Positions 1 to 64,000 of a stretch of DNA of 64,000 nt are shown here, in pieces (position 1 is the first letter of the stretch; every line of letters starts with the position of its first letter). The stretch comes from Rhodobacteraceae bacterium F11138. GTDB lineage: Bacteria > Pseudomonadota > Alphaproteobacteria > Rhodobacterales > Rhodobacteraceae. Both the position numbers and the translations under genes were made by a program. The stretch covers positions 1-64,000 of the forward strand of contig JAEKDP010000002.1 in NCBI GenBank assembly GCA_016521575.1, in the 5' to 3' direction. Under the pieces are notes generated by a model. That model saw nothing but the letters and a program-made list of their open reading frames with translations. It was not told the DNA's origin and searched no databases.

Positions 1-983
1 TATTGCGGAAAGATGGTTTTCCAGTCGGTCTTCATGTCGATCAGGAGCCAGCCGTTTTCGGCCGCCGCGTCCAGCCCCTTGTCGAGCTTGCCGATATGCG
101 TTTCGCGATCATAGGCGTATTCGCGTTCGGCATCGGTGTGATGCACGAAGGCGCCCAGCCGCAGGCCGTCCGCGCCGATGGTGGTGTATTGCAACATCTC
201 GAAATCTCCGTCTGAATTTCCGAAGGCGGCGATCGGGCGGTGACCGATATGCGCGTTGATGCCGACAGGCTTGCCCGCCTTGTCGTCGATGAAGTCGATC
301 TTGTCGGTGCGCATCAGCGCCGGTTTGCCATCGACCATCTTGAATTCGGTGGCGATCGATGATCCGACGACTTGCTGGGGCGGGATGCCGTAAACCTCTT
401 CCGTCCAGGGGCGCATGAATTCGATGCCGCCGCCGGAAACGATGAAGGTCTCGAAATCATTGTCCTGCAGATACTCGATCAGCTCCAGCATGGGTTGATA
501 GACAAGCGCGGTATAGGGCTGGTCGAATTTGGGATGTTTCGCGCCCGCCAGCCAATCGCTGGCAATCTCTGCGAACCTTTCCGTGCTCATGCCGGCGTGG
601 GTCGTCGCAACAAGTTCAAGCAGGCCTTTCTCGCCAGCCGCGCCGAGCGCCTTCATGTCGCCTTCAAGCACGGCCTGGAACGGCTGGGTCGTTTTCCATT
701 CGGGGTGGTCGTCCGCCATCTCCTTGACCCGGTCGAGGGCAAAGGCCAGCTGGGTATACATCGGCTGTTCGATCCAGAGCGTGCCGTCATTGTCGAAGGT
801 CGCGATACGGGCGTCTTCGCCGACATAGGTGTCGCTGTCCTTGTCGGTCACGCCCCGAACGAACGCGATGATGGCGCGCTTGGTGTCGCCCTCGTTCCAC
901 GAGGGCAGCGGATCGTCATCGGCCAGCGCCGGGAGAGCAAGAACAAAAGCAATGGCAAGGCCGGGTGCAAAAGATTTCATCAT
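1..983 (-). CDS. Secreted HAD-family phosphatase (cut at window edge)
   Basis: Haloacid-dehalogenase superfamily hydrolase, probably a periplasmic phosphomonoesterase. I start it at the double ATG at 983; a hydrophobic signal peptide follows, with a likely cut after 'ALA' near residue 21. The HAD motifs are in order: DNDGT at residues 64-68 (nucleophile Asp64, acid/base Asp66), SGGG mid-protein (motif II) and GNSDGD (motif IV) in the C-terminal third. The frame reaches base 1 with the last codon beginning TA, so the true end is probably a stop cut by the window edge, giving about 327 residues, normal for the family. The reading is strong for the fold. The substrate is unknown. The arylsulfatase relic just upstream suggests it once sat in a sulfate/phosphate-ester scavenging cluster. 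Confidence 0.85.
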   Translation of the reverse strand, partial: MMKSFAPGLAIAFVLALPALADDDPLPSWNEGDTKRAIIAFVRGVTDKDSDTYVGEDARIATFDNDGTLWIEQPMYTQLAFALDRVKEMADDHPEWKTTQPFQAVLEGDMKALGAAGEKGLLELVATTHAGMSTERFAEIASDWLAGAKHPKFDQPYTALVYQPMLELIEYLQDNDFETFIVSGGGIEFMRPWTEEVYGIPPQQVVGSSIATEFKMVDGKPALMRTDKIDFIDDKAGKPVGINAHIGHRPIAAFGNSDGDFEMLQYTTIGADGLRLGAFVHHTDAEREYAYDRETHIGKLDKGLDAAAENGWLLIDMKTDWKTIFPQ

Positions 984-1267
984 GGGTCTGCCTTTGGAAC
1001 TGTCGATCAGGTGTCGGGTCTGGGAAACCGGCGATCCCCACAGAACTCGGCCGCAAGCATGCAGGACTCAGTCGCCGGTTGGCAAGCCGATGCTGACGCC
1101 ATTCTTTTCAAGCGCATCGCGAACATACTGAGCTGGTACCCCAACGGGGTGGTCGGGCCGGGATAGCCTTCGCTCCGCAGCTTGCGCGGCGGGTAGTCGA
1201 CACAGATCTACATTTGTTTCTGAAGCGCGTCGTTGGCCGTTGGCAGCGTCCGACTCGAAGGTCGTCA

Positions 1268-1357
1268 TCAGGCGGTATCGTGTATATGGCCGTCCAGATA
1301 GGGCCAATATTTCCCCCATACGGTGTCGTCCGAGACGATCCGCAGGATGTTCGGCTT
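1268..1357 (-). pseudogene. Arylsulfatase N-terminal relic
   Basis: About 29 codons read DKPNILRIVSDDTVWG, which closely resembles the N-terminal metal-binding block of sulfatases (KPNILxIxxDDxGxG, two Asp ligands). The frame stops at 1268 and no sulfatase core (C/S-x-P-x-R) follows before the HAD gene, so this is a fragment. It is fused in frame to the transposase relic because the transposase stop has apparently become a Cys codon. I saw no gene in 984-1267. An ORF there ending in DALEKNGVSIGLPTGD has no family I recognise. Confidence 0.5.
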
Positions 1358-1372
1358 GTCGGTCTGCTCGCA

Positions 1373-1510
1373 GGTGCTCAGTCCCAACATCTGGCGGATC
1401 GGATTGACGATGAACCGTCCTGCCGCGTTCGTCCATGATTTACATATGAACTGGCAGGGCGTGAGACCTTTGGGCGTCTTGAACAGTCCCAAAACCCTGT
1501 GCCTGCGCAC
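1373..1510 (-). pseudogene. IS-element transposase C-terminal relic
   Basis: The translated fragment KTPKGLTPCQFICKSWTN followed by RFIVNPIRQMLGLST matches the well-known C-terminal tail of IS481/IS3-type integrase-core transposases (usual form: TPYEFICKIWTxEPDRFxxNPIHQMPGLNT-stop). Only this tail of about 46 residues remains; no DDE catalytic core, start codon or terminal inverted repeats were seen. The codon after the terminal Thr is TGC where the family has a stop (often TGA), so the frame runs on into sulfatase-like sequence. It lies 55 bp from a tRNA gene. This is a decayed insertion, not a functional element. Confidence 0.6.
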
Positions 1511-1565
1511 CTGAAGCGCCGCAAGGTTTCGTCATCTGTCATATGATTTGGTCGGGGGGGGAAGA

Positions 1566-1642
1566 TGGCGGTCCCGGCGCGATTCGAACGCGCGACCTTT
1601 CGCTTCGGAGGCGAACACTCTATCCAGCTGAGCTACGGGACC
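1566..1642 (-). tRNA. tRNA-Arg (anticodon CCG)
   Basis: A 77-nt cloverleaf on the minus strand. The acceptor stem GGTCCCG/CGGGACC pairs perfectly. The D arm is GCTC..GAGT, the anticodon stem TTCGC/GCGAA has loop CTCCGAA (anticodon CCG, reads CGG), and the T arm GCGCG-TTCGAAT-CGCGC is perfect. Discriminator G and an encoded CCA follow. It stands alone; no tRNA neighbours were seen. Confidence 0.97.
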
Positions 1643-1832
1643 ATCATTTCAGCGTGCTTCGGTACGATTTTGTTCAAACCCGACCTGCACACTCTGATCT
1701 ATCTTCTACCTTTCAACTTGTTGCATCCGTGGCTTTTCCGGATGGCGTCTGGCGCGCCATTCAGCCTGAATGCAGATTCCTTGCGGCTATAACGGCTCCC
1801 TACCCGGCCCGCAATCGCAAATTCACCAATTT

Positions 1833-3053
1833 TCAGGCGAAGAGATCGTGCGCCAGTTCCAGCGCCTCGACCAGGACGTCGATTTCGTGACGCGTATTGT
1901 ATAGACCAAAGGATGCGCGACAGGTCGCTGTCAGCCCCAGATGGTCCATCAACGGCCCCGCGCAGTGATGCCCGGCACGCACGGCCACACCGCGTTTGTC
2001 CAGAATGGTGGACACGTCATGTGCGTGGGCCGCGCCATCCAGGGTGAAAGAAAAGATCGCTGCCTTGTCGGGCGTCGTCCCCTGCACCTGCAACCAGTTC
2101 AGCCCGCCCAGCTTTTGCATGGCATAGTCGCGCAGATCATGTTCATGCGCAGCGATGTTGGCCATGCCCAGATCCATCAGGTAGTCCAGCGCCACGCCCA
2201 TTCCGATGGTCTGCACGATTCCGGGGGTCCCGGCCTCGAATTTCATCGGCGGGTCATTGTACAGCACGCTGTCGCGGTGGACCTCGCGGATCATGTCCCC
2301 ACCGCCAAGGAACGGCTGCATTTCGCGCATGCGTTCCGATCTGCAATACATCGCTCCGGACCCGGACGGGCCATACAGTTTATGACCGGTGATCGCGTAG
2401 AAATCACAGCCGATGTCGGTGACGTCGACCGGCATGTGAACCGCCCCCTGGCTGCCATCCACCAGAACCGGCACGCCCTTGGCATGGGCGCCCGCGGTGA
2501 TGGATTTGACGTCCACCGTGGTGCCCAGCACATTGGATGTATGCGTGACCGCAACCAGCCTGGTGCGCGGCGTGATCGCGTCGATGACCGCCTGCGGATC
2601 CAGCGCACCAGCCGCGTCCACATCGACCCATTTCAGAACCACCCCCAAACGTTCGCGCAGAAAGTGCCAGGGCACGATGTTGGCGTGATGTTCCATCACC
2701 GAAAGCACGATTTCATCCCCCGCCTGCATCCGGGGCATGGCCCAGCCATAGGCGACCATATTGATGCCTTCGGTGGTGCCCGAATTCAGCACGATCTCAT
2801 CTTCGGACGCGGCGTTCAGAAACCGCGCGACTTTGCCCCGTACGGCTTCGTACTTGTCGGTGGATAGATTGGAAAGATAATGCAACCCTCTGTGAACGTT
2901 GGAATATTCATGGGAATATGCCAGTGTCACCGCGTCGATGACGACCTGCGGCTTTTGCGCCGAGGCCCCGTTGTCCAGATAGGTCAGCGGTCGACCATTC
3001 ACCTCGCGCGCGAGGATTGGAAAGTCCTGGCGGATTTTTTCGACGTCATACAT
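1833..3053 (-). CDS. sufS: SufS group II cysteine desulfurase
   Basis: PLP enzyme that takes sulfur from cysteine and supplies it for Fe-S cluster building on SufBCD. The 406-residue reading starts MYDVEKIRQDFP, normal for SufS. PLP lysine is K225 in ITGHKLYGP and the sulfur-carrying cysteine is C364 in RAGHHCAGP. I chose the ATG at 3053 over an upstream TTG at 3071 because it gives a standard SufS N-terminus and only an 8-base overlap with the preceding gene. It is the last gene of the iscR-suf run seen here. No sufE, sufA or sufT follows; the next item downstream is the tRNA-Arg. Confidence 0.95.
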   Translation of the reverse strand: MYDVEKIRQDFPILAREVNGRPLTYLDNGASAQKPQVVIDAVTLAYSHEYSNVHRGLHYLSNLSTDKYEAVRGKVARFLNAASEDEIVLNSGTTEGINMVAYGWAMPRMQAGDEIVLSVMEHHANIVPWHFLRERLGVVLKWVDVDAAGALDPQAVIDAITPRTRLVAVTHTSNVLGTTVDVKSITAGAHAKGVPVLVDGSQGAVHMPVDVTDIGCDFYAITGHKLYGPSGSGAMYCRSERMREMQPFLGGGDMIREVHRDSVLYNDPPMKFEAGTPGIVQTIGMGVALDYLMDLGMANIAAHEHDLRDYAMQKLGGLNWLQVQGTTPDKAAIFSFTLDGAAHAHDVSTILDKRGVAVRAGHHCAGPLMDHLGLTATCRASFGLYNTRHEIDVLVEALELAHDLFA

Positions 3054-3636
3054 AGGCGGATGATCCAACAATCTGGCCGCCGAACATGGAAATCAGCAGC
3101 GTCAGGCCAAGCAGAATGGCCAGCATGGCCCCGACAACAACACCGGCAGACCGGCCGAGTGAGGTCAGGTCATGGGCCTGTTTTATGAAATGAAGCAACA
3201 TGTAGATGCCATAGATCGACGCCGCAAAGACCAGCAGCGCCGACAGCAAGGGGATGGTCACGACCAACACCAACGCCGCGACCTGAACCAGCAATCGCAG
3301 AACCTGCAGCCAAAGCACGACCCGCAGGACGGCCTCTAGCGTGCCGCGGCCGCCCAGGAACCGACCGGTCCAGAACAGCGCATATACGGTCAGAACCAGC
3401 CCGGCGGCCACGATCGCACAATAGACCAGCGGCATATTGAACAGGCCGGGCAACGGTGACGGCCCCGGCACCAACAGGTTCGAGACGGAAAACAGAATCG
3501 CATTCAGAACCGCGACCAACGCCAGCAAAGTCCACAGAGCTTCGCGCGAGATCGGCCATTGCAGCACCGCGCGTGCCGCCGCCGCGGGATCCTTGACAGA
3601 CAGAACCGTCAGTTGGCGCAGGTCGGGTATGGTCAT
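3046..3636 (-). CDS. YIP1-family integral membrane protein
   Basis: 196 residues with about five hydrophobic segments (around residues 33-55, 68-90, 103-118, 120-145 and 165-188) and the spacing of YIP1-domain proteins. The start is the ATG at 3636, which overlaps the stop of the preceding YIP1-like gene as ATGA; a longer upstream reading frame is out of context. It overlaps sufS by 8 bases, so translation of the three genes is probably coupled. The role is unknown: YIP1 proteins in bacteria are uncharacterised, and membrane association with Suf has not been shown. Confidence 0.8.
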   Translation of the reverse strand: MTIPDLRQLTVLSVKDPAAAARAVLQWPISREALWTLLALVAVLNAILFSVSNLLVPGPSPLPGLFNMPLVYCAIVAAGLVLTVYALFWTGRFLGGRGTLEAVLRVVLWLQVLRLLVQVAALVLVVTIPLLSALLVFAASIYGIYMLLHFIKQAHDLTSLGRSAGVVVGAMLAILLGLTLLISMFGGQIVGSSAYV

Positions 3637-4130
3637 GTGTTTCGCCCTTCGGAAGGCAATTCTGCCTGTTTGAGGCAGGCAAACCAGAACCAACCGAAGA
3701 TCACAAGCCACAATAGCCCCACCGCCTGCAATCCGGGACCGGGACCGATCATTCCGGCCACCAGCCCATGCAGCAGGATCAGCGGGCTGGACGCGAGCAA
3801 GGCCCAGAACAGCGCCAGCCGGGCGCCGAACCAATCCCCCCTGCCCCCCAGCGCGCGGGCGATCAGGTGCGAGATTGCCGCCAGGAGATACAACATCAGC
3901 GGTGCCAGAAAGACCCAGCCGAACAGAGCCCCGCCCAGCAACATATCCAGTTCCTGTTCTTTCAGATGGGCCTCTCGTGACAGGCGGGGCATTTGCGCGA
4001 TGAATACGATCACACAGGCCACCATCAAGAAGGCCAGCGCCCGATCCTCGCGCGGGCCCATGGCCATAAGCCGGCGCATGACCCGCCCCGGCCCCCGATA
4101 GGTGGCGGTAATGTCGGTTGTGACCGGCAT
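3633..4130 (-). CDS. YIP1-family integral membrane protein
   Basis: 165 residues starting MPVTTDITATYRGPG, with four to five predicted membrane segments (roughly residues 32-46, 64-86, 103-122 and 135-155). The start ATG at 4130 shares its base with the sufD stop, and the stop overlaps the next gene as ATGA, so it is locked into the suf operon. It looks like a diverged partner of the next gene, and the two could form a hetero-oligomer (inference). No catalytic motifs are visible. Confidence 0.78.
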   Translation of the reverse strand: MPVTTDITATYRGPGRVMRRLMAMGPREDRALAFLMVACVIVFIAQMPRLSREAHLKEQELDMLLGGALFGWVFLAPLMLYLLAAISHLIARALGGRGDWFGARLALFWALLASSPLILLHGLVAGMIGPGPGLQAVGLLWLVIFGWFWFACLKQAELPSEGRNT

Positions 4131-5410
4131 CAGCGGCGGCGTGCCAACCAGCCTTGCAGCCGCGCCAGCATGTCATCGGCCAACGTCTCATCCTCGATCT
4201 CATCCACGGCTTCGGCCAAGAAGGCCAGGGTCAGAAGACCGGTTGCTTCGTCTTCGGGCACACCACGCGATCTGAGATAGAACAGGGCCTCTTCGTCGAT
4301 CGCGCCGCTGGTGGAGCCGTGCGAACAGGCCACATCGTCGGCATAGATCTCGAGCTCGGGTTTGGCCAGGAACTGGCTGTCGTCGTCCAGCAGAAGCGAT
4401 TGACTGATCTGATAGCCATCGGTCTTCTGGGCACCCGGCTGCACCAGGATCTTGCCCTGAAAGACGCCGGTTGCACCGTTGCGCAGAACCTTCTTGAAAA
4501 CCTGACGACTTTCGCAATTCACCGCGTCATGCGTGATGAACACCGTATCGTCATGGTGAAAATCCCCGTCACCGACACAGGCACCGGCGACATGGGCCAC
4601 GGCGTCGTCCCCGGTCAGTTCGATCACGCATTCGTTGCGCGTGAGAACGCCGTTGACCGTCAGCGTAAACGATTTGAACACCGACTCGGTGCCCAGACGC
4701 GAAAAGAGATGGGTCGCGGTTTTGCGTTCGTGATCGCGCCCCTGCGCCCGCACATGATGCAGCGCGCCGCCATCGGCAATGTCGATTTCCATGCAACTGT
4801 TGAACCGCGCGGCGGCGGGGCCGTTTTCCAGAATGGTTGCGACCGCACCGGTCTCGACGCGGATGACATGATGCAGAATCGCGTCCGAGCTTTCATTCTC
4901 GTGGTGATAGATCAGGTTGATCGGCTTGCTGGGCGTTCCGGTGACGCGAATGACCACACCATCGGTGGCGAAGGCCGTGTTCAGCGCCGCCAGAGGCCGC
5001 TGGACCGGTGCCTGTCCGCGTGCCTCAAGGCTGCCATAAAGCCCTTTGGCCCAGTGGATTTCAGAGCCTGAAATCCCGGCCAGCCGTTCGATCGTCACCC
5101 CTTCCTGTGACAGATCATCCGAGACGGCGGGGTCAAAAACCCCGTCCACGAACACGATCCGCAAGCGGTCGATTTCGTCGAAGATCGGCGCTTCGTCCGC
5201 GTTCAGCACGGCTGCATGGGGGGCGGCTGCATCAGTCAGCGCGTCGGGACGGGTAAATTTCCAATACTCGTCGCGCCGGTCGGGCAGCCCCATTTCCGTC
5301 AGGCGAGACAGCGCCTCGCGCCGCGCCGGTTCGCTCCAGCCGCTGGTTGGCAGCGTCAACCCGGCCAACCTGGCCTGGGTTGCGGATTGTTTCACTTTCG
5401 CCAGCGCCAT
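4130..5410 (-). CDS. sufD: SufD Fe-S scaffold subunit
   Basis: Component of the SufBC2D scaffold on which Fe-S clusters are assembled. The 426-residue length is normal. The beta-helix core ends in the family's C-terminal signature, including CSHGSTSGAIDEEALFYLRS and a following RGVPEDEA stretch, where the conserved His supports cluster assembly at the SufB-SufD interface. The start ATG at 5410 overlaps the last base of sufC (TAATG), so translation is coupled. Assignment is secure. Confidence 0.95.
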   Translation of the reverse strand: MALAKVKQSATQARLAGLTLPTSGWSEPARREALSRLTEMGLPDRRDEYWKFTRPDALTDAAAPHAAVLNADEAPIFDEIDRLRIVFVDGVFDPAVSDDLSQEGVTIERLAGISGSEIHWAKGLYGSLEARGQAPVQRPLAALNTAFATDGVVIRVTGTPSKPINLIYHHENESSDAILHHVIRVETGAVATILENGPAAARFNSCMEIDIADGGALHHVRAQGRDHERKTATHLFSRLGTESVFKSFTLTVNGVLTRNECVIELTGDDAVAHVAGACVGDGDFHHDDTVFITHDAVNCESRQVFKKVLRNGATGVFQGKILVQPGAQKTDGYQISQSLLLDDDSQFLAKPELEIYADDVACSHGSTSGAIDEEALFYLRSRGVPEDEATGLLTLAFLAEAVDEIEDETLADDMLARLQGWLARRR

Positions 5411-6165
5411 TATGCCACCTCGGACAGGATATCGGAATAGCCGTTGTGTTCCACCTCCAGGGCCAGTTCAGGTCCACCGGATTTCACGATGCGGCCGTCA
5501 GCCATGATATGCACCACGTCGGGTTTGATGTGGTCCAGAAGCCGCTGGTAATGGGTGATGACCAGGAAGCCCCGCCCGTCATCGCGCAGCGCATTCACGC
5601 CGTCGGCCACCAGTTTCATGGCATCCACGTCCAGTCCGGAATCGGTTTCGTCCAGAATGCACATACGGGGTTCCAGCATGGCCATTTGCAGGATTTCATT
5701 GCGCTTTTTCTCACCGCCCGAAAACCCGACATTGACCGGGCGCTTCAGCATCTCGGCGTCGATCTTCAGGGATTTTGCGCGTTCCCGGATGACCTTGAGA
5801 AACTCGGCGGCGCTCATCTCGTCCTGACCACGGGCCTTGCGTTGCGCGTTCACCGCGGTGCGCAGAAACGTCATGTTGCCCACGCCCGGAATTTCGACCG
5901 GGTACTGGAACGCCAGAAACAGACCCGCCGCCGCGCGTTCTTCGGGTTCCAGTTCCAGCAGGTCGACGCCATCCATAACGGCGCTGCCCTGCGTGACCTC
6001 ATAGCCCGCGCGTCCGGACAGCACATAGGACAGGGTCGATTTTCCGGACCCATTGGGCCCCATGATCGCGTGGACCTTGCCCGGCTCCACGGTCAGGTCG
6101 ACGCCCTTGAGGATTTTCTTGTCCTCTTCTTCAAGTTCGACGTGCAGGTTCTTGATTTCCAGCAT
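5410..6165 (-). CDS. sufC: SufC Fe-S assembly ATPase
   Basis: ABC-type ATPase that drives conformational change in the SufBC2D scaffold. 251 residues. Walker A is GPNGSGKST, the signature is FSGGEKKRNEI and the Walker B region is CILDETDSGLDVDA, the last being diagnostic of SufC among ABC proteins. It carries no transmembrane region, as expected of a soluble subunit. It precedes sufD with a one-base overlap and follows the unknown 201-residue gene by 28 bases. Confidence 0.97.
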   Translation of the reverse strand: MLEIKNLHVELEEEDKKILKGVDLTVEPGKVHAIMGPNGSGKSTLSYVLSGRAGYEVTQGSAVMDGVDLLELEPEERAAAGLFLAFQYPVEIPGVGNMTFLRTAVNAQRKARGQDEMSAAEFLKVIRERAKSLKIDAEMLKRPVNVGFSGGEKKRNEILQMAMLEPRMCILDETDSGLDVDAMKLVADGVNALRDDGRGFLVITHYQRLLDHIKPDVVHIMADGRIVKSGGPELALEVEHNGYSDILSEVA

Positions 6166-6193
6166 TTTCTTACCTCATGCTCGGGTCCCGCGT

Positions 6194-6799
6194 TCACGCG
6201 CGGGACATGAATTTCACAATTTGCAGAAGACGGTCGGCGGGGATGGCGGCGGGCTTCACGCGGAATTCAGCCATTCGCCCCGTCATACGGGGTTGCCCCA
6301 GATACTCTTCGACCTGACGATAACTTGCGTGGCGCGTATAGTCGTCGAACAACAGGGTCACGGGGCGGGTTATGCTGAACACTGTCGCCAGGGCGCAGCC
6401 GATACGGAACCGGCCGTCAACCAGAACCGCGTCCGGATGGCGAAACCCGTCGCGTTGCCAAATCCGCAGCGGATAGTTGGAAAACCTGCGCCAGGAGTCG
6501 TCATTCACCGGATGCCCCCAATCGGTCGTGTCACCGATATTGGCCCAAACCACGTCGACGGTGGTTCCATCGCCCGGTGGATTGCTCTGAAACCATCGCC
6601 GCATCCGGCGCACCCAGGCCCGGTCGCTTTCCACTGTGGTCACATGCTTGCCGGCCATGTTCGCGGCTAACACGGTCGAGCCGCCCGCGCCATATTCAAG
6701 GATCGCTTGAGCCCGCTCATAAACGCGCGTGACCAGTTCAGCGGCATCGGGCGGCATGGTCAGGCCGGGAGGTTGCATATCCATGGTCTGCACCGTCAT
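6194..6799 (-). CDS. Unknown suf-operon protein, methyltransferase-like fold
   Basis: 201 residues. Near residue 34 it carries ILEYGAGGSTVLAA, which resembles motif I of class I SAM-dependent methyltransferases, followed by TTVESD (motif II-like acidic end) and a later DAVLVDGRFR strand. That supports a Rossmann fold and perhaps SAM binding, but no substrate motif is recognised. It lies one base after the ybjQ-like stop and 28 bases before sufC, so it is co-transcribed with the Suf machinery. It may modify a Suf protein or a small molecule, but that is inference only. Confidence 0.7.
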   Translation of the reverse strand: MTVQTMDMQPPGLTMPPDAAELVTRVYERAQAILEYGAGGSTVLAANMAGKHVTTVESDRAWVRRMRRWFQSNPPGDGTTVDVVWANIGDTTDWGHPVNDDSWRRFSNYPLRIWQRDGFRHPDAVLVDGRFRIGCALATVFSITRPVTLLFDDYTRHASYRQVEEYLGQPRMTGRMAEFRVKPAAIPADRLLQIVKFMSRA

Positions 6800-6800
6800 G

Positions 6801-7115
6801 TCAGGCGATCACCACCGCGGTCCCGGACGCGGAAACCATCAACATCGACTGGCCGACGACCTCGTAATCCAGATCGACCCCGACCACCGCGTTCGCCCCT
6901 TTTTCCGCCGCGCGCTGTTCCAGTTCGCGCAGCGCGGTATCGCGGGCGTCCTGCAGTTTGCTTTCATAAGCCCCCGAACGCCCGCCGACGATATCCGTGA
7001 TGGATGCGAACACATCGCGCACCACGTTGGCCCCCATGATCGCCTCGCCCACGACGATGCCCTTGTAGTCCGCGATCTTGTGCCCTTCGACCGAAGGTGT
7101 GGTTGTAATGATCAT
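6801..7115 (-). CDS. YbjQ-like (UPF0145) protein
   Basis: 104 residues from the ATG at 7115 ([14 protein letters not shown]), the typical start of the YbjQ/UPF0145 family, sometimes called heavy-metal-binding domain proteins. The family hallmarks [24 protein letters not shown] and [12 protein letters not shown] are present. Members are small oligomeric proteins of unknown function. Its place between sufB and sufC suggests a link to metal or cluster metabolism. The ORF could start 7 codons earlier, but the family begins at MIITTT. Confidence 0.85.
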
Positions 7116-7192
7116 GTGCTCTCCTGAACTGGGCACTGTGGCCCAAAACCGGCCTGGGCCGGACCCGATGCGCCGCGTGCCAGCCCGCGCCG

Positions 7193-8716
<1,524 letters not shown>

Positions 8717-8732
8717 CTGGTTTCTCCTGCGA

Positions 8733-9776
8733 TCACGCCGCGCGGGCGCGGTGTTTCTGTTCTTTGGCCAGCCACGCATCGGCAAAGCGCAGCACGTCCG
8801 TTTCTTTTGTTTCGGGGCCCAGCGATACCCGGATCGCACTGGCCGCCGTGACCTCGTCATACCCCATGGCGCGCAACACCCGGCTGGGTTTCACCTTGCC
8901 GCTGGAACAGGCCGAACCCGCGCTGACCGCGAAACCGGACAAATCCATCTGCATGACCTGCGTTTCGCCCTTCCAGCCCGGAGTGGCAAGACACAGCGTG
9001 TTCGGCAAGCGCGCCAAACCTTTCCCGACAAAAATAGTATTGTTGGTCTGTTCCGCAAGTGCGGTTTCTAGAATATTTCTAAATTCTGCAACCGATTCCC
9101 AGACCCCGTCAGCAATATCTCGTGTGGCGGCCAGTGCAGCGGCACCAAATCCGGCGATTGCGATGACGTTTTCGGTTCCGGAACGGCGCCCCATCTCCTG
9201 ACCGCCGCCACGAATCTGTGCCGCAACGTCGGTTCCGCGCCGCACCACCAGGGCCCCGATCCCCTTGGGCCCACCCAGCTTGTGCGCGGACACCAACGCG
9301 CTGGTCGCGCCGCTGGCGTGGAAATCGAACCCCGTCTTGCCAAAGGCCTGGGTTGCATCCGTCATCGCCAGCCCGTCCGGCAGACCCTGAACGATCCCGG
9401 TTTCCGAGTTCGCCGCCTGCAACACCGACTGCGCCGGATCGGATACCGAAACGCGGCCAGACCCGTCCACGGGCAGCCCGGCATCCGCCCAGGCCAAGAC
9501 CGCGTCATGTTCGATTTCCGCCGCCTGAAATCCCTTGTCCCGGCATGCCAGCGCGGCGGCTTCGGTGGCGCTTGAGGTAAAGATCACATCGGCCCCTTCG
9601 GCCCCCAGTGCGGTTGCCACCTGCTCGCGGGCGCGTTCCACCACAGCCTTGGCCGCGCGGCCCTCGACATGCACGCTGGACGGATTGCCGACCAGTTCCA
9701 TCGCGTCGATCATCGCGGCGCGGGCGTGCGGGCGCAGCGGAGTCGTCGCGTTATGATCCAGATAGACCCTGTTCAT
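8733..9776 (-). CDS. IscS/NifS-like cysteine desulfurase
   Basis: Second cysteine desulfurase of the operon, 347 residues from the ATG at 9776 ([16 protein letters not shown]). PLP lysine is K166 in [14 protein letters not shown] and the catalytic Cys is C290 in [17 protein letters not shown], the extended loop type of group I (IscS/NifS) enzymes, unlike the SufS at the far end. It is shorter than E. coli IscS (about 404). The start overlaps the iscR stop as ATGA. One operon thus carries one enzyme of each desulfurase group; whether they divide labour is unknown. Confidence 0.92.
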
Positions 9777-10234
9777 TCCGCATCCACGATGTTGAACAGA
9801 TTGGGCACCGCCGGGCACGGGACCAGATCGTTTTCGATGACGTCCGACAGGCGTGTCTGATGAAGGAAGACATAGACATGCGCGCTGAGTCCCTGCCACA
9901 GACGATTGGTCAGCGACTGCGCGCGGCTGCCCGACGACCCCCCCGAGGCCCCGGCCCCGGTGTGCATCGCATCCACGGTTTCATCCACCGCCGCCAATAC
10001 ATCCACCACGCGGATCTGCGACGCCGGACGCGCCAGACGGTAGCCGCCCCCAGGCCCGCGCACCGAAGCAACCAGTTCGGCACGGCGCAGCTTGACGAAC
10101 AACTGTTCAAGATAGGCCAGGGAAATGTTCTGACGCTGTGAGATGTCCCCCAGGGTCACCAACTGACTCTCGGGCTGCAGGGCAATATCCGCCAGCGCAA
10201 CCATGGCATAGCGGCCTTTGGTCGACAGTTTCAT
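9773..10234 (-). CDS. iscR: IscR-type Rrf2 regulator lacking the usual Cys ligands
   Basis: Rrf2-family winged-helix regulator of Fe-S biogenesis, 153 residues from the ATG at 10234 (MKLSTKGRYAMVALADIA). The helix-turn-helix region (ISQRQNISLAYLEQLFVKLR) and wing (VRGPGGGYRLAR) are canonical. The segment that carries three Cys in enterobacterial IscR reads HTGAGASGGSSGSRAQSLTN here and has none; the only Cys is C140. Rhodobacter sphaeroides IscR is known to lack the three Cys and still bind an Fe-S cluster, so this is the alphaproteobacterial type. It heads the suf operon and probably autoregulates it. Confidence 0.93.
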   Translation of the reverse strand: MKLSTKGRYAMVALADIALQPESQLVTLGDISQRQNISLAYLEQLFVKLRRAELVASVRGPGGGYRLARPASQIRVVDVLAAVDETVDAMHTGAGASGGSSGSRAQSLTNRLWQGLSAHVYVFLHQTRLSDVIENDLVPCPAVPNLFNIVDAE

Positions 10235-10333
10235 GATTCCCTCCCCCTCGAACCGACAGTTATGCGGAAATATTGACGTTTCCACCTTCAATGCGTATGT
10301 GCCGGGCACCACAGCGCGAACTTCGCGCCACCA

Positions 10334-10350
10334 TTTAGAACCGTTCTAAG
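10334..10350 (-). promoter_or_regulatory. ICE motif (predicted Irr-binding site) before iscR-suf
   Basis: On the plus strand the 17 bases read TTTAGAACCGTTCTAAG, matching the published alphaproteobacterial iron-control element TTTAGAANNNTTCTAAA in all but the last base. It lies 100 bases upstream of the iscR start and overlaps the predicted -10 element. Irr, the haem-responsive Fur-family regulator, binds such sites. Irr itself is not in the window. Confidence 0.85.
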
Positions 10351-10371
10351 ATGCTCCACTGAATTCGTCAA
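10343..10371 (-). promoter_or_regulatory. Predicted sigma-70 promoter of iscR-suf operon
   Basis: On the minus strand TTGACG (10371-10366) and TAGAAC (10348-10343) are separated by 17 bases. The -10 lies inside the ICE palindrome, so a bound regulator there would block polymerase. The -35 matches well and the -10 only moderately; no transcript data. Confidence 0.45.
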
Positions 10372-10415
10372 GAATTCTGCTGCATCCAGCACGTAACAAC
10401 AGGATGCAAGACCAC

Positions 10416-11069
10416 ATGCCAGAGGTCATTTTCCCCGGACCCGAAGGTCGTCTCGAAGGCCGCTACCACCCGCAAAAAGAAAAAGACGCACCCATTGCGA
10501 TCGTCCTGCATCCCCATCCGCAATTCGGCGGAACGATGAACAACAAGGTCGTGTATAACCTGCATTATGCCTTTTACAACATGGGCTTTACCGTGTTGCG
10601 ATTCAACTTCCGCGGAGTCGGGCGCAGCCAGGGCGAATATGACCAGGGGATCGGCGAACTGTCCGATGCCGCCAGCGCGCTGGATTATCTGCAATCGATG
10701 AACAACAACTCGAAACATTGCTGGGTTGCGGGGTTCTCGTTCGGCGCGTGGATCGGCATGCAGCTGCTGATGCGCCGCCCGGAAATCACCGGCTTCATCA
10801 GCGTGTCGCCACCGGCAAACATGTATGACTTTTCATTCCTGGCCCCCTGCCCGTCCTCCGGCCTGATCATCAACGGCTCGTCAGACCGGGTTGCCCCCCC
10901 GGCGGACACCGTTTCGCTGGTCAACAAGCTGCACGAGCAAAAGGGAATCACGATCACCCATCAGGAAATCGGAGGCGCGGATCATTTCTTTCAGGAACCG
11001 CACATGGATACGATGATTGGCAATGTCAGCGAATATGTAAAACGTCGCCTGACCGAAACCACGCGCTGA
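10416..11069 (+). CDS. Alpha/beta hydrolase (esterase-like)
   Basis: 217 residues from the ATG at 10416 (MPEVIFPGPEGRLEGRYHP). A second ATG at 10404 has AGG directly against it and no room for ribosome binding, whereas AGGA lies about 11 bases before 10416. The fold marks are HPHPQFGGTMNNKVV (oxyanion region), FNFRGVGRSQGEYD, the nucleophile elbow GFSFGAW and a C-terminal GADHFF with the catalytic His. It belongs to the small dienelactone-hydrolase-like hydrolases found widely in Rhodobacterales; the substrate is unknown. It diverges from iscR and is followed by two tightly coupled genes. Confidence 0.85.
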   Translation: MPEVIFPGPEGRLEGRYHPQKEKDAPIAIVLHPHPQFGGTMNNKVVYNLHYAFYNMGFTVLRFNFRGVGRSQGEYDQGIGELSDAASALDYLQSMNNNSKHCWVAGFSFGAWIGMQLLMRRPEITGFISVSPPANMYDFSFLAPCPSSGLIINGSSDRVAPPADTVSLVNKLHEQKGITITHQEIGGADHFFQEPHMDTMIGNVSEYVKRRLTETTR

Positions 11070-11070
11070 C

Positions 11071-11310
11071 ATGAGCACGCTGGAAGATCTGGCCAGCAAG
11101 CTGGCCGCCGACACCATGGCCGCGATGGAAGAAACCGGCGACGATCGGCTGTATGTCGAGATCGGCAACATGCTGGCGGCCTCGTCGCAATCGCTGGAAG
11201 AGGCGTTTCTGACCGAAGTGCGCGTCCGGCTGGCCGAGCGCGCGGCACGCCGGTTTCTGGAGACCAAGATCGCTGCGGCGCGCTCTGCAGCGGCGCAGAA
11301 CGCGACGTGA
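11071..11310 (+). CDS. Small hypothetical helical protein
   Basis: 79 residues, almost entirely predicted alpha helix and rich in Ala, Glu and Leu (MSTLEDLASKLAADTMAAME). The start is one base after the hydrolase stop and its own stop overlaps the next gene's GTG start, so it is translated within a three-gene set. No motif, signal peptide or membrane segment was seen. I do not recognise the family; the gene context is the main argument that it is real. Confidence 0.65.
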   Translation: MSTLEDLASKLAADTMAAMEETGDDRLYVEIGNMLAASSQSLEEAFLTEVRVRLAERAARRFLETKIAAARSAAAQNAT

Positions 11311-11885
11311 CTGACCGGCTGGAGGCTCAGCTTGCGTTTCTGCGCGAAGCCGATCGGTTGAAATCGGTGCTTCGGGCGTCGCGGCTGATCGACGGGTCGC
11401 GCCACGAAAATTCAGCCGAGCACAGCTGGCACATCATGCTCTATGCGCTGGTGTTGGAGGAACATGCGGACCCCCAGGTCAGGATCGACCGCGTGATACG
11501 GATGCTTCTGCTGCATGATATCGTCGAGATCGACGCCGGAGATGCACCAATTCACGGTCAGGTCGATCATGCCGCGATGGCCGCCAAGGAGAACGCCGCC
11601 GCGCAACGCCTGTTCGGATTGTTGCCTGCCGATCAGGCAGCGGAATTCCGGTCCCTGTGGGAAGAATTCGAAGCCGCCCAAACCCCGGATGCGGTGTTTG
11701 CCAAGGCCGTCGACCGGTTCCAGCCCCCGGTCGCGAACCTTGCCAGCGGCGGCGGAACCTGGCGTGACTATGCGGTGACGCTGGAGCAGATGGATGCGCG
11801 CGTCGGACATCCCGTCGGGCGTGGCGCACCGGCCTTGTGGCGCTGGCTGCGCCCCCGACTGGAACGGTTTTTCTCGGCCGTCTGA
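11307..11885 (+). CDS. HD-domain phosphohydrolase (YfbR/HDDC2-like)
   Basis: 192 residues from a GTG start at 11307 that overlaps the previous stop as GTGA. The HD metal-binding pattern is visible: [10 protein letters not shown] (first His), [13 protein letters not shown] (HD pair), and a distal Asp in the AKAVDRFQP region. That is the arrangement of 5'-deoxynucleotidase-type HD proteins, which remove phosphate from nucleoside monophosphates. The family match is clear but the exact substrate is not. Confidence 0.85.
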
Positions 11886-12015
11886 CCCGACCGGTTGCAC
11901 GGATCAAGGCCGCCTGCGACAAAACTGTATACAATGGCATACAGGGGTTTCGGGGCACCGGCCGATCAGCTATACAGCGCGGGAAATTCGACCCAAGGCG
12001 CGAAAGGCTGATCCC

Positions 12016-14226
12016 ATGGCAAACCTCTCAAACACCGATATCGTATATACCACAGTGGACGAAGCCCCCGAGTTGGCCAGCGCATCGCTGCTGCCCATCG
12101 TCCGCTTCTTTTCCCAAGCGGCCGGGATCTCGGTCGAAACCCGCGACATCTCGCTGGCCGGGCGCATCATCGCGGCCTTTCCGGAATGCCTGACGGATGC
12201 CCAACGCCAAGCCGACGACCTGGCTGCCTTGGGGGACTGGGTCAAAGCCGCCGAAGCCAATGTGATCAAGCTGCCGAACATCTCTGCCTCGACGCCGCAA
12301 CTGGCTGCCGCCATCGCCGAATTGCAGGCGAAAGGCTATGCGCTGCCGGACTATCCGGAAGAGCCCGCAACCGACGAAGAGCGGCAGATCCGCACCCGCT
12401 ATGATGCGATCAAGGGGTCCGCGGTGAACCCGGTTCTGCGCGAAGGAAACTCGGACCGGCGCGCCGCCAAACCCGTCAAGAACTATGCCAAGGCCAACCC
12501 GCATCGCATGGGCGCCTGGAGCAGCGACAGCAAGACCCATGTCGCATCGATGCCCGGCAATGATTTCTTTGCCAATGAGACCTCGACCACCGTGACCGCC
12601 GATCAGGCCGGAGCAGCCCGGATCGTTCTGAGCGCAGCCGATGGCGGCGAGACCGTGCTGAAGGATGGCGTGATGCTTGACGAAGGCACCGTTGTGGACG
12701 CCACGTTCATGTCCGCCGCCGCGCTGCGCGGCTTCCTGCAGGACGAAATCGCCAAGATGGAACCGGGTGTGCTGTTTTCGCTGCATCTGAAAGCCACGAT
12801 GATGAAAGTATCCGACCCGATCATCTTTGGTCATGCGGTGTCGGTCTATCTGGCCGACTTCTTTGCCAAGCATGGCCCGGCCCTGGACGCGCTGGGGGTG
12901 AACCCCAATTCGGGAATCGGAGACATCGAAAGCCGGATCGCCGGAAATCCCGAACTGGCCGCGGATCTCAGCGCCGCCCTGGCGGCACGTCCGCCGTTGT
13001 ACATGGTCAATTCGGACAAGGGGATTACCAACCTGCATGTCCCGTCCGATGTCATCATCGACGCCTCGATGCCCGCCGTGATCCGTGCGGGCGGCAAGGG
13101 ATGGGGGCCGGACGGAAACGAGGCCGACACGAAATGCGTGATCCCGGACAATTGCTATGCACCGGTCTATGACGAGACGATCAAGTATTTCAAGGAAACC
13201 GGCGCGCTGGATGTGACCACGGCCGGGACCGTTCAGAACGTCGGGTTGATGGCGCAGAAAGCCGAGGAATACGGCTCGCACCCGACCACCTTTGAAATCC
13301 CGGCGGCCGGAATCGTGCGGATGATCGCTGCAAGTGGCGACGTGCTGCACAGCCACGATGTCGAGACCGGCGATATCTGGAGATCGTCCACCGCGAAGAA
13401 AGCCCCGATCGAAGATTGGGTGAAACTGGCCATTTCGCGACAGGCGGCAACCGGCGCACAGGCCATTTTCTGGCTGGACGAAAACCGCGCCCACGACGCG
13501 CAACTGATTGCCAAGGTCAAGCCGATGCTCGACGCCGCCGGTGTGGCTGACAAGTTTCAGATCATGTCCCCGCGTGCCGCGACGCGCCTGTCCTTGGAAA
13601 CGATCCGCAAGGGCCAGGATTCGATCGCCGTCACCGGCAACGTGCTGCGCGATTATCTGACCGACCTGTTTCCGATCCTGGAGCTGGGAACCTCGGCCAA
13701 GATGCTGTCCATCGTCAAGCTGATGCAGGGCGGCGGAATGTTCGAAACCGGCGCGGGCGGGTCCGCCCCCAAGCACGTGCAACAGCTGGTCGAGGAAAAC
13801 CACCTGCGTTGGGACAGCCTGGGCGAATTCTGCGCGTTGGGTGAAAGCCTGACCTTCCTGGCCGACGCCAGGGGCAATGCCAAGGCCGGGGTTCTGGGGC
13901 GTGCCGTCGATGTGGCGACCCAGGGCATTCTGGACAACGACCGCAGCCCCAGCCGCAAGGTCGGAGAACCGGACAACCGCGACAGCCATTATTGGTTCGC
14001 GCGCTACTGGGCCGAAGCATTGGCCGCCCAGACCGAAGATGCGGAACTGGCTGCCAAATTCGCCCCCGTCGCACAGGCGCTGGCCGATGGCGAAGCCGCG
14101 ATTACCGCCGAACTTGCCGCCGTGCAGGGCGAACCGGCCGATATCGGTGGCTACTACAAGGCCGATCCGGCGAAACTGTCCAAGGTGATGCGCCCCAGCG
14201 CGACGTTGAACGCCATCATCGGATAA
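12016..14226 (+). CDS. icd: Monomeric NADP-isocitrate dehydrogenase
   Basis: Converts isocitrate to 2-oxoglutarate and CO2 with NADP in the citric acid cycle. 736 residues, the length of the monomeric (IDH-II) class, unrelated in length to the dimeric enzyme next door. The start is ATG 12016 ([20 protein letters not shown]); an upstream in-frame extension overlaps the HD gene and is not IDH-like. Recognisable blocks are [13 protein letters not shown] (substrate-binding Ser/Arg), [13 protein letters not shown] and [12 protein letters not shown]. It is followed by a hairpin and then by a second isocitrate dehydrogenase. Confidence 0.95.
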
Positions 14227-14239
14227 ACCGCTGAAAACC

Positions 14240-14267
14240 GCCCCGGACCAATTCGCCGGTCCGGGGC
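14240..14267 (+). terminator. Hairpin between the two isocitrate dehydrogenase genes
   Basis: Stem GCCCCGGACC / GGTCCGGGGC is a perfect 10-bp GC-rich pair with an 8-base loop, 14 bases after the icd stop. No T-run follows, so termination could be Rho-assisted or the hairpin could protect the 3' end. It separates the two genes into different transcripts. Confidence 0.55.
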
Positions 14268-14348
14268 AATCCGCACGCATCCCTGCTTTTCCCTTGCGCC
14301 GACGACGCCCGCATGGTGCGGTGAGCCGTATCACTCCAAGGAGATGGC

Positions 14349-15563
14349 ATGACCAAGATCAAGGTGAACAACCCCGTTGTCGAACTGGACGGTGATGAAA
14401 TGACCCGGATCATCTGGGATTTCATCAAGCAGAAACTGATTCTGCCCTATCTGGACATCGATCTGAAGTATTACGATCTGGGCATTCAGGCACGAGACGA
14501 CACAGAGGACCAGATCACCGTCGACGCCGCCCATGCGATTCAGCAACATGGCGTCGGTATCAAATGCGCCACGATCACGCCCGACGAGGCACGCGTCGAA
14601 GAATTCGGTCTCAAGAAGATGTGGCGCAGCCCAAACGGCACGATCCGCAACATTCTGGGCGGCGTGATATTTCGCCAACCGATCATTTGCCGCAACGTGC
14701 CGCGTCTGGTGCCGGGCTGGACCAAACCCATCGTTGTCGGCCGCCATGCGTTTGGCGATCAGTACCGGGCCACCGATTTCAAATTTCCCGGCAAAGGCAA
14801 GGTCAGCATCAAGTTCGTCGGCGAAGACGGGACCGAAATCGAACATGACGTGTTCGACGCCCCCGGCCCCGGCGTGACCATGGCCATGTACAATCTGGAT
14901 CAGTCCATCATCGATTTCGCCCGCGCCAGCATGAACTATGGCCTGTCTCTGGGCTGGCCGGTGTATCTGTCGACCAAGAACACCATTCTGAAACAATATG
15001 ACGGGCGCTTTCTGGAACTGTTTCAACGTGTGTACGAAGAAGAGTTCGAAGAGCGTTTCAAGAAGGCCGGCATCCATTATGAACACCGGCTGATCGACGA
15101 TATGGTTGCCTGTGCGATGAAATGGAACGGCGGATATGTCTGGGCCTGCAAGAACTATGACGGAGACGTTCAGTCCGACACCGTGGCGCAGGGCTTTGGC
15201 AGCCTGGGGCTGATGACATCGGTATTGATGAGCCCGGACGGCAAGACGGTCGAAGCCGAAGCCGCACACGGCACGGTGACCCGGCATTTCCGGCAACACC
15301 AGAAAGGCGAAGAGACCAGCACCAACTCGATCGCGTCGATCTATGCCTGGACCGGGGGGCTGAAGCACCGCGCCAAGCTGGATGAGAACCAAGCCCTGCT
15401 GAATTTTGCCACCACGCTGGAACAGGTCGTCGTGGACACCGTCGAAAGCGGTTTCATGACCAAGGATCTCGCCTTGCTGGTAGGGCCGGACCAGAGCTGG
15501 CTCACCACGATGGGTTTCCTGGAGAAGGTCGACGACAACCTGAACAAGGCGCTGGCGGGTTGA
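14349..15563 (+). CDS. Homodimeric NADP-isocitrate dehydrogenase
   Basis: 404-residue isocitrate dehydrogenase of the eukaryote-like dimeric class. The start ATG 14349 has AAGGAG five bases upstream. Family blocks include [42 protein letters not shown] with the isocitrate-binding Ser/Asn/Arg, and the metal site around [10 protein letters not shown] and [16 protein letters not shown]. The C-terminal [21 protein letters not shown] is typical. This duplicates the reaction of the preceding monomeric enzyme through an unrelated protein. Confidence 0.95.
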
Positions 15564-15648
15564 CCGCACCCGCATGACAATTCTCTGGCGGTGGGCGCGA
15601 TACGGAGAAACAGACCGCTTTTGCCCGCCTTCCGTCACCACGCGCACA

Positions 15649-15673
15649 GGCGAGACCCAGTTGGGGTCTTGCC
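15649..15673 (+). terminator. Hairpin downstream of dimeric IDH
   Basis: Stem GGCGAGACCC / GGGTCTTGCC (one G-T pair) with a 5-base loop lies 86 bases after the stop. There is no clear T-run, so this is only a candidate terminator ahead of the SMR gene. Confidence 0.35.
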
Positions 15674-15733
15674 TTGCCCGGCGCGACATTGGATGAATTG
15701 CGCCAGACTCCCCACTGACAGAACGGATGCGCG

Positions 15734-16069
15734 ATGCCTGTACATTATGTCTATCTTGTCCTGGCTGTCATCGCCGAGACCATCGGAACAACCGCATTGC
15801 AGGCCAGCCAGCAGTTCAGCCGTTTCTGGCCCAGTTGCGTTGTCGTGGTGGCCTATGGCGTTGCCTTCTATTTGCTCGCGGCGGCGTTGCGCTTCATGCC
15901 CGTCGGGATCGCCTATGCGATCTGGTCGGGTCTGGGCATCATTTTCATCGCCATCATCGGGTTCACGGTATTCGGGCAGAAACTGGATGTGCCGGCGATC
16001 ATAGGTCTGGTGCTGATCATCGCCGGTATTCTGATCATTCACCTGTTTTCCGCAACGTCCGGGCACTGA
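15734..16069 (+). CDS. SMR-family multidrug transporter
   Basis: 111 residues with four transmembrane helices, the standard size of EmrE/SugE-type small multidrug resistance proteins, which act as antiparallel dimers exchanging protons for cationic compounds. The essential membrane Glu is present in helix 1 (VIAETIGTTAL), and the YAIWSGLGI helix 3 motif of the EmrE branch is intact. The WSGLG form points to the quaternary-cation branch rather than guanidinium exporters (inference). No guanidine riboswitch was seen in the 170 bases upstream. Confidence 0.88.
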   Translation: MPVHYVYLVLAVIAETIGTTALQASQQFSRFWPSCVVVVAYGVAFYLLAAALRFMPVGIAYAIWSGLGIIFIAIIGFTVFGQKLDVPAIIGLVLIIAGILIIHLFSATSGH

Positions 16070-16152
16070 TAGGCAGAAGATACGTCTTTTCTCTGGTCTT
16101 CCGCGCCGCAGCGCGGTATGCGCGCGGCAACTCCCGCACAAAGGCTGACTTT

Positions 16153-17973
16153 ATGGACCTGCGCAATATCGCAATCATCGCACATGTGGACCACGGTAAA
16201 ACGACCCTGGTGGACGAACTGCTGAAACAATCGGGCACCTACCGCGAAAATCAGGCAACCACCGAACGGGCCATGGACAGCAATGACCTGGAACGCGAGC
16301 GGGGGATCACCATCCTGGCCAAAGCCACCAGCGTGGAATGGAAAGGCACCCGCATCAATATCGTGGACACGCCCGGCCACGCCGATTTCGGTGGCGAAGT
16401 CGAACGGATCCTGTCCATGGTGGATGGCGTCGTGCTGCTGGTCGATGCGGCCGAAGGTCCGATGCCCCAGACCAAGTTCGTGACATCAAAGGCGCTGGCC
16501 CTGGGCTTGCGCCCGATCGTGGTTCTCAACAAGGTCGACAAACCGGATGCCGAGCCCGACCGCGCCCTGGATGAATGTTTCGATCTGTTTGCCAACCTGG
16601 GCGCCGACGACGATCAGCTGGACTTCCCCGCCATGTATGCCTCGGGCCGTTCCGGTTGGGCCGACATGGAACTGGACGGGCCGCGCAAGGATCTGACGGC
16701 CCTGTTCGATCTGGTCGTCGATCACGTTCCGGCCCCGAAACAGATCGCCCACAAGGATGAACCGTTTCGCATGTTGGCCACGACCCTGGGCAGCGATCCC
16801 TTCATCGGGCGTATTCTGGCCGGACGCGTGGAGAGCGGTACGCTCAAGGCAGGCGACACGGTCAAAGCCTTGTCGCGCGATGGGGCGCTGATCGAGAGTT
16901 TCCGCTGCACCAAGATCCTGGCCTTCCGCGGGCTGTCACAACAAGCCATCGATCTGGCCGAAGCCGGCGACATCGTCAGCCTGGCCGGCATGTCCAAGGC
17001 CACCGTGGCAGACAGTATTGTCGATCCGTCGGTGACCGATGCCCTGCCCGCCCAACCGATCGACCCGCCGACGATCACCGTCACCTTTGGCATCAACGAC
17101 AGCCCCCTGGCCGGGCGTGACGGTAAAAAGGTGCAGTCCCGCGTCATTCGCGACCGCCTGATGAAAGAAGCCGAAAGCAACGTCGCGATCAAGATCAGCG
17201 ACACGCCCGGCGGCGAAGCCTTTGAGGTGGCCGGTCGCGGCGAATTGCAAATGGGTGTTCTGATCGAAAACATGCGCCGCGAAGGGTTTGAACTGTCGAT
17301 TTCGCGGCCGCAGGTTTTGTTCCGTGAGATCGACGGCCAAAGGATGGAGCCCATCGAAGAAGCCACGATCGACGTCGATGACGAATATTCCGGCGCGGTC
17401 ATCGAAAAGATCACCGGTGCCCGCAAGGGCGAACTGGTCGAAATGAAACCGGCTGGCGCGGGCAAGACCCGCATCATCGCCCATGTTCCCAGCCGCGGGC
17501 TGATCGGGTACCACGGCGAATTCCTGACAGACACCCGCGGAACCGGCGTTCTGAACCGCGTGTTTCATGGCTGGGCACCGCACAAAGGTGCGATTCCCGG
17601 CCGCCGCGCGGGGGTGTTGATCTCGATGGAGAAAGGTCAGTCCGTCGCATATGCGCTGTGGAATCTTGAAGAACGCGGTCGTATGTTCATCGGCGCTCAG
17701 GCCGACGTCTACCAGGGCATGATAATCGGCGAACACAGCCGTGAAAACGATCTTGAGGTCAATCCGCTGAAAGGCAAGAAGCTGACCAACGTGCGCGCCT
17801 CGGGCACTGACGAAGCGGTGCGCCTGACCACGCCCATCACCCTGTCTCTGGAAGAGGCCATCGCCTATATCGACGACGACGAACTGGTCGAAGTCACCCC
17901 GAACGCGATCCGCTTGCGCAAGCGGCATCTGGATCCGCATGAACGCAAACGTGCGGCCCGCGCGGCATCGTGA
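16153..17973 (+). CDS. typA: TypA/BipA translational GTPase
   Basis: Ribosome-associated GTPase of the EF-G type that helps large-subunit assembly under stress and low temperature. 606 residues from ATG 16153 ([24 protein letters not shown]). G1 is [10 protein letters not shown]3 DTPGHADF and G4 NKVD, followed by the EF-G-like domains III and V and the BipA-specific C-terminal domain with [21 protein letters not shown] longer in-frame upstream reading overlaps the SMR gene and was rejected. Not operonic with neighbours as far as spacing shows. Confidence 0.96.
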
Positions 17974-17982
17974 CCTGAAATC

Positions 17983-18008
17983 GGGTTCCGGGTCACACCC
18001 CGGAGCCC
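17983..18008 (+). terminator. Hairpin after typA
   Basis: Stem GGGTTCCGGG / CCCGGAGCCC (one T-G pair), 6-base loop, 10 bases after the typA stop. No T-run follows; likely a 3'-end structure. Confidence 0.45.
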
Positions 18009-18095
18009 GGCGCGCGATACCCTGTATGGAACGGAAAGATACTGGCCAGTGTGATCAGACGCCGATGACCGGGGCTGTACCAACCTGATGGGCGG

Positions 18096-18383
18096 CTACT
18101 CGTCAGTCTCTACGATCATGAGTTCGCGCTCGGATGCGCCCCTCGCATGGCTTAAAGCCTGCTGATACTCTGCTGAATTATAACAACTTTCCGCAATCTC
18201 GACCGATGGAAACCGGGCCACGACATTGCGTGGGCGCGCCTTGCCTTCCAGTTGAACGAACCGCCCGCCGCGCGCAATGAACGTCCCGCCATGGTCGGCA
18301 ATGGCCTTGGTCGCCAGCGCCGCATATCGGGCATAGGATTCTTCGTCGGTGACAGTCACATGCGCAATCCACAATGCACCCAT
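18096..18383 (-). CDS. DUF1330-family protein
   Basis: 95 residues starting MGALWIAHVTVTDEESYARYAALA, the typical DUF1330 (dimeric ferredoxin-like alpha/beta barrel) start. The family signature VVARFPSVEIAESCYNSAEYQ is present. Members are small cytoplasmic proteins of unknown role, perhaps related to antibiotic monooxygenase folds. It follows alaS by two bases, so it is likely co-transcribed with it. Confidence 0.88.
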   Translation of the reverse strand: MGALWIAHVTVTDEESYARYAALATKAIADHGGTFIARGGRFVQLEGKARPRNVVARFPSVEIAESCYNSAEYQQALSHARGASERELMIVETDE

Positions 18384-18385
18384 TT

Positions 18386-21043
18386 TCAGCCCCCCATAAC
18401 CGCTTCGACGGCGGCGATGGCCGCCTTGGCATTGTCGACGTTCTGACCGCCGCCCTGCGCCATGTCGGGACGCCCCCCGCCGCCCTTTCCGCCCAGCTCG
18501 GCCACGGCGGCCCTGACCAGATCCACGGCTGACAATCGTTCAGTCAGGTCCGACGTTACACCGGCAGCAACCGCCGCCTTGCCGCTCGCATCGGCAATCA
18601 ACAAGACCGCGCCGCTGCCGATCCGCGCCTTGTGCTCATCGATGAGCGCCGGCAGATCCTTACCCGTGACGCCGTTCAGCACCTGCGCGATCAGGGAAAT
18701 TCCGTTCACCTGACGCGCCTCCGGGTCGGACTGGCTGCCGCCCGTCATTGCCAATTCGCGGCGCAGCTGGGCCACCTCATTGCTCAGCGCCTTGCGTTCG
18801 TCCAGCAATCCGCGCACCCGGGCCGGCACGTCGCCAGGCTGCGCCTTGAGCGCGGCCGCCGTTTCTGCCAGCAAATGATCCTGCGCGCTGAGGTGGCGGA
18901 ACGCGTCCGCCCCGGTCAGAGCCTCGATACGCCGCACGCCCGCACTGCTGGCGGAATCGCCCAGAACCACGAAAACACCGATATCCCCGGTCTGGGTCAC
19001 ATGGGTTCCGCCGCACAATTCAAGCGAATAGGTCGCGCCGTTCCCGCCCTTGCCCGACTCGGGGTCCAGCCCCATGGAAACCACGCGCACCTCATCGCCG
19101 TATTTCTCGCCAAACAGCGCCTGCGCCCCGATCGCGCGGGCGGCATCGGGCGTCATGATCCGGGTTTCAACCGGCGCATTCTGTCGGATATAGGCGTTCA
19201 CCTCGTCCTCAACCCGGCTCAGTTCTTCCGGGGTCAATGCACGGGTATGGCTGAAATCAAAACGCAGGCGATCCTGCGCATTCAACGATCCCCGTTGCAC
19301 CACATGATCGCCAAGGGCGCGCCGCAAGGCTTCGTGCAGCAGATGGGTCGCCGAATGGTTCGCCCGGATCGCGCTGCGCCGGCAGTGATCGACAGTCAGT
19401 TCAGCCGCCGCGCCGGAAACGATCTTGCCTTCGGTCACCGTGGCAATATGCGCAAAGACACCCGCAGTCTTGCGCGTATCATCGACCCTTGCGAGCCCCG
19501 TATCGGTCCGGATCAGGCCCGTATCGCCGACCTGGCCACCGCTTTCGGCATAAAATGGCGTCTGGTTCAAAACGATCTGGACGCTTTGGCCCTGTTCCGC
19601 CTCATCCGCGACAACGCCATCCCGCACCAAGGCCACAATCTGGCCTTCGGCGGATTCCGTGTCGTACCCCAGAAAATCAGTTGCGCCGGTGTCATCAGCG
19701 ATATCGAACCAGACAGTCGCATCCGCCGCTTCACCGCTGCCGGACCATGCCGCACGCGCCTTGGCTTTTTGTTCGGCCATGGCCGCGTCAAACCCGTCGA
19801 CATCCACCGACCGTCCTTTTTCACGCAGCGCATCCTGGGTCAGATCCAAGGGGAACCCGAAGGTGTCATACAACTTGAACGCCGCTTCGCCGGGCAGCGC
19901 GGCGTCTTTGGACAACCCCGAAAGTTCATCATCCAACAGCTTGAGCCCCCGGTCCAGGGTTTGTCTGAACCGGGTTTCCTCCAGCTTCAGGGTCTCCTGA
20001 ATCAATGCCTGCGCCCGGCCCAGTTCGGGATAGGCGGCGCCCATCTTCTGCACCAGCGCCGGAACCAACCGATGCATCAGCGGATCCCTGACACCAAGAA
20101 GATGCGCATGCCGCATGGCCCGGCGCATGATACGGCGCAACACATACCCGCGCCCGTCGTTGGAGGGCATAACCCCATCCGCCATCAAAAAAGAGGTCGA
20201 ACGCAAGTGGTCGGCAATGACCCTGTGATGAGTCCGCCCCGCACCATCCGGATCGGTGCTTGACGCATCCGCGCTGGCTTCGATCAGGCTGCGCATGAGG
20301 TCCGTGGCATAGTTGTCATTGGTGCCCTGCAGCAGCGCCGCCACCCGTTCGATCCCCATCCCGGTATCGATCGATTGGGCCGCAAGCTCCTTGCGGCTGC
20401 CGTCCTCGAACTGTTCGTACTGCATGAAGACGAGGTTCCAGATCTCGACGAACCGGTCGCCATCCTCTTCCGGACTGCCCGGAGGGCCGCCCCAATATTG
20501 TTCGCCGTGATCGTAAAATATTTCAGTGCACGGACCGCACGGCCCGGTGGGGCCCATCTGCCAAAAATTGTCATTGGTGGCGATGCGAATGATCCGGTCG
20601 TCGGACAGGCCGGCGACCTTTTTCCAGATTGCGGCGGCTTCGTCATCGGTATGATAGACCGTTACCAACAGGCGAGACGCGTCGATCCCCAGATCTTGCG
20701 TGATCAGGTTCCAGGCGAAATAAATCGCATCGTCCTTGAAATAGTCGCCAAAACTGAAATTACCCAGCATTTCAAAGAAAGTATGATGCCGGGCCGTATA
20801 GCCGACATTGTCCAGATCATTGTGCTTGCCGCCCGCCCGCACACATTTCTGCGCCGTTGTCGCACGTTTGTAGTCGCGATGCTCGAGGCCGGTGAACAGG
20901 TTCTTGAACTGGACCATGCCGGAATTGGCGAACATGAGCGTCGGATCGTTGCGCGGAACCAATGGGCTGCTGCTCACAACCTCGTGCCCCTGCTTTTCGA
21001 AATAGCTCAGAAACGTGGATCGGATGTCATTCAGCGTGCGCAT
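18386..21043 (-). CDS. alaS: Alanyl-tRNA synthetase
   Basis: Charges tRNA-Ala. 885 residues, normal. The N-terminal catalytic core begins [26 protein letters not shown] with the class II motif regions (motif 2 around [34 protein letters not shown]). The editing domain has the Zn-binding [13 protein letters not shown] and the distal [13 protein letters not shown]. The C-Ala domain ends in a Gly-rich [15 protein letters not shown] terminator (21131-21160) separates it from the upstream recA. Confidence 0.97.
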
Positions 21044-21130
21044 GGTCTGGCTTTCGGGCGGTTGAATTCAGATCTTTCCAATAGACCCAAGGCTCGGTGC
21101 TGTCCACAGGAGGAACCCGGCTGATGAATG

Positions 21131-21160
21131 AAAACGGGGCACATCCGATGATGTGCCCCG
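21131..21160 (-). terminator. Rho-independent terminator of recA
   Basis: On the minus strand an 11-bp perfect stem (CGGGGCACATC / GATGTGCCCCG, plus-strand orientation 21135-21160) with a 4-base loop is followed by TTTT. It starts 43 bases after the recA stop, before alaS, in the right orientation for recA. Confidence 0.85.
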
Positions 21161-21202
21161 TGGTGTCTTAGTGTGGTTTTCAGATACCAGCGGTGTCGCA
21201 GG

Positions 21203-22276
21203 TCAGGCCTCCAGAATGTCGGTGTCCGAAGCGTCAGCTTGCTGAGGCATCTCGAAATCCAACCCATGCGCCGCGCGGATCTTGTCCTCGATCTCATAGG
21301 CAATATGCGGGTTGTCGCGCAAATATTGCTTTGCATTCTCACGGCCCTGGCCGATCCGCTCATCGCCATAGCTCATCCAGGCACCGGATTTGTCGACAAC
21401 GCCGGCCTTGACGCCAAGGTCAAGAAGTTCACCCATCTTCGAGATGCCTTCGCCATACATGATGTCGAATTCAACCTGCTTGAACGGCGGTGCGACCTTG
21501 TTTTTCACGATCTTGACGCGGGTCTGGTTGCCAACGACCTCATCACGATCCTTGACCGATCCGATGCGGCGAATATCAAGCCGAACCGAAGAATAGAATT
21601 TCAGCGCGTTGCCGCCAGTGGTGGTTTCGGGGCTTCCGAACATCACGCCGATCTTCATCCTGATCTGGTTGATGAAAATCACCATGCAGTTGCTGCGAGA
21701 AATGGAACCGGTCAGCTTGCGCATTGCCTGGCTCATCAGGCGGGCCTGCACGCCAACGCTGGAATCCCCCATGTCCCCTTCAAGTTCCGACTTGGGGGTC
21801 AGGGCGGCGACCGAATCCACAACAACCATGTTGACCGCTCCGGAACGCACCAGCGTATCGGTGATTTCCAGCGCCTGTTCGCCGGTGTCAGGCTGACTGA
21901 TCAACAGTTCATCAACGTCAACACCCAGCTTGCGCGCATATTGCGGGTCAAGCGCGTGTTCGGCATCTACAAACGCGCATACCCCACCCTTTTTCTGCTG
22001 TTCCGCGACACAGTGCAGCGTCAGAGTGGTTTTGCCCGAGCTTTCCGGACCATAGATTTCGATGATCCGCCCCATGGGCAAGCCACCGATTCCCAAGGCG
22101 ATATCCAGCCCCAAAGACCCCGTGGAGCTGGCCGCGATTTCCTGAACAGCGCCTTCGTCGCCCAGCTTCATGATGGAGCCTTTGCCGAACTGCCGCTCGA
22201 TCTGTGCCAGAGCGCTGTCCAGCGCCTTTTGCTTGTCTGCGTTTTTCTTGCTGCCCATGCTCAAAAGATCCGCCAT
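21203..22276 (-). CDS. recA: RecA recombinase
   Basis: DNA strand-exchange protein and SOS co-protease. 357 residues from the ATG at 22276 ([23 protein letters not shown]). Walker A is [12 protein letters not shown], the MAW/LexA-cleavage region [20 protein letters not shown] is intact, loop L1/L2 blocks include [17 protein letters not shown] and [28 protein letters not shown]. Another start at MGSKK would lose six residues. The likely SOS sites upstream are described separately. It is followed by its own terminator. Confidence 0.97.
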
Positions 22277-22332
22277 TGTCCCGTTCACCCTTTTTATTGT
22301 CACACCCGCAATCGGGCGGCAATCATTGCTTT

Positions 22333-22369
22333 GTTCGCCTCTTGCTCCAGATAGGACCAAAAAGAGAAC
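22333..22369 (-). promoter_or_regulatory. Two candidate alphaproteobacterial LexA boxes before recA
   Basis: The alphaproteobacterial SOS box is GTTC-N7-GTTC. Two one-mismatch versions lie 57-93 bases before the recA start: GTTC-N7-GCTC on the plus strand (22333-22347) and GTTC-N7-GGTC on the minus strand (22355-22369). Neither is perfect. Confidence 0.35.
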
Positions 22370-22469
22370 ATTTCAAACAAAATTTTTACGATCTTCACTG
22401 TTTCGCAAAGGTGTTAAAGAGTAGTTTACGCCCAACCCCGAACCACACCAGAATTGGCTTCGCCTTTAA

Positions 22470-23063
22470 ATGATTGTTTTCTTTAAAGAACGCCTGGTTC
22501 TTCTCGCCGTTCCGAAAACCGGAACGACCGCCTATCAATCAGCACTGGCTGACCGGGCCGACATGATCATTCGCAATCCACCCGAACTGAAACATGCGCC
22601 GCTCTACCGGTACAACCGATTTTTCCGGCCGATGTTCGAACGTGTTTGCGATACCGACATGGAAACCGTCGCCGTGATGCGCGAACCGGTCAGTTGGCTG
22701 GGCAGTTGGTATCGCTATCGTCAAAGACCCTTTCTGAAGGGCAAACCGAACAGCACCCATGGCGTGACGTTTGACGAATTCGTTCTTGCGCACATCAAGG
22801 GCGCACCGCCGCCATTTGCAAATGTCGGAAGCCAGGCCAAGTTTCTCGAGCCGCGCCAAAACGGTACTTCGGTGACACATATGTTCCGCTATGAAGACCT
22901 GTCACGGCTGGATGCATTCCTGCAGGATCGGTTGGGGGTCGAATTCACTCTGGATCGCGAAAATGTTTCGCCTGCGCGGCAGCTGGACTTGTCACCAGAG
23001 GTCGAGGCCAGGCTGCGGCGCAAACATGCCGCCGAATTCCGTCTGTACGAAAGCATCCCCTGA
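22470..23063 (+). CDS. Sulfotransferase-like protein
   Basis: 197 residues. The N-terminal VPKTGTT is the 5'-phosphosulfate-binding loop of PAPS-dependent sulfotransferases, and REPVSWLGSW is the 3'-phosphate-binding motif. An FRYEDL strand later in the chain is also typical. It is short for the family (often 250-300), so substrate recognition may differ. It would transfer sulfate from PAPS to an unknown acceptor, probably a glycan or lipid in bacteria. It stands alone between divergent recA and convergent cckA. Confidence 0.82.
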   Translation: MIVFFKERLVLLAVPKTGTTAYQSALADRADMIIRNPPELKHAPLYRYNRFFRPMFERVCDTDMETVAVMREPVSWLGSWYRYRQRPFLKGKPNSTHGVTFDEFVLAHIKGAPPPFANVGSQAKFLEPRQNGTSVTHMFRYEDLSRLDAFLQDRLGVEFTLDRENVSPARQLDLSPEVEARLRRKHAAEFRLYESIP

Positions 23064-23095
23064 TTGCCGGCCACCGGTCATGGCGCCGCGTCGGC

Positions 23096-25402
23096 TCAAT
23101 GCAATTGTTGGTGGACAGTGTCCGTCAATTGATTGAGTGAAAACGGCTTGGGCAGGAACACCGAATTGGGCACGGCCGGCTGGGCATCGCCGAACGCCCC
23201 CTCGGCATAGCCGGATACAAAGACCACGCGGACATCCGGACGTTCTTTCAAGGCTTCGCGCACCCAGCTTGGGCCGTCCATCCCCGGCATGACCACATCG
23301 GTGACAAAAACATCCACCGTCAGGTCCCGATCTTCAAGAGTCCGCAGCGCATCTTCGGCGGATTCGGCTTCAAGCACCGTATAGCCCCGCAACCGCAACG
23401 CACGCGAGGCAAAGGCCCGCACCGGGGCTTCGTCCTCGACCAGCAAGACGACGCCTTCGCCATGTTTTGGCGCCTGCGATTGAACCGGCGCACGTTCGTC
23501 GCCCACTGCCTCGGAATCGCCCTCGTAGACCGGAAACAGTAATGTGAACACCGTGCCGCTTCCCGGAACGCTGTCGACGAAGATATAGCCGCCGGTCTGC
23601 TTGACGATACCATACGCCGTGGACAGACCGAGACCTGTGCCCTCTCCGGTGCGCTTGGTCGTATAGAAGGGTTCGAAGATTTTCTGCAATTTATCCGGAT
23701 CGATGCCGATCCCTTCGTCGCTGACCTTGACCATGACGTATTCACCGGCGGGAACCGAAGCCCGGTCCCGGCTGAGAGGGGTCGACAGGGTGGTTACCTC
23801 GGTATCGATGCGAATTTCCCCGCCCGACGGCATCGCATCGCGTGCGTTGACCACCAGGTTCATCAGGACCTGCTCAAGCTGGCGCTTGTCCGCCCGTATG
23901 GATTTCAGAATCGGATCGTGGTTGAGGGTCAAGGTTACTTTCTCTCCGACCAGACGATTCAGCAAATGCGTGAGATCCGACAAGGTGTCCCGCAGATCCA
24001 GGGTTTCCGGCCGCAATGTCTGTTTTCTGGAAAAGGCCAGCAACTGGCTTACCAGAGCAGCCGCACGGTTGGCATTCTGATTGATCTGAACCAGATCGCC
24101 ATAATCCTGATCGCCCTGATCGTGCCGCAACAGCAGCAGATCACAATGCCCCGAAATAGCCGTCAGCAGATTGTTGAAGTCATGCGCCACGCCCCCGGCC
24201 AATTGTCCGATCGCCTGCATCTTCTGACTTTGCACGAACTGTGCTTCCAGGGTCTTCAGTTCGGTGGCATCGTTCAGCACGGCGATCAGACGGTTTTCCC
24301 CCTTTTCGGTCACCCGGCTCAACGTAACCTGCACGAAGACCTCCTTGTCCTTGCGGGTCAGGCGCAGGAATTCAGAGTTCTTGGTGGACTTGCCGGACAG
24401 GGTTTCCTGTAGCCAATCGGAAATCGGGCGGCCCAGCCCTTCCATGACCTGTCCCAGCGCCATGCCTTCTCCATCGGGTACGGCCAGCAGGGTGCATGCC
24501 AACTGGTTGGTGGCGAGGATCGAACCATCGGAACCGATCTTGATCATCGGCACGGGCAATGTTTCGAAAGCCGCGTCGTGCCCGTCCTTGGCCCCCTGTT
24601 CGGCAGGCAGAAAATACAGCTCGCGCCGCCCCGCAAAGCTGTTGTTCTCGGCGACCATGACTTCGATCGGCCCTGTCTTGGTGCTGAGCGCGTTGACCAC
24701 ACCCGGTTGCACGGGCAGAGAGCAAAACAAGCGGTCCAGGGATTTGACACGTTCGCCCACCATCGTGCGCGCCGCATCGTTCATGAAAAGAACCGCCCCC
24801 GAGCGGCCCGTCGTGATCATCGGAACAGGCAGGGTTTCCGCGCTGCGCCCCGATGGTGATCGTTCAGGCATCTCTTCGATGCGCCACAGATATTCCTCTT
24901 CGCCGATCAGATGAACAGCCATCCGAACATGTCCGCGGCGTGTCACCAGATCCTCGCGGGCGGACCCTTCGAGCCGGGCGCGGCATTGCAGGCGATAGAG
25001 CACGGCCGAGGGGTTGGCAAACAGCATTCTGAGCGTTCCCGCCAGCGTACCACTGCCGCTGTCGGCAAACCGGATGCCAGCGGCGACATTGCTGGTCAGA
25101 ATTTCACCGTCGGTATCTGTCACGAAACTGGGCGATGCGTCCTTTTCGATGAAACCGGTCAGGATATCATATCCCTTCTTGCGCGCGCCCTGCCCCCGCC
25201 AAGTATGAATCATCATGAAAAGCGCGACCAGGGCAATTGCGGCCCCGGCCGCGATCGCCGCTTTGGCCGCCAGAGCGCCCGGCACGATGAACCAGCCCGA
25301 CAAACACAGCCCGGCCGCCAGAACCAATGTCGCCGCGAACCGCGCCCAGACGGGCCCGGTCATGCGGGGGGTTGGCATGAAGGAAGTGGTGCGGCTGATC
25401 AC
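23096..25402 (-). CDS. cckA: CckA hybrid histidine kinase
   Basis: Top of the CckA-ChpT-CtrA phosphorelay that controls cell cycle or, in Rhodobacterales, motility and gene transfer agents. 768 residues with a GTG start at 25402, preceded by GGGAG nine bases upstream; an ATG at 25378 lacks a good site. Two N-terminal membrane helices (about residues 20-40 and 46-64), two PAS-like regions (about 85-175 and 280-380), HisKA with phospho-acceptor H407 in GGVAHDFNNLLT, an HATPase domain with GTGLGLSTAYGIVKQTGG, and a receiver with phospho-acceptor D702 in VTDVVMPG. Order and motifs match CckA. A CtrA-type box lies just upstream. Confidence 0.95.
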   Translation of the reverse strand: MISRTTSFMPTPRMTGPVWARFAATLVLAAGLCLSGWFIVPGALAAKAAIAAGAAIALVALFMMIHTWRGQGARKKGYDILTGFIEKDASPSFVTDTDGEILTSNVAAGIRFADSGSGTLAGTLRMLFANPSAVLYRLQCRARLEGSAREDLVTRRGHVRMAVHLIGEEEYLWRIEEMPERSPSGRSAETLPVPMITTGRSGAVLFMNDAARTMVGERVKSLDRLFCSLPVQPGVVNALSTKTGPIEVMVAENNSFAGRRELYFLPAEQGAKDGHDAAFETLPVPMIKIGSDGSILATNQLACTLLAVPDGEGMALGQVMEGLGRPISDWLQETLSGKSTKNSEFLRLTRKDKEVFVQVTLSRVTEKGENRLIAVLNDATELKTLEAQFVQSQKMQAIGQLAGGVAHDFNNLLTAISGHCDLLLLRHDQGDQDYGDLVQINQNANRAAALVSQLLAFSRKQTLRPETLDLRDTLSDLTHLLNRLVGEKVTLTLNHDPILKSIRADKRQLEQVLMNLVVNARDAMPSGGEIRIDTEVTTLSTPLSRDRASVPAGEYVMVKVSDEGIGIDPDKLQKIFEPFYTTKRTGEGTGLGLSTAYGIVKQTGGYIFVDSVPGSGTVFTLLFPVYEGDSEAVGDERAPVQSQAPKHGEGVVLLVEDEAPVRAFASRALRLRGYTVLEAESAEDALRTLEDRDLTVDVFVTDVVMPGMDGPSWVREALKERPDVRVVFVSGYAEGAFGDAQPAVPNSVFLPKPFSLNQLTDTVHQQLH

Positions 25403-25453
25403 TTAACGGCTCCCATGGCTGGATTCGCTGCGGCCAATGTCGCGCCGCAATCG

Positions 25454-25468
25454 TTAAACCCGGCTTAA
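25454..25468 (-). promoter_or_regulatory. CtrA-type box upstream of cckA
   Basis: TTAA-N7-TTAA occurs exactly (TTAAACCCGGCTTAA on the plus strand), 52 bases before the GTG start of cckA. The flanks extend it to an inverted GTTAA...TTAAC. This is the canonical CtrA recognition pattern, suggesting feedback of CtrA onto its own kinase. CtrA is not in the window. Confidence 0.7.
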
Positions 25469-25659
25469 CACGAGCGGTACAAACGTACTATCGCTATGGT
25501 TGTGTTGTAGCGCACCGTTTTGAATTTGAACAGTGTTTCTTGCAGCGCGGCCCCTTCGCGCCCAAATCCATTCGCACGCGGTCAGTCCGGGATGACCGTC
25601 ATACGGACATTTCCGGCAATCCGTCCCGTGCCGGCGGGCGCGAGACCCTTGAAACCGCC

Positions 25660-26457
25660 CTAGGATCCGCTCTGGCTGCGCCACCCCATCAGATTCAACC
25701 CGGCGAACACAATTGCCGCCACACATACAATCGAAGGCCCCGCTGGCGTGTCAAAGACATAGGCACCTTGCAGACCCGCGACGGCGGCGATGGCTCCGAT
25801 TCCCGCGGCGATCACCGCCATGGACTCGGGCGTGCGGGCAAGCCCGCGTGCGGCGGCAGCGGGAATGATCAACATGGCGGCGATAAGCAGAACACCGACC
25901 ACCTTGATCGCCACAGCGACCGTGATGGCCAGCGATATGGTCAGGATCAGTTGTTCGCGTTTGGGATCCAACCCGCCCGCATATGCCAGCTCTTCGCTCA
26001 GGGTCGACATCAGCAGGGCGGACCAGCGCCAGACGATCATCGCAACCACCAGGGCCGCGCCTGACCAGATCACCAACAGATCCGACCGTGACACCGCAAG
26101 GATATCGCCGAAAAGATACGCCATCAGATCGATCCGCACGCCCGACAGAAACGAAACCGCAACCAAGCCGAAGGCCAGCGAAGAATGCGCCAGCACACCC
26201 AGCAACGTATCCATCGCATACCCGCGTCCGGCCAGATGCGTCACCGTAAGGGCCATGATCAGCGCGACAACCGTAGCGCCCGCAAAGACCGATATCTCGA
26301 GCGCCAGCGCCAGCGCGATCCCCAGTATGGCCGCATGCGCGGTGGCATCCCCGAAATACGCCATCCGTCGCCAGACCACGAAACACCCCAGCGGTGCTGC
26401 GGCAAAGGCCACGCCGATACCGGCGAGCGTGGCGCGGGTCATGAAATCGTCCAGCAT
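25660..26457 (-). CDS. znuB: ZnuB zinc ABC permease
   Basis: Membrane subunit of the high-affinity Zn(II) importer, 265 residues with about eight hydrophobic helices and the typical start MLDDFMTRATLAGIGVAFAAAPLGCFVVWRR. The coupling region FFGDATAHAAILGIALA-like block (here FGDATAHAAILG) is present, as in ABC-3 family permeases. Start ATG 26457 overlaps the last base of znuC (TAATG). With znuC and the divergent znuA it makes a full importer under Zur. Confidence 0.93.
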   Translation of the reverse strand: MLDDFMTRATLAGIGVAFAAAPLGCFVVWRRMAYFGDATAHAAILGIALALALEISVFAGATVVALIMALTVTHLAGRGYAMDTLLGVLAHSSLAFGLVAVSFLSGVRIDLMAYLFGDILAVSRSDLLVIWSGAALVVAMIVWRWSALLMSTLSEELAYAGGLDPKREQLILTISLAITVAVAIKVVGVLLIAAMLIIPAAAARGLARTPESMAVIAAGIGAIAAVAGLQGAYVFDTPAGPSIVCVAAIVFAGLNLMGWRSQSGS

Positions 26458-27194
26458 TATTCTGCGGCCTCATGGCTGTGTGAATGATCGTGGTCGTGAT
26501 CGTGGTCGTGCCGATACAAAGCCAGCGCGCCACCCGTCCCGGTGCCAAAGAGCGCCCGATATTCCGGCGCCGAAGCCACGACAGCCGGTGTGCCTTCGCA
26601 ACAGACATGCCCGTTCAGGCAAACGACCCGGTCAGAGGCGCTCATCACGACATGCAGTTCATGGCTGATCATCAGCACCGCGCATCCGGTGTCTTGGCGC
26701 ACGTCGTCGATCTGACGATAAAACGCCGCCGACCCGGGCTGGTCCAACCCCTGCGTTGCCTCGTCCAGCAGCAGCACATCAGGTCGATGGATCAGCGCCC
26801 GCGCCAGAAGGACCCGTTGAAACTGTCCTCCGGACAGTTGCGACATCTGACGCCTCAACAGATCAGGGGCACCTGCCGACTCCAGTACGGACTGGCAGGC
26901 GGCGCGCGGCACGCGATCCGTCAGCCGCAGAAACCGTTCGACCGTGATCGGCAGGGTCGGGTCGATATGCAGCCGCTGCGGCACATACCCGATCTTCAGA
27001 CCCTGGCTGAGGGTGATGGTTCCGCTGATTGGCTTGATCGCGCCGATGACAGCCCGCAGAAGGCTGGTTTTGCCCGATCCGTTGGGGCCGACGATTGTAA
27101 CGATCTCGCCCCGTTCCAGGGTCAGATCCACGCTGTGCAACACCGTGTTCGCCCCATAGGCGATGCCAAGGTTCCGTATTGAAATCAGACTCAT
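26457..27194 (-). CDS. znuC: ZnuC zinc ABC ATPase with His-rich tail
   Basis: ATPase of the zinc importer, 245 residues. Walker A GPNGSGKTSLL, signature LSGGQFQRVLLARAL, Walker B VLLLDEATQGLD and H-loop MISHELH. The C-terminus is RHDHDHDHDHSHSHEAAE, a His/Asp-rich tail that probably binds zinc and may sense it in the cytoplasm; such tails are common in ZnuC. The start at 27194 overlaps the zur stop by four bases (ATGA), so the operon order is zur-znuC-znuB. Confidence 0.95.
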   Translation of the reverse strand: MSLISIRNLGIAYGANTVLHSVDLTLERGEIVTIVGPNGSGKTSLLRAVIGAIKPISGTITLSQGLKIGYVPQRLHIDPTLPITVERFLRLTDRVPRAACQSVLESAGAPDLLRRQMSQLSGGQFQRVLLARALIHRPDVLLLDEATQGLDQPGSAAFYRQIDDVRQDTGCAVLMISHELHVVMSASDRVVCLNGHVCCEGTPAVVASAPEYRALFGTGTGGALALYRHDHDHDHDHSHSHEAAE

Positions 27195-27688
27195 GCGGCG
27201 GACTTGTCCGCGCAGGACGGACAGATACCTTCCGCTTCCACAACCGTTTTTTCGATTTCAAAACCAGCCGCGCGCGCCGCATCTCCAAGCGCACTCTTGG
27301 CGGGGGTTGATTGCGCTTCGGCCACGGCATCACAAAGACGGCAGATCATGAAGGCGGGTGAATGGTTTTCGCCGGGATGCGTGCAGGCCACGAAGGCGTT
27401 CAGGCGCTCGATCTTGTGGACAAAGCCGTTTTCAGCCAGAAAATCCAGCGCACGATAGGCCACCGGCGGCTGTGAACTGAACCCGTCATCCCGCAACATA
27501 TCGAGAATGGCATAGGCTCCAAGCGCGCGGTGCTCCCGCAGCAGGAATTCGAGAACTTTCCGGCGCACCGGCGTCAGCCGCAATCCCTCGGCGGCACAGC
27601 GCGCTTCGACCACGGCCAACCCATGGGCAACGCATGCCTCGTGGTCATGCTTTTCGAACCCGATCGGAGTTGCGATTTCATCGGGCAT
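27191..27688 (-). CDS. zur: Zur zinc-uptake repressor
   Basis: Fur-family regulator, 165 residues from the ATG at 27688 (MPDEIATPIGFEKHDHEACVA). An ATG seven codons upstream (27709) lies inside a palindromic operator-like site and has no ribosome site, while GGAACGG lies before 27688, so I prefer the shorter start. The Cys-x2-Cys structural zinc pairs are CRLC and CPSC. The DNA-binding helix is in the region PVRRKVLEFLLREHRALGAYAILD. Zinc-loaded Zur should repress zur-znuCB and znuA. Confidence 0.93.
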   Translation of the reverse strand: MPDEIATPIGFEKHDHEACVAHGLAVVEARCAAEGLRLTPVRRKVLEFLLREHRALGAYAILDMLRDDGFSSQPPVAYRALDFLAENGFVHKIERLNAFVACTHPGENHSPAFMICRLCDAVAEAQSTPAKSALGDAARAAGFEIEKTVVEAEGICPSCADKSAA

Positions 27689-27707
27689 GTCATCCGTTCC
27701 ACTTGTC

Positions 27708-27724
27708 ATGTTATTTCATATCAT
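27708..27724. promoter_or_regulatory. Zur-operator-like palindrome 1
   Basis: 17 bases ATGTTAT-TTC-ATATCAT form an imperfect palindrome (6 of 7 positions pair). It is preceded by ACTTGTC, making a 14-base block (27701-27714) repeated exactly at 27732-27745. It lies between the divergent zur and znuA genes, just upstream of the preferred zur start. Confidence 0.6.
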
Positions 27725-27738
27725 ATATGCGACTTGTC

Positions 27739-27755
27739 ATGTTATACAATCACAT
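27739..27755. promoter_or_regulatory. Zur-operator-like palindrome 2
   Basis: 17 bases ATGTTAT-ACA-ATCACAT, again 6 of 7 positions paired, centred 31 bases (about three helical turns) from the first site. It sits 10 bases before the znuA start, where binding would block transcription or the ribosome region. Confidence 0.6.
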
Positions 27756-27765
27756 GAAGGTCCCC

Positions 27766-28758
<993 letters not shown>

Positions 28759-28882
28759 GCCCAGCATGAAACTGCCGCAGGTTGCGGTGCCGGCACCGGG
28801 TCGGGTGTCGGCCATCGGCCTGCGGGGCATATCCAGACCCATGGCGTTTATCTCGCATCGGCTGATGTACCCGATCCGAGGC

Positions 28883-29425
28883 TCAGCCCGCCTGCCCGTC
28901 CGCAGCACCGTGCGCGGCATCGAGATTGGCAATCAGGTCCTTGAGGGTGGCAACAAACGCCGCGTGCCGCTCGGGACCGATCGCATCATCCAACGCCTGC
29001 AGATGCGCCATGGCCTTGGCTTGCATCCGCGCCTGCAAGGCAATCCCCTTGTCGGTCGCGACGCTCAGATGTATCCGGCGATCCCGTCCCGACCGGAGCC
29101 GCACGATCAGGTCGTTTTCTTCCATCCACCGCAGCGCCTTGGTGATGCTGGACTTGTCGCGCGCGGACGCCGCGCCAAGCTGTGTCTGGCTGATGCGTGG
29201 ATTGTGCACGATCAGTGTCAGAATGGTGAAATACCCCGGATGCAGCGCGTCGTCACCCAGCCGGATGCGAAAGTCCTCATAGGCGACTTCATGCGCCCGG
29301 CGCAGATACATGCCGATGAATTCGTGCAGGATGCCGTGATCCAGGGTCGCACTGTCGGGCGCCTGCGCAGAGCTATAGGACAGAATCTGATCGACCGGCT
29401 GTTCGGGTTCGTGCGAATTCGCCAT
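28883..29425 (-). CDS. MarR-family regulator
   Basis: 180-residue winged-helix protein. The DNA-binding core is ISQTQLGAASARDKSSITKALRWMEENDLIVRLRSGRDRR, with the MarR wing SGRDRRIHLSVATDKG. N-terminal and C-terminal helices would form the dimer. Its start is two bases after the dctM stop, so it is last in the minus-strand TRAP operon and probably regulates it, sensing the imported substrate or a breakdown product (inference). Confidence 0.9.
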   Translation of the reverse strand: MANSHEPEQPVDQILSYSSAQAPDSATLDHGILHEFIGMYLRRAHEVAYEDFRIRLGDDALHPGYFTILTLIVHNPRISQTQLGAASARDKSSITKALRWMEENDLIVRLRSGRDRRIHLSVATDKGIALQARMQAKAMAHLQALDDAIGPERHAAFVATLKDLIANLDAAHGAADGQAG

Positions 29426-29427
29426 GC

Positions 29428-30729
29428 CTAGCGCGCCAATTCCGGAAGGATCATGACGATCCAGGGCAGCGCGACGATGACCAGAATGCGCAGCACATCG
29501 GCCAGCACAAAGGGCAGAATGCCACGATACATCGCGCCGACCGACAGATCGTCAATCACCGATTTGATCACGAACAGATTCAGCCCCACCGGCGGCGTGA
29601 TCAGCGACAATTCCGTGACCATCACCGCGAATATCCCGAACCAGATCGGGTCGAACCCCAATTGGGTCACGATGGGAAAGAAAATCGGGATCGTCAGCAG
29701 GATCATCGACAGGCTTTCCATGAACATGCCCAGAAACAGGTAGATGACGATGATCGCAAGGATCACGGCGGTCGGCCCCAGGCCCAGCGACGTGATCAGA
29801 TCCGCCAGGGCGGCGGGAAGCCCGATCAGGTTCATGAAATTGGCGAACACCAGTGCGCCGATCAGCACCAGAAACAGGCTGGCCGTGGTCAGCACCGTTT
29901 CAACCAGTGACGCGACCAGCCCCGACAGCGACAGCGAGCGACGCCACAACGCAAAAACCAGGGCGCCGGTCGCCCCGACTCCGCCTGCTTCGGTCGGGGT
30001 GAAGACCCCCAGGTAAAGCCCGCCGATGATGCCCACAAACAGGAACAGGATCGGACCGACGCTGCGCAGGTGATGCAACCGTTCGCCCCAGGCCACGCGC
30101 GGTGCGGCCGGGGCAAGGGCCGGATTGATCTGGGCCGCGATCCGGATCGCAGCGAGATAAAGCAGAATGGCAAAGATGCCCGGCAGGATACCGGCGATGA
30201 ACAGCGATCCGATATCGGTGCCCGTGGCAATCCCATACAGAACCAAGATCACCGAAGGCGGGATCAGGATGCCCAGCGTTCCTCCGGCGGCAACCGCGGA
30301 GGCCGCGAACCCATCGGAATATCCATAGCGGCGCATCTCCGGCACCGCGACCTTGGCCATGGTCGCCGCCGTCGCCAGCGATGAGCCGCTGAGAGCCGAG
30401 AACCCGCCGCAGGCCAATATCGTGGCCGCCGCCAACCCGCCGCGCATGTGCCCGACAAAGCCGTGGCACAAGCGGTACAGGTCTTCGGACATGCGCGCTC
30501 GGGTGACGAAGACGCCCATCAGGATGAACATCGGCAGCACCGACAGTTCGTATGACATGGTTGCGTTGATCGGCAATTGACCGATCATGCCCATCGCCGT
30601 GCGTTCCGAGATATTGATCCAGATGCCCGACAACCCGACCAGCAGCATTGCCAGCGCGATGGGCATTCCGCCCATCATCAAGACGAACACACCGCCAAAT
30701 GCAATTGCCGCGATTTCCCAGACACCCAT
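29428..30729 (-). CDS. TRAP transporter large permease (DctM)
   Basis: 433-residue membrane protein with about 12 helices, the transport subunit of a tripartite ATP-independent periplasmic (TRAP) system. Family blocks: FSALSGSSLATAATMAKVAVPEM and GGTLGILIPPSVILVLYG. The start ATG 30729 overlaps the dctQ stop (one base), the usual dctQ-dctM arrangement. It takes its substrate from the DctP-type binding protein encoded upstream and uses a sodium gradient. Confidence 0.95.
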   Translation of the reverse strand: MGVWEIAAIAFGGVFVLMMGGMPIALAMLLVGLSGIWINISERTAMGMIGQLPINATMSYELSVLPMFILMGVFVTRARMSEDLYRLCHGFVGHMRGGLAAATILACGGFSALSGSSLATAATMAKVAVPEMRRYGYSDGFAASAVAAGGTLGILIPPSVILVLYGIATGTDIGSLFIAGILPGIFAILLYLAAIRIAAQINPALAPAAPRVAWGERLHHLRSVGPILFLFVGIIGGLYLGVFTPTEAGGVGATGALVFALWRRSLSLSGLVASLVETVLTTASLFLVLIGALVFANFMNLIGLPAALADLITSLGLGPTAVILAIIVIYLFLGMFMESLSMILLTIPIFFPIVTQLGFDPIWFGIFAVMVTELSLITPPVGLNLFVIKSVIDDLSVGAMYRGILPFVLADVLRILVIVALPWIVMILPELAR

Positions 30730-31241
30730 CAGATACTGTCCGCGCCATTCATAGGGACCTGACGATCCCGCCGGAAATTTTCGAAGACACAGACCAGAAA
30801 TGCAATCGCGGCCACCAGCAGCAACACCGCCATGCCCTGTGCGATCAACCCTTTGGGTACGCGCAGCTCCATCGTGACCTCGTTATATGTCAGCAACCGT
30901 TCCCCCTGCAGCCAGACGCGCCAGGCGATGAACCCCATCAGCCCGGCCCCCAGCAGATCTGAAACCGAACGGGTCACCCGCATCACCATCGGCGAAAACC
31001 TCTCGGCCAATATGGTGACGGAAATATTGCCCCGCCGGCGGATCATCAGCGGCACGGCGGTGAACACGATCAAGCCCATGCCGATCTCGATCATCTCGAA
31101 CCCGCCCATCAGGGGGCTGCGCAAACCGTAGCGCATCACGACACCGATGAAGGTCACCGACATGACAAAGAACGCGATGCCACCGGACAGCCAGGCCAGG
31201 CCCAGGCAGATCTTGTCAAACAGGTTGATTGCTGCGGTCAC
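30729..31241 (-). CDS. TRAP transporter small permease (DctQ)
   Basis: 170 residues with four hydrophobic helices (about 12-35, 47-65, 90-110 and 130-155), as expected for the small TRAP subunit. The start I use is the first in the frame (MTAAINLFDKICLGLAWLSGG). It lies between dctP (74 bases, with a hairpin) and dctM (one-base overlap). Confidence 0.88.
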   Translation of the reverse strand: MTAAINLFDKICLGLAWLSGGIAFFVMSVTFIGVVMRYGLRSPLMGGFEMIEIGMGLIVFTAVPLMIRRRGNISVTILAERFSPMVMRVTRSVSDLLGAGLMGFIAWRVWLQGERLLTYNEVTMELRVPKGLIAQGMAVLLLVAAIAFLVCVFENFRRDRQVPMNGADSI

Positions 31242-31281
31242 CGCGTCCTCGTCACGTTTGGATTCGTATCAAACTGAAAAT

Positions 31282-31308
31282 CGGCGGCACCGGTCTGCGG
31301 TGCCGCCG
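31282..31308 (-). terminator. Intercistronic hairpin between dctP and dctQ
   Basis: Perfect 10-bp stem CGGCGGCACC / GGTGCCGCCG with a 7-base loop in the 74-base gap. On the minus strand it is followed by ATTTTC, a weak T-run, so it could act as an attenuating terminator that gives more dctP than dctQM mRNA. Confidence 0.6.
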
Positions 31309-31315
31309 GCTCCGG

Positions 31316-32362
31316 TCATTTGACCACGTTCACCTTTTTGTCGGCGCGGTAGTTTTCGACCATGTCGCGCGCGTAATCCAGGATTGCCTGACCATCAAAG
31401 CCCTTTTCCTGCGCCTGGGCCAGCCATTCGACTTCCAGCGGCTTCAGCTTCTCGCGGGCGGCGGCGACATCGTCATCGGACAGGGTGATGAATTCCACGC
31501 CCTGCTCGTTCAGCTTGCTTTCGCCCACGGCGTCACCGTTGGTCCATGCAAACCCGGACAGCATCGCGATGGCCATCCCCGAGTGTTTCTCGACCGCCGC
31601 GCGCTGCTCATCGCTCAGAGCATCCCAGCTGTCCTGATTGAACGCCACCCAGAACGTATCGGTGTACAGACCGCCCGGAACCCGGGTGATCGACGAAATC
31701 ACCGGCGTGATGCCGAAGAAATCAATGGATTCAGATGGAAAGGTGATCCCATCGGCCACGCCGCGCGACATCGCGGTCTGCGCTTCGGTCGGGGGCAGTT
31801 GCACCGGCGACGCGCCCAGTTCCGACATCATCCGGCCGGTGACATTGCCGCCGACGCGGATTGTCTTGTCCTGCAGATCGGCCAATGTCTCGACACGTCC
31901 CTTGGCCATGTTGATGTTCGGGTTGGAGTGGGTGAACAGCCCCACCACATGCGCACCGTCGTGTTCACCATAGTCCGCGCCGAATTTCTGATAGGTCAGC
32001 CAGGACGCCGCAGACCCCGCCCAGGGATCGGGCGACATGAACGGCAGATCCATCACCTGCGTCATGGTAAAGCGACCGGCATTGTGACCCGAAACGCCGT
32101 AGCCCACGTCAAAGGCCTGATCCAGCAAGAGATCGAATTGCGCCGGTGGCGGCCCCAGCGACGAGGTCATGATCTCGAACTTCAGCGATCCGCCGGTTTC
32201 TTCCTCGATGGCCGCAGCCCATGGTTCCATAATCCCCGACACGATCAGGTGATGTGGCGGCAGCCAGGATCCGACCCGCAGCGTCGTGGTCTGCTGCGCC
32301 AGCACGGGCAAGCCGACGGCCCCTACGGTGGCCGCCAGTATACAGGTTGCAAACACTTTCAT
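31316..32362 (-). CDS. TRAP solute-binding protein (DctP)
   Basis: Periplasmic receptor of the TRAP system, 348 residues with a signal peptide (MKVFATCILAATVGAVGLPVLA). The mature part begins TTTLRVGSWLPPHH, and the central IRVGGNVTGRMMSELGASPVQLPPTEAQTAM carries the conserved Arg that pairs with the substrate carboxylate in DctP proteins. This fits a carboxylate ligand. The neighbouring enzymes suggest an acid sugar or hydroxy-acid (inference). Confidence 0.92.
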   Translation of the reverse strand: MKVFATCILAATVGAVGLPVLAQQTTTLRVGSWLPPHHLIVSGIMEPWAAAIEEETGGSLKFEIMTSSLGPPPAQFDLLLDQAFDVGYGVSGHNAGRFTMTQVMDLPFMSPDPWAGSAASWLTYQKFGADYGEHDGAHVVGLFTHSNPNINMAKGRVETLADLQDKTIRVGGNVTGRMMSELGASPVQLPPTEAQTAMSRGVADGITFPSESIDFFGITPVISSITRVPGGLYTDTFWVAFNQDSWDALSDEQRAAVEKHSGMAIAMLSGFAWTNGDAVGESKLNEQGVEFITLSDDDVAAAREKLKPLEVEWLAQAQEKGFDGQAILDYARDMVENYRADKKVNVVK

Positions 32363-32414
32363 TCTCTTCTCCCCTTTGTCATGCGGATTTGTCCGCTTCT
32401 TCTGTTGGTTGCGC

Positions 32415-33302
32415 TCAAAGATCGGTGGCCGCGCTCAGTTTGAAAATTTCCAGCGCGTCCGCCTCGTCTCCGCCCCGTACGGACAACAGCCGGAACTGTT
32501 CGGCCGCCATCGCGGTGAAGGGCACGGGCGATGTACAGGATCGCGCCAGATCGCACACCGAATCAAGATCCTTGAGCATCGTATAGACATGCCCAAGCGG
32601 CGGTTCATGCTGCGCCTCGATCATCCGGGGCAGGAATATCTGCAAAGGCTTGCTGTCGGCGAACCCCCCGGACAACGCTTCAGGCAGGCGTGCCGCATCG
32701 ACCCCGGCGTTGGTGGCCAGGCGTGCCGCCTCGGCCAGAACCGCCATGGTGCATCCGACGATCACCTGATTGCACAGCTTGGTGGTCTGTCCCGCGCCCG
32801 AAGGCCCCATCAGGGTAAACCGCGCGGCCATGGCCAGCACCACGTCATGCACCTTGTCAAAGGCCGCCTGTTCTCCGCCCGCCATGATGGCCAGCGTCCC
32901 CGCCTCTGCGCCCGGAACGCCGCCCGACACGGGCGCATCAATCCAGCTCATGCCGGTTTCGGTTTTCAGCCGTTGCGCCATGTCCCGCGTGGCTTCGGGC
33001 TGGATCGATGAAAAATCGACCAGCACCGCCCCATCCCGGGCACCTGCGGCAACCCCGTTGTCGCCGAAGACCGCGTCCTGAACCACGGATGTATCGGTCA
33101 AGCACATGAACACGATATCGGAACTGGCGGCCACATCCGCCGGGCTGTCGCCCAAGGCCGCCCCGGCATCGACCAACGGCTGCGCCTTGGACGCCGTGCG
33201 GTTCCATACTGTCAGCTCGTAGTCCGCGGCCAGCAAGCGGCCCGCCATCGGAGCCCCCATGAGTCCGGTGCCGATATAGCCCAGTTTCAACTTGTCCGTC
33301 AT
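32415..33302 (-). CDS. Beta-hydroxyacid dehydrogenase (3-HIBADH family)
   Basis: NAD(P)-dependent oxidoreductase, 295 residues from the ATG at 33302 (MTDKLKLGYIGTGLMGAPMAGRL), whose ATGA overlaps the preceding dehydratase stop. The dinucleotide motif is GYIGTGLMG, the substrate block DAPVSGGVPGAEAGTLAIMAGG, and the catalytic Lys region GAGQTTKLCNQ. It belongs with tartronate-semialdehyde reductase, LtnD and 3-hydroxyisobutyrate dehydrogenase. The adjacent hydroxypyruvate isomerase-like gene makes a tartronate-semialdehyde or 2-keto-acid sugar role plausible, but the substrate is not proven. Confidence 0.87.
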   Translation of the reverse strand: MTDKLKLGYIGTGLMGAPMAGRLLAADYELTVWNRTASKAQPLVDAGAALGDSPADVAASSDIVFMCLTDTSVVQDAVFGDNGVAAGARDGAVLVDFSSIQPEATRDMAQRLKTETGMSWIDAPVSGGVPGAEAGTLAIMAGGEQAAFDKVHDVVLAMAARFTLMGPSGAGQTTKLCNQVIVGCTMAVLAEAARLATNAGVDAARLPEALSGGFADSKPLQIFLPRMIEAQHEPPLGHVYTMLKDLDSVCDLARSCTSPVPFTAMAAEQFRLLSVRGGDEADALEIFKLSAATDL

Positions 33303-35026
33303 GTGTCCATCCCGTTTCGACGTGGTGTCGGCCATTGTGCGTTGCCTGCGTGAGTCACGGCCCCTTCATGCGCCTGCCCCACTGTCGCCGCGTATTTGGA
33401 CAACAACCCGGCCCGGTGCCGGGTTTCCGGTGCCGCCCATTCCTTCCGGCGCAGGGCCAGGTCCTGATCGCTGACATCCAGCGTGATCGTCGCGGCCTTA
33501 CCGTCGATGGTGATGGTGTCCCCATCCCGCACCAGCCCCATCGGCCCCCCTGTGGCGGCTTCGGGGGAGGCATGCCCGATACACATGCCTCGCGTCGCCC
33601 CCGAGAACCGGCCGTCAGTCAACAGCGCCACTTTCTCGCCCATCCCCTGGCCATAGATCAGGGCCGTCAACCCCAGCATTTCGCGCATTCCGGGGCCGCC
33701 AACCGGCCCTTCATTGCGCACGATGAGAACCTGGCCTTCGCTGTAGTCCCGGCTGTGGACCGCCTCGACCGCGTCGTCTTCGCTTTCAAACACGCGCGCG
33801 GTGCCGGTGAACGTAAGGGATTTCAGACCCGCCACCTTGAGCAACGCGCCATCCGGACACAGGTTGCCTTTCAGGACCACGACACCGCCCGACGCCATGA
33901 TCGCATCCGACACCGGGCGAATGATCTCGCCATCCGGCGCGGGCGCATCGGCTACCTCTTCGGCCAATGTGCGCCCGGTGACGGTCAGCGTATCCCCGTG
34001 CATCAGGCCATGCGCGATCAGCTCCTTGATCACCACATGCGCGCCGCCGATTTCATAGACATCCTTGGCGTGATATTTGCCGCCCGGACGCAGGTTTCCG
34101 ATAAAGGGCGTGCGTTGCAGAACCTCGGCCACGTCATCGGCAGTGAACGCGATCCCCGCCTCATGGGCGATGGCCGGAATGTGCAGCGCGGTGTTGGTTG
34201 ACCCGCCCGTGGCCGCGACGATGGCACAGGCGTTTTCCAACGCCTTGCGGGTCACGATATCGCGCGGCAGAGGCCCGCCGCGTTCGATCATCTGCATCAC
34301 CAGTTCCCCGGCCCGGTGCCCGACGCCCTTGCGCTCGGAATAGACCCCGGGAATCATCGACGAGTTCGGCACCGTCAACCCCAGCGCCTCGGACACCATG
34401 GCCATGGTGTTGGCGGTGAATTGCCCCGCACAGGCCCCCAGGGTGGGTTTGCACGCCTCTTCCAGCTGGGTCAGCTCATCCTGTGTCATCGTGCCCGCCT
34501 GAACCGAACCTACGGCTTCATAGGCGTCCAGCACGGAAACGTCGCGCCCCTGAAACCGGCCCGGCAAAGCGGATCCGCCATAGACAAACACCGACGGCAC
34601 ATTGCATCGCACCATGCCCATGATGACGCCCGGCAGGGTCTTGTCGCATCCGCCATAGCCGACGATCCCATCATAGGCGTGGCCGTGAATCACGGCCTCA
34701 ATGCTGTCGGCGATGATCTCGCGGCTGACCAGCGAGAATTTCATCCCCTCATGGTTCATCCCGACCCCGTCAGACACCGAGATCGTGGTGAATTCGCGCG
34801 GAGTGCCGCCCGCCATCGAAATGCCTTCCTTGGCGAAATCGACCTGCGCGTAATGGGTCATGTTGCAAGGCGTCACCTCGCCCTTCTGACTGACGACCCC
34901 CACCATCGGCTTGGCAATTGCCGCATCGTCCAACCCCATCGCGCGCATGAAGGCGCGGTGCGGTGTGCGGTCAATGCCATCGGTCGTGATGCGCGAACGC
35001 AAGGGCTTGTCGTGGGTCGGGGCCAT
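33299..35026 (-). CDS. IlvD/Edd-family dehydratase
   Basis: Fe-S-dependent dehydratase, 575 residues. Cluster/substrate Cys motifs are PCNMTHYAQ, GYGGCDKTLPG and GACAGQFTANTM, and the C-terminal GRFSGATRGMCIGHASPEAATGG is intact. The nearest family description is dihydroxy-acid dehydratase (IlvD), needed for branched-chain amino acids, but the Edd superfamily also contains sugar-acid dehydratases. Its overlap with a beta-hydroxyacid dehydrogenase and position in a TRAP operon favour a catabolic sugar-acid dehydratase (inference). If it is the only ilvD in the genome it is biosynthetic instead. Confidence 0.85.
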   Translation of the reverse strand: MAPTHDKPLRSRITTDGIDRTPHRAFMRAMGLDDAAIAKPMVGVVSQKGEVTPCNMTHYAQVDFAKEGISMAGGTPREFTTISVSDGVGMNHEGMKFSLVSREIIADSIEAVIHGHAYDGIVGYGGCDKTLPGVIMGMVRCNVPSVFVYGGSALPGRFQGRDVSVLDAYEAVGSVQAGTMTQDELTQLEEACKPTLGACAGQFTANTMAMVSEALGLTVPNSSMIPGVYSERKGVGHRAGELVMQMIERGGPLPRDIVTRKALENACAIVAATGGSTNTALHIPAIAHEAGIAFTADDVAEVLQRTPFIGNLRPGGKYHAKDVYEIGGAHVVIKELIAHGLMHGDTLTVTGRTLAEEVADAPAPDGEIIRPVSDAIMASGGVVVLKGNLCPDGALLKVAGLKSLTFTGTARVFESEDDAVEAVHSRDYSEGQVLIVRNEGPVGGPGMREMLGLTALIYGQGMGEKVALLTDGRFSGATRGMCIGHASPEAATGGPMGLVRDGDTITIDGKAATITLDVSDQDLALRRKEWAAPETRHRAGLLSKYAATVGQAHEGAVTHAGNAQWPTPRRNGMDT

Positions 35027-35125
35027 GGATAGTCACCTGCCTAGAAAGTTTCCACAAAGAATATTTACTCTTGAACCAAATCACTGTTTCCCGTTTTCTG
35101 TCAATGACAATTTTGGAGCACCCGA

Positions 35126-35905
35126 ATGAACCTGATCGCCAACATCTCGATGATGTTCACCGAACTTCCCATCGCCCGGCGGCTGGATGCCGCGCGCGCC
35201 GCAGGGTTCGCAGGGGTGGAAATCCAGTTTCCGGCCAGCGCGGATCTGCCCGCCTTGCGGCAGGCGTCTGGGGACACCGGTTTGCCTGTGGCACTGATCA
35301 ACGTGCCACGCGGCCCCGACGACGCGGTCGGGCTGGCTGCGCTGCCCGGTCAAGAAGACGCTTATGCGGCCGCCGTGGCCACCTGTGCCGAACAGGCGCG
35401 CAGCCTGGCGGTGCGCAAGGTGAATGTTCTGGCCGGACGCCCCCTTGCCGACGCGCCGCACGCGGACTGTCTGACAACACTGAAACGCAATCTTGTACAT
35501 ACGGCCGATGTGATGGACGCCATCGGTGTCAAAGTCATGGTTGAGCCGGTCAACAGAAACGATGTTCCCGGCTTCTTCCTGTCCGGACTTGCGGACGGAT
35601 TGGCGCTGCTCGACGACATCGACCACCCCAATCTTGCACTGCAGTTCGATTTTTATCATATGGCGATCACCGAACCCGATCTGCCCGCTGCGATACGGCG
35701 CGCGGGACACCGGATTGGCCATGTTCAGTTCGCCGACACGCCCGGCCGCCATGAACCCGGCACAGGCACGATCGACTTTGCGGCAGCTTTTGCAGCCCTG
35801 CGCGAGACCGGCTATGACGCCGAGGTGTCCGCCGAATACAACCCACGTCAAGGCACATCCGAAGGGCTTGGATGGATGAAGGATTTCAAAAGGATGATGG
35901 CATGA
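35126..35905 (+). CDS. Hydroxypyruvate isomerase-like protein (Hyi/OtnI family)
   Basis: TIM-barrel sugar-isomerase-like protein, 259 residues, starting MNLIANISMMFTELPIARRLD with GGAG 8 bases before the ATG. Metal ligands are visible: Glu in MVEPVN, Asp in QFDFYH, His in HVQFADTPGRHEPGTG, and Glu in VSAEYNP. This is the Hyi/OtnI pattern (interconversion of hydroxypyruvate and tartronate semialdehyde, or 2-oxo-tetronate isomerisation). It opens a plus-strand operon divergent from the dehydratase and overlaps the next gene. Confidence 0.88.
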   Translation: MNLIANISMMFTELPIARRLDAARAAGFAGVEIQFPASADLPALRQASGDTGLPVALINVPRGPDDAVGLAALPGQEDAYAAAVATCAEQARSLAVRKVNVLAGRPLADAPHADCLTTLKRNLVHTADVMDAIGVKVMVEPVNRNDVPGFFLSGLADGLALLDDIDHPNLALQFDFYHMAITEPDLPAAIRRAGHRIGHVQFADTPGRHEPGTGTIDFAAAFAALRETGYDAEVSAEYNPRQGTSEGLGWMKDFKRMMA

Positions 35906-36687
35906 CCAACCCGCAACAGCCGATCGACAAAATTCTAGGGGATGTCGTGACAGGCGCGGCTTTTGATCCCTATGCCACGCAGCCTGCACGCACCGTGGCC
36001 CAGGCCTATGCGCTTCAGGATGCCGTGGTCGCCGCCCTGCTGAATGCGGGACACCGCATGGCCATCGCCGGGTGGAAAATCGCCGCCAACTCGCCACAAT
36101 TGCTGGAACGGTTCAAGCTGGATGAACCGGCAACCGGCCGGGTGTTTTCCGACCAGAGCCACCAAAGCCCGGCCACATTGGCAGCTTCGGATTATACCGA
36201 ATTCGCCTTTGAGCCCGAGATCGCCGCGATCATGAAAACCACGCTTGAACCGTCCAAAGCACCGTTCACTCCGGCCGATGTGCGGCCCGCCATCGCGCGG
36301 TTCGTTCCGGCGATGGAGTTGCTGGACATGCGAAAGACCGACATGCCCAATACGCATATCCCGGATGCAATCGCGCAGAATATTTCAAATGTGGGGGCTG
36401 TTCTGGGCGGACCCGGAGTCCCTCCCGAAGCCCTGGACACCGCGCAGCTGCGCACGACATTGACGATCGATGGCCGCGTCGAACATGACGTCACGGGGGC
36501 CGCGCCACAAAACCCTGTGGACGCCGTGGCATGGCTGGCTACGCATCTTTCCCGTCGGGGGCTGACGCTGCAGGCCGGGCAGATCGTGCTGTGCGGAACC
36601 CATAGTCCGATCTGGTATCACAAGGGCGCTGGCCGGATCGAGGTCGAAATGTCCGGCCTTGGCACCGCCGCTGTCACGCTGACCTGA
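35902..36687 (+). CDS. FAH-fold hydratase (2-keto-4-pentenoate hydratase-like)
   Basis: 261 residues from ATG 35902, overlapping the isomerase stop as ATGA. It resembles MhpD/HpcG-type hydratases: GWKIAANS near the N-terminus, the acidic metal site in EFAFEPEIAAIM and VPAMELLD, and IVLCGTHSPIW near the C-terminus. The reaction would be addition of water to, or lyase action on, a 2-keto acid. In this cluster it would act on the keto-acid made by the IlvD-like dehydratase (inference). Confidence 0.82.
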   Translation: MTNPQQPIDKILGDVVTGAAFDPYATQPARTVAQAYALQDAVVAALLNAGHRMAIAGWKIAANSPQLLERFKLDEPATGRVFSDQSHQSPATLAASDYTEFAFEPEIAAIMKTTLEPSKAPFTPADVRPAIARFVPAMELLDMRKTDMPNTHIPDAIAQNISNVGAVLGGPGVPPEALDTAQLRTTLTIDGRVEHDVTGAAPQNPVDAVAWLATHLSRRGLTLQAGQIVLCGTHSPIWYHKGAGRIEVEMSGLGTAAVTLT

Positions 36688-36708
36688 CACAGCGGCCCCG
36701 GGTGATGC

Positions 36709-38028
36709 CTATCGTTCGCGCAACGCCTCAAGCCGGGCCTTGCGGAAGGGTTTCAACAGATAGTCCAGCACTGTCTGTTCGCCGGTCATGATATCGATCG
36801 ACGCGACCATGCCGGGGCGGATGCGGTATGTCCGCCCCTTGTGTTCCAGGCTGTCGCTGTCGGTTTCGACGATCACCGGGAAATAGACCTCGCCCGTGGC
36901 CTCGTCCTGTTCGGCATCCGCGCCGACGCGCAGCACACGCCCGGCCAGCGCGCCATAAATGGTGAAATCGAACGCCGTAACCTTGACCTTGGCAGGCAGG
37001 TCCGGACGAACAAAGGCTATATCCTTCGGGGCGATACGGGCCTCGACCTGCAACTGGTCATCGTCGGGCACGATGCGCAGCACCTCTTCGCCGGGCTGGA
37101 TCACCGCCCCGATCGTGTTGACGTTCAGGGCCGACACCACCCCATCAACCGGCGCGCGCAGGCTGGCGCGCCGGACCACATCCCTGGCACGTTTCATCGA
37201 TTCGTCGATCACCGCCTTCTGGTTCAGCGTATCCGACCGTTCCATGCTGATTTCGGCCCGCCGGTTCAGATCCAGTTCGACCAGCCGCGCCTTGGCCTCG
37301 GTTTCGGCCGACCGCGCCTGAGCCAGTTTGCTGACCAGCGCGCTGAGTTCCTGGCGTTTGGCGGCGCGTTCACGTTCCAGGGGCAGGATCTGCGCCCGCG
37401 ACACCACGCCACTGGTTTCACGCAACTCGATTTCCTCTTGCAACAGCGCGAGCGCGTCTTCGACCTGGGGTATGGCCCCTTCGAGTTCGGCAATCTCTTC
37501 GCTGCGTTGGGACAGTTTCGCCTCCAGCACGTTGCGCTGCGCCTGATAAGAGGCAAGCCGGGACTGGAACAGGGCGATTTCCCGCAGGGTCTGCGGCGAT
37601 CCGGGATCGAATTCGGTGTCGGTGAAATCAAGTTCGGCATCGCCGCGCGCCTCGGCCTCCAACCGATGGTTGCGCGCCCCGAGCGCCAGTTGCTGCGCCC
37701 GCAGCTCACCCAGATTTGCCGCCGAACCGATATCGCTGATCCGGACCAGAACATCGCCGGCCCGCACGGTGTCGCCCTCGCGGACCTCAATACCGCGTAT
37801 GAGCCCCCCCTCGAGGCTTTCAACGGTGCGCGCCCGTCCCGACGGCACCACCCGCGCCTCGCCGCGGGTCACCTGTTCGATCCGCGCCCAACTGGCCCAG
37901 ATCAGCCCGCCTGCCACCAGGGCGACCAACAAGACCAGCAGCAGCGACACCAGCCAGGAGCTGCGTCCCATGCGCGCGTCGCCACCGCCGCCGGAAAAAA
38001 CACGCAGTTCCCAGTTGTCCGCGCTCAT
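36709..38028 (-). CDS. HlyD-family membrane fusion protein
   Basis: Periplasmic adaptor of a type I secretion system, 439 residues with a single N-terminal membrane anchor (about residues 25-48). The lipoyl and beta-barrel halves are separated by a long coiled-coil hairpin (about 130-290, heptad-rich). The GEVYFPVIVETD and GMVASIDIMTGEQTVLDYLLKPF tail are typical of HlyD/LapC. The start ATG 38028 overlaps the ABC transporter stop, so it is the third gene of the tolC-ABC-hlyD operon. Confidence 0.93.
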   Translation of the reverse strand: MSADNWELRVFSGGGGDARMGRSSWLVSLLLVLLVALVAGGLIWASWARIEQVTRGEARVVPSGRARTVESLEGGLIRGIEVREGDTVRAGDVLVRISDIGSAANLGELRAQQLALGARNHRLEAEARGDAELDFTDTEFDPGSPQTLREIALFQSRLASYQAQRNVLEAKLSQRSEEIAELEGAIPQVEDALALLQEEIELRETSGVVSRAQILPLERERAAKRQELSALVSKLAQARSAETEAKARLVELDLNRRAEISMERSDTLNQKAVIDESMKRARDVVRRASLRAPVDGVVSALNVNTIGAVIQPGEEVLRIVPDDDQLQVEARIAPKDIAFVRPDLPAKVKVTAFDFTIYGALAGRVLRVGADAEQDEATGEVYFPVIVETDSDSLEHKGRTYRIRPGMVASIDIMTGEQTVLDYLLKPFRKARLEALRER

Positions 38029-40310
38029 GACCTAGCCTCGGCCGCCGCATCCCGCAGGGTGGCCAGCACCGCCGATTTTTCACCATCGCGCACCACCTGA
38101 GCGGACTCCATCAGGATCAGGCGGTCGACCAGATCCAGCAGCCCCATGCGGTGAGTCGAGACGATCAATGTCATCGGCCGTTCCTGCAAGGCGGCGGCAA
38201 GATGGCGGATGAAGTCCTTTTCGCTTTGCATGTCCATGGCGCTGGTCGGCTCGTCCAGGATCAAGACCCGGGGGCGCGGCAACAGCGCCCGGGCCAGCGC
38301 CACCATCTGCCGCTGCCCCCCCGACAGGTTACGGCCCCGTTCCGTGATCGGCATGGAAAACCCGGCCGGATGCCGCGCTGCAATCCGGTCTACCCCGGCA
38401 ATGCGCGCCACATGCAGAATATCCTCGCCGGGGGCATCCGGCACGCCAAACGCGATATTTTCGGCCAGAGTGCCTGAAAACAGAACCGCCTCTTGCGGGA
38501 CCAGTTGGACAGCGCGCCGCACACGGGCGGTTTCGATCTGGTTCAGGTTCAGCCCGTCCAGCAGCACATTGCCCTCGCCCGGCGCATATAGCCCGGCCAT
38601 CACCCGCACGAGACTGGTCTTGCCCGCGCCGACCGGTCCGATGACACCGATCCGTTCGCCAGCCCGGATATCCACCGAGACATCGCGCAATGCCGGCACC
38701 TGCGTATGGGGATAGCTCAGCGTGATCGCCTCCAGCGCCAGCCGCCCCTGATCCAGCGGCGCGTTCAGCCCCGCAGCGGCCCGGCCCATATCGGACGGCA
38801 TCGCCATGATCTGGTTCAGGCTGCGCATGGTGGACACCGCAAAGCTGGCCCGCACGAACAGGTTTGCCAGCATGGCCGTGGGGGCCAATGCCCGCCCGGA
38901 CAGGATCATCGCGGCAATCACCGCACCCATGGTGATGCGGCCTTCAAGCGCCAGATAGACGCCGATCACCACGATCCCCACCGACGAAAGCTGTTGCAAC
39001 AGACCGGTCAGGGTCGTTGCATATGTCGCCAGACCCTTGCTGCGTTCCTGCGCGCGCGCGCTTTCGCCGACCTGGTGTTCCCAACGTGCCTGCATCCGGC
39101 CCTGTCCCGACACCGCTTTCAACGACTCGAGATCGGTGATCGTCTCGACGGCAACGGCATTCTTGCTGCCCTGTGCCTGGCGCGATGCGTTTGACGCATT
39201 GCGCAGCGGCCACAAGACGACAGCGCCCAGCACGAGCACGACAATCAGCGCCGCTGCCGGCGGCAGCGCAAGCGGCCCACCCAGATAGGCGATGACAGCG
39301 ATGAACAGCACCGCGAAACACAGATCGGTCAGCGTGGCCAATGTCTGGGACGAGAAGAAATCCCGCACCTGTTCGTAATCCTTGAGCGTGTTCATCAACG
39401 CCCCGCTGGGCATGGTCTGGCTGTCCAGACGCAGGTTGGACACATGGCGGAATATCGTTGACGACACCGCCTGATCGACCTGACGCCCGACACGATCCAC
39501 GATGGCCGCACGGACCCATTTCAGGGCATTGTCAAACAGCATCGCAAGCACCACGCCAGCGACCAGAGACCACAAGGTGACAACGGCAGCATTGGGAAAC
39601 ACCCGGTCATAGACCGTCATCGTGAAGATCGGAATCGCCAGCGCCAGCAAGTTGACCACCGAGGACGCCACGATGACCTGGGCATATTCCGGCCAGAAGC
39701 GGGCCGCGACGCTCCAGTACCAGTGGCGCTTTGAAACCGGTGCAAGCCGGGTCTCGGCGGGGCTGATGTCTTCGGGCCGCAACAGCAACACATGGCCTTG
39801 ATAAAGGTCCAGGATTTCAGCGACCGGCAAGGTGATCGGATCATCGGAACGGGACGGCCACAACAGGTTTGCCTCGTCCCCGGCCAAAGACAGCAGGACA
39901 CAGGCATCGCGCCCGTCCAGAAACAGGATCGCGGGCAGCACCGTTTCCGGAAGATCCTGCAATCGCCGCCGGGACAGGCGGGCGCGAAACCCGTGCAGTT
40001 CGGCCGACTGAACCGCCAGCTGCGGGGTCAGCCGACCATCACCGGGCAGCGCAAGGCCCGCAGTCAGAGACGCCTCAGCGACGTCTCGGCCCGTCGCACG
40101 CATCGCGGCAGACAGCGTGCGCACCAGCGGATCGCGCGAAACGGTGTCGAACTGCCAGTCAGCCTTCGCCGTCCTGGCCCGACCGGGCCTGAGCCGGATG
40201 GTGCGGTTCTCCGCCCGCTTCGCCGGCCCTTTCCCTGACCCCAAGCCGGCACCGCTTGCGCCGCCGTCGTTCTGATCCTTTTCCCGATCCGGGCCGCCGG
40301 GATCACTCAT
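38025..40310 (-). CDS. Type I secretion ABC transporter (LapB-like)
   Basis: Inner-membrane exporter ATPase, 761 residues from ATG 40310. Order: about 45 polar residues, a C39-peptidase-like domain (about 55-165) without the catalytic Cys-His signature (so a substrate-docking domain, not a protease), six transmembrane helices (about 200-470), then the nucleotide-binding domain with Walker A GPVGAGKTSLVR, signature LSGGQRQMVALARAL and Walker B VLILDEPTSAMD. A longer in-frame start overlaps tolC. The C39-like N-domain is as in LapB/HlyB exporters. No RTX or Lap-type substrate lies nearby. Confidence 0.93.
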   Translation of the reverse strand: MSDPGGPDREKDQNDGGASGAGLGSGKGPAKRAENRTIRLRPGRARTAKADWQFDTVSRDPLVRTLSAAMRATGRDVAEASLTAGLALPGDGRLTPQLAVQSAELHGFRARLSRRRLQDLPETVLPAILFLDGRDACVLLSLAGDEANLLWPSRSDDPITLPVAEILDLYQGHVLLLRPEDISPAETRLAPVSKRHWYWSVAARFWPEYAQVIVASSVVNLLALAIPIFTMTVYDRVFPNAAVVTLWSLVAGVVLAMLFDNALKWVRAAIVDRVGRQVDQAVSSTIFRHVSNLRLDSQTMPSGALMNTLKDYEQVRDFFSSQTLATLTDLCFAVLFIAVIAYLGGPLALPPAAALIVVLVLGAVVLWPLRNASNASRQAQGSKNAVAVETITDLESLKAVSGQGRMQARWEHQVGESARAQERSKGLATYATTLTGLLQQLSSVGIVVIGVYLALEGRITMGAVIAAMILSGRALAPTAMLANLFVRASFAVSTMRSLNQIMAMPSDMGRAAAGLNAPLDQGRLALEAITLSYPHTQVPALRDVSVDIRAGERIGVIGPVGAGKTSLVRVMAGLYAPGEGNVLLDGLNLNQIETARVRRAVQLVPQEAVLFSGTLAENIAFGVPDAPGEDILHVARIAGVDRIAARHPAGFSMPITERGRNLSGGQRQMVALARALLPRPRVLILDEPTSAMDMQSEKDFIRHLAAALQERPMTLIVSTHRMGLLDLVDRLILMESAQVVRDGEKSAVLATLRDAAAEARS

Positions 40311-40314
40311 GGTG

Positions 40315-41727
40315 CTATTTGTCCATCGACCGTCGCCAGTCCTTGAACGACTTGGCATCGAACCGCGTGGGTGCGTCCCCTGCCCCGACATCCGGTGCGT
40401 TCTGGAATTGCCGCGCATAATTGGTCGCATCTTCGGGGGGTTCGATGCCCATGGCGGTCAGCAGGGTTCCTGTCGCGGCCAGCAGGCGGTAGCGAATATA
40501 GGTTTCCAGCGACCGGGCATTTTCCAGATTGACCTGCGCCTGAAACAGCGCGTTCTGCGTATTCAGAATATCCAGCAACGAGCGGGACCCGACGGTGTAT
40601 TCCTCTTCGTATGTATTGCGCAGTTCCAGCGAAAGCTGTGCCTGACTGGCCAATGTCGAGACGCGCCGCTGCGCGGCCTGCCAATCGGCCCATGTGTCGC
40701 GCACCTCGCGTTCCACCAGACGGGTCTGGTGCAACAGGGTGGCACGGCTTTCGCTGATCCTGCGGATCTGTTCCTGGCGCGCGGCACGCTTGCGGTCGCC
40801 CTGGAATTCGTAACGCAGCACGACACCCACTTCGGCATCCGAAACCCGTCCCTCGTAGCCTCCCAGGTCCTCACCTGCGGTGACTTCCGCCTCCAGATGC
40901 AAAGTCGGTCCGCGATTGGCCTCGGCCACGCGCCAACGCGCTTCAGCCGATCCAACATCCGCCTGCGAAAAGCGGATTGTCGGGTTTTGCCGGCGCGCCA
41001 CGCTCAACGCCTGATCAAGCGAGCTGTGAACCGCCGCGGAAATGTTGGGCACCGCCCCCAGAGAGGTAGGTTCCGCACTGACGATCTGAACGAACTCGTT
41101 CTCGATGGTCTGGGCGTCAAGTTCAAAGTTGATCAGCGTATCCTGCGCGAACAGAACCCTCTCGCGGGCCTGCTGTACGTCACCCATCGGAATCGCGCCG
41201 CTGTCGAACGCATTGTCCAGACGGCCATAGACATCTTCATGATACTTCACGTTTTCCCGCGCCAGGTTCAGCATCGCTCGGGATCGGACCACATCCGCAT
41301 ACAGGCGCACCGCTTCAAGAGACAGGAACTCCGAGCGCTCCAACACCCGCAGCGCGGCGGCGTCAACGCGATAGGCCTGGCGTTCGATTTCGGATCGCAC
41401 CCGAAAACCGTCATACAATACCTGCGACACCCGCCCGGTGACGCGATAGCCCTCTATCGGGTCCGACGCAGACGACGCATCAATGGATCGGCTTCCGTCG
41501 TCATAGCTGGACCCGGCCCAGGCTTCCAATTCGAACTTCGGCATGCGAAAGGCGCGCGCCTGGTCCAGTTCGAATTCGATTGCCTGCTTGTTGGCTTCGG
41601 CGGCTTCGATTTCGGGATTGGTTTCCAGAACCGCCCGGATGGTGTCGTGCAAGGTCAGCGCCTGTGCTGGGCCGCTCAGAAAGACGGCGGCGATACCAAG
41701 AAGCGCAGGTGTAAGATGTCGTTTCAT
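40315..41727 (-). CDS. TolC-family outer membrane channel
   Basis: Outer-membrane efflux/secretion tunnel, 470 residues from ATG 41727 (MKRHLTPALLGIAAVFLSGPAQA, signal peptide). It contains the two homologous coiled-coil/beta repeats of TolC proteins (around residues 30-230 and 260-440). The block VNLENARSLETYIRYRLLAATG near the C-terminus is typical of type I secretion TolC/LapE proteins. It lies 4 bases before the ABC transporter, giving a full channel of three genes (tolC-ABC-hlyD). Confidence 0.92.
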   Translation of the reverse strand: MKRHLTPALLGIAAVFLSGPAQALTLHDTIRAVLETNPEIEAAEANKQAIEFELDQARAFRMPKFELEAWAGSSYDDGSRSIDASSASDPIEGYRVTGRVSQVLYDGFRVRSEIERQAYRVDAAALRVLERSEFLSLEAVRLYADVVRSRAMLNLARENVKYHEDVYGRLDNAFDSGAIPMGDVQQARERVLFAQDTLINFELDAQTIENEFVQIVSAEPTSLGAVPNISAAVHSSLDQALSVARRQNPTIRFSQADVGSAEARWRVAEANRGPTLHLEAEVTAGEDLGGYEGRVSDAEVGVVLRYEFQGDRKRAARQEQIRRISESRATLLHQTRLVEREVRDTWADWQAAQRRVSTLASQAQLSLELRNTYEEEYTVGSRSLLDILNTQNALFQAQVNLENARSLETYIRYRLLAATGTLLTAMGIEPPEDATNYARQFQNAPDVGAGDAPTRFDAKSFKDWRRSMDK

Positions 41728-41936
41728 GATACCTCTGAAAGCGCGAGTTGATCGGACATGCCTAACGTCTAAAGTGACTCGCGCCAAAGTGCAAAACGAG
41801 AGTAATCTTATCGCCGACAGAGTCTTCCGTGCCACAGGGTGGCCGCCCGTCCCGATGACCCCACGCCGACGGCTTTGCCCCCATTGGCCAGGACACCCAG
41901 CGATGCAGTCACCGTGCAGACCCTGGGGATTGAAGG

Positions 41937-42938
41937 TCAGGCTGGATGGACCCGCTCGTGATCTGCTGGTGCGGGGGACGGAATGTGCAAATAGCGGCTG
42001 CCGTCGACAAATTCAGTCATCGACATGGGCCAGATCGTTCCGGGCCAACGGATCTCCATTTCCAGTTTTCGGGGGCGATAGACGGCCGTGTAAAGCGTCC
42101 CGAATCCGACGGAAAACGCCGTCGAATACAGCGGCGGTTTCAGGAATGTTTCGATGAATTTCTCTTGCGGGTCACGATGCAGGGTCAACCGTTGCAGCAA
42201 GAAACGTTCGCGTTCCACAGTGGCCGTGAAACGCGCATGGCTGATCCATTCGACGGCTTCCTGATGGTTGGTCGCAACGGCGGCATGGGTCATGACCGCA
42301 GGGCGATCCGGGGCCATCATCGCGGTCAGGTAGTTTCGTTTGCGGTCCAGCACCGTGACGTTATAGCTCATGTGGGTCGGCAGCCGCGCAAGGGCTGCGC
42401 CCGCTTCCGCGGTGGTGGTGCAGGTTTGCAGCACATAGCGCAGGATCAGCGGCACGCCGAACCCTTCGCCGACCACCCGCCGTCCCCCGAACGTCAGCGA
42501 AAGCGCCAGGCCGGCATCATTCATGCCATCCACCAGCCCCCACAGCCCGTCGCTGACCCCGATCACGCGACGGCCCTGCCAATTGGTGTTCAGGATCAGG
42601 CTGTCGAACGCATGGGGATTGTAGTCATAGTTGCGCACCAGCACCGGTTCCTTGCCGGTCCAGATGGCTTGTGAACACCCCGACAGGTAAGGCGGCGGAC
42701 AGTGAAAGCTGAGAAAGCGCGCGGCCTGATCGCCGCCTCCGGCCAGATCGCAAAGCTGATCGTACAGCGGCACGATCTCGGGCATGTGACGTTCCAGCGC
42801 GCGGCGGCTTTCCAGATAGGGCGCGCGCATGCCTTCACCCTCACTCAACCACCATTTGCGATAGTCGGGCCAGTATTCCTGAAACAAGCCGGCCCATTTC
42901 GGGCCGGGCGTGTCTTCTTTCAGGGCACGCCAGAGCAT
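41937..42938 (-). CDS. C45-family NTN acyltransferase/hydrolase
   Basis: Resembles the acyl-CoA:6-aminopenicillanic acid acyltransferase (peptidase C45) family of N-terminal-nucleophile enzymes, which mature by self-cleavage before a Cys and make or break amides. 333 residues from ATG 42938; GGAGG lies ten bases upstream. The cleavage/nucleophile site is C88 in YLSGCSQAIWTG, followed by the family's RNYDYNP. SDGLWGLVDGMNDAGLALSL is also typical. It is the last gene of a four-gene operon and starts 17 bases after the ATP-grasp gene stop. Acyl or aminoacyl-amide substrate unknown. Confidence 0.8.
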   Translation of the reverse strand: MLWRALKEDTPGPKWAGLFQEYWPDYRKWWLSEGEGMRAPYLESRRALERHMPEIVPLYDQLCDLAGGGDQAARFLSFHCPPPYLSGCSQAIWTGKEPVLVRNYDYNPHAFDSLILNTNWQGRRVIGVSDGLWGLVDGMNDAGLALSLTFGGRRVVGEGFGVPLILRYVLQTCTTTAEAGAALARLPTHMSYNVTVLDRKRNYLTAMMAPDRPAVMTHAAVATNHQEAVEWISHARFTATVERERFLLQRLTLHRDPQEKFIETFLKPPLYSTAFSVGFGTLYTAVYRPRKLEMEIRWPGTIWPMSMTEFVDGSRYLHIPSPAPADHERVHPA

Positions 42939-42954
42939 GGCCGTGATGCCTCCG

Positions 42955-44415
42955 TCACATGATCTTGAAAGCCGGATCGGCAAAAGCAGGACCCGCTTCG
43001 GCGACCGGCAACGGCTTGGCCGACACGCATTGCTTGATCCCGTGGATCCATTTCTTGGCCCGTTCGTTCAACTGGAAGCCCTTTGTCATCGACCGGCCCC
43101 GCGTGACCAGAATGCCGATATCCGCGCCCTCATAGCGATAATCGCCCGGTTGCAGGATGCGCAGGAAGAAGGCTTCGTTTTCGCTTTCGACCGCACGGCG
43201 GTGATAGTCAAAACGATCAAAGACCACCCGTCCGTCTTCGAGCATGCGATAGATCCCCGTTTCCGGAGCGTCGGTGCAGATGTCGACGCTGTCATCGGTA
43301 TGCTTGATCACCATCTGGGACCAGCTGTCGATCATATCGGGATTGGCCCAGCGTGCGTTCAGCTCGTCGACGTCCAGATTGAACTTCTTGCGGCTGAATT
43401 CCAGCAGATGAAACAGGAACAACGGCGCATCCGCATGCGCAAACGCGGCATGGTTGGTCATTGAACTGGCCCCGGTGATACGCGGGTTCAGCTCGCCCAG
43501 CCAAAGTTCGCCGGTCTTCTTGTCGATCAGGAAATCCAGTTCGAAATACCCGCGATAGCCCTCCTTTCGCAGCTGTTCACCGAATTTGAAGGTCAGATCG
43601 CGTGCCTGGTTGCGCACCTTGGGCGGAAAGGCCGTCGACAGGATTTCATTGCCGCACCAGCCCCCGCGATAGGGGGTCAGTTCCTTGAAACCGACCAATT
43701 CGGTCATCAGCGGGCCGACGATCGTGCCTTCCTTGGTGGCGCAGGCCTCGATCGCCGAACCACGGCAATCGATCCGCTTCATGATCTTGATTTCGCCCTC
43801 GCCTATGATTTCATGTTCGTGTCGGCGAAAATCGGCTTCGGACTTGATGAAGAACGTGGTGTGGCCGCTATCGCCGAACGCCGATTGCAGCACCAGATCG
43901 TTCCCGATCCCCGCCTTTTCACAGGTCTTTTGCAGATCCTCATAGGATTTGACTTCGGCCAGCACATTGGGGACCGAAGGCACCCCGGCCTTGTTGCCGA
44001 TGCGCACGGTTTCGATCTTGTTGTCCATCTTGGTGCGCAGCTTGGCCTTGGGAAACCAGACCTCGGCGCCCAGTTCCTTGGACAGGCGTTCGGTTTCCTC
44101 ATCGAACATCAGGAACACGAACTTGGGCTTGCCCCCGCGCCGCTTGATGAAATCGATCACCTCTTTGTGCTGCAGCAGATAGTTGTTGATGTCCTCGATG
44201 CTCTGGAACTCGGCATGAGGCTGCTCGCTGGGGCAGAACACGTTTGGATGTTTGCCGCCATAACAGTCGATATAGCAGATGTATTTGAAGTTGCGCACCC
44301 ATTCATCCAGCCCCAACAGGTTGAAATTGGTCGCGGAAATGAAATATATCGGATCCTCGTTGCGGTGAAAGAACCGGCGGATTTCCGAAATATTGTTCAG
44401 GATCTTCGTGGCCAT
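42955..44415 (-). CDS. ATP-grasp ligase, unknown substrate
   Basis: 486 residues. The ATP-grasp core lies between about 100 and 340, with substrate/ATP residues in LVLQSAFGDSGHTTFFIKSE, IKIMKRIDCRGSA and the metal-binding GYFELDFLIDKKTGELWLGELNPRITGASS. Biotin carboxylase-type annotations are common for such proteins, but there is no biotin carboxyl carrier. It is more likely to join a carboxylate to an amine via an acyl phosphate. It sits 14 bases after the decarboxylase gene, whose amine product is a natural candidate substrate (inference). Confidence 0.8.
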   Translation of the reverse strand: MATKILNNISEIRRFFHRNEDPIYFISATNFNLLGLDEWVRNFKYICYIDCYGGKHPNVFCPSEQPHAEFQSIEDINNYLLQHKEVIDFIKRRGGKPKFVFLMFDEETERLSKELGAEVWFPKAKLRTKMDNKIETVRIGNKAGVPSVPNVLAEVKSYEDLQKTCEKAGIGNDLVLQSAFGDSGHTTFFIKSEADFRRHEHEIIGEGEIKIMKRIDCRGSAIEACATKEGTIVGPLMTELVGFKELTPYRGGWCGNEILSTAFPPKVRNQARDLTFKFGEQLRKEGYRGYFELDFLIDKKTGELWLGELNPRITGASSMTNHAAFAHADAPLFLFHLLEFSRKKFNLDVDELNARWANPDMIDSWSQMVIKHTDDSVDICTDAPETGIYRMLEDGRVVFDRFDYHRRAVESENEAFFLRILQPGDYRYEGADIGILVTRGRSMTKGFQLNERAKKWIHGIKQCVSAKPLPVAEAGPAFADPAFKIM

Positions 44416-44429
44416 GATATTTTCCCTGT

Positions 44430-47168
44430 TTATTCAGCTGCTGTCTTGAGCTTGATTTGCGCGTGTTTTTCCAGCGCGTCTTGTGTAAATACCCGCAGCC
44501 CCAGGTCCGCGCGGTATCCGTGGATTTCATTGACATCCAGCGCCAGCATGAAGGCGAGTATTTCCTGGCTGACGACCTGCCCCGGCACCAGGATCGGAAA
44601 CCCCGGCGGATAGGGAATGATGAAGCTGGCCGAGACCACCTCCTGCCCCGCGTCCAGTGCCCGTTTCAGCGAGCCGTCCAGTTCCAGGTAATCGCAGTTC
44701 TCTTCTTCATAGCTGAGAAAGAAGGCCGAGCGGATGTCACCCTCGACCGTGCCCAGATCGGTCCGGAACGCATCGTGGAACCGGCTGAAGTCAGGCAGCG
44801 GCGGCAAGTCTTCCATCAGGTTCCTGACGCGGCGATCAAACGACAGGCGTTCCATCTTGCTGGCGTCATCCAACAGTTCATCCAGCCCCTTGGCGATCTC
44901 GACCAGAACCTCGATCAGATAGGCGACACTGGACCGGGTGGTGCCGATATTGGTCATGAACAGAACGGTGTTGCGGGATGTCTTGTTGATCTGGATGCCG
45001 TATTTGTCCATCAGCACATTGGTCTTGAACGTATCCCCGTCCCAACCGGTGCCCCCCACGGCCAGCGTGACGCGGGTGGCATCCAAGACGAATTCGTCCT
45101 TTTCCCAGCAATCCCAGATATCGGTCCAGCCCTGTTCGACATCATAATAGCTGCTCACGCCGCTTTCGCGATGCTGTTCGGGTATCATGTCGCCTGCCGA
45201 CAACACCTTGAAATACTTGCTCAACAACGGGTGCGATGCAATCGAGCGGCGCATCGACATCGCCGCTTCGACCTGGCGCTGCACGAACTCGAAACCTTCC
45301 AGTTCCACCTGTCGCCTTCCCACGTCCAGGCTGGCGATGATCTGATAGTTCGGTGAGGTCGAGGTATGGGTCATATAGGCTTCGTGGAAGCTTTGCTCGA
45401 CCTCGCCCTTGAAGTCCTGATCGTTGACATGGATCATCGAACCCTGCCGCAACGACGTCAGCGTCTTGTGGGTGGATTGCGTCGCATAGACCCGCACGCG
45501 CGCGGTCGGCGGTGGGATCAGACGGGTCGCCAGCAGCTTATCGTCATCCGCGCCCTCAAGTTCCTTCTGCTGCGCCTCATAGGCTTCGCGATGGGCGTCG
45601 CCGCGGAACTTTTCGCGCAGGGTGGCGGCCACATTCATCGCCGTGCGCTGACGATAGGTCGGGGCGAACCGGGCAAAGGCGAACCATGCTTCATCCCAAA
45701 GAAAGATCAGGTCCGGCTTGATCGCCAGACATTCTTCCATGACACGTTCAACGTTGTAGACGATGCCGTCAAACGTGCAGTTGGTCAAAAGCAGCATGCG
45801 CACGCGATCAAGCTTGCCCGCCGCCTTGAGGGTCAGCAGTTGATGCTTGATCTCGCGCAGCGGCACCGCACCGTACATCGAGTATTCATTCAGCGGATAA
45901 CTGTCCAGATACACCACCTGCGCCCCGGCCAGCACCATGCCGTAGTGGTGCGATTTGTGGCAATCGCGGTCGACCAAAACGATGTCCCCGGGACTGACCA
46001 GCGCCTGAACCACGATCTTGTTGCAGGTCGAGGTGCCATTGGTGGCAAAGAAGGTCTGTTTGCTGCCAAAGGCGCGGCTGGCCAGTTCCTGCGCCCGCTT
46101 GATCGGGCCGTGTGGTTCCAGCAGCGAATCCAGCCCGCCCGAGGTGGCCGAGGTTTCCGCGAGAAAGATGTTGGGCCCGTAGAACGCCCCCATATCCTGA
46201 ATCCAATGGCTGCGGCTGATCGATTTTCCGCGGCTGATCGGCATGGCATGAAACACGCCGGTGGGCTGTTTCGAATATTCGACCAGCGCGGTGAAAAACG
46301 GTGTCTTGAACCGGGACTGCACGCCGCGCAGGATGTTCAGATGCAGTTCCAGGAAGTCCTCCTGATTATAGAACACCCGCCGACAGATTCCCAAATCCAG
46401 CCCCGCGATCTCTTCGACCGAGCGTTCGGTGATCAGATAGGCGTCCAGTTCCGGGCGCACCCTGTCGATCAGACGGCAGAGTTCCGGGCCGTAATCTTCG
46501 GTCTGCAGGGTTTCCAGCTGCTTCATCCCGCCCGCCCGCGCCAGATAGCGAGTCAGCAGTTGCAGGCTCATATTGGAATGCAGCCTCAGCCCCGGACGCA
46601 CGACAATGGCCTGAATATTATGGTTGAACAGCACCGCGATCAGCGCGTCCTCAAGGCTGGGCACGACCAGCGCCTCATAGGTGAACGGATCTTCGGGACG
46701 CCGCATCCGCGTCATGTTCGATTTGAGCCAACGTTCCTGTTGTTCATTCACGTCATCGACGATCAGAACCTCGAAATAGGGTTTGCTCATCGCCCGCGCT
46801 TCGGGCGACAGCTGGGCTTCGTCGTCATGTTCTTCGCTGTCGACGCTGTCCCGTTCCAGCGGGATATGCCGACGCCGGTATGCACCGGTCGTCAGCGCAC
46901 GGGTCACCCGGCTGACCGAAAACGCCAGGTCGTCAAAAGTCCCGTGTTCGAACTGTCTGCGCATGTGATCGAAGGCCGCCATGCCCGGAAAGGCCCAATA
47001 GGGTTCGATCAGCGCCAGCGAGGAAAACAGCTCTTCGGATTTCTTGCGCAGCGCGTTCAGCTTGCGCTCGTTTTTTTCCTTGGTCAAAGACGTGCTCACG
47101 TCGCGCAGCGCGCTCCAGCGATCTGACCTGAGTTGAATCGCGGAATAGTAATCGTTTACTGAGTGCAT
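44430..47168 (-). CDS. Large Orn/Lys/Arg-type PLP decarboxylase
   Basis: 912 residues from ATG 47168, longer than E. coli ADC/LDC (about 715-755). Order: a helical N-terminal extension (about 1-130) with no known motif, a receiver-like wing domain (FEVLIVDDVNEQQERW, about 135-230), the PLP fold with SHHYGMVLAGAQVVYLDSY and the Schiff-base Lys in YATQSTHKTLTSLRQG, and a C-terminal domain. A TAGRT-type substrate specificity is not readable by eye; arginine, lysine or ornithine are all possible. The product would be agmatine, cadaverine or putrescine. It is second in the operon, 71 bases after the carbon-nitrogen hydrolase. Confidence 0.88.
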   Translation of the reverse strand: MHSVNDYYSAIQLRSDRWSALRDVSTSLTKEKNERKLNALRKKSEELFSSLALIEPYWAFPGMAAFDHMRRQFEHGTFDDLAFSVSRVTRALTTGAYRRRHIPLERDSVDSEEHDDEAQLSPEARAMSKPYFEVLIVDDVNEQQERWLKSNMTRMRRPEDPFTYEALVVPSLEDALIAVLFNHNIQAIVVRPGLRLHSNMSLQLLTRYLARAGGMKQLETLQTEDYGPELCRLIDRVRPELDAYLITERSVEEIAGLDLGICRRVFYNQEDFLELHLNILRGVQSRFKTPFFTALVEYSKQPTGVFHAMPISRGKSISRSHWIQDMGAFYGPNIFLAETSATSGGLDSLLEPHGPIKRAQELASRAFGSKQTFFATNGTSTCNKIVVQALVSPGDIVLVDRDCHKSHHYGMVLAGAQVVYLDSYPLNEYSMYGAVPLREIKHQLLTLKAAGKLDRVRMLLLTNCTFDGIVYNVERVMEECLAIKPDLIFLWDEAWFAFARFAPTYRQRTAMNVAATLREKFRGDAHREAYEAQQKELEGADDDKLLATRLIPPPTARVRVYATQSTHKTLTSLRQGSMIHVNDQDFKGEVEQSFHEAYMTHTSTSPNYQIIASLDVGRRQVELEGFEFVQRQVEAAMSMRRSIASHPLLSKYFKVLSAGDMIPEQHRESGVSSYYDVEQGWTDIWDCWEKDEFVLDATRVTLAVGGTGWDGDTFKTNVLMDKYGIQINKTSRNTVLFMTNIGTTRSSVAYLIEVLVEIAKGLDELLDDASKMERLSFDRRVRNLMEDLPPLPDFSRFHDAFRTDLGTVEGDIRSAFFLSYEEENCDYLELDGSLKRALDAGQEVVSASFIIPYPPGFPILVPGQVVSQEILAFMLALDVNEIHGYRADLGLRVFTQDALEKHAQIKLKTAAE

Positions 47169-47239
47169 CAGTCGGCCTCCCTGTTCGGGAGTGTCCGACC
47201 GATTCCCCATAATTGCAACCAGTTCGCTGCAACAGCGAT

Positions 47240-48211
47240 CTAGCCGGTGGAAGATTCTTTTGTAATTTCCTGTGTTTCCAACCCCTTGGAAAAAGGCGTG
47301 TTGTCCGACTGCTCGGCGGTGAGGTTTGGAACCTCGACATGCAACCCGGCCCGGGTGCCCTGATGCTGCATCTCAAGCGGCCCGAGTGTCGTCAGATACG
47401 CATCCGTACCGCTGTCGCGGTCATAGACCGGGAAATCCGTGGAGCGGTCGCGAAAGCTTTTGAGAACCTGTCCCAGACCCTTCATGCCGGTTTCGCGCTG
47501 GCGCCGCACCACGTCCAGATCTATTTCGATCGGGAACATGTCTTCCTGCCCGGCCGATTGATGCAGGACAACCGATGTGGGGTCGACAACGCAGGATTTG
47601 CCCACTCCGCCTGCACCCAATCCGTTGACATCGAACACATAGCACTGGAACTGTGCCGCGGTTGCCCGGGCAATCGCCAATTCCGCATCGCGATCGGTGG
47701 TGCCTGTCAGGACCGGGTGCAACAACACCTCGACCCCCTGGCTGGTCAGCTGCCGGGTGGTTTCGGGGAACCACATATCATAGCAGATCGACAGGCCGAA
47801 CCGGCCGACCTCGGGCACGTCGAAAACACAGAATTCAGTGCCCGCCTCGACATCGACCTCATACGGGCGGAACGGGAACATCTTGTTATAGCGGGTCACG
47901 ATCTCGCCCTGCGGATTGATCACGACCGATGTGTTGCGAACCAGACCATCCTCGCCCTTGATGAACATCGAGCCCGGAATCAGCCAGACCTTGTGGCGGT
48001 GCGCGGCCTGGCAGAAGCGCGTGATCGCCTCGTTCTGCGCGGGCTGGGCAAAGCGGTGCAAGGGGCCATAGGGTGCGAGTTCACTGAACAGAACCATCTG
48101 CGTCCAGGGAAAGCGCGCCATGAGAATGTCCAATCTCTGGATCATGCCTTCGACATTGGAATGAAGAGCGCCGACATGCATCTGCACACCAGCGATTGCA
48201 AAGGGGGTCAT
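47240..48211 (-). CDS. Carbon-nitrogen hydrolase (nitrilase superfamily)
   Basis: 323 residues from ATG 48211, with GGAG upstream. The catalytic triad is visible: Glu in LFSELAPYG, Lys in TRYNKMFPF, Cys in LSICYDMWFPE. The superfamily includes N-carbamoylputrescine amidase and other amidases, which would fit a polyamine or agmatine pathway. The GVEVLLHPVLTGTTDRD region is not a perfect AguB match, so the amide substrate is open. It is first in the four-gene operon running to the C45 gene. Confidence 0.85.
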   Translation of the reverse strand: MTPFAIAGVQMHVGALHSNVEGMIQRLDILMARFPWTQMVLFSELAPYGPLHRFAQPAQNEAITRFCQAAHRHKVWLIPGSMFIKGEDGLVRNTSVVINPQGEIVTRYNKMFPFRPYEVDVEAGTEFCVFDVPEVGRFGLSICYDMWFPETTRQLTSQGVEVLLHPVLTGTTDRDAELAIARATAAQFQCYVFDVNGLGAGGVGKSCVVDPTSVVLHQSAGQEDMFPIEIDLDVVRRQRETGMKGLGQVLKSFRDRSTDFPVYDRDSGTDAYLTTLGPLEMQHQGTRAGLHVEVPNLTAEQSDNTPFSKGLETQEITKESSTG

Positions 48212-48409
48212 GTGCCTGTTCTCCGTAAACACCCAGGCCTTGCGCGACGCAACGGATGGGAAAGTTGTCTGGACCGCTTCCTAGCGGTTCGTGGCCGGAA
48301 CCGAAACCACAGAACCGCATCTCGCACATAATTTGACGTCGCGGCGAAACATTCCGATGCGTCCAAACCACATCGCCGCCCCCAGCGCAGCGCCGCAAGA
48401 CCCGGAACG

Positions 48410-49471
48410 CTAGGCGCGTCGGCGGCGGCCACCGGATCGGCCACCGCGGCCGCGGCCTGCTTCGCCGGCCTTGGGTGGCAATTTGTTGGTGCGAATCCAT
48501 TCCGCCCCGTGCGGATCGTTGTCCGTCAGGAAATTGGCGGCGCGGATCGCTTCCATTTCCGAACCTGCGCGGGACTTGGTTGATCCCATGCCAAACAGCG
48601 TCACAAAGGTTTCATCGTCGATCCCCTCTGGCAGGATGATACCCGCCGCTTCGATCTCGGCCTTCTTTGCGGCGATCTTGCTTGGCGGGACCGGCAGTGC
48701 GACCGGGTTCATGATGGCGCTGGTCATTCCCGCCCCCATGGCCATTGGCAGAAACGCATTGTTGACCCCATGCCGGTTCGGCAAGCCGAAACTGATGTTC
48801 GACGCGCCGCATGTGGTGTTCACGCCCAGTTCTTCGCGCAGACGCCGCACCAGGGCAAAAACCTGCAGCCCGGCCGTCCCCATCGCGCCGATTGGCATCA
48901 CCAGCGGATCGACCACGATATCATGCGCCGGGATTCCGAAATCGGCCGCACGCTCGACGATTTTCTTGGCAACCGCAAAACGGACATCGGGGTCTTCCGA
49001 GATTCCGCTGTCATCATTGGAGATCGCCACCACCGGCACGTTGTATTTCTTGACCAGCGGCAGAATCCGTTCCAGCCGTTCTTCCTCGCCGGTAACCGAA
49101 TTCAGCAAGGGGCGTCCCTGGCATACCTCAAGTCCGGCCTCCAACGCTGCGGGAACCGAACTGTCAATACATAGAGGAACATCTACAAGCTCTTGTACAA
49201 GCTTCAGAATCTCAACCATAAGAGGTGGTTCAGTCTCGTTGGGATTGGGGTTGGAATTGTAAACAACCCCTGCGTTCACATCCAGCACCGTGGCGCCGGC
49301 CGCGACCTGCGCCAGCGCATCCTTCTCCACCGTCGAAAAGTCACCTGCTTCCAGTTCGGCAGCCAACTTCTTTCGCCCGGTCGGGTTTATCCGTTCGCCA
49401 ATGACGCAGAACGGTTGGTCAAAACCGATGATGGCTGTCTTGGTTTTGCTTTCGACGATGGTGCGGGTCAT
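48410..49471 (-). CDS. Methyl-THF:corrinoid methyltransferase-like protein
   Basis: Pterin-binding TIM-barrel methyltransferase, 353 residues from ATG 49471. It contains CVIGERINPTGRKKL, DVNAGVVYNSNPNPNETEPP, DSSVPAALEAGLEV and NDDSGISEDPDVR of the methyltetrahydrofolate:corrinoid class, which moves methyl between folate and a corrinoid protein. The C-terminal GRGRGGRSGGRRRRA is an unusual Arg/Gly-rich tail, perhaps binding nucleic acid or aiding solubility. It follows an MTHFR-like gene by 10 bases, so the pair forms a one-carbon module. Confidence 0.85.
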   Translation of the reverse strand: MTRTIVESKTKTAIIGFDQPFCVIGERINPTGRKKLAAELEAGDFSTVEKDALAQVAAGATVLDVNAGVVYNSNPNPNETEPPLMVEILKLVQELVDVPLCIDSSVPAALEAGLEVCQGRPLLNSVTGEEERLERILPLVKKYNVPVVAISNDDSGISEDPDVRFAVAKKIVERAADFGIPAHDIVVDPLVMPIGAMGTAGLQVFALVRRLREELGVNTTCGASNISFGLPNRHGVNNAFLPMAMGAGMTSAIMNPVALPVPPSKIAAKKAEIEAAGIILPEGIDDETFVTLFGMGSTKSRAGSEMEAIRAANFLTDNDPHGAEWIRTNKLPPKAGEAGRGRGGRSGGRRRRA

Positions 49472-49481
49472 GGACGTCCTT

Positions 49482-50411
49482 TCAGGATGCGTTTGCGGGG
49501 CGGCCCGAAGCACCGCCATTGTTGATGGCCCAGGTGGCATTTGCCTTGATCCCGCCCAGCGGGAAGAAATGCACGTTGGTGATGTTGAAGTCGGGGTTTG
49601 CCGCGCTGTACGCGGCCAGTTCGGCGATCAGATCGGTCGGTTCATAGGGCAGCAACAGCTTGCTGACATCCATGGCGCGCTTCTGCAGCACCTTGAGCGA
49701 CGGGCCGACACCGCAGGCAATGGCGAACTTGATCAGGGTCTGCAGTTTGGCAGGGCCCGCGATGCCGATGTGAATGGGCAAGGTGATCCCCGCCTCGGAC
49801 AGATCGCGGGCCCAGGAAATGATGGGTTTGGCGTCAAACGCGAACTGGGTCGCCAGCGCCATTTCCGCATCAGTACGCTCCGAAAAGTCTTGTTTCCATT
49901 CAAGGGCTTGCAATACGTTCTTTATGCCGCCGTCGGGGTCAATGTCGCGGTTGCCCTCGGGATGGCCCGCCACATGCAGCCGTTTGAACCCGGCCTTGTC
50001 GAACAACCCGGTTTCCATCAACTGCATCGAATTGTCGAAGTCGCCGACCGGACGGGCGACTCCGCCCGCCAACAGCAGCGCCTGATCGACACCGGCTTCG
50101 CCCTGATAGCGCGCGATCCAGTCTTGCAGCATAGGCGCATCCTGGATGATCCGGGCCGGAAAATGCGGCATCACCGCATAGCCATCCCCGGCCAGCCGTT
50201 TGGCCGTGGCCACCATCTCATCAATCGGTGTGCCCTGGATATGGGCAATGTAAACCCGCGTTCCTTCGGGCAGCAGCGCGCGGAAATCTTCGACCTTTTC
50301 GGCCGTGCGCGGCATCACCTCGATGGAATAGCCCCGCAGAAACGACTCGACCTGTTCATTTGCCGGTCCTACGGGCTGCGTCTCACGCTTCTTGAAATTC
50401 AACAATGCCAT
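49482..50411 (-). CDS. Methylenetetrahydrofolate reductase-like protein
   Basis: 309 residues from ATG 50411, preceded by GGGAGG. The TIM barrel has YIAHIQGTPIDEMVATAKRL, VDQALLLAGGVARPVGDFDNSM, GFKRLHVAGHPEGN and LPIHIGIAGPAKLQTLIKFA, which are recognisable as an MTHFR-family flavin/folate barrel, but it is diverged from MetF and lacks the usual EFFPP start. It is in an operon with the corrinoid methyltransferase and may oxidise methyl-THF to methylene-THF in methylamine/betaine or other methyl-donor use, rather than methionine synthesis (inference). Confidence 0.83.
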   Translation of the reverse strand: MALLNFKKRETQPVGPANEQVESFLRGYSIEVMPRTAEKVEDFRALLPEGTRVYIAHIQGTPIDEMVATAKRLAGDGYAVMPHFPARIIQDAPMLQDWIARYQGEAGVDQALLLAGGVARPVGDFDNSMQLMETGLFDKAGFKRLHVAGHPEGNRDIDPDGGIKNVLQALEWKQDFSERTDAEMALATQFAFDAKPIISWARDLSEAGITLPIHIGIAGPAKLQTLIKFAIACGVGPSLKVLQKRAMDVSKLLLPYEPTDLIAELAAYSAANPDFNITNVHFFPLGGIKANATWAINNGGASGRPANAS

Positions 50412-50431
50412 CGTGGCCTCCCAGATGGACG

Positions 50432-50737
50432 TCAGGCGCATGCCCAGCCGTCGTTGTCGATCAAAGCCTTGATCCGCGTCTTGTCGTACTCGGATTCGAG
50501 CCGGGCGACCTCGGAATCAGCGACAGATTGGGGGTCTGTACCTTCAACCACATAGGGTGCTGCCTTGCGCCATTCGGCCAAATAGGCATCACTGTCCCTG
50601 GCATTGATTTTCATCGCCGCACGGTCAATCGCCTGTTCAAAACGTTCAGACAGTGGCCGCTTGGCACCGCGACGTCCTTTGCCAACGATAACCTGCGCCG
50701 GAATATCGCGCCAATAAACAACCGTGACTTCGGGCAT
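50432..50737 (-). CDS. Small 'virulence factor' family protein
   Basis: 101 residues, starting MPEVTVVYWRDIPAQVIVGKGRRGAKRPLSERFEQAID, which is the conserved start of a small family labelled 'virulence factor' without known function. No catalytic motif or signal peptide. It is first in the operon with the MTHFR-like and corrinoid methyltransferase genes (20 and 10 base gaps). The name should be ignored; context points to one-carbon metabolism. Confidence 0.78.
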   Translation of the reverse strand: MPEVTVVYWRDIPAQVIVGKGRRGAKRPLSERFEQAIDRAAMKINARDSDAYLAEWRKAAPYVVEGTDPQSVADSEVARLESEYDKTRIKALIDNDGWACA

Positions 50738-51008
50738 GGATGATTCCCCTCTCTGTTGGTCTGTTTACTGTAGCGCCATCGCCGCCCGACGCCCGTTTTC
50801 GACAGAACACGCGTTTCAAGCGACCTGCCGTGGTCTACCTAATCGACGTGTCGCCGTGACGCCACAGTCTCGGCGCACCAAAATTCTCATCAAAATAATG
50901 AAATTTTCCAACCGCAGGACAATCGCAGCCGGTGAGGGTTGCGCGACTTGCACGTCGGCGATTGCGCGCCTATTCTGCAATCAACACGAAATCGGAAGGG
51001 CGTAGAAT

Positions 51009-52121
51009 ATGACGCCCAAGCGTCCCAATGGTGCGGGCGCGTTCCCCAAAGCGGTCGAAAGCCCCGCGCCGAAACCGTCCGATCCCGCCGAGCTGTATGC
51101 CGCGCTGGATCTGGGCACGAACAGTTGCCGCATGCTGGTTGCCCAACCCAAGGGCAGCGGTTTTCATGTGGTAGACAGCTTTTCCAAGTCCGTTCAACTG
51201 GGCTCGGGGCTGGAACGTACCGGGCGTCTGTCGCGGTCGTCCATGGCGCGCACGGTTCAGGCCTTGCGGATCTGTCAGCAAAAGCTGAAGCGCAACAAGG
51301 TCCGCCGCATGCGGCTGGTCACCACCGAAGCCTGCCGGCGCGCGCACAACGCGCGTGAATTCATACGTCAGGTCAAACGCGAGACCGGATTGACCCTGGA
51401 GGTCATCCAGCCCGAGGAAGAAGCCCGTCTGGCGGTCATTTCCTGTGCCCCCCTGGTCAGCATCAGGACCGAACAATTGCTGGTGGTGGATATCGGCGGT
51501 GGCTCGACCGAGCTGGTCTGGATTGATGTCTCCTCGGTGCCCCGCCGCGACCGGCCCCGGGCGATCATGCGCCTGCATGCGGGGTTTCATCCCGCTGCAA
51601 GCCCCTTTCCGGCCGCCAAGGTCGTCGATTGGATCAGCGTTCCCCTGGGCGTGGCCACCCTGCGCGATCAGTTCAGCGACGTCGAGGACGACGCGGCCCG
51701 GTTTGCCCTGATGAGCTGGTTCTTCGAGGAAAACCTGACAGAGTTCGCCCCCTACAAGGACATCCAGACGCGCGAAGGGTTTCAGATCGTGGGAACGTCG
51801 GGAACGGTGACAACCGTCGCGGCCAGCCACCTGGGGCTGAAACGGTATGACCGCACCAAGGTTGACGGCCTGCGGATGACCAGCGACCAGATCGACAAGG
51901 TGATCCGCGGGTATCTGGAACTGGGTCCGGCAGGGCGGCGGCGCGACCCGCGCATTGGTGAAGACCGGCAGGCATTGATCATGTCCGGTGCGGCCATTCT
52001 TCAGGCTCTGCTGCGCTGCTGGCCGACAGACCGCCTGTCCGTGGCCGACCGGGGGCTGCGCGAGGGACTGTTATATGCACAGATGAGCGCGGACGGTGTA
52101 TTGGAAGACGGAACGTTCTAG
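51009..52121 (+). CDS. Ppx/GppA-type exopolyphosphatase
   Basis: 370-residue actin-fold phosphatase of the Ppx/GppA family, which hydrolyses polyphosphate or pppGpp. The two phosphate-binding loops are ALDLGTNSCRMLVAQP and VVDIGGGSTELVWID. It is shorter than E. coli Ppx (about 513) and GppA (about 494), lacking the C-terminal HD-like domain, typical of the alphaproteobacterial single-domain form. It lies just upstream of rlmE with 76 bases between, an arrangement often seen in this group. Confidence 0.9.
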   Translation: MTPKRPNGAGAFPKAVESPAPKPSDPAELYAALDLGTNSCRMLVAQPKGSGFHVVDSFSKSVQLGSGLERTGRLSRSSMARTVQALRICQQKLKRNKVRRMRLVTTEACRRAHNAREFIRQVKRETGLTLEVIQPEEEARLAVISCAPLVSIRTEQLLVVDIGGGSTELVWIDVSSVPRRDRPRAIMRLHAGFHPAASPFPAAKVVDWISVPLGVATLRDQFSDVEDDAARFALMSWFFEENLTEFAPYKDIQTREGFQIVGTSGTVTTVAASHLGLKRYDRTKVDGLRMTSDQIDKVIRGYLELGPAGRRRDPRIGEDRQALIMSGAAILQALLRCWPTDRLSVADRGLREGLLYAQMSADGVLEDGTF

Positions 52122-52197
52122 CGTTTTCCGGTTTTCAAAGGCCCTCTGGGCGATACATATGGCATGAATGCGATAACGGCGCGAGAGGTGCGATCAC

Positions 52198-52914
52198 ATG
52201 GCAAAGACACCCACCGGCAAGAACACTTCGGGACGCGGCCAGCGCGATCTGAAGGTCAAGGTCAAATCCGCGCGGGGCCGCTCACTCTCTTCGACCCGCT
52301 GGTTGCAGCGGCAATTGAACGATCCATATGTCAAGCGCGCGCAAAGCGAAGGCTATCGTGGCCGCGCGGCGTACAAGATACTGGAACTGGACGACAAGTT
52401 CCGTTTTCTCGTCCCCGGCGCACGGGTCGTCGACCTGGGCTGCGCGCCGGGCGGGTGGTTGCAGGTCGCGGTCAAGCGCATCAACGCCCTGGGCGAAAAA
52501 CAGGGCAAAGCGATCGGGCGGGTTCTGGGGGTCGACCTGCAAGAGGTCGAACCGGTCGCCGGGGCCGAAATCCATCAGCTCGATTTCATGGATGACGCTG
52601 CCGACGAACAGGTCAAGCTATGGCTGGGCGGCAAGGCCGATGTGGTCATGTCCGATATGGCGGCCTCCTCGTCCGGGCACAAGCAGACAGATCATTTGCG
52701 GATCATGTCCTTGTGCGAAACGGCGGCCTGTTTCGCTTTTGACGTGCTTGAAGATGGCGGTACATTCGTGGCCAAGGTTCTGGCCGGCGGGGCCGAAGGT
52801 GAATTGCAAAAACTGCTGAAACAGAAATTCGCCAAGGTCGCGAATGTCAAACCACCGGCATCACGGTCGGACAGTTCCGAAAAATTTGTGGTGGCGACGG
52901 GGTTTCGTGGCTGA
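52198..52914 (+). CDS. rlmE: 23S rRNA 2'-O-methyltransferase RlmE (FtsJ)
   Basis: Methylates U2552 of 23S rRNA late in 50S assembly. 238 residues with a basic N-terminal extension (about residues 1-35) before the core. Motif I is [16 protein letters not shown] and the K-D-K-E tetrad is represented by [10 protein letters not shown] (Lys), [12 protein letters not shown] (Asp), FVAKVL (Lys) and SEKFVV (Glu). The start ATG 52198 follows a short leader after the ppx-like gene. Confidence 0.94.
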
Positions 52915-53112
52915 CCCGGTCTGAACGCCCGCAGCATCCGACGGTCGATCCCAGGACCGATGCGCAAGGCGGCGCAAATGTTCCAGCGTTTCAGGATCCG
53001 CTGCCGGTTCCGCACGCAGCCGGGACTGGTCGTGCGCGGTTTCCGGGCAGGTCTGTTGTCGCAGCAGACGAAACAACTGATCCCGGTGTCCGGGTGCGGT
53101 GTTGGCGGGCAT
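52861..53112 (-). CDS. Possible small protein convergent to rlmE
   Basis: An 83-codon frame starting [20 protein letters not shown] with GAGGG four bases before the ATG. It is basic and Arg/His-rich and overlaps the last 54 bases of rlmE. No family recognised. It could be real because of the ribosome site, or a chance GC-rich frame. Otherwise the 292-base gap between rlmE and yihY holds nothing I can support. Confidence 0.25.
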
Positions 53113-53206
53113 GGCACCCTCTTAGGCAATGCTTGATACGTGCCGATTAGGCACAAGACGCCTTAATATCACCTGAACGCGGGGAAAAGAGCAAAGTGGG
53201 GTCTGG

Positions 53207-54064
53207 CTATTGCGCCTGCAACCCTGCGCGTTTCATCAACGCGCCGTTGAATTCCGCCCCCAGAATCAGGATCGCGCCCATCAGATAGAGAAAGATCAGG
53301 GCCACCATCACCCCGGCGAGCCCGGCATAGGTTGCGGAATAGCTGGCAAACCGCGCCAGATAATAGGAAAATCCGGTTGCCGCCAACACCCACAACAACA
53401 CGGTCAAAAGAACGCCCGGCAGGATCTGTTTCAGCGGGTGCCGGTCCCCGGGCAGCCAGTAATGACAGGCCGCGACACCGGCCGACAGCATGCACAACGC
53501 ACTGACGCTGTTGAAGACTTCGCTGCCCAGCCAGCTGGGAATCTGGATCGGGACGGCATCGGTCACGAAACGCATGTACAGCGGCAAGGCCACCCCGAGA
53601 GCCGCGGCCGTCAGGATGATCGCGCCGCCAAATACGACAAAAGCCAGGCACAAGAGACGCTTGCGCCAATACGGGCGCGGATCTTCGTCCCGATAGGCCC
53701 GGGTCATGGCCTGACGGACGGCATCCACGCCATTGGACGCGAAATAGATCGCCAGAACACCGCCCAGGGTCAGCAGGCTGGAATGATCCGACGTCAGCAC
53801 CTTGCGCACCTCGCGCGTGATCGGTTGCGCGATTTCGTCCGGCCAGGACCCGAACACCAATTCGATCAGATTGTCCACGTCGATGTCTTGCGACAGCGTG
53901 GCTGCCAGCGCAACAACGAACAGAACAAACGGAAACAGGGCCATCATCATCGACATGGCGATGTGGCTGCTCATGACCCAGCCGCCTTTTTCATTGAAAC
54001 GATTGCACGCACCCAGAAAGGCGCGCAGGAAACGAACGATGGATGCCCCGTACATGCGGCTCAC
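53207..54064 (-). CDS. YihY/BrkB-family membrane protein
   Basis: 285-residue inner-membrane protein with about six helices and the YihY hallmarks NEKGGWVMSSHIAMSMMMALFPF, FASNGVDAVRQAMTRAYR and ILILGAEFNGALM. The family was misnamed RNase BN; its function is unknown and it is probably transport-like. Starts are possible at MSR or MYG (residue 4). Confidence 0.9.
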   Translation of the reverse strand: MSRMYGASIVRFLRAFLGACNRFNEKGGWVMSSHIAMSMMMALFPFVLFVVALAATLSQDIDVDNLIELVFGSWPDEIAQPITREVRKVLTSDHSSLLTLGGVLAIYFASNGVDAVRQAMTRAYRDEDPRPYWRKRLLCLAFVVFGGAIILTAAALGVALPLYMRFVTDAVPIQIPSWLGSEVFNSVSALCMLSAGVAACHYWLPGDRHPLKQILPGVLLTVLLWVLAATGFSYYLARFASYSATYAGLAGVMVALIFLYLMGAILILGAEFNGALMKRAGLQAQ

Positions 54065-54378
54065 CCGCCGGTCCGGCTGAAATGGTTGCGATGGATCATG
54101 AAAACGCCTTTTGTTTTGGACCGCCCTGCCCCTGCATGGTCGCTGTCAGGTTGCACAAGAGTCAGCGCCGTTGCAACATCCTGTGGCGGATCGCCTGGCG
54201 GTGCGAATCGCAAGGCCAACCGGAACGCGACCGCGACAGCCTTGGCAACCGGGTTCACGGCCCGAATTCACGCCCTGCCCTTGCCCGCGGACAAGGACCC
54301 GGCGAAACTGTCGGAACCAAACGGGGCGATAGATCGTTAGGTACAGCAGTATGGATCCAAAAAGGGAAAGAGTCGGAC
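54065..54378. other. Intergenic gap with no supported gene
   Basis: 314 bases between divergent yihY and the yqjD-like gene. Short frames here (e.g. 54098-54340 on plus) have no recognisable family and atypical composition. The region presumably holds both promoters, but I see no confident boxes. Confidence 0.5.
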
Positions 54379-54651
54379 ATGGCAACCAAAGCAGAGCTCG
54401 AAGCGGAACTGGCCGACCTGCGCAAGCAACTTGCCGAGCGCGCGGCAGAAGCGTCGCAAAATGTACAATCCGAGGCCCCCGCCGCCTTGTCTGACATGCT
54501 TGCGGCGCATGGCCTATCGCCAGAGGACATCACACGCGCCTGGGATCAATTGTCCCGCGAAATCGGAAGCCTGCCGCAGAACAGGCCGCTCATGACCGCC
54601 GTCGCCGCCTTTGGCATCGGGTTCGTTCTGGGCCGGATGAGCCGGTCATGA
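54379..54651 (+). CDS. YqjD/ElaB-like C-tail-anchored protein
   Basis: 90 residues. An N-terminal coiled coil (KAELEAELADLRKQLAER) is followed by a linker and a C-terminal hydrophobic segment MTAVAAFGIGFVLGRMSRS with small-residue spacing, as in YqjD/ElaB/DUF883-like proteins, which anchor to the inner membrane and can bind ribosomes. The next gene is a YqjE-type holin-like protein and overlaps it as ATGA, mirroring yqjD-yqjE in E. coli. Homology is by layout only. Confidence 0.65.
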   Translation: MATKAELEAELADLRKQLAERAAEASQNVQSEAPAALSDMLAAHGLSPEDITRAWDQLSREIGSLPQNRPLMTAVAAFGIGFVLGRMSRS

Positions 54652-55130
54652 GCAACCCGACAGACACCATGAACCGCATCGGCCGCAACCTGTCGGTCCT
54701 GTTCCGCACCGAACGGCTGATCGCGCGCCGGCGCATGACGGTTCTGCGCAATCAAAGCGCGTTGATCACGTTTGCCGCATTGGTGGCGTCGCTTGGGGTG
54801 ATCATGCTGAACGTGGCCGGTTTTTTCGCCATGCGACAGACCATGTCCCCGCCGATGGCGGCGTTGGTCATCGCCCTGATCGATGTGGGGCTTGCCGCCT
54901 TGATCATGCTGCTGGCGCTGCGGCTGAATGCGGACAGTGAACTGGAACCGGTCGAGGAGCTGCGCGACCTGGCGATCGCGGAACTGGAAACCGATGTGCA
55001 GCTTACAGTTGCCGAAGCCCGCGAACTGGGGGCCGATCTGCGCCGCGTGGCCCGCGACCCGCTTGGCAGCCTTCTGCCCGGGCTGTTGGCGCCTTTGCTG
55101 TCGATTCTGATGGGCAACAACAAGAAATAG
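54648..55130 (+). CDS. YqjE-like phage-holin-superfamily membrane protein
   Basis: 160 residues with two membrane helices (about 40-62 and 67-90) between a basic N-terminus and an amphipathic C-terminal region. This is the YqjE/Phage_holin_3_6 pattern; no phage genes are nearby, so it is a housekeeping membrane protein rather than a holin. The start overlaps the previous stop as ATGA. Function unknown. Confidence 0.75.
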   Translation: MSNPTDTMNRIGRNLSVLFRTERLIARRRMTVLRNQSALITFAALVASLGVIMLNVAGFFAMRQTMSPPMAALVIALIDVGLAALIMLLALRLNADSELEPVEELRDLAIAELETDVQLTVAEARELGADLRRVARDPLGSLLPGLLAPLLSILMGNNKK

Positions 55131-55197
55131 GCAACGGCCGGGACACTGGCCCGCTGCGGGCAAAATCAATCTGTAGCATCCGGAAAAGAGGGCATTC

Positions 55198-56610
55198 ATG
55201 TGGGCGGTTCTGGGCAGTCTGATCGGGCTCAGCCTGTATGCAGGCGGGGCATATTGTTCGCTGCGCGCCGCCCAGACAGCCCGCACGCCGCAGGGGGCGG
55301 TCGGATGGGTTGTGTTCTTGCTTACCGCGCCCTTTTTTGCTTTGCCCGCTTATCTGTTTCTGGGTCAGCACCGCTACAAGGGTTATCAGATCGCGCGCCG
55401 CGAAAGCGCCCAGGTGCGGCGCGGCATCCAGGAGTACTCGGCCAGGAACGCCCCGGCACCAGAAAGCACTGATGTCGATCTGGACCCATTCGAATACTGC
55501 GCCAACCTGCCGGCCTTTCGCGGCAACGGCATGCGCTTGCTCATCGATGGGGCAGACACGTTTCGTGCGATTTTCAATGCCATCGACCGCGCCGAAAGCT
55601 ATGTCCTGGTGCAATTCTACATCGTGCGCGACGATCAACTGGGACGCGAGATGAAGCAGCATCTGATCGCGGCTGCACAGCGCGGCGTCGCGATCCGGTT
55701 CATGACCGATGCCATCGGCAGCAAGGACCTGCCGGACGGCTATGCCGCCGAATTGCGGGCTGCCGGTGTCAGGGTGATCGACCGCCATTCGGCCAGCGGC
55801 CCCCGTTTCCGGTTCCATCTGAATTTTCGCAATCATCGCAAGACCGTCGTCGTCGATGGCGTCACTGCGTTTACCGGCGGAATGAATGTCGGAGACGAAT
55901 ACATGGGCCGCGATCCCAGGTTTGGGGCATGGCGTGACACCCATGTGCAGCTAAGCGGCCCGATGGTGTCGCAATTGCAGCTGATTTTTGTCGAGGACTG
56001 GCATTGGATGTGCGACGAGACCCTGTTTGAGCAGTTGAACTGGGACGCCCCGCATGCGCCGGAGGATGCAACCGGGCTGATCGTGGCCACGGGCCCCGGA
56101 GATGTCAGTGAAACCGGCGGTCTGATGTTCTTTTCCGCGATCGCGGCGGCGCGGCACCGGCTGTGGATCGCCTCGCCCTATTTCGTGCCGGACCTGGACA
56201 TCGTGACGGCGCTGCGCCACGCGGCGCTGCGGGGCGTGGATGTGCGGGTTCTGGTCCCGCACAAGGCGGACCATCTCATCACCTGGTTGGCCGCGTTTGC
56301 CTATTTCGATGACATCCGCGAATCCGGTGTCCGCATCTTCATGTATCGCGAAGGTTTCATGCACCAGAAGGCGTTCGTGGTGGACGATGAAATTGCCGCC
56401 GTCGGCACCACGAATATGGACAATCGCTCTTTTCGGCTCAACTTTGAAACCATGGCCCTGTTTTTTGACGCCGGGGCGACGGGCCGTGTCGAAACGATGT
56501 TGCGCGCGGATTTCGACCGATCGACAGAGCTGGACCGCACTCTGGATCAGCAACCGCGATATGTGCGCTATGGTGCACCCCTTGCCCGCCTTTTCGCGCC
56601 TCTGCTCTGA
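55198..56610 (+). CDS. cls: Cardiolipin synthase (PLD family)
   Basis: Joins two phosphatidylglycerols to make cardiolipin. 470 residues with two N-terminal membrane helices (about 1-23 and 35-55) and two HKD motifs: HRKTVVVDGVTAFTGGMN (first) and HQKAFVVDDEIAAVGTTNMDNRSF (second), separated by about 185 residues. The length and layout fit the ClsA-type enzyme. It converges with the K+ channel gene and overlaps it by 43 bases at the 3' ends. Confidence 0.93.
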   Translation: MWAVLGSLIGLSLYAGGAYCSLRAAQTARTPQGAVGWVVFLLTAPFFALPAYLFLGQHRYKGYQIARRESAQVRRGIQEYSARNAPAPESTDVDLDPFEYCANLPAFRGNGMRLLIDGADTFRAIFNAIDRAESYVLVQFYIVRDDQLGREMKQHLIAAAQRGVAIRFMTDAIGSKDLPDGYAAELRAAGVRVIDRHSASGPRFRFHLNFRNHRKTVVVDGVTAFTGGMNVGDEYMGRDPRFGAWRDTHVQLSGPMVSQLQLIFVEDWHWMCDETLFEQLNWDAPHAPEDATGLIVATGPGDVSETGGLMFFSAIAAARHRLWIASPYFVPDLDIVTALRHAALRGVDVRVLVPHKADHLITWLAAFAYFDDIRESGVRIFMYREGFMHQKAFVVDDEIAAVGTTNMDNRSFRLNFETMALFFDAGATGRVETMLRADFDRSTELDRTLDQQPRYVRYGAPLARLFAPLL

Positions 56611-57041
56611 TTGTCCTGCGCAGCATTCAGCAATTGTGTCGTCACGGCAAACAGAAACGCAGTGCTCAACCCGAAGCTCAGCAATCCGGTTACCGCGCCG
56701 AACGAGGCAAACACGCGCGCTTCGGGTCCAAGCACCACGTCACCGTATCCAAGCGTCGTGAATGTCACCATCGAAAAGTAGATGGCGGTGTTCCAATCTG
56801 TCAGGATGTCCTTGCTGATCCAGACCATGGACCAGATCCAGACCTGCGCCGTGATCGCCAGAACCAGTATTCCAAGGGCGATAGACAGAACAATCGCGGT
56901 CTGAACCGCCGGGCGAAAACCCGCAGTCCGGCGCATGACATGCCCAAGAACATGCAGGGTGAGCGCCAAAGCCGCCACATGCAACAGCATGCACACGCCC
57001 AGAAAACCACTCCCCCAAAGGATCTGCTCCATCAAGCCCAT
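56568..57041 (-). CDS. Small K+ channel (ion-channel family)
   Basis: 157 residues from ATG 57041 (MGLMEQILWGSGFLGV). About four helices; the pore has the selectivity filter in FSMVTFTTLGYGDVVLGPEA (TLGYGD, the K+ signature), followed by a final helix. The N-terminal two helices make it more like a four-helix ion-channel domain than a two-helix KcsA. It has no regulatory RCK domain. It overlaps the 3' end of the cardiolipin synthase gene by 43 bases in opposite orientation. Confidence 0.85.
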   Translation of the reverse strand: MGLMEQILWGSGFLGVCMLLHVAALALTLHVLGHVMRRTAGFRPAVQTAIVLSIALGILVLAITAQVWIWSMVWISKDILTDWNTAIYFSMVTFTTLGYGDVVLGPEARVFASFGAVTGLLSFGLSTAFLFAVTTQLLNAAQDNQSRGAKRRARGAP

Positions 57042-57186
57042 CGCGTTCCTTTCGTGCTCGATCCTGTTTCGCGGCCATACCGCGGGTTGCGCGCCTGGAT
57101 TGTCAATGCCACAGCCTGCGCGACATCTTGGCCCTGCACGCGCCGGACGGTGGACACAGCCGGGAAATAGGCCATCCTGTTTGATC

Positions 57187-57873
57187 ATGATGACAGATGA
57201 AATCGGTGCTGAAAATCCCCTGCTGCGCGTTGAGAACGTCAGCAAGACCTATGGTTCTCCCGGTGAAAACCGCCCGGTTCTGGATGGCGTGTCGCTGGAC
57301 TTGCGGCTCGGTGAAACGCTGGCGCTGACCGGCGAAAGCGGCAGCGGGAAAAGCACGCTTTTGCATCTGGTCGGTGCGCTGGATGATTTTGATGCGGGCG
57401 AGATCCGGCTGGGCGCCACAAACCTGTCCGGGCTGACCGACCGGGACAGGGCCGCCCTGCGGCGCACCCAGGTCGCCATGGTGTTCCAGCAATTCAATCT
57501 GATTGCCTCGCTGACCGTGGCCGAAAACCTGCGTGTTCATGCCCGGCTGGCTGGCCGCGAAGATCAAAGCTGGCTGATCCGGCTGACCGAACGGTTGGGC
57601 CTGACCGACCTGCTTGCGCGCTACCCGGAACATCTGTCCGGCGGCCAGCAGCAACGCGTGGCGATCGGACGCGCCCTGGCCATGCGGCCCAGACTGTTGC
57701 TTGCCGATGAGCCCACCGGAAACCTGGATGAACACAGCAGCGCCAAGGTCATGGACCTGATGCTGGAACTGGTCCGCGACGCGGGCAGCGCCTTGTTTCT
57801 GGTGACCCATTCAAACGCGATTGCCGACCAACTGGATCGCCGCCTGCATTTGCGAAACGGCCATGTCGCATGA
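57187..57873 (+). CDS. ABC exporter ATPase (AttE/LolD-like)
   Basis: 228 residues from ATG 57187 (an ATG three bases on is also possible). Walker A GESGSGKSTLL, signature LSGGQQQRVAIGRALAM, Walker B LLLADEPTGNLDE, H-loop LVTHSN. The ADEPTGNLD form marks the MacB/LolD/FtsE mechanotransmission ABC class, which pairs with FtsX-type permeases. The start of the large permease overlaps its stop by four bases. Probably the AttE-type subunit of an AttEFGH-like system. Confidence 0.92.
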   Translation: MMTDEIGAENPLLRVENVSKTYGSPGENRPVLDGVSLDLRLGETLALTGESGSGKSTLLHLVGALDDFDAGEIRLGATNLSGLTDRDRAALRRTQVAMVFQQFNLIASLTVAENLRVHARLAGREDQSWLIRLTERLGLTDLLARYPEHLSGGQQQRVAIGRALAMRPRLLLADEPTGNLDEHSSAKVMDLMLELVRDAGSALFLVTHSNAIADQLDRRLHLRNGHVA

Positions 57874-60278
57874 CCCGGATCGCGGCTCTGGTCCTGCTGT
57901 CCCATTGGCGCCGTCAGCCTGTGCAGTTGGTGACCCTTATTCTGGGTCTGGCGCTGGCCACGGGGTTGTGGTCGGCCGTTCAGGCCATAAATGGACAGGC
58001 GCGCGCCAGCTATGCCGAGGCAGCCGAGCAATTGGGAACCCGTGAACTGGCGACGCTGGTTTCGACGACAGGCACCATCCCGCTGGATCGCTATGTGCGT
58101 TTGCGACGGGCCGGATGGCAGGTCAGTCCGGTTCTGGAGGGCCGCACGAAGCTGGGCGGGCGATGGGTCACGGTTATGGGTGTGGATGTGCTCAGCCATC
58201 CGACCATGACGTGGTTGCGGCCAGAGACGGCAAACGTGACACCGGACGCAATCCTGACACCGCCCGGCAGGTTGTTCGCCCATCCCGCCACCATCGCCGA
58301 GCTTGGCACCGTGCCATCGGAAGTCCCAATTGTGCAAGCCCCCAACGTCCCCGCCGGGATTGTGATGACCGATATCGGCACGGCTGAACGGATCCTGCAG
58401 CGCAAGAACCAGATCAGCCGCCTGATCATATTGAAGTCACAACCGCGCGATCTGCCCGCGCTGTCCGATGTTGTCCCTGACCTGACGCGAATATCGCCGC
58501 GCCCGCAGGACGCGATTGCCCGTTTGACCGACAGTTTTCACCTGAATCTAACCGCCTTTGGCCTGTTGGCCTTTGCGGTCGGGCTGTTCATCGTTCACGG
58601 CACCATCGGTCTGGCGTTTCAGCAACGTCGGCCTATGTTCCGCAGCCTGCGCGCATTGGGCGTGCCGCTGGCGCTGCTGTCACGCCTTTTGCTTGCCGAA
58701 CTTCTGGGCCTGGCCCTGATCGCCGGTAGCGTCGGGCTGGTTCTGGGATATCTGGTGGCGGCAGCGCTGTTGCCCGACGTCAGCGCCACCCTGCGCGGCC
58801 TGTATGGCGCGCCGGTCAGCGGGGGTCTCGCGCTGCGCCCTGTCTGGTTCGTCAGCGGGTTGGGAATGGCCCTGTTCGGTGCTCTCGTTGCTGGCGCACA
58901 GGGGCTGAGGAATCTTTTTCACCTGCCCCTTCTCGTCGCCCCCGGACAGCAGGACTGGTTGGGCATGACCCTGTTGCGCATGCCCTGGATGGCGGCGGGC
59001 GGCGTCATGATGATCTGTGCTGGCGGTCTGGGATCCTGGATGATCGGCGGGCTGTTGGGCGGGTTCGTGCTGTTGGCCGGGCTGATGACAGGCGCGGCGC
59101 TGTTGCTGCCCCCCACGTTGACCGTTCTGCTGGCCTGGGCCGCAAGGCTTGGCAAAGGTGCGATCAGCCAATGGTTCTGGGCCGACCTGCGCAGCCAGTT
59201 GCCGGGCCTGTCTCTGGCCTTCATGGCCCTTTTGCTGGCGCTGTCCACGAATATCGGGGTCGGCACCATGGTGTCCAGCTTTCGGCTGACCTTTGTCGGT
59301 TGGCTGGATCAACGCCTGGCGGCAGAACTCTATGTCACTGCGCGCACGGACCGTCAGGGCCGCGCGGTCGAGGAGTGGCTTGCCGCGCACAGTCAGGCCG
59401 TGCTGCCGATCCGCTATGCCGAAGGTTCGGTGCTGGGGCAGCCGACCCGAATCTACGGTGTTGTGGACCATTCCACATATCGCGAGTTCTGGCCGCTGAT
59501 CCACGCCACGCCAGACGTCTGGCAACGGTTGGCGGATGGAACCGGGGCGCTGATAAACGAACAACTGGCCCGCCGCGCCGAGCTGTGGCCAGGGGACCGG
59601 ATCGAACTGACGCCCGAGCTGACAACCGATGTGGTCGGGGTCTATTCGGATTATGGCAATCCACGGGGACAGGTGATGATCGGGCTGCCCACTCTGCTGT
59701 CGAACTTTGACGGCGTTGCACACCGCCAGTTCGGTGTACGCGTTCCGGATCAGCAGGCCGATGCACTGGCCGACAGATTGCGCCAGCAATTCGATCTGCC
59801 AGCCAGCGCCGTGAGAAACCAGGCCGCGATAAAGGCGGGGTCGCTGGCCGTGTTCGAAAAGACATTCGTCGTCACCGCCGCGCTGAACGTCCTGACGCTG
59901 GGTGTGGCCAGCTTTGCAATCCTGACCAGCCTTCTGACTTTGTGGACGCTGCGCCTGCCTCAGGTGGCGCCAATCTGGGCGCTTGGCCTGACACGCCGGA
60001 GGCTGTTGTGGCTGGAGGTTCTGCGCAGCACCGCGCTGGCTGCCATGACCGTTCTTCTGGCAATTCCCCTGGGGCTGCTGCTGGCCTGGATCTTGTTGGC
60101 CGTGATCAATGTCGAGGCGTTCGGCTGGCGAATTCCCCTGCATGTCTTTCCACTGGAGTGGTTGAAGCTTGGGGCGTTGACGGTTCTGGCCGCTGTTGTC
60201 GCCGCGATCATACCCGCACGCCGTCTGCTTGCTGCACCGCCTTCGGAGCTGTTGAAAGTCTTTACAAATGAGAACTGA
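57870..60278 (+). CDS. FtsX/MacB-type ABC permease (fused, AttFG-like)
   Basis: 802 residues, about twice the size of a single FtsX-type unit. About ten membrane helices: one at the N-terminus (about 20-40), a group at 230-430, and a C-terminal group at 665-790, separated by two periplasmic domains. The layout is of two FtsX units fused, as AttF and AttG would be if joined. ATGA overlap with the ATPase and an 11-base overlap with the CrtC-like gene show an operon. It would act on a lipoprotein or a lipid-like cargo at the periplasmic side (inference). Confidence 0.88.
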   Translation: MTRIAALVLLSHWRRQPVQLVTLILGLALATGLWSAVQAINGQARASYAEAAEQLGTRELATLVSTTGTIPLDRYVRLRRAGWQVSPVLEGRTKLGGRWVTVMGVDVLSHPTMTWLRPETANVTPDAILTPPGRLFAHPATIAELGTVPSEVPIVQAPNVPAGIVMTDIGTAERILQRKNQISRLIILKSQPRDLPALSDVVPDLTRISPRPQDAIARLTDSFHLNLTAFGLLAFAVGLFIVHGTIGLAFQQRRPMFRSLRALGVPLALLSRLLLAELLGLALIAGSVGLVLGYLVAAALLPDVSATLRGLYGAPVSGGLALRPVWFVSGLGMALFGALVAGAQGLRNLFHLPLLVAPGQQDWLGMTLLRMPWMAAGGVMMICAGGLGSWMIGGLLGGFVLLAGLMTGAALLLPPTLTVLLAWAARLGKGAISQWFWADLRSQLPGLSLAFMALLLALSTNIGVGTMVSSFRLTFVGWLDQRLAAELYVTARTDRQGRAVEEWLAAHSQAVLPIRYAEGSVLGQPTRIYGVVDHSTYREFWPLIHATPDVWQRLADGTGALINEQLARRAELWPGDRIELTPELTTDVVGVYSDYGNPRGQVMIGLPTLLSNFDGVAHRQFGVRVPDQQADALADRLRQQFDLPASAVRNQAAIKAGSLAVFEKTFVVTAALNVLTLGVASFAILTSLLTLWTLRLPQVAPIWALGLTRRRLLWLEVLRSTALAAMTVLLAIPLGLLLAWILLAVINVEAFGWRIPLHVFPLEWLKLGALTVLAAVVAAIIPARRLLAAPPSELLKVFTNEN

Positions 60279-61320
60279 CATCGTCGCCGTCCTGTTTGCA
60301 CTTTGCCTTGGGTCGGAAACGGCAGCCCAGGGGTTCGCCGACCTGGGCACCACCGCCGAAGGTTTCGCCGTTCCGCAGCGCAATACCGTGTTGGAGTTTC
60401 CGGCGGATCACGGCGCGCATCCACAGTTTCGCATTGAATGGTGGTACCTGACCGCAACGTTGTCCGGGCCGGATGGCCAGCCCTATGGTGTGCAATGGAC
60501 GCTCTTTCGTTCGGCCCTGCAACCGCAGGACGGGACCGGCTGGCAGTCGCCGCAACTGTGGATGGGACATGCCGCCGTGACCAGTGCGACGCAGCATCTC
60601 TTTGCCGAGCGTCTTGCACGCGGTGGCATCGGTCAGGCGGGGGTCACGGCCTCGCCCTTTTCCGCCTGGATCGACAACTGGCAGATGACTGGCGATGATG
60701 ATGCCGGGCTGGACAATTTGCGCCTGACGGCAAGCGGTTCGGACTTTCGCTATGAGTTACGCCTGGATGCGGATGCGCCTTTGGTGCTGCATGGCGAGGA
60801 CGGATATTCGGTGAAATCCGCCAAAGGTCAGGCCAGTCACTATTATTCCCAACCCGCCTACGCGGTCGAGGGCGTGCTGTATCTTGACGACCAGGAGATC
60901 GCAGTAACCGGACAGGGCTGGCTGGATCGCGAATGGTCAAGCCAGCCCTTGTCGCCGGATCAGACCGGTTGGGACTGGTTTTCGCTGTCTTTTGACAGCG
61001 GTGCGCGCATGATGGGGTTTCGCCTGCGCGGCGCGGACGCCGACTATACCTCGGCGACATGGATCGAGCCCGACGGCAGCAGCCGCTCACTGCCGGATGG
61101 CGCGTTGGTCGTTGAACCACTTGGCTTTGACCGGGTTGCGGGTCGATCAATTCCGACGCGATGGCGGCTGCGCCTGCCCGCCCGGAACCTTGACGTGAAG
61201 GTCAACGCCCTCAATCCAAATAGCTGGATGAACACAACATTTCCCTACTGGGAGGGTCCGGTCAGCATCATTGGCAGCCACACGGGAGGGGGCTATCTGG
61301 AAATGACGGGCTATGACTGA
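60268..61320 (+). CDS. Lipocalin-like CrtC-family protein (AttH-like)
   Basis: 350 residues with a short signal peptide (MRTDIVAVLFALCLGSETAAQ). The two-lobed lipocalin-like fold of CrtC/AttH proteins is recognisable from EFPADHGAHPQFRIEWWYLTA, ASHYYSQPAYAVEGVLY, GWLDREWSSQPL and the ending YWEGPVSIIGSHTGGGYLEMTGY. CrtC hydrates carotenoids, but the family also includes AttH proteins that work beside FtsX-type ABC systems; the operon here favours that role. Its ATG lies 11 bases inside the permease gene. Confidence 0.87.
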   Translation: MRTDIVAVLFALCLGSETAAQGFADLGTTAEGFAVPQRNTVLEFPADHGAHPQFRIEWWYLTATLSGPDGQPYGVQWTLFRSALQPQDGTGWQSPQLWMGHAAVTSATQHLFAERLARGGIGQAGVTASPFSAWIDNWQMTGDDDAGLDNLRLTASGSDFRYELRLDADAPLVLHGEDGYSVKSAKGQASHYYSQPAYAVEGVLYLDDQEIAVTGQGWLDREWSSQPLSPDQTGWDWFSLSFDSGARMMGFRLRGADADYTSATWIEPDGSSRSLPDGALVVEPLGFDRVAGRSIPTRWRLRLPARNLDVKVNALNPNSWMNTTFPYWEGPVSIIGSHTGGGYLEMTGYD

Positions 61321-61412
61321 CCCATCGATCCTGCGCGCAACCACAGGGTGCTGCGCCGGACTGGCTGGTTGGTCTGGGGTTCACCTGCGCCGCGAAACGG
61401 ATCTGAAAACCG

Positions 61413-61844
61413 TCACCGCACCACAAAGACCGAGCATCTTGCATATCTGGCAACGCGTGCTGCGTTGGGTCCCATCACGAAATCCTTGATATCCGGCTTG
61501 TGGGCACCGATCACGATCAGATCGGTGCCCGCCAATTCCGCGGCGTGCAGGATTTCGGAATAGGCCGACCCGGTCGCAACAATATGCCGGATCTTCTGGT
61601 TGCGCGCGTCGCCAACCGTCGCAACGCAAAGCTTGCGCAATTGTTTACCCGCCTCGCTTTCGGCTTTCTCGTGGAAATTCTCCTCGAAGAAATCGGATAC
61701 AAGACTTTTGCCAAAATCCGGAACCACCGTGATCACATCCAGCTGCGCGTCATCCGCATCCGCCAGCCGCACGGCCTGTTCCAACACTTTCGCGTCCACG
61801 TCCGCGTTACTGACATCGACAGCACAAAGAACCGAATTCGTCAT
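61413..61844 (-). CDS. Universal stress protein partnered with TRAP permease
   Basis: 143 residues from ATG 61844 (MTNSVLCAVDVSNADVDAKVLEQAV), USP fold. The ATP-binding pattern GxxG...G(S/T) is degraded: GAHKPDIKDFVMGPNAAR has the first Gly, Lys in the second Gly position and GPN for GST, so ATP binding is uncertain. The ATG overlaps the TRAP permease stop. In Halomonas the USP TeaD similarly pairs with the TeaABC TRAP system and regulates uptake in an ATP-linked way, which suggests a similar role (inference). Confidence 0.88.
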   Translation of the reverse strand: MTNSVLCAVDVSNADVDAKVLEQAVRLADADDAQLDVITVVPDFGKSLVSDFFEENFHEKAESEAGKQLRKLCVATVGDARNQKIRHIVATGSAYSEILHAAELAGTDLIVIGAHKPDIKDFVMGPNAARVARYARCSVFVVR

Positions 61845-64000
61845 GCGGGTACTCCCTCTCTGGATGCGCGGCGCCGTTGCAGCATGACGACACACCCCAG
61901 CAAGATCAGCGCGGGGATGTACATCAGCTCTTTGGGCGACTGGTCCGCCGGAACGCTGACGGTCGCGATCTGAACCGGTACGTCCGCATAGAAATCGAAA
62001 CTTTCCAGATCACCTGAGATGGGTGTGCCGAACATGGGCTCATCCAACTTCACGACGCCGTCTTCATCCAGCAGCATCAGGCCCATGGCATCGACTTTCT
62101 CCTGGCCGGTCGGCTCGGAGCCCACGGTCAGAACCAAGGTGGTTTCCTTGATCTCGCCGGTATCGAAATCGGGTCCGCTGACGACCATGCGCAACTCGCG
62201 GCCCGGTTTGGCGGTGTCCAGCCGTTGTACAAGTTCTGTCGGCTCGATCTGCTGATAGGGCGGTTGAAGCCGGTTCATCAGGAAGTCCGGGCGGAACAGC
62301 GCAAAGGCGATCAGGATCAAGGCGACGCTTTCATAGATCCGGTTCTTGGTCAGGAACCAGCCCATTGTACCCGCGGTGAAGATCAGGATCGCGATGGTCG
62401 CCATGACAAAGACCAGTATCCCCTGCAACCATGTCACGTCGATCAGCAGCAAGTCGGTGTTGAAGATAAACACAAACGGCAAGGCAACGGTCCGCAGGCT
62501 GTAGAAAAAGGCGATGAAGCCGGTCTTGATCGCATCCCCGCCGGACACGGCGGCGGCGGCAAAACTGGCCAGCCCGACAGGCGGGGTCACATCCGCCATG
62601 ATCCCGAAATAGAACACGAACAGATGCACCGCGATCAGTGGCACGATCAGCCCCGACTGCGCCCCCAGCTCGACAACGACCCCGGCCATCAGGGAGCTGA
62701 CCACGATATAATTCGCGGTGGTCGGCAGCCCCATGCCCAGGACCAGCGACAACAGCCCGACCATGACCAGCATCAGGATAAGGTTGCCGCCGGACATGAA
62801 CTCGACCAGATCGGCCATCACCTGCCCGACACCGGTCAGGGTGACGGTGCCGACGATCACGCCCGCCGTGGCGGTGGCCAGGGCGATGCCGATCATGTTG
62901 CGCGCGCCGTCGATCAGGCCTTGCCACAGGTCGGCCACCCCGGACATGAAGGTTTCCCCCATGTTGGTCTGGCCCCGAAAGATCGCCTTGAGCGGCTTTT
63001 GGGTCAGCAGGATGACAAAGAGCAGCGTTGTCGCCCAATAGGCCGACAGACCGGGTGATTTCTGTTCGATCATCAGGAAATAGACCAGAACGATGATCGG
63101 CAGCAGATAGTACAGCCCGGCCCGGTAGATCTCGCTGACGACGGGCAGTTCGACCTCTTCTGCATTGGGATCGTCCGGCACCAGGTCATCCACCCCGGCC
63201 GCCAACCAGAGCAGCACCAGATAGGCCAGAAGAACCAATGCGGACAACACAAGCCCCGAAGCCCCCGGCATCAGCGTCACGACCGCCTTGACCGGGTATT
63301 GCACCCCATAGCACAACAGCGCGAAGCCCGCGAAAAACGCGGCCATTCCGCCAATGGTTCGGCCCATCGACACCACCCGGTTGCCCAGCGTCGGCATGTT
63401 CCGCTTCACCGCTTCCAGATGAACGATATAGACCAGCGCAATGTAGGAAATCGTTGCCGGCAGGAAGGCGTGGGTGATGACCTCGACATAGGAGATGCCG
63501 ACATATTCCACCATCAGAAAGGCCGCCGCCCCCATAACCGGGGGCATGATCTGACCGTTCACCGAACTGGCCACCTCGACCGATCCGGCCTGTTCCGACG
63601 AAAAGCCAACCCGCTTCATCAGCGGGATGGTGAATGTGCCGGTGGTGACCACGTTGGCGATGGAAGACCCCGAAATCAGCCCCGTCGCCGCAGAACCGAC
63701 CACGGCCGCCTTGGCCGGTCCGCCCTTGAGATGCCCCAGAGCGCCAAAAGCCATCTTGATGAAATAGTTCCCTGCCCCGGCCTTGTCCAGAAGCGCCCCG
63801 AACAGCACGAACAGGAAGACGAATTTGGTCGAAACCCCCAGAGCGATGCCGAACACCCCTTCAGAGGTGATCCACATATGGCTCATCGCCTTTTGCAGGC
63901 TGGCGCCTTTCCAGCGTATGACCTCGGGTATCCAGGACGATGAGCCAAAGAACACATAAAGCATGAAAATCGAGGCAATGATCGCCATTGCCGGGCCAAG
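61841..64000 (-). CDS. Fused TRAP permease (4TM/12TM), cut at right edge
   Basis: The frame runs at least 720 residues and remains open at base 64000 (LGPAMAIIASIFMLYVFFG reads through the edge), so the start and the first part of the protein are outside. It is the large single-chain TRAP permease in which DctQ- and DctM-like parts are fused: LISGSSIANVVTTGTFTIPLMKRVGF, MGLPTTANYIVVSSLMAGVVV and GIMADVTPPVGLASFAAAAVSGGD are typical. The C-terminal ~150 residues form a soluble domain ending in a membrane segment. The partner binding protein must lie further right. Confidence 0.93.
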   Translation of the reverse strand, partial: LGPAMAIIASIFMLYVFFGSSSWIPEVIRWKGASLQKAMSHMWITSEGVFGIALGVSTKFVFLFVLFGALLDKAGAGNYFIKMAFGALGHLKGGPAKAAVVGSAATGLISGSSIANVVTTGTFTIPLMKRVGFSSEQAGSVEVASSVNGQIMPPVMGAAAFLMVEYVGISYVEVITHAFLPATISYIALVYIVHLEAVKRNMPTLGNRVVSMGRTIGGMAAFFAGFALLCYGVQYPVKAVVTLMPGASGLVLSALVLLAYLVLLWLAAGVDDLVPDDPNAEEVELPVVSEIYRAGLYYLLPIIVLVYFLMIEQKSPGLSAYWATTLLFVILLTQKPLKAIFRGQTNMGETFMSGVADLWQGLIDGARNMIGIALATATAGVIVGTVTLTGVGQVMADLVEFMSGGNLILMLVMVGLLSLVLGMGLPTTANYIVVSSLMAGVVVELGAQSGLIVPLIAVHLFVFYFGIMADVTPPVGLASFAAAAVSGGDAIKTGFIAFFYSLRTVALPFVFIFNTDLLLIDVTWLQGILVFVMATIAILIFTAGTMGWFLTKNRIYESVALILIAFALFRPDFLMNRLQPPYQQIEPTELVQRLDTAKPGRELRMVVSGPDFDTGEIKETTLVLTVGSEPTGQEKVDAMGLMLLDEDGVVKLDEPMFGTPISGDLESFDFYADVPVQIATVSVPADQSPKELMYIPALILLGCVVMLQRRRASREGVPA

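What the first reader, a model, noticed from the sequence alone, without database searches (positions are those of the whole stretch)
41937..48211. Four-gene amine/amide operon: Nit-hydrolase, giant PLP decarboxylase, ATP-grasp ligase, C45 NTN enzyme
Seen: four minus-strand genes with gaps of 71, 14 and 16 bases, encoding a carbon-nitrogen hydrolase (E-K-C triad intact), a 912-residue Orn/Lys/Arg-type decarboxylase with an unexplained helical N-terminal extension of about 130 residues, an ATP-grasp ligase without a biotin carrier, and a C45 acyltransferase-like enzyme (C88). Known: decarboxylase makes a diamine or agmatine; ATP-grasp joins carboxylate to amine; C45 makes or exchanges amide bonds; Nit proteins cleave amides. 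Inference: the operon makes, remodels and recycles an N-acyl or aminoacyl polyamine-like compound. I know no named pathway with this combination; this is the best candidate here for an undescribed system.
Basis: partly seen in the sequence, partly recalled or inferred. Interest (0 to 1): 0.75.

Follow-up and report, generated by a model that had tools for sequence, protein, structure and literature searches.

The report
Conserved four-gene amino-acid/amide operon
Four neighbouring enzyme genes travel together as a block in many marine and soil bacteria, and their company (ectoine breakdown, GABA-type aminotransferases, aspartate antiporters) points to an undescribed route for using amino acids, not to a polyamine product.

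Summary
In detail: four intact minus-strand genes, gaps 71, 14 and 16 bases. The block is real: NIT-DC-GRASP-C45 is contiguous in 106 of 122 GRASP loci. It is patchy: GRASP in 11 of 385 class and 37 of 198 family genomes.

The diamine/agmatine reading is not supported. DC belongs with M. tuberculosis Rv2531c (solved, activity unknown). It fails the Lys/Arg/Orn decarboxylase cut-offs and has NK(T/S)(S/T)RN where three solved Lys/Arg decarboxylases have VEK(T/S)G. The 'biotin carboxylase' has lost the QVEH residues, so it is probably a carboxylate-amine ligase.

New context: in one unnamed family (halomonads by my guess) the block sits inside the ectoine-degradation operon in 22 of 22 loci looked at. 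Eleven of 13 DCs found away from the block adjoin AspT-like antiporters. Class-III aminotransferases and TAXI-TRAP transporters exceed control stretches.

Best reading: a catabolic module that makes an omega-amino acid (beta-alanine, GABA or 5-aminovalerate) and makes and breaks an amide of it. Substrates are unproven.

The parts
47240..48211 (-). NIT: carbon-nitrogen (nitrilase-superfamily) hydrolase, 323 aa, first gene
   Evidence: PF00795 102 bits; E51/K117/E125/C150 of the 330-aa frame invariant in 28 of 28; nearest solved relatives by sequence NitFhit and Nit2, 86 bits
44430..47168 (-). DC: PLP fold-type I decarboxylase-like protein of the Rv2531c subfamily, 912 aa
   Evidence: OKR_DC_1 255 bits; 9n0n 837 bits; STHK lysine and NK(T/S)(S/T)RN motif
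42955..44415 (-). GRASP: ATP-grasp enzyme named 'biotin carboxylase' PRK06524, 486 aa; probably a carboxylate-amine ligase
   Evidence: 761.8 bits, cut-off 684; BC/PurK fold, model pLDDT 86.5; QVEH of a pyruvate carboxylase BC domain replaced by TGAS
41937..42938 (-). C45: autoproteolytic Ntn-type amidase/acyltransferase, 333 aa (nucleophile C88), last gene
   Evidence: NF040521 179.9 bits, cut-off 85; model pLDDT 91.9 matches isopenicillin N acyltransferase 2x1c at E 2e-12 and NAAA at E 2e-10

Best explanation
The four genes are one catabolic module for an omega-amino acid. DC alpha-decarboxylates an amino acid whose far end is not a free amine, most likely aspartate or glutamate (giving beta-alanine or GABA), possibly an omega-amide or acyl derivative of them or of a diamino acid. 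GRASP is an ATP-dependent carboxylate-amine ligase that forms an amide of this chemistry. C45 (Ntn amidase/acyltransferase) and NIT (amidase) break amides and release the free omega-amino acid. A class-III aminotransferase (GabT or PRK07483 type) and a succinate-semialdehyde-type dehydrogenase, encoded nearby or elsewhere, then burn it. Shown: gene block, conservation, catalytic residues, loss of canonical motifs, contexts. Inferred: all substrates, the order of steps, and what GRASP joins.
For: Unit: NIT-DC-GRASP-C45 contiguous in 106 of 122 loci, with 118 distinct GRASP C-termini among the 122; DC/GRASP identity correlation 0.93 over 26 chosen loci (shared ancestry adds to this). Not a Lys/Arg/Orn DC: scores far below cut-offs; NK(T/S)(S/T)RN in 39 of 39 DCs of one set and 123 of 124 of another where 6q6i, 6y3x and 9e0m have VEK(T/S)G; the one miss, L100, lacks the stretch altogether. 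Acidic substrate: 11 of 13 DCs looked at outside the block adjoin AspT-like antiporters (not in 85, 89), two with aspartate 4-decarboxylase; a Cupriavidus block is followed by DctA/GltP-like and glutamate/aspartate-SBP-like genes, both below their cut-offs. Omega-amino acid: class-III aminotransferase in 23 of 44 loci against 3 of 40 control stretches, PuuR-like 11 of 44 against 0 of 40; L096 and L098, without DC, carry GabT-, SSADH- and succinate-glutarate-CoA-transferase-like genes. Ectoine: doeA-doeB-doeX-NIT-GRASP-C45-DC-doeC-doeD on one strand in 22 of 22 loci looked at, with DoeA, DoeB and EutB above cut-off in L190. Ligase rather than carboxylase.
Against: No enzyme of the block, and no close homologue that I found, has a known substrate. 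The AspT-linked DCs are one clade on a long branch, inside the block-linked DCs under midpoint rooting, so their substrate may have changed. Two plasmids (87.6% identical to each other over 21.4 kb) place GRASP-C45 among arginine-catabolism genes, and one genome places NIT-C45 beside an L-amino-acid oxidase/monooxygenase homologue; neither needs Asp or Glu. SSADH (6 of 44 against 1 of 40, p 0.07) and SpeB (2 of 44 against 1 of 40) are not clearly enriched, and 21 of 44 loci have no class-III aminotransferase nearby, nor has the window. The role of Glu526 of LdcI (VEKTG) in binding the substrate amine is recalled, not tested. Rv2531c shares the Asn but not the Arg of the motif.
Confidence: 0.4

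Rival explanations
1. Protected chain-shortening of basic amino acids: GRASP acylates the side-chain amine of Lys, Orn or diaminobutyrate; DC (oxidatively, giving a primary amide that NIT hydrolyses) or a replacement (monooxygenase; DadA/AruI/ALDH) removes the alpha carbon; C45 takes the acyl group off to leave 5-aminovalerate, GABA or beta-alanine. Arginine, already capped by its guanidino group, uses SpeB instead.
For: L097 has C45-NIT next to an FAD enzyme 957 bits from 3we0 L-amino acid oxidase/monooxygenase (its use of lysine is recalled); Shinella L198 has SpeB-AruI-ALDH-GRASP-C45-DadA-Alr as annotated with a NIT of the same family (59%); SpeB-like gene beside the block in L054 and L056; glutarate-pathway-like genes in L096 and L098; loss of the acidic residue in DC would suit a capped side chain.
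Against: The monooxygenase homologue is in 5 of 198 family genomes and only one of these has GRASP; the AruI link is two closely alike plasmids. SpeB is not enriched. AspT and glutamate/aspartate transporter links are not explained. An oxidative reaction in this fold is speculation.
Confidence: 0.2
2. The block makes and recycles a carnosine-like dipeptide of beta-alanine or GABA (osmolyte, buffer or store): DC supplies the omega-amino acid, GRASP joins it to a second amine, C45/NIT hydrolyse it on demand.
For: ATP-grasp without bicarbonate residues; Ntn amidase plus Nit amidase in one operon; marine hosts and co-location with ectoine genes; peptide-type ABC transporters next to some blocks (7 of 63 named loci).
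Against: Neighbouring aminotransferases, PuuR-like regulators and degradation operons look catabolic; loci without DC exist.
Confidence: 0.15
3. One reading: DC makes a diamine or agmatine and the other enzymes make and remodel an N-acyl or aminoacyl polyamine-like compound.
For: OKR fold; PuuR-like regulator near 11 of 44 loci.
Against: DC fails Lys/Arg/Orn cut-offs and the Lys/Arg motif; AspT and ectoine contexts.
Confidence: 0.1
4. Plain arginine decarboxylase/AguB genes beside two unrelated genes.
For: Pfam-level family names only.
Against: 106 of 122 loci keep the contiguous order; AguB model 56 of 410 bits and ADC model 177 of 1167 bits.
Confidence: 0.02

Closest known systems
M. tuberculosis Rv2531c (9n0o in PMC12910592; 9n0n and 9n0p taken as the same protein)
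   Same: Full-length match to DC, 837 bits with phmmer, 1076 with the profile; same PGQ and NK motifs
   Different: Has INKTSIN where the proteobacterial DCs have NK(T/S)(S/T)RN; its activity is unresolved according to PMC12910592 (passages seen); its gene neighbours were not looked at
Lysine/arginine/ornithine decarboxylases (LdcI, AdiA, SpeF)
   Same: Fold, PLP lysine in STHK, CHKS histidine
   Different: Longer N-terminal region; no VEK(T/S)G glutamate and PGQ for PGE against the three Lys/Arg chains shown (ornithine decarboxylases not shown); far below curated cut-offs
Biotin carboxylase / PurK (ATP-grasp)
   Same: Fold; ATP-site E, N, R kept
   Different: Q-V-E-H replaced by (T/S)-G-(A/C)-(S/T); no biotin carrier found
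Isopenicillin N acyltransferase / NAAA / C45
   Same: Predicted fold, Cys nucleophile
   Different: About 15% identity; substrate unknown; stands in an amino-acid operon
Ectoine degradation operon doeABX-doeCD(-eutBC)
   Same: In one family the block is inserted in it, same strand
   Different: Described Doe steps do not need these four enzymes (recalled); no doeA or doeX hit in the window
Puu (gamma-glutamylputrescine) pathway
   Same: Ligase plus amidase plus GabT plus PuuR-like regulator (pathway recalled)
   Different: The ligase is ATP-grasp, the amidases are C45/Nit; a decarboxylase is built in

Membership tests
Canonical Lys/Arg/Orn decarboxylase (LdcI, AdiA, SpeF) | Score above curated NCBIfam cut-off | tested here: not met
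   LdcC model 217.9 of 968, ADC 176.7 of 1167, ODC 166.2 of 794, SpeF 155.2 of 1310
Canonical Lys/Arg/Orn decarboxylase (LdcI, AdiA, SpeF) | Acidic residue of VEK(T/S)G, as in 6q6i, 6y3x and 9e0m | tested here: not met
   N in place of E in 39 of 39 DCs; ornithine decarboxylases not compared; the role of the Glu is recalled
OKR_DC_1 fold family | Pfam PF01276 match with PLP lysine | tested here: met
   255.3 bits, cut-off 27; STHK present
Rv2531c-like subfamily | Full-length similarity incl. N-terminal region | tested here: met
   28-915 aligned, 837 bits
NCBIfam PRK06524 'biotin carboxylase' | Score above cut-off | tested here: met
   761.8 of 684
Functional biotin carboxylase | Bicarbonate-site Gln/Glu after the Arg (QVEH; role recalled) | tested here: not met
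   (T/S)-G-(A/C)-(S/T) at 314-317 in 22 of 22 rows
Functional biotin carboxylase | Biotin carrier partner in the operon | tested here: not met
   None among the four genes
C45 autoproteolytic acyltransferase/hydrolase | Score above NF040521 cut-off and conserved Cys | tested here: met
   179.9 of 85; Cys in 33 of 33
C45 autoproteolytic acyltransferase/hydrolase | Self-cleavage and acyl transfer or hydrolysis | not testable with these tools
   needs protein
N-carbamoylputrescine amidase (AguB) | Score above TIGR03381 cut-off | tested here: not met
   56.3 of 410.25
Nitrilase superfamily | Glu-Lys-Cys triad | tested here: met
   28 of 28 rows
Ectoine degradation system | Located in doe operon | tested here: inconclusive
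   22 of 22 loci of one family, but not in the window; a DoeA homologue (59%) lies on another contig of the window's genome

The most novel reading that the evidence does not exclude
The four genes are a previously undescribed, horizontally mobile metabolic module in which an Rv2531c-type enzyme decarboxylates an acidic (or omega-capped) amino acid and an ATP-grasp ligase/C45 amidase pair installs and removes an amide on the omega-amino acid. It plugs into ectoine, arginine and lysine catabolism. A branch of the decarboxylase has become half of a new decarboxylase-AspT antiport pair in rhizobia.
Probability: 0.3. Interest if true: 0.78.

Novelty: new variant of a known kind. Interest (0 to 1): 0.62.

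Why it matters
It links four poorly understood enzyme families, two of them misleadingly named in databases ('biotin carboxylase', 'Orn/Lys/Arg decarboxylase'), into one testable pathway that recurs in Roseobacter-group bacteria and in an ectoine-degrading family. It also offers a first functional lead for the Rv2531c family, whose structure is solved but whose reaction is unknown. The ectoine context suggests what to feed, and the AspT context makes DC specificity a direct, cheap assay.

Tried and rejected
Rejected: biotin carboxylase (active-site loss); ADC/AguB; chance adjacency. Considered and lowered: DC replacing lysine monooxygenase; SpeB as a regular partner (2 of 44 against 1 of 40). 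I first read the PGE-to-PGQ change as loss of the substrate Glu. Counting positions in the alignment by hand put the residue that I recall as Glu526 in VEKTG instead, so no role is claimed for PGQ. S. meliloti decarboxylase names gave only a search listing and were not pursued. Rfam at gathering thresholds showed only a tRNA far from the block. Papers: PMC12910592 passages only; all others as search listings only; the JBC 2025 Rv2531c paper is not held.

Counting notes. The 44 test loci are GRASP loci of 18 kb or more; shorter ones were dropped. Its 40 controls are round-number stretches that I chose in 31 of the genomes. Loci are related, so p values overstate independence. Of 27 GRASP genomes, 22 loci were looked at and 5 not. 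The 13 DCs outside the block are those fetched: of 39 plasmid records seven were opened at DC, and most of the others were not. In one search, 122 of 124 DCs fitted a narrower pattern; L065 fits the wider one; L100 lacks the stretch. PYPPGFPxxVPGQ was found in 124 of 124, but L199 and L205 show no such match and L200 and L206 have PYPPGSP.
Full report
What is there. The four genes are present, intact and co-directional at the stated coordinates, with gaps of 71, 14 and 16 bases when the ATG starts at 48211, 47168, 44415 and 42938 are used. Catalytic residues are invariant across the relatives aligned. Downstream lies a type I secretion set (TolC-, LssB-, HlyD-type genes), upstream one-carbon-type genes. 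TolC and the three upstream genes gave no hit over 60 bits in any of the 47 relatives' loci searched, so they are local neighbours.

Is it a unit? Pairwise identities co-vary: DC/GRASP r 0.93 (26 loci), DC/NIT 0.92 (21), DC/C45 0.83 (26), part of which is shared ancestry. GRASP is in 11 of 385 class genomes and 37 of 198 family genomes; DC at E 1e-60 is in 11 of the same 385, nine of them shared. Patchiness and plasmid copies suggest horizontal movement (inference).

Variants. Loci without DC but with GRASP, C45 and NIT: L079, L096, L097, L098, L099; L061 has GRASP alone of the four, and L064 only the end of GRASP plus C45. L096 and L098 carry GabT-, SSADH- and succinate-glutarate-CoA-transferase-like genes (the last 533 of 750 bits in L098, below cut-off), and L096 also an acyl-CoA dehydrogenase. 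L097 has C45-NIT beside an FAD enzyme 957 bits from the L-amino acid oxidase/monooxygenase 3we0. A Shinella plasmid and one labelled Roseateles, 87.6% identical over 21.4 kb, have permease-Usp-SpeB-AruI-ALDH-GRASP-C45-DadA-Alr-RidA as annotated, with a same-family NIT in the first (59% identity). Rhizobium plasmids L205 and L206 have DC-GRASP-C45 followed by a peptide-type ABC transporter and an amidase, L205 beside nifHDK.

The ectoine link. In the family of genome G651 (unnamed; I guess halomonads from the ectoine genes), 27 of 101 genomes have GRASP. Twenty-two loci were looked at, and in all 22 the order is doeA-doeB-doeX-NIT-GRASP-C45-DC-doeC-doeD on one strand, with eutB or eutBC following in some. 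In L190, DoeA (654 of 613 bits), DoeB (491 of 402.7) and EutB (PRK07476, 453 of 413) pass curated cut-offs. The eutC gene passes the cyclodeaminase model PRK08291 (420 of 408) but not the EutC model (353 of 472). The names doeX, doeC and doeD are mine, from position and the recalled doe operon; their best models are Lrp, SSADH and the class-III aminotransferase PRK07482. The window's own genome has a DoeA homologue (59%) on another contig.

The AspT link. Thirteen DCs outside the block were looked at. Eleven adjoin AspT-like genes: L065 and L066 (the L066 protein scores 534.9 on TIGR03802, cut-off 546.95), L256, L257, L258, L260, L261 (annotated) and L313-L316. L255 and L259 do not. Most other plasmid hits were not opened. 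The 11 form one clade (100/100), inside block-linked DCs under midpoint rooting and on a long branch, so they may have drifted in substrate.

Controls. Against 40 stretches of about the same length in 31 of the genomes, 44 GRASP loci show class-III aminotransferase 23 against 3, TAXI 19 against 1, Usp 15 against 0, PuuR-like 11 against 0, SSADH 6 against 1 (p 0.07), SpeB 2 against 1, monooxygenase 1 against 0, AruI 0 against 5. So 21 of 44 loci have no class-III aminotransferase nearby. In the window's genome a GabT (83% identical), a PRK07483-type aminotransferase (76%) and a PuuR-like gene (66%) lie together, about 245 kb from the block on the same contig. A TAXI-TRAP-Usp set, 38-65% identical to the block-linked ones, runs from 61416 past the window end.

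The enzymes. DC matches the Rv2531c chain over its whole length; the activity of that protein is described as not clarified (PMC12910592, passages). Against the three Lys/Arg decarboxylases shown, it keeps the CHKS and STHK motifs but has NK(T/S)(S/T)RN for VEK(T/S)G and PGQ for PGE. The first is present in 39 of 39 DCs of the tree set and 123 of 124 of the larger set; the exception, in L100, lacks the stretch. I recall the Glu of that motif (Glu526 of LdcI) as the side-chain amine binder; no call tested this. The change to Asn, with an Arg four residues on, argues against a free omega-amine on the substrate (inference). GRASP has the biotin-carboxylase/PurK fold but not the Q-V-E-H that follows the Arg in a biotin-carboxylase domain (role in bicarbonate use recalled). 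C45 is predicted to have the isopenicillin N acyltransferase/NAAA fold. NIT is closest to NitFhit and Nit2 among solved sequences.

How it most likely works. The common factor of the contexts is an omega-amino acid: Asp or Glu chemistry (AspT, DctA/GltP-like, ectoine to aspartate as recalled), GABA (GabT, PuuR-like), 5-aminovalerate (glutarate-type genes). I therefore favour a module that produces an omega-amino acid by decarboxylation, passes it through an ATP-made amide, and feeds it to a transaminase and dehydrogenase. What GRASP joins, and why, is not known. The protected chain-shortening scheme and the dipeptide scheme remain open.

Novelty. The searches made in the held library found no paper on this combination (searches listed none; 101 one unrelated). 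Each enzyme belongs to a known fold family; the combination and two of the contexts (ectoine operon, DC-AspT pair) appear undescribed, as far as those searches go; no search was made for the DC-AspT pair by name.

Noticed in passing
L256, L257, L258, L260, L261, L313-L316, L065, L066: Rv2531c-type decarboxylases next to AspT-like antiporters (two with aspartate 4-decarboxylase, and HdeA/HdeB in L256): a likely acid-resistance decarboxylase-antiporter pair; whether it is described was not searched.
   Followed up: partly
L190, L191, L292-L311: Ectoine-degradation operon of one unnamed family carries four extra genes between doeX and doeC.
   Followed up: yes
L205: Rhizobium plasmid carries DC-GRASP-C45-ABC-amidase directly beside nifHDK, suggesting a bacteroid role.
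   Followed up: no
L100 7583-9985: The DC of this Roseovarius locus lacks an internal stretch that holds the NK motif.
   Followed up: no
window 42955-44415: NCBIfam PRK06524 names this family 'biotin carboxylase' although the Q-V-E-H residues are absent.
   Followed up: yes
window 61416-64000: Usp and fused TRAP permease on the minus strand; the TAXI binding protein follows just past the window end. A set like those next to relatives' blocks, but 13 kb from this block.
   Followed up: partly
window 36709-41835: Type I secretion set (HlyD, LssB-type ABC, TolC) directly downstream, same strand.
   Followed up: no
window 48410-50737: Pterin-binding methyltransferase, a weak methylenetetrahydrofolate-reductase-like gene and a PF13769 'virulence factor' domain gene just upstream, same strand.
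   Followed up: no
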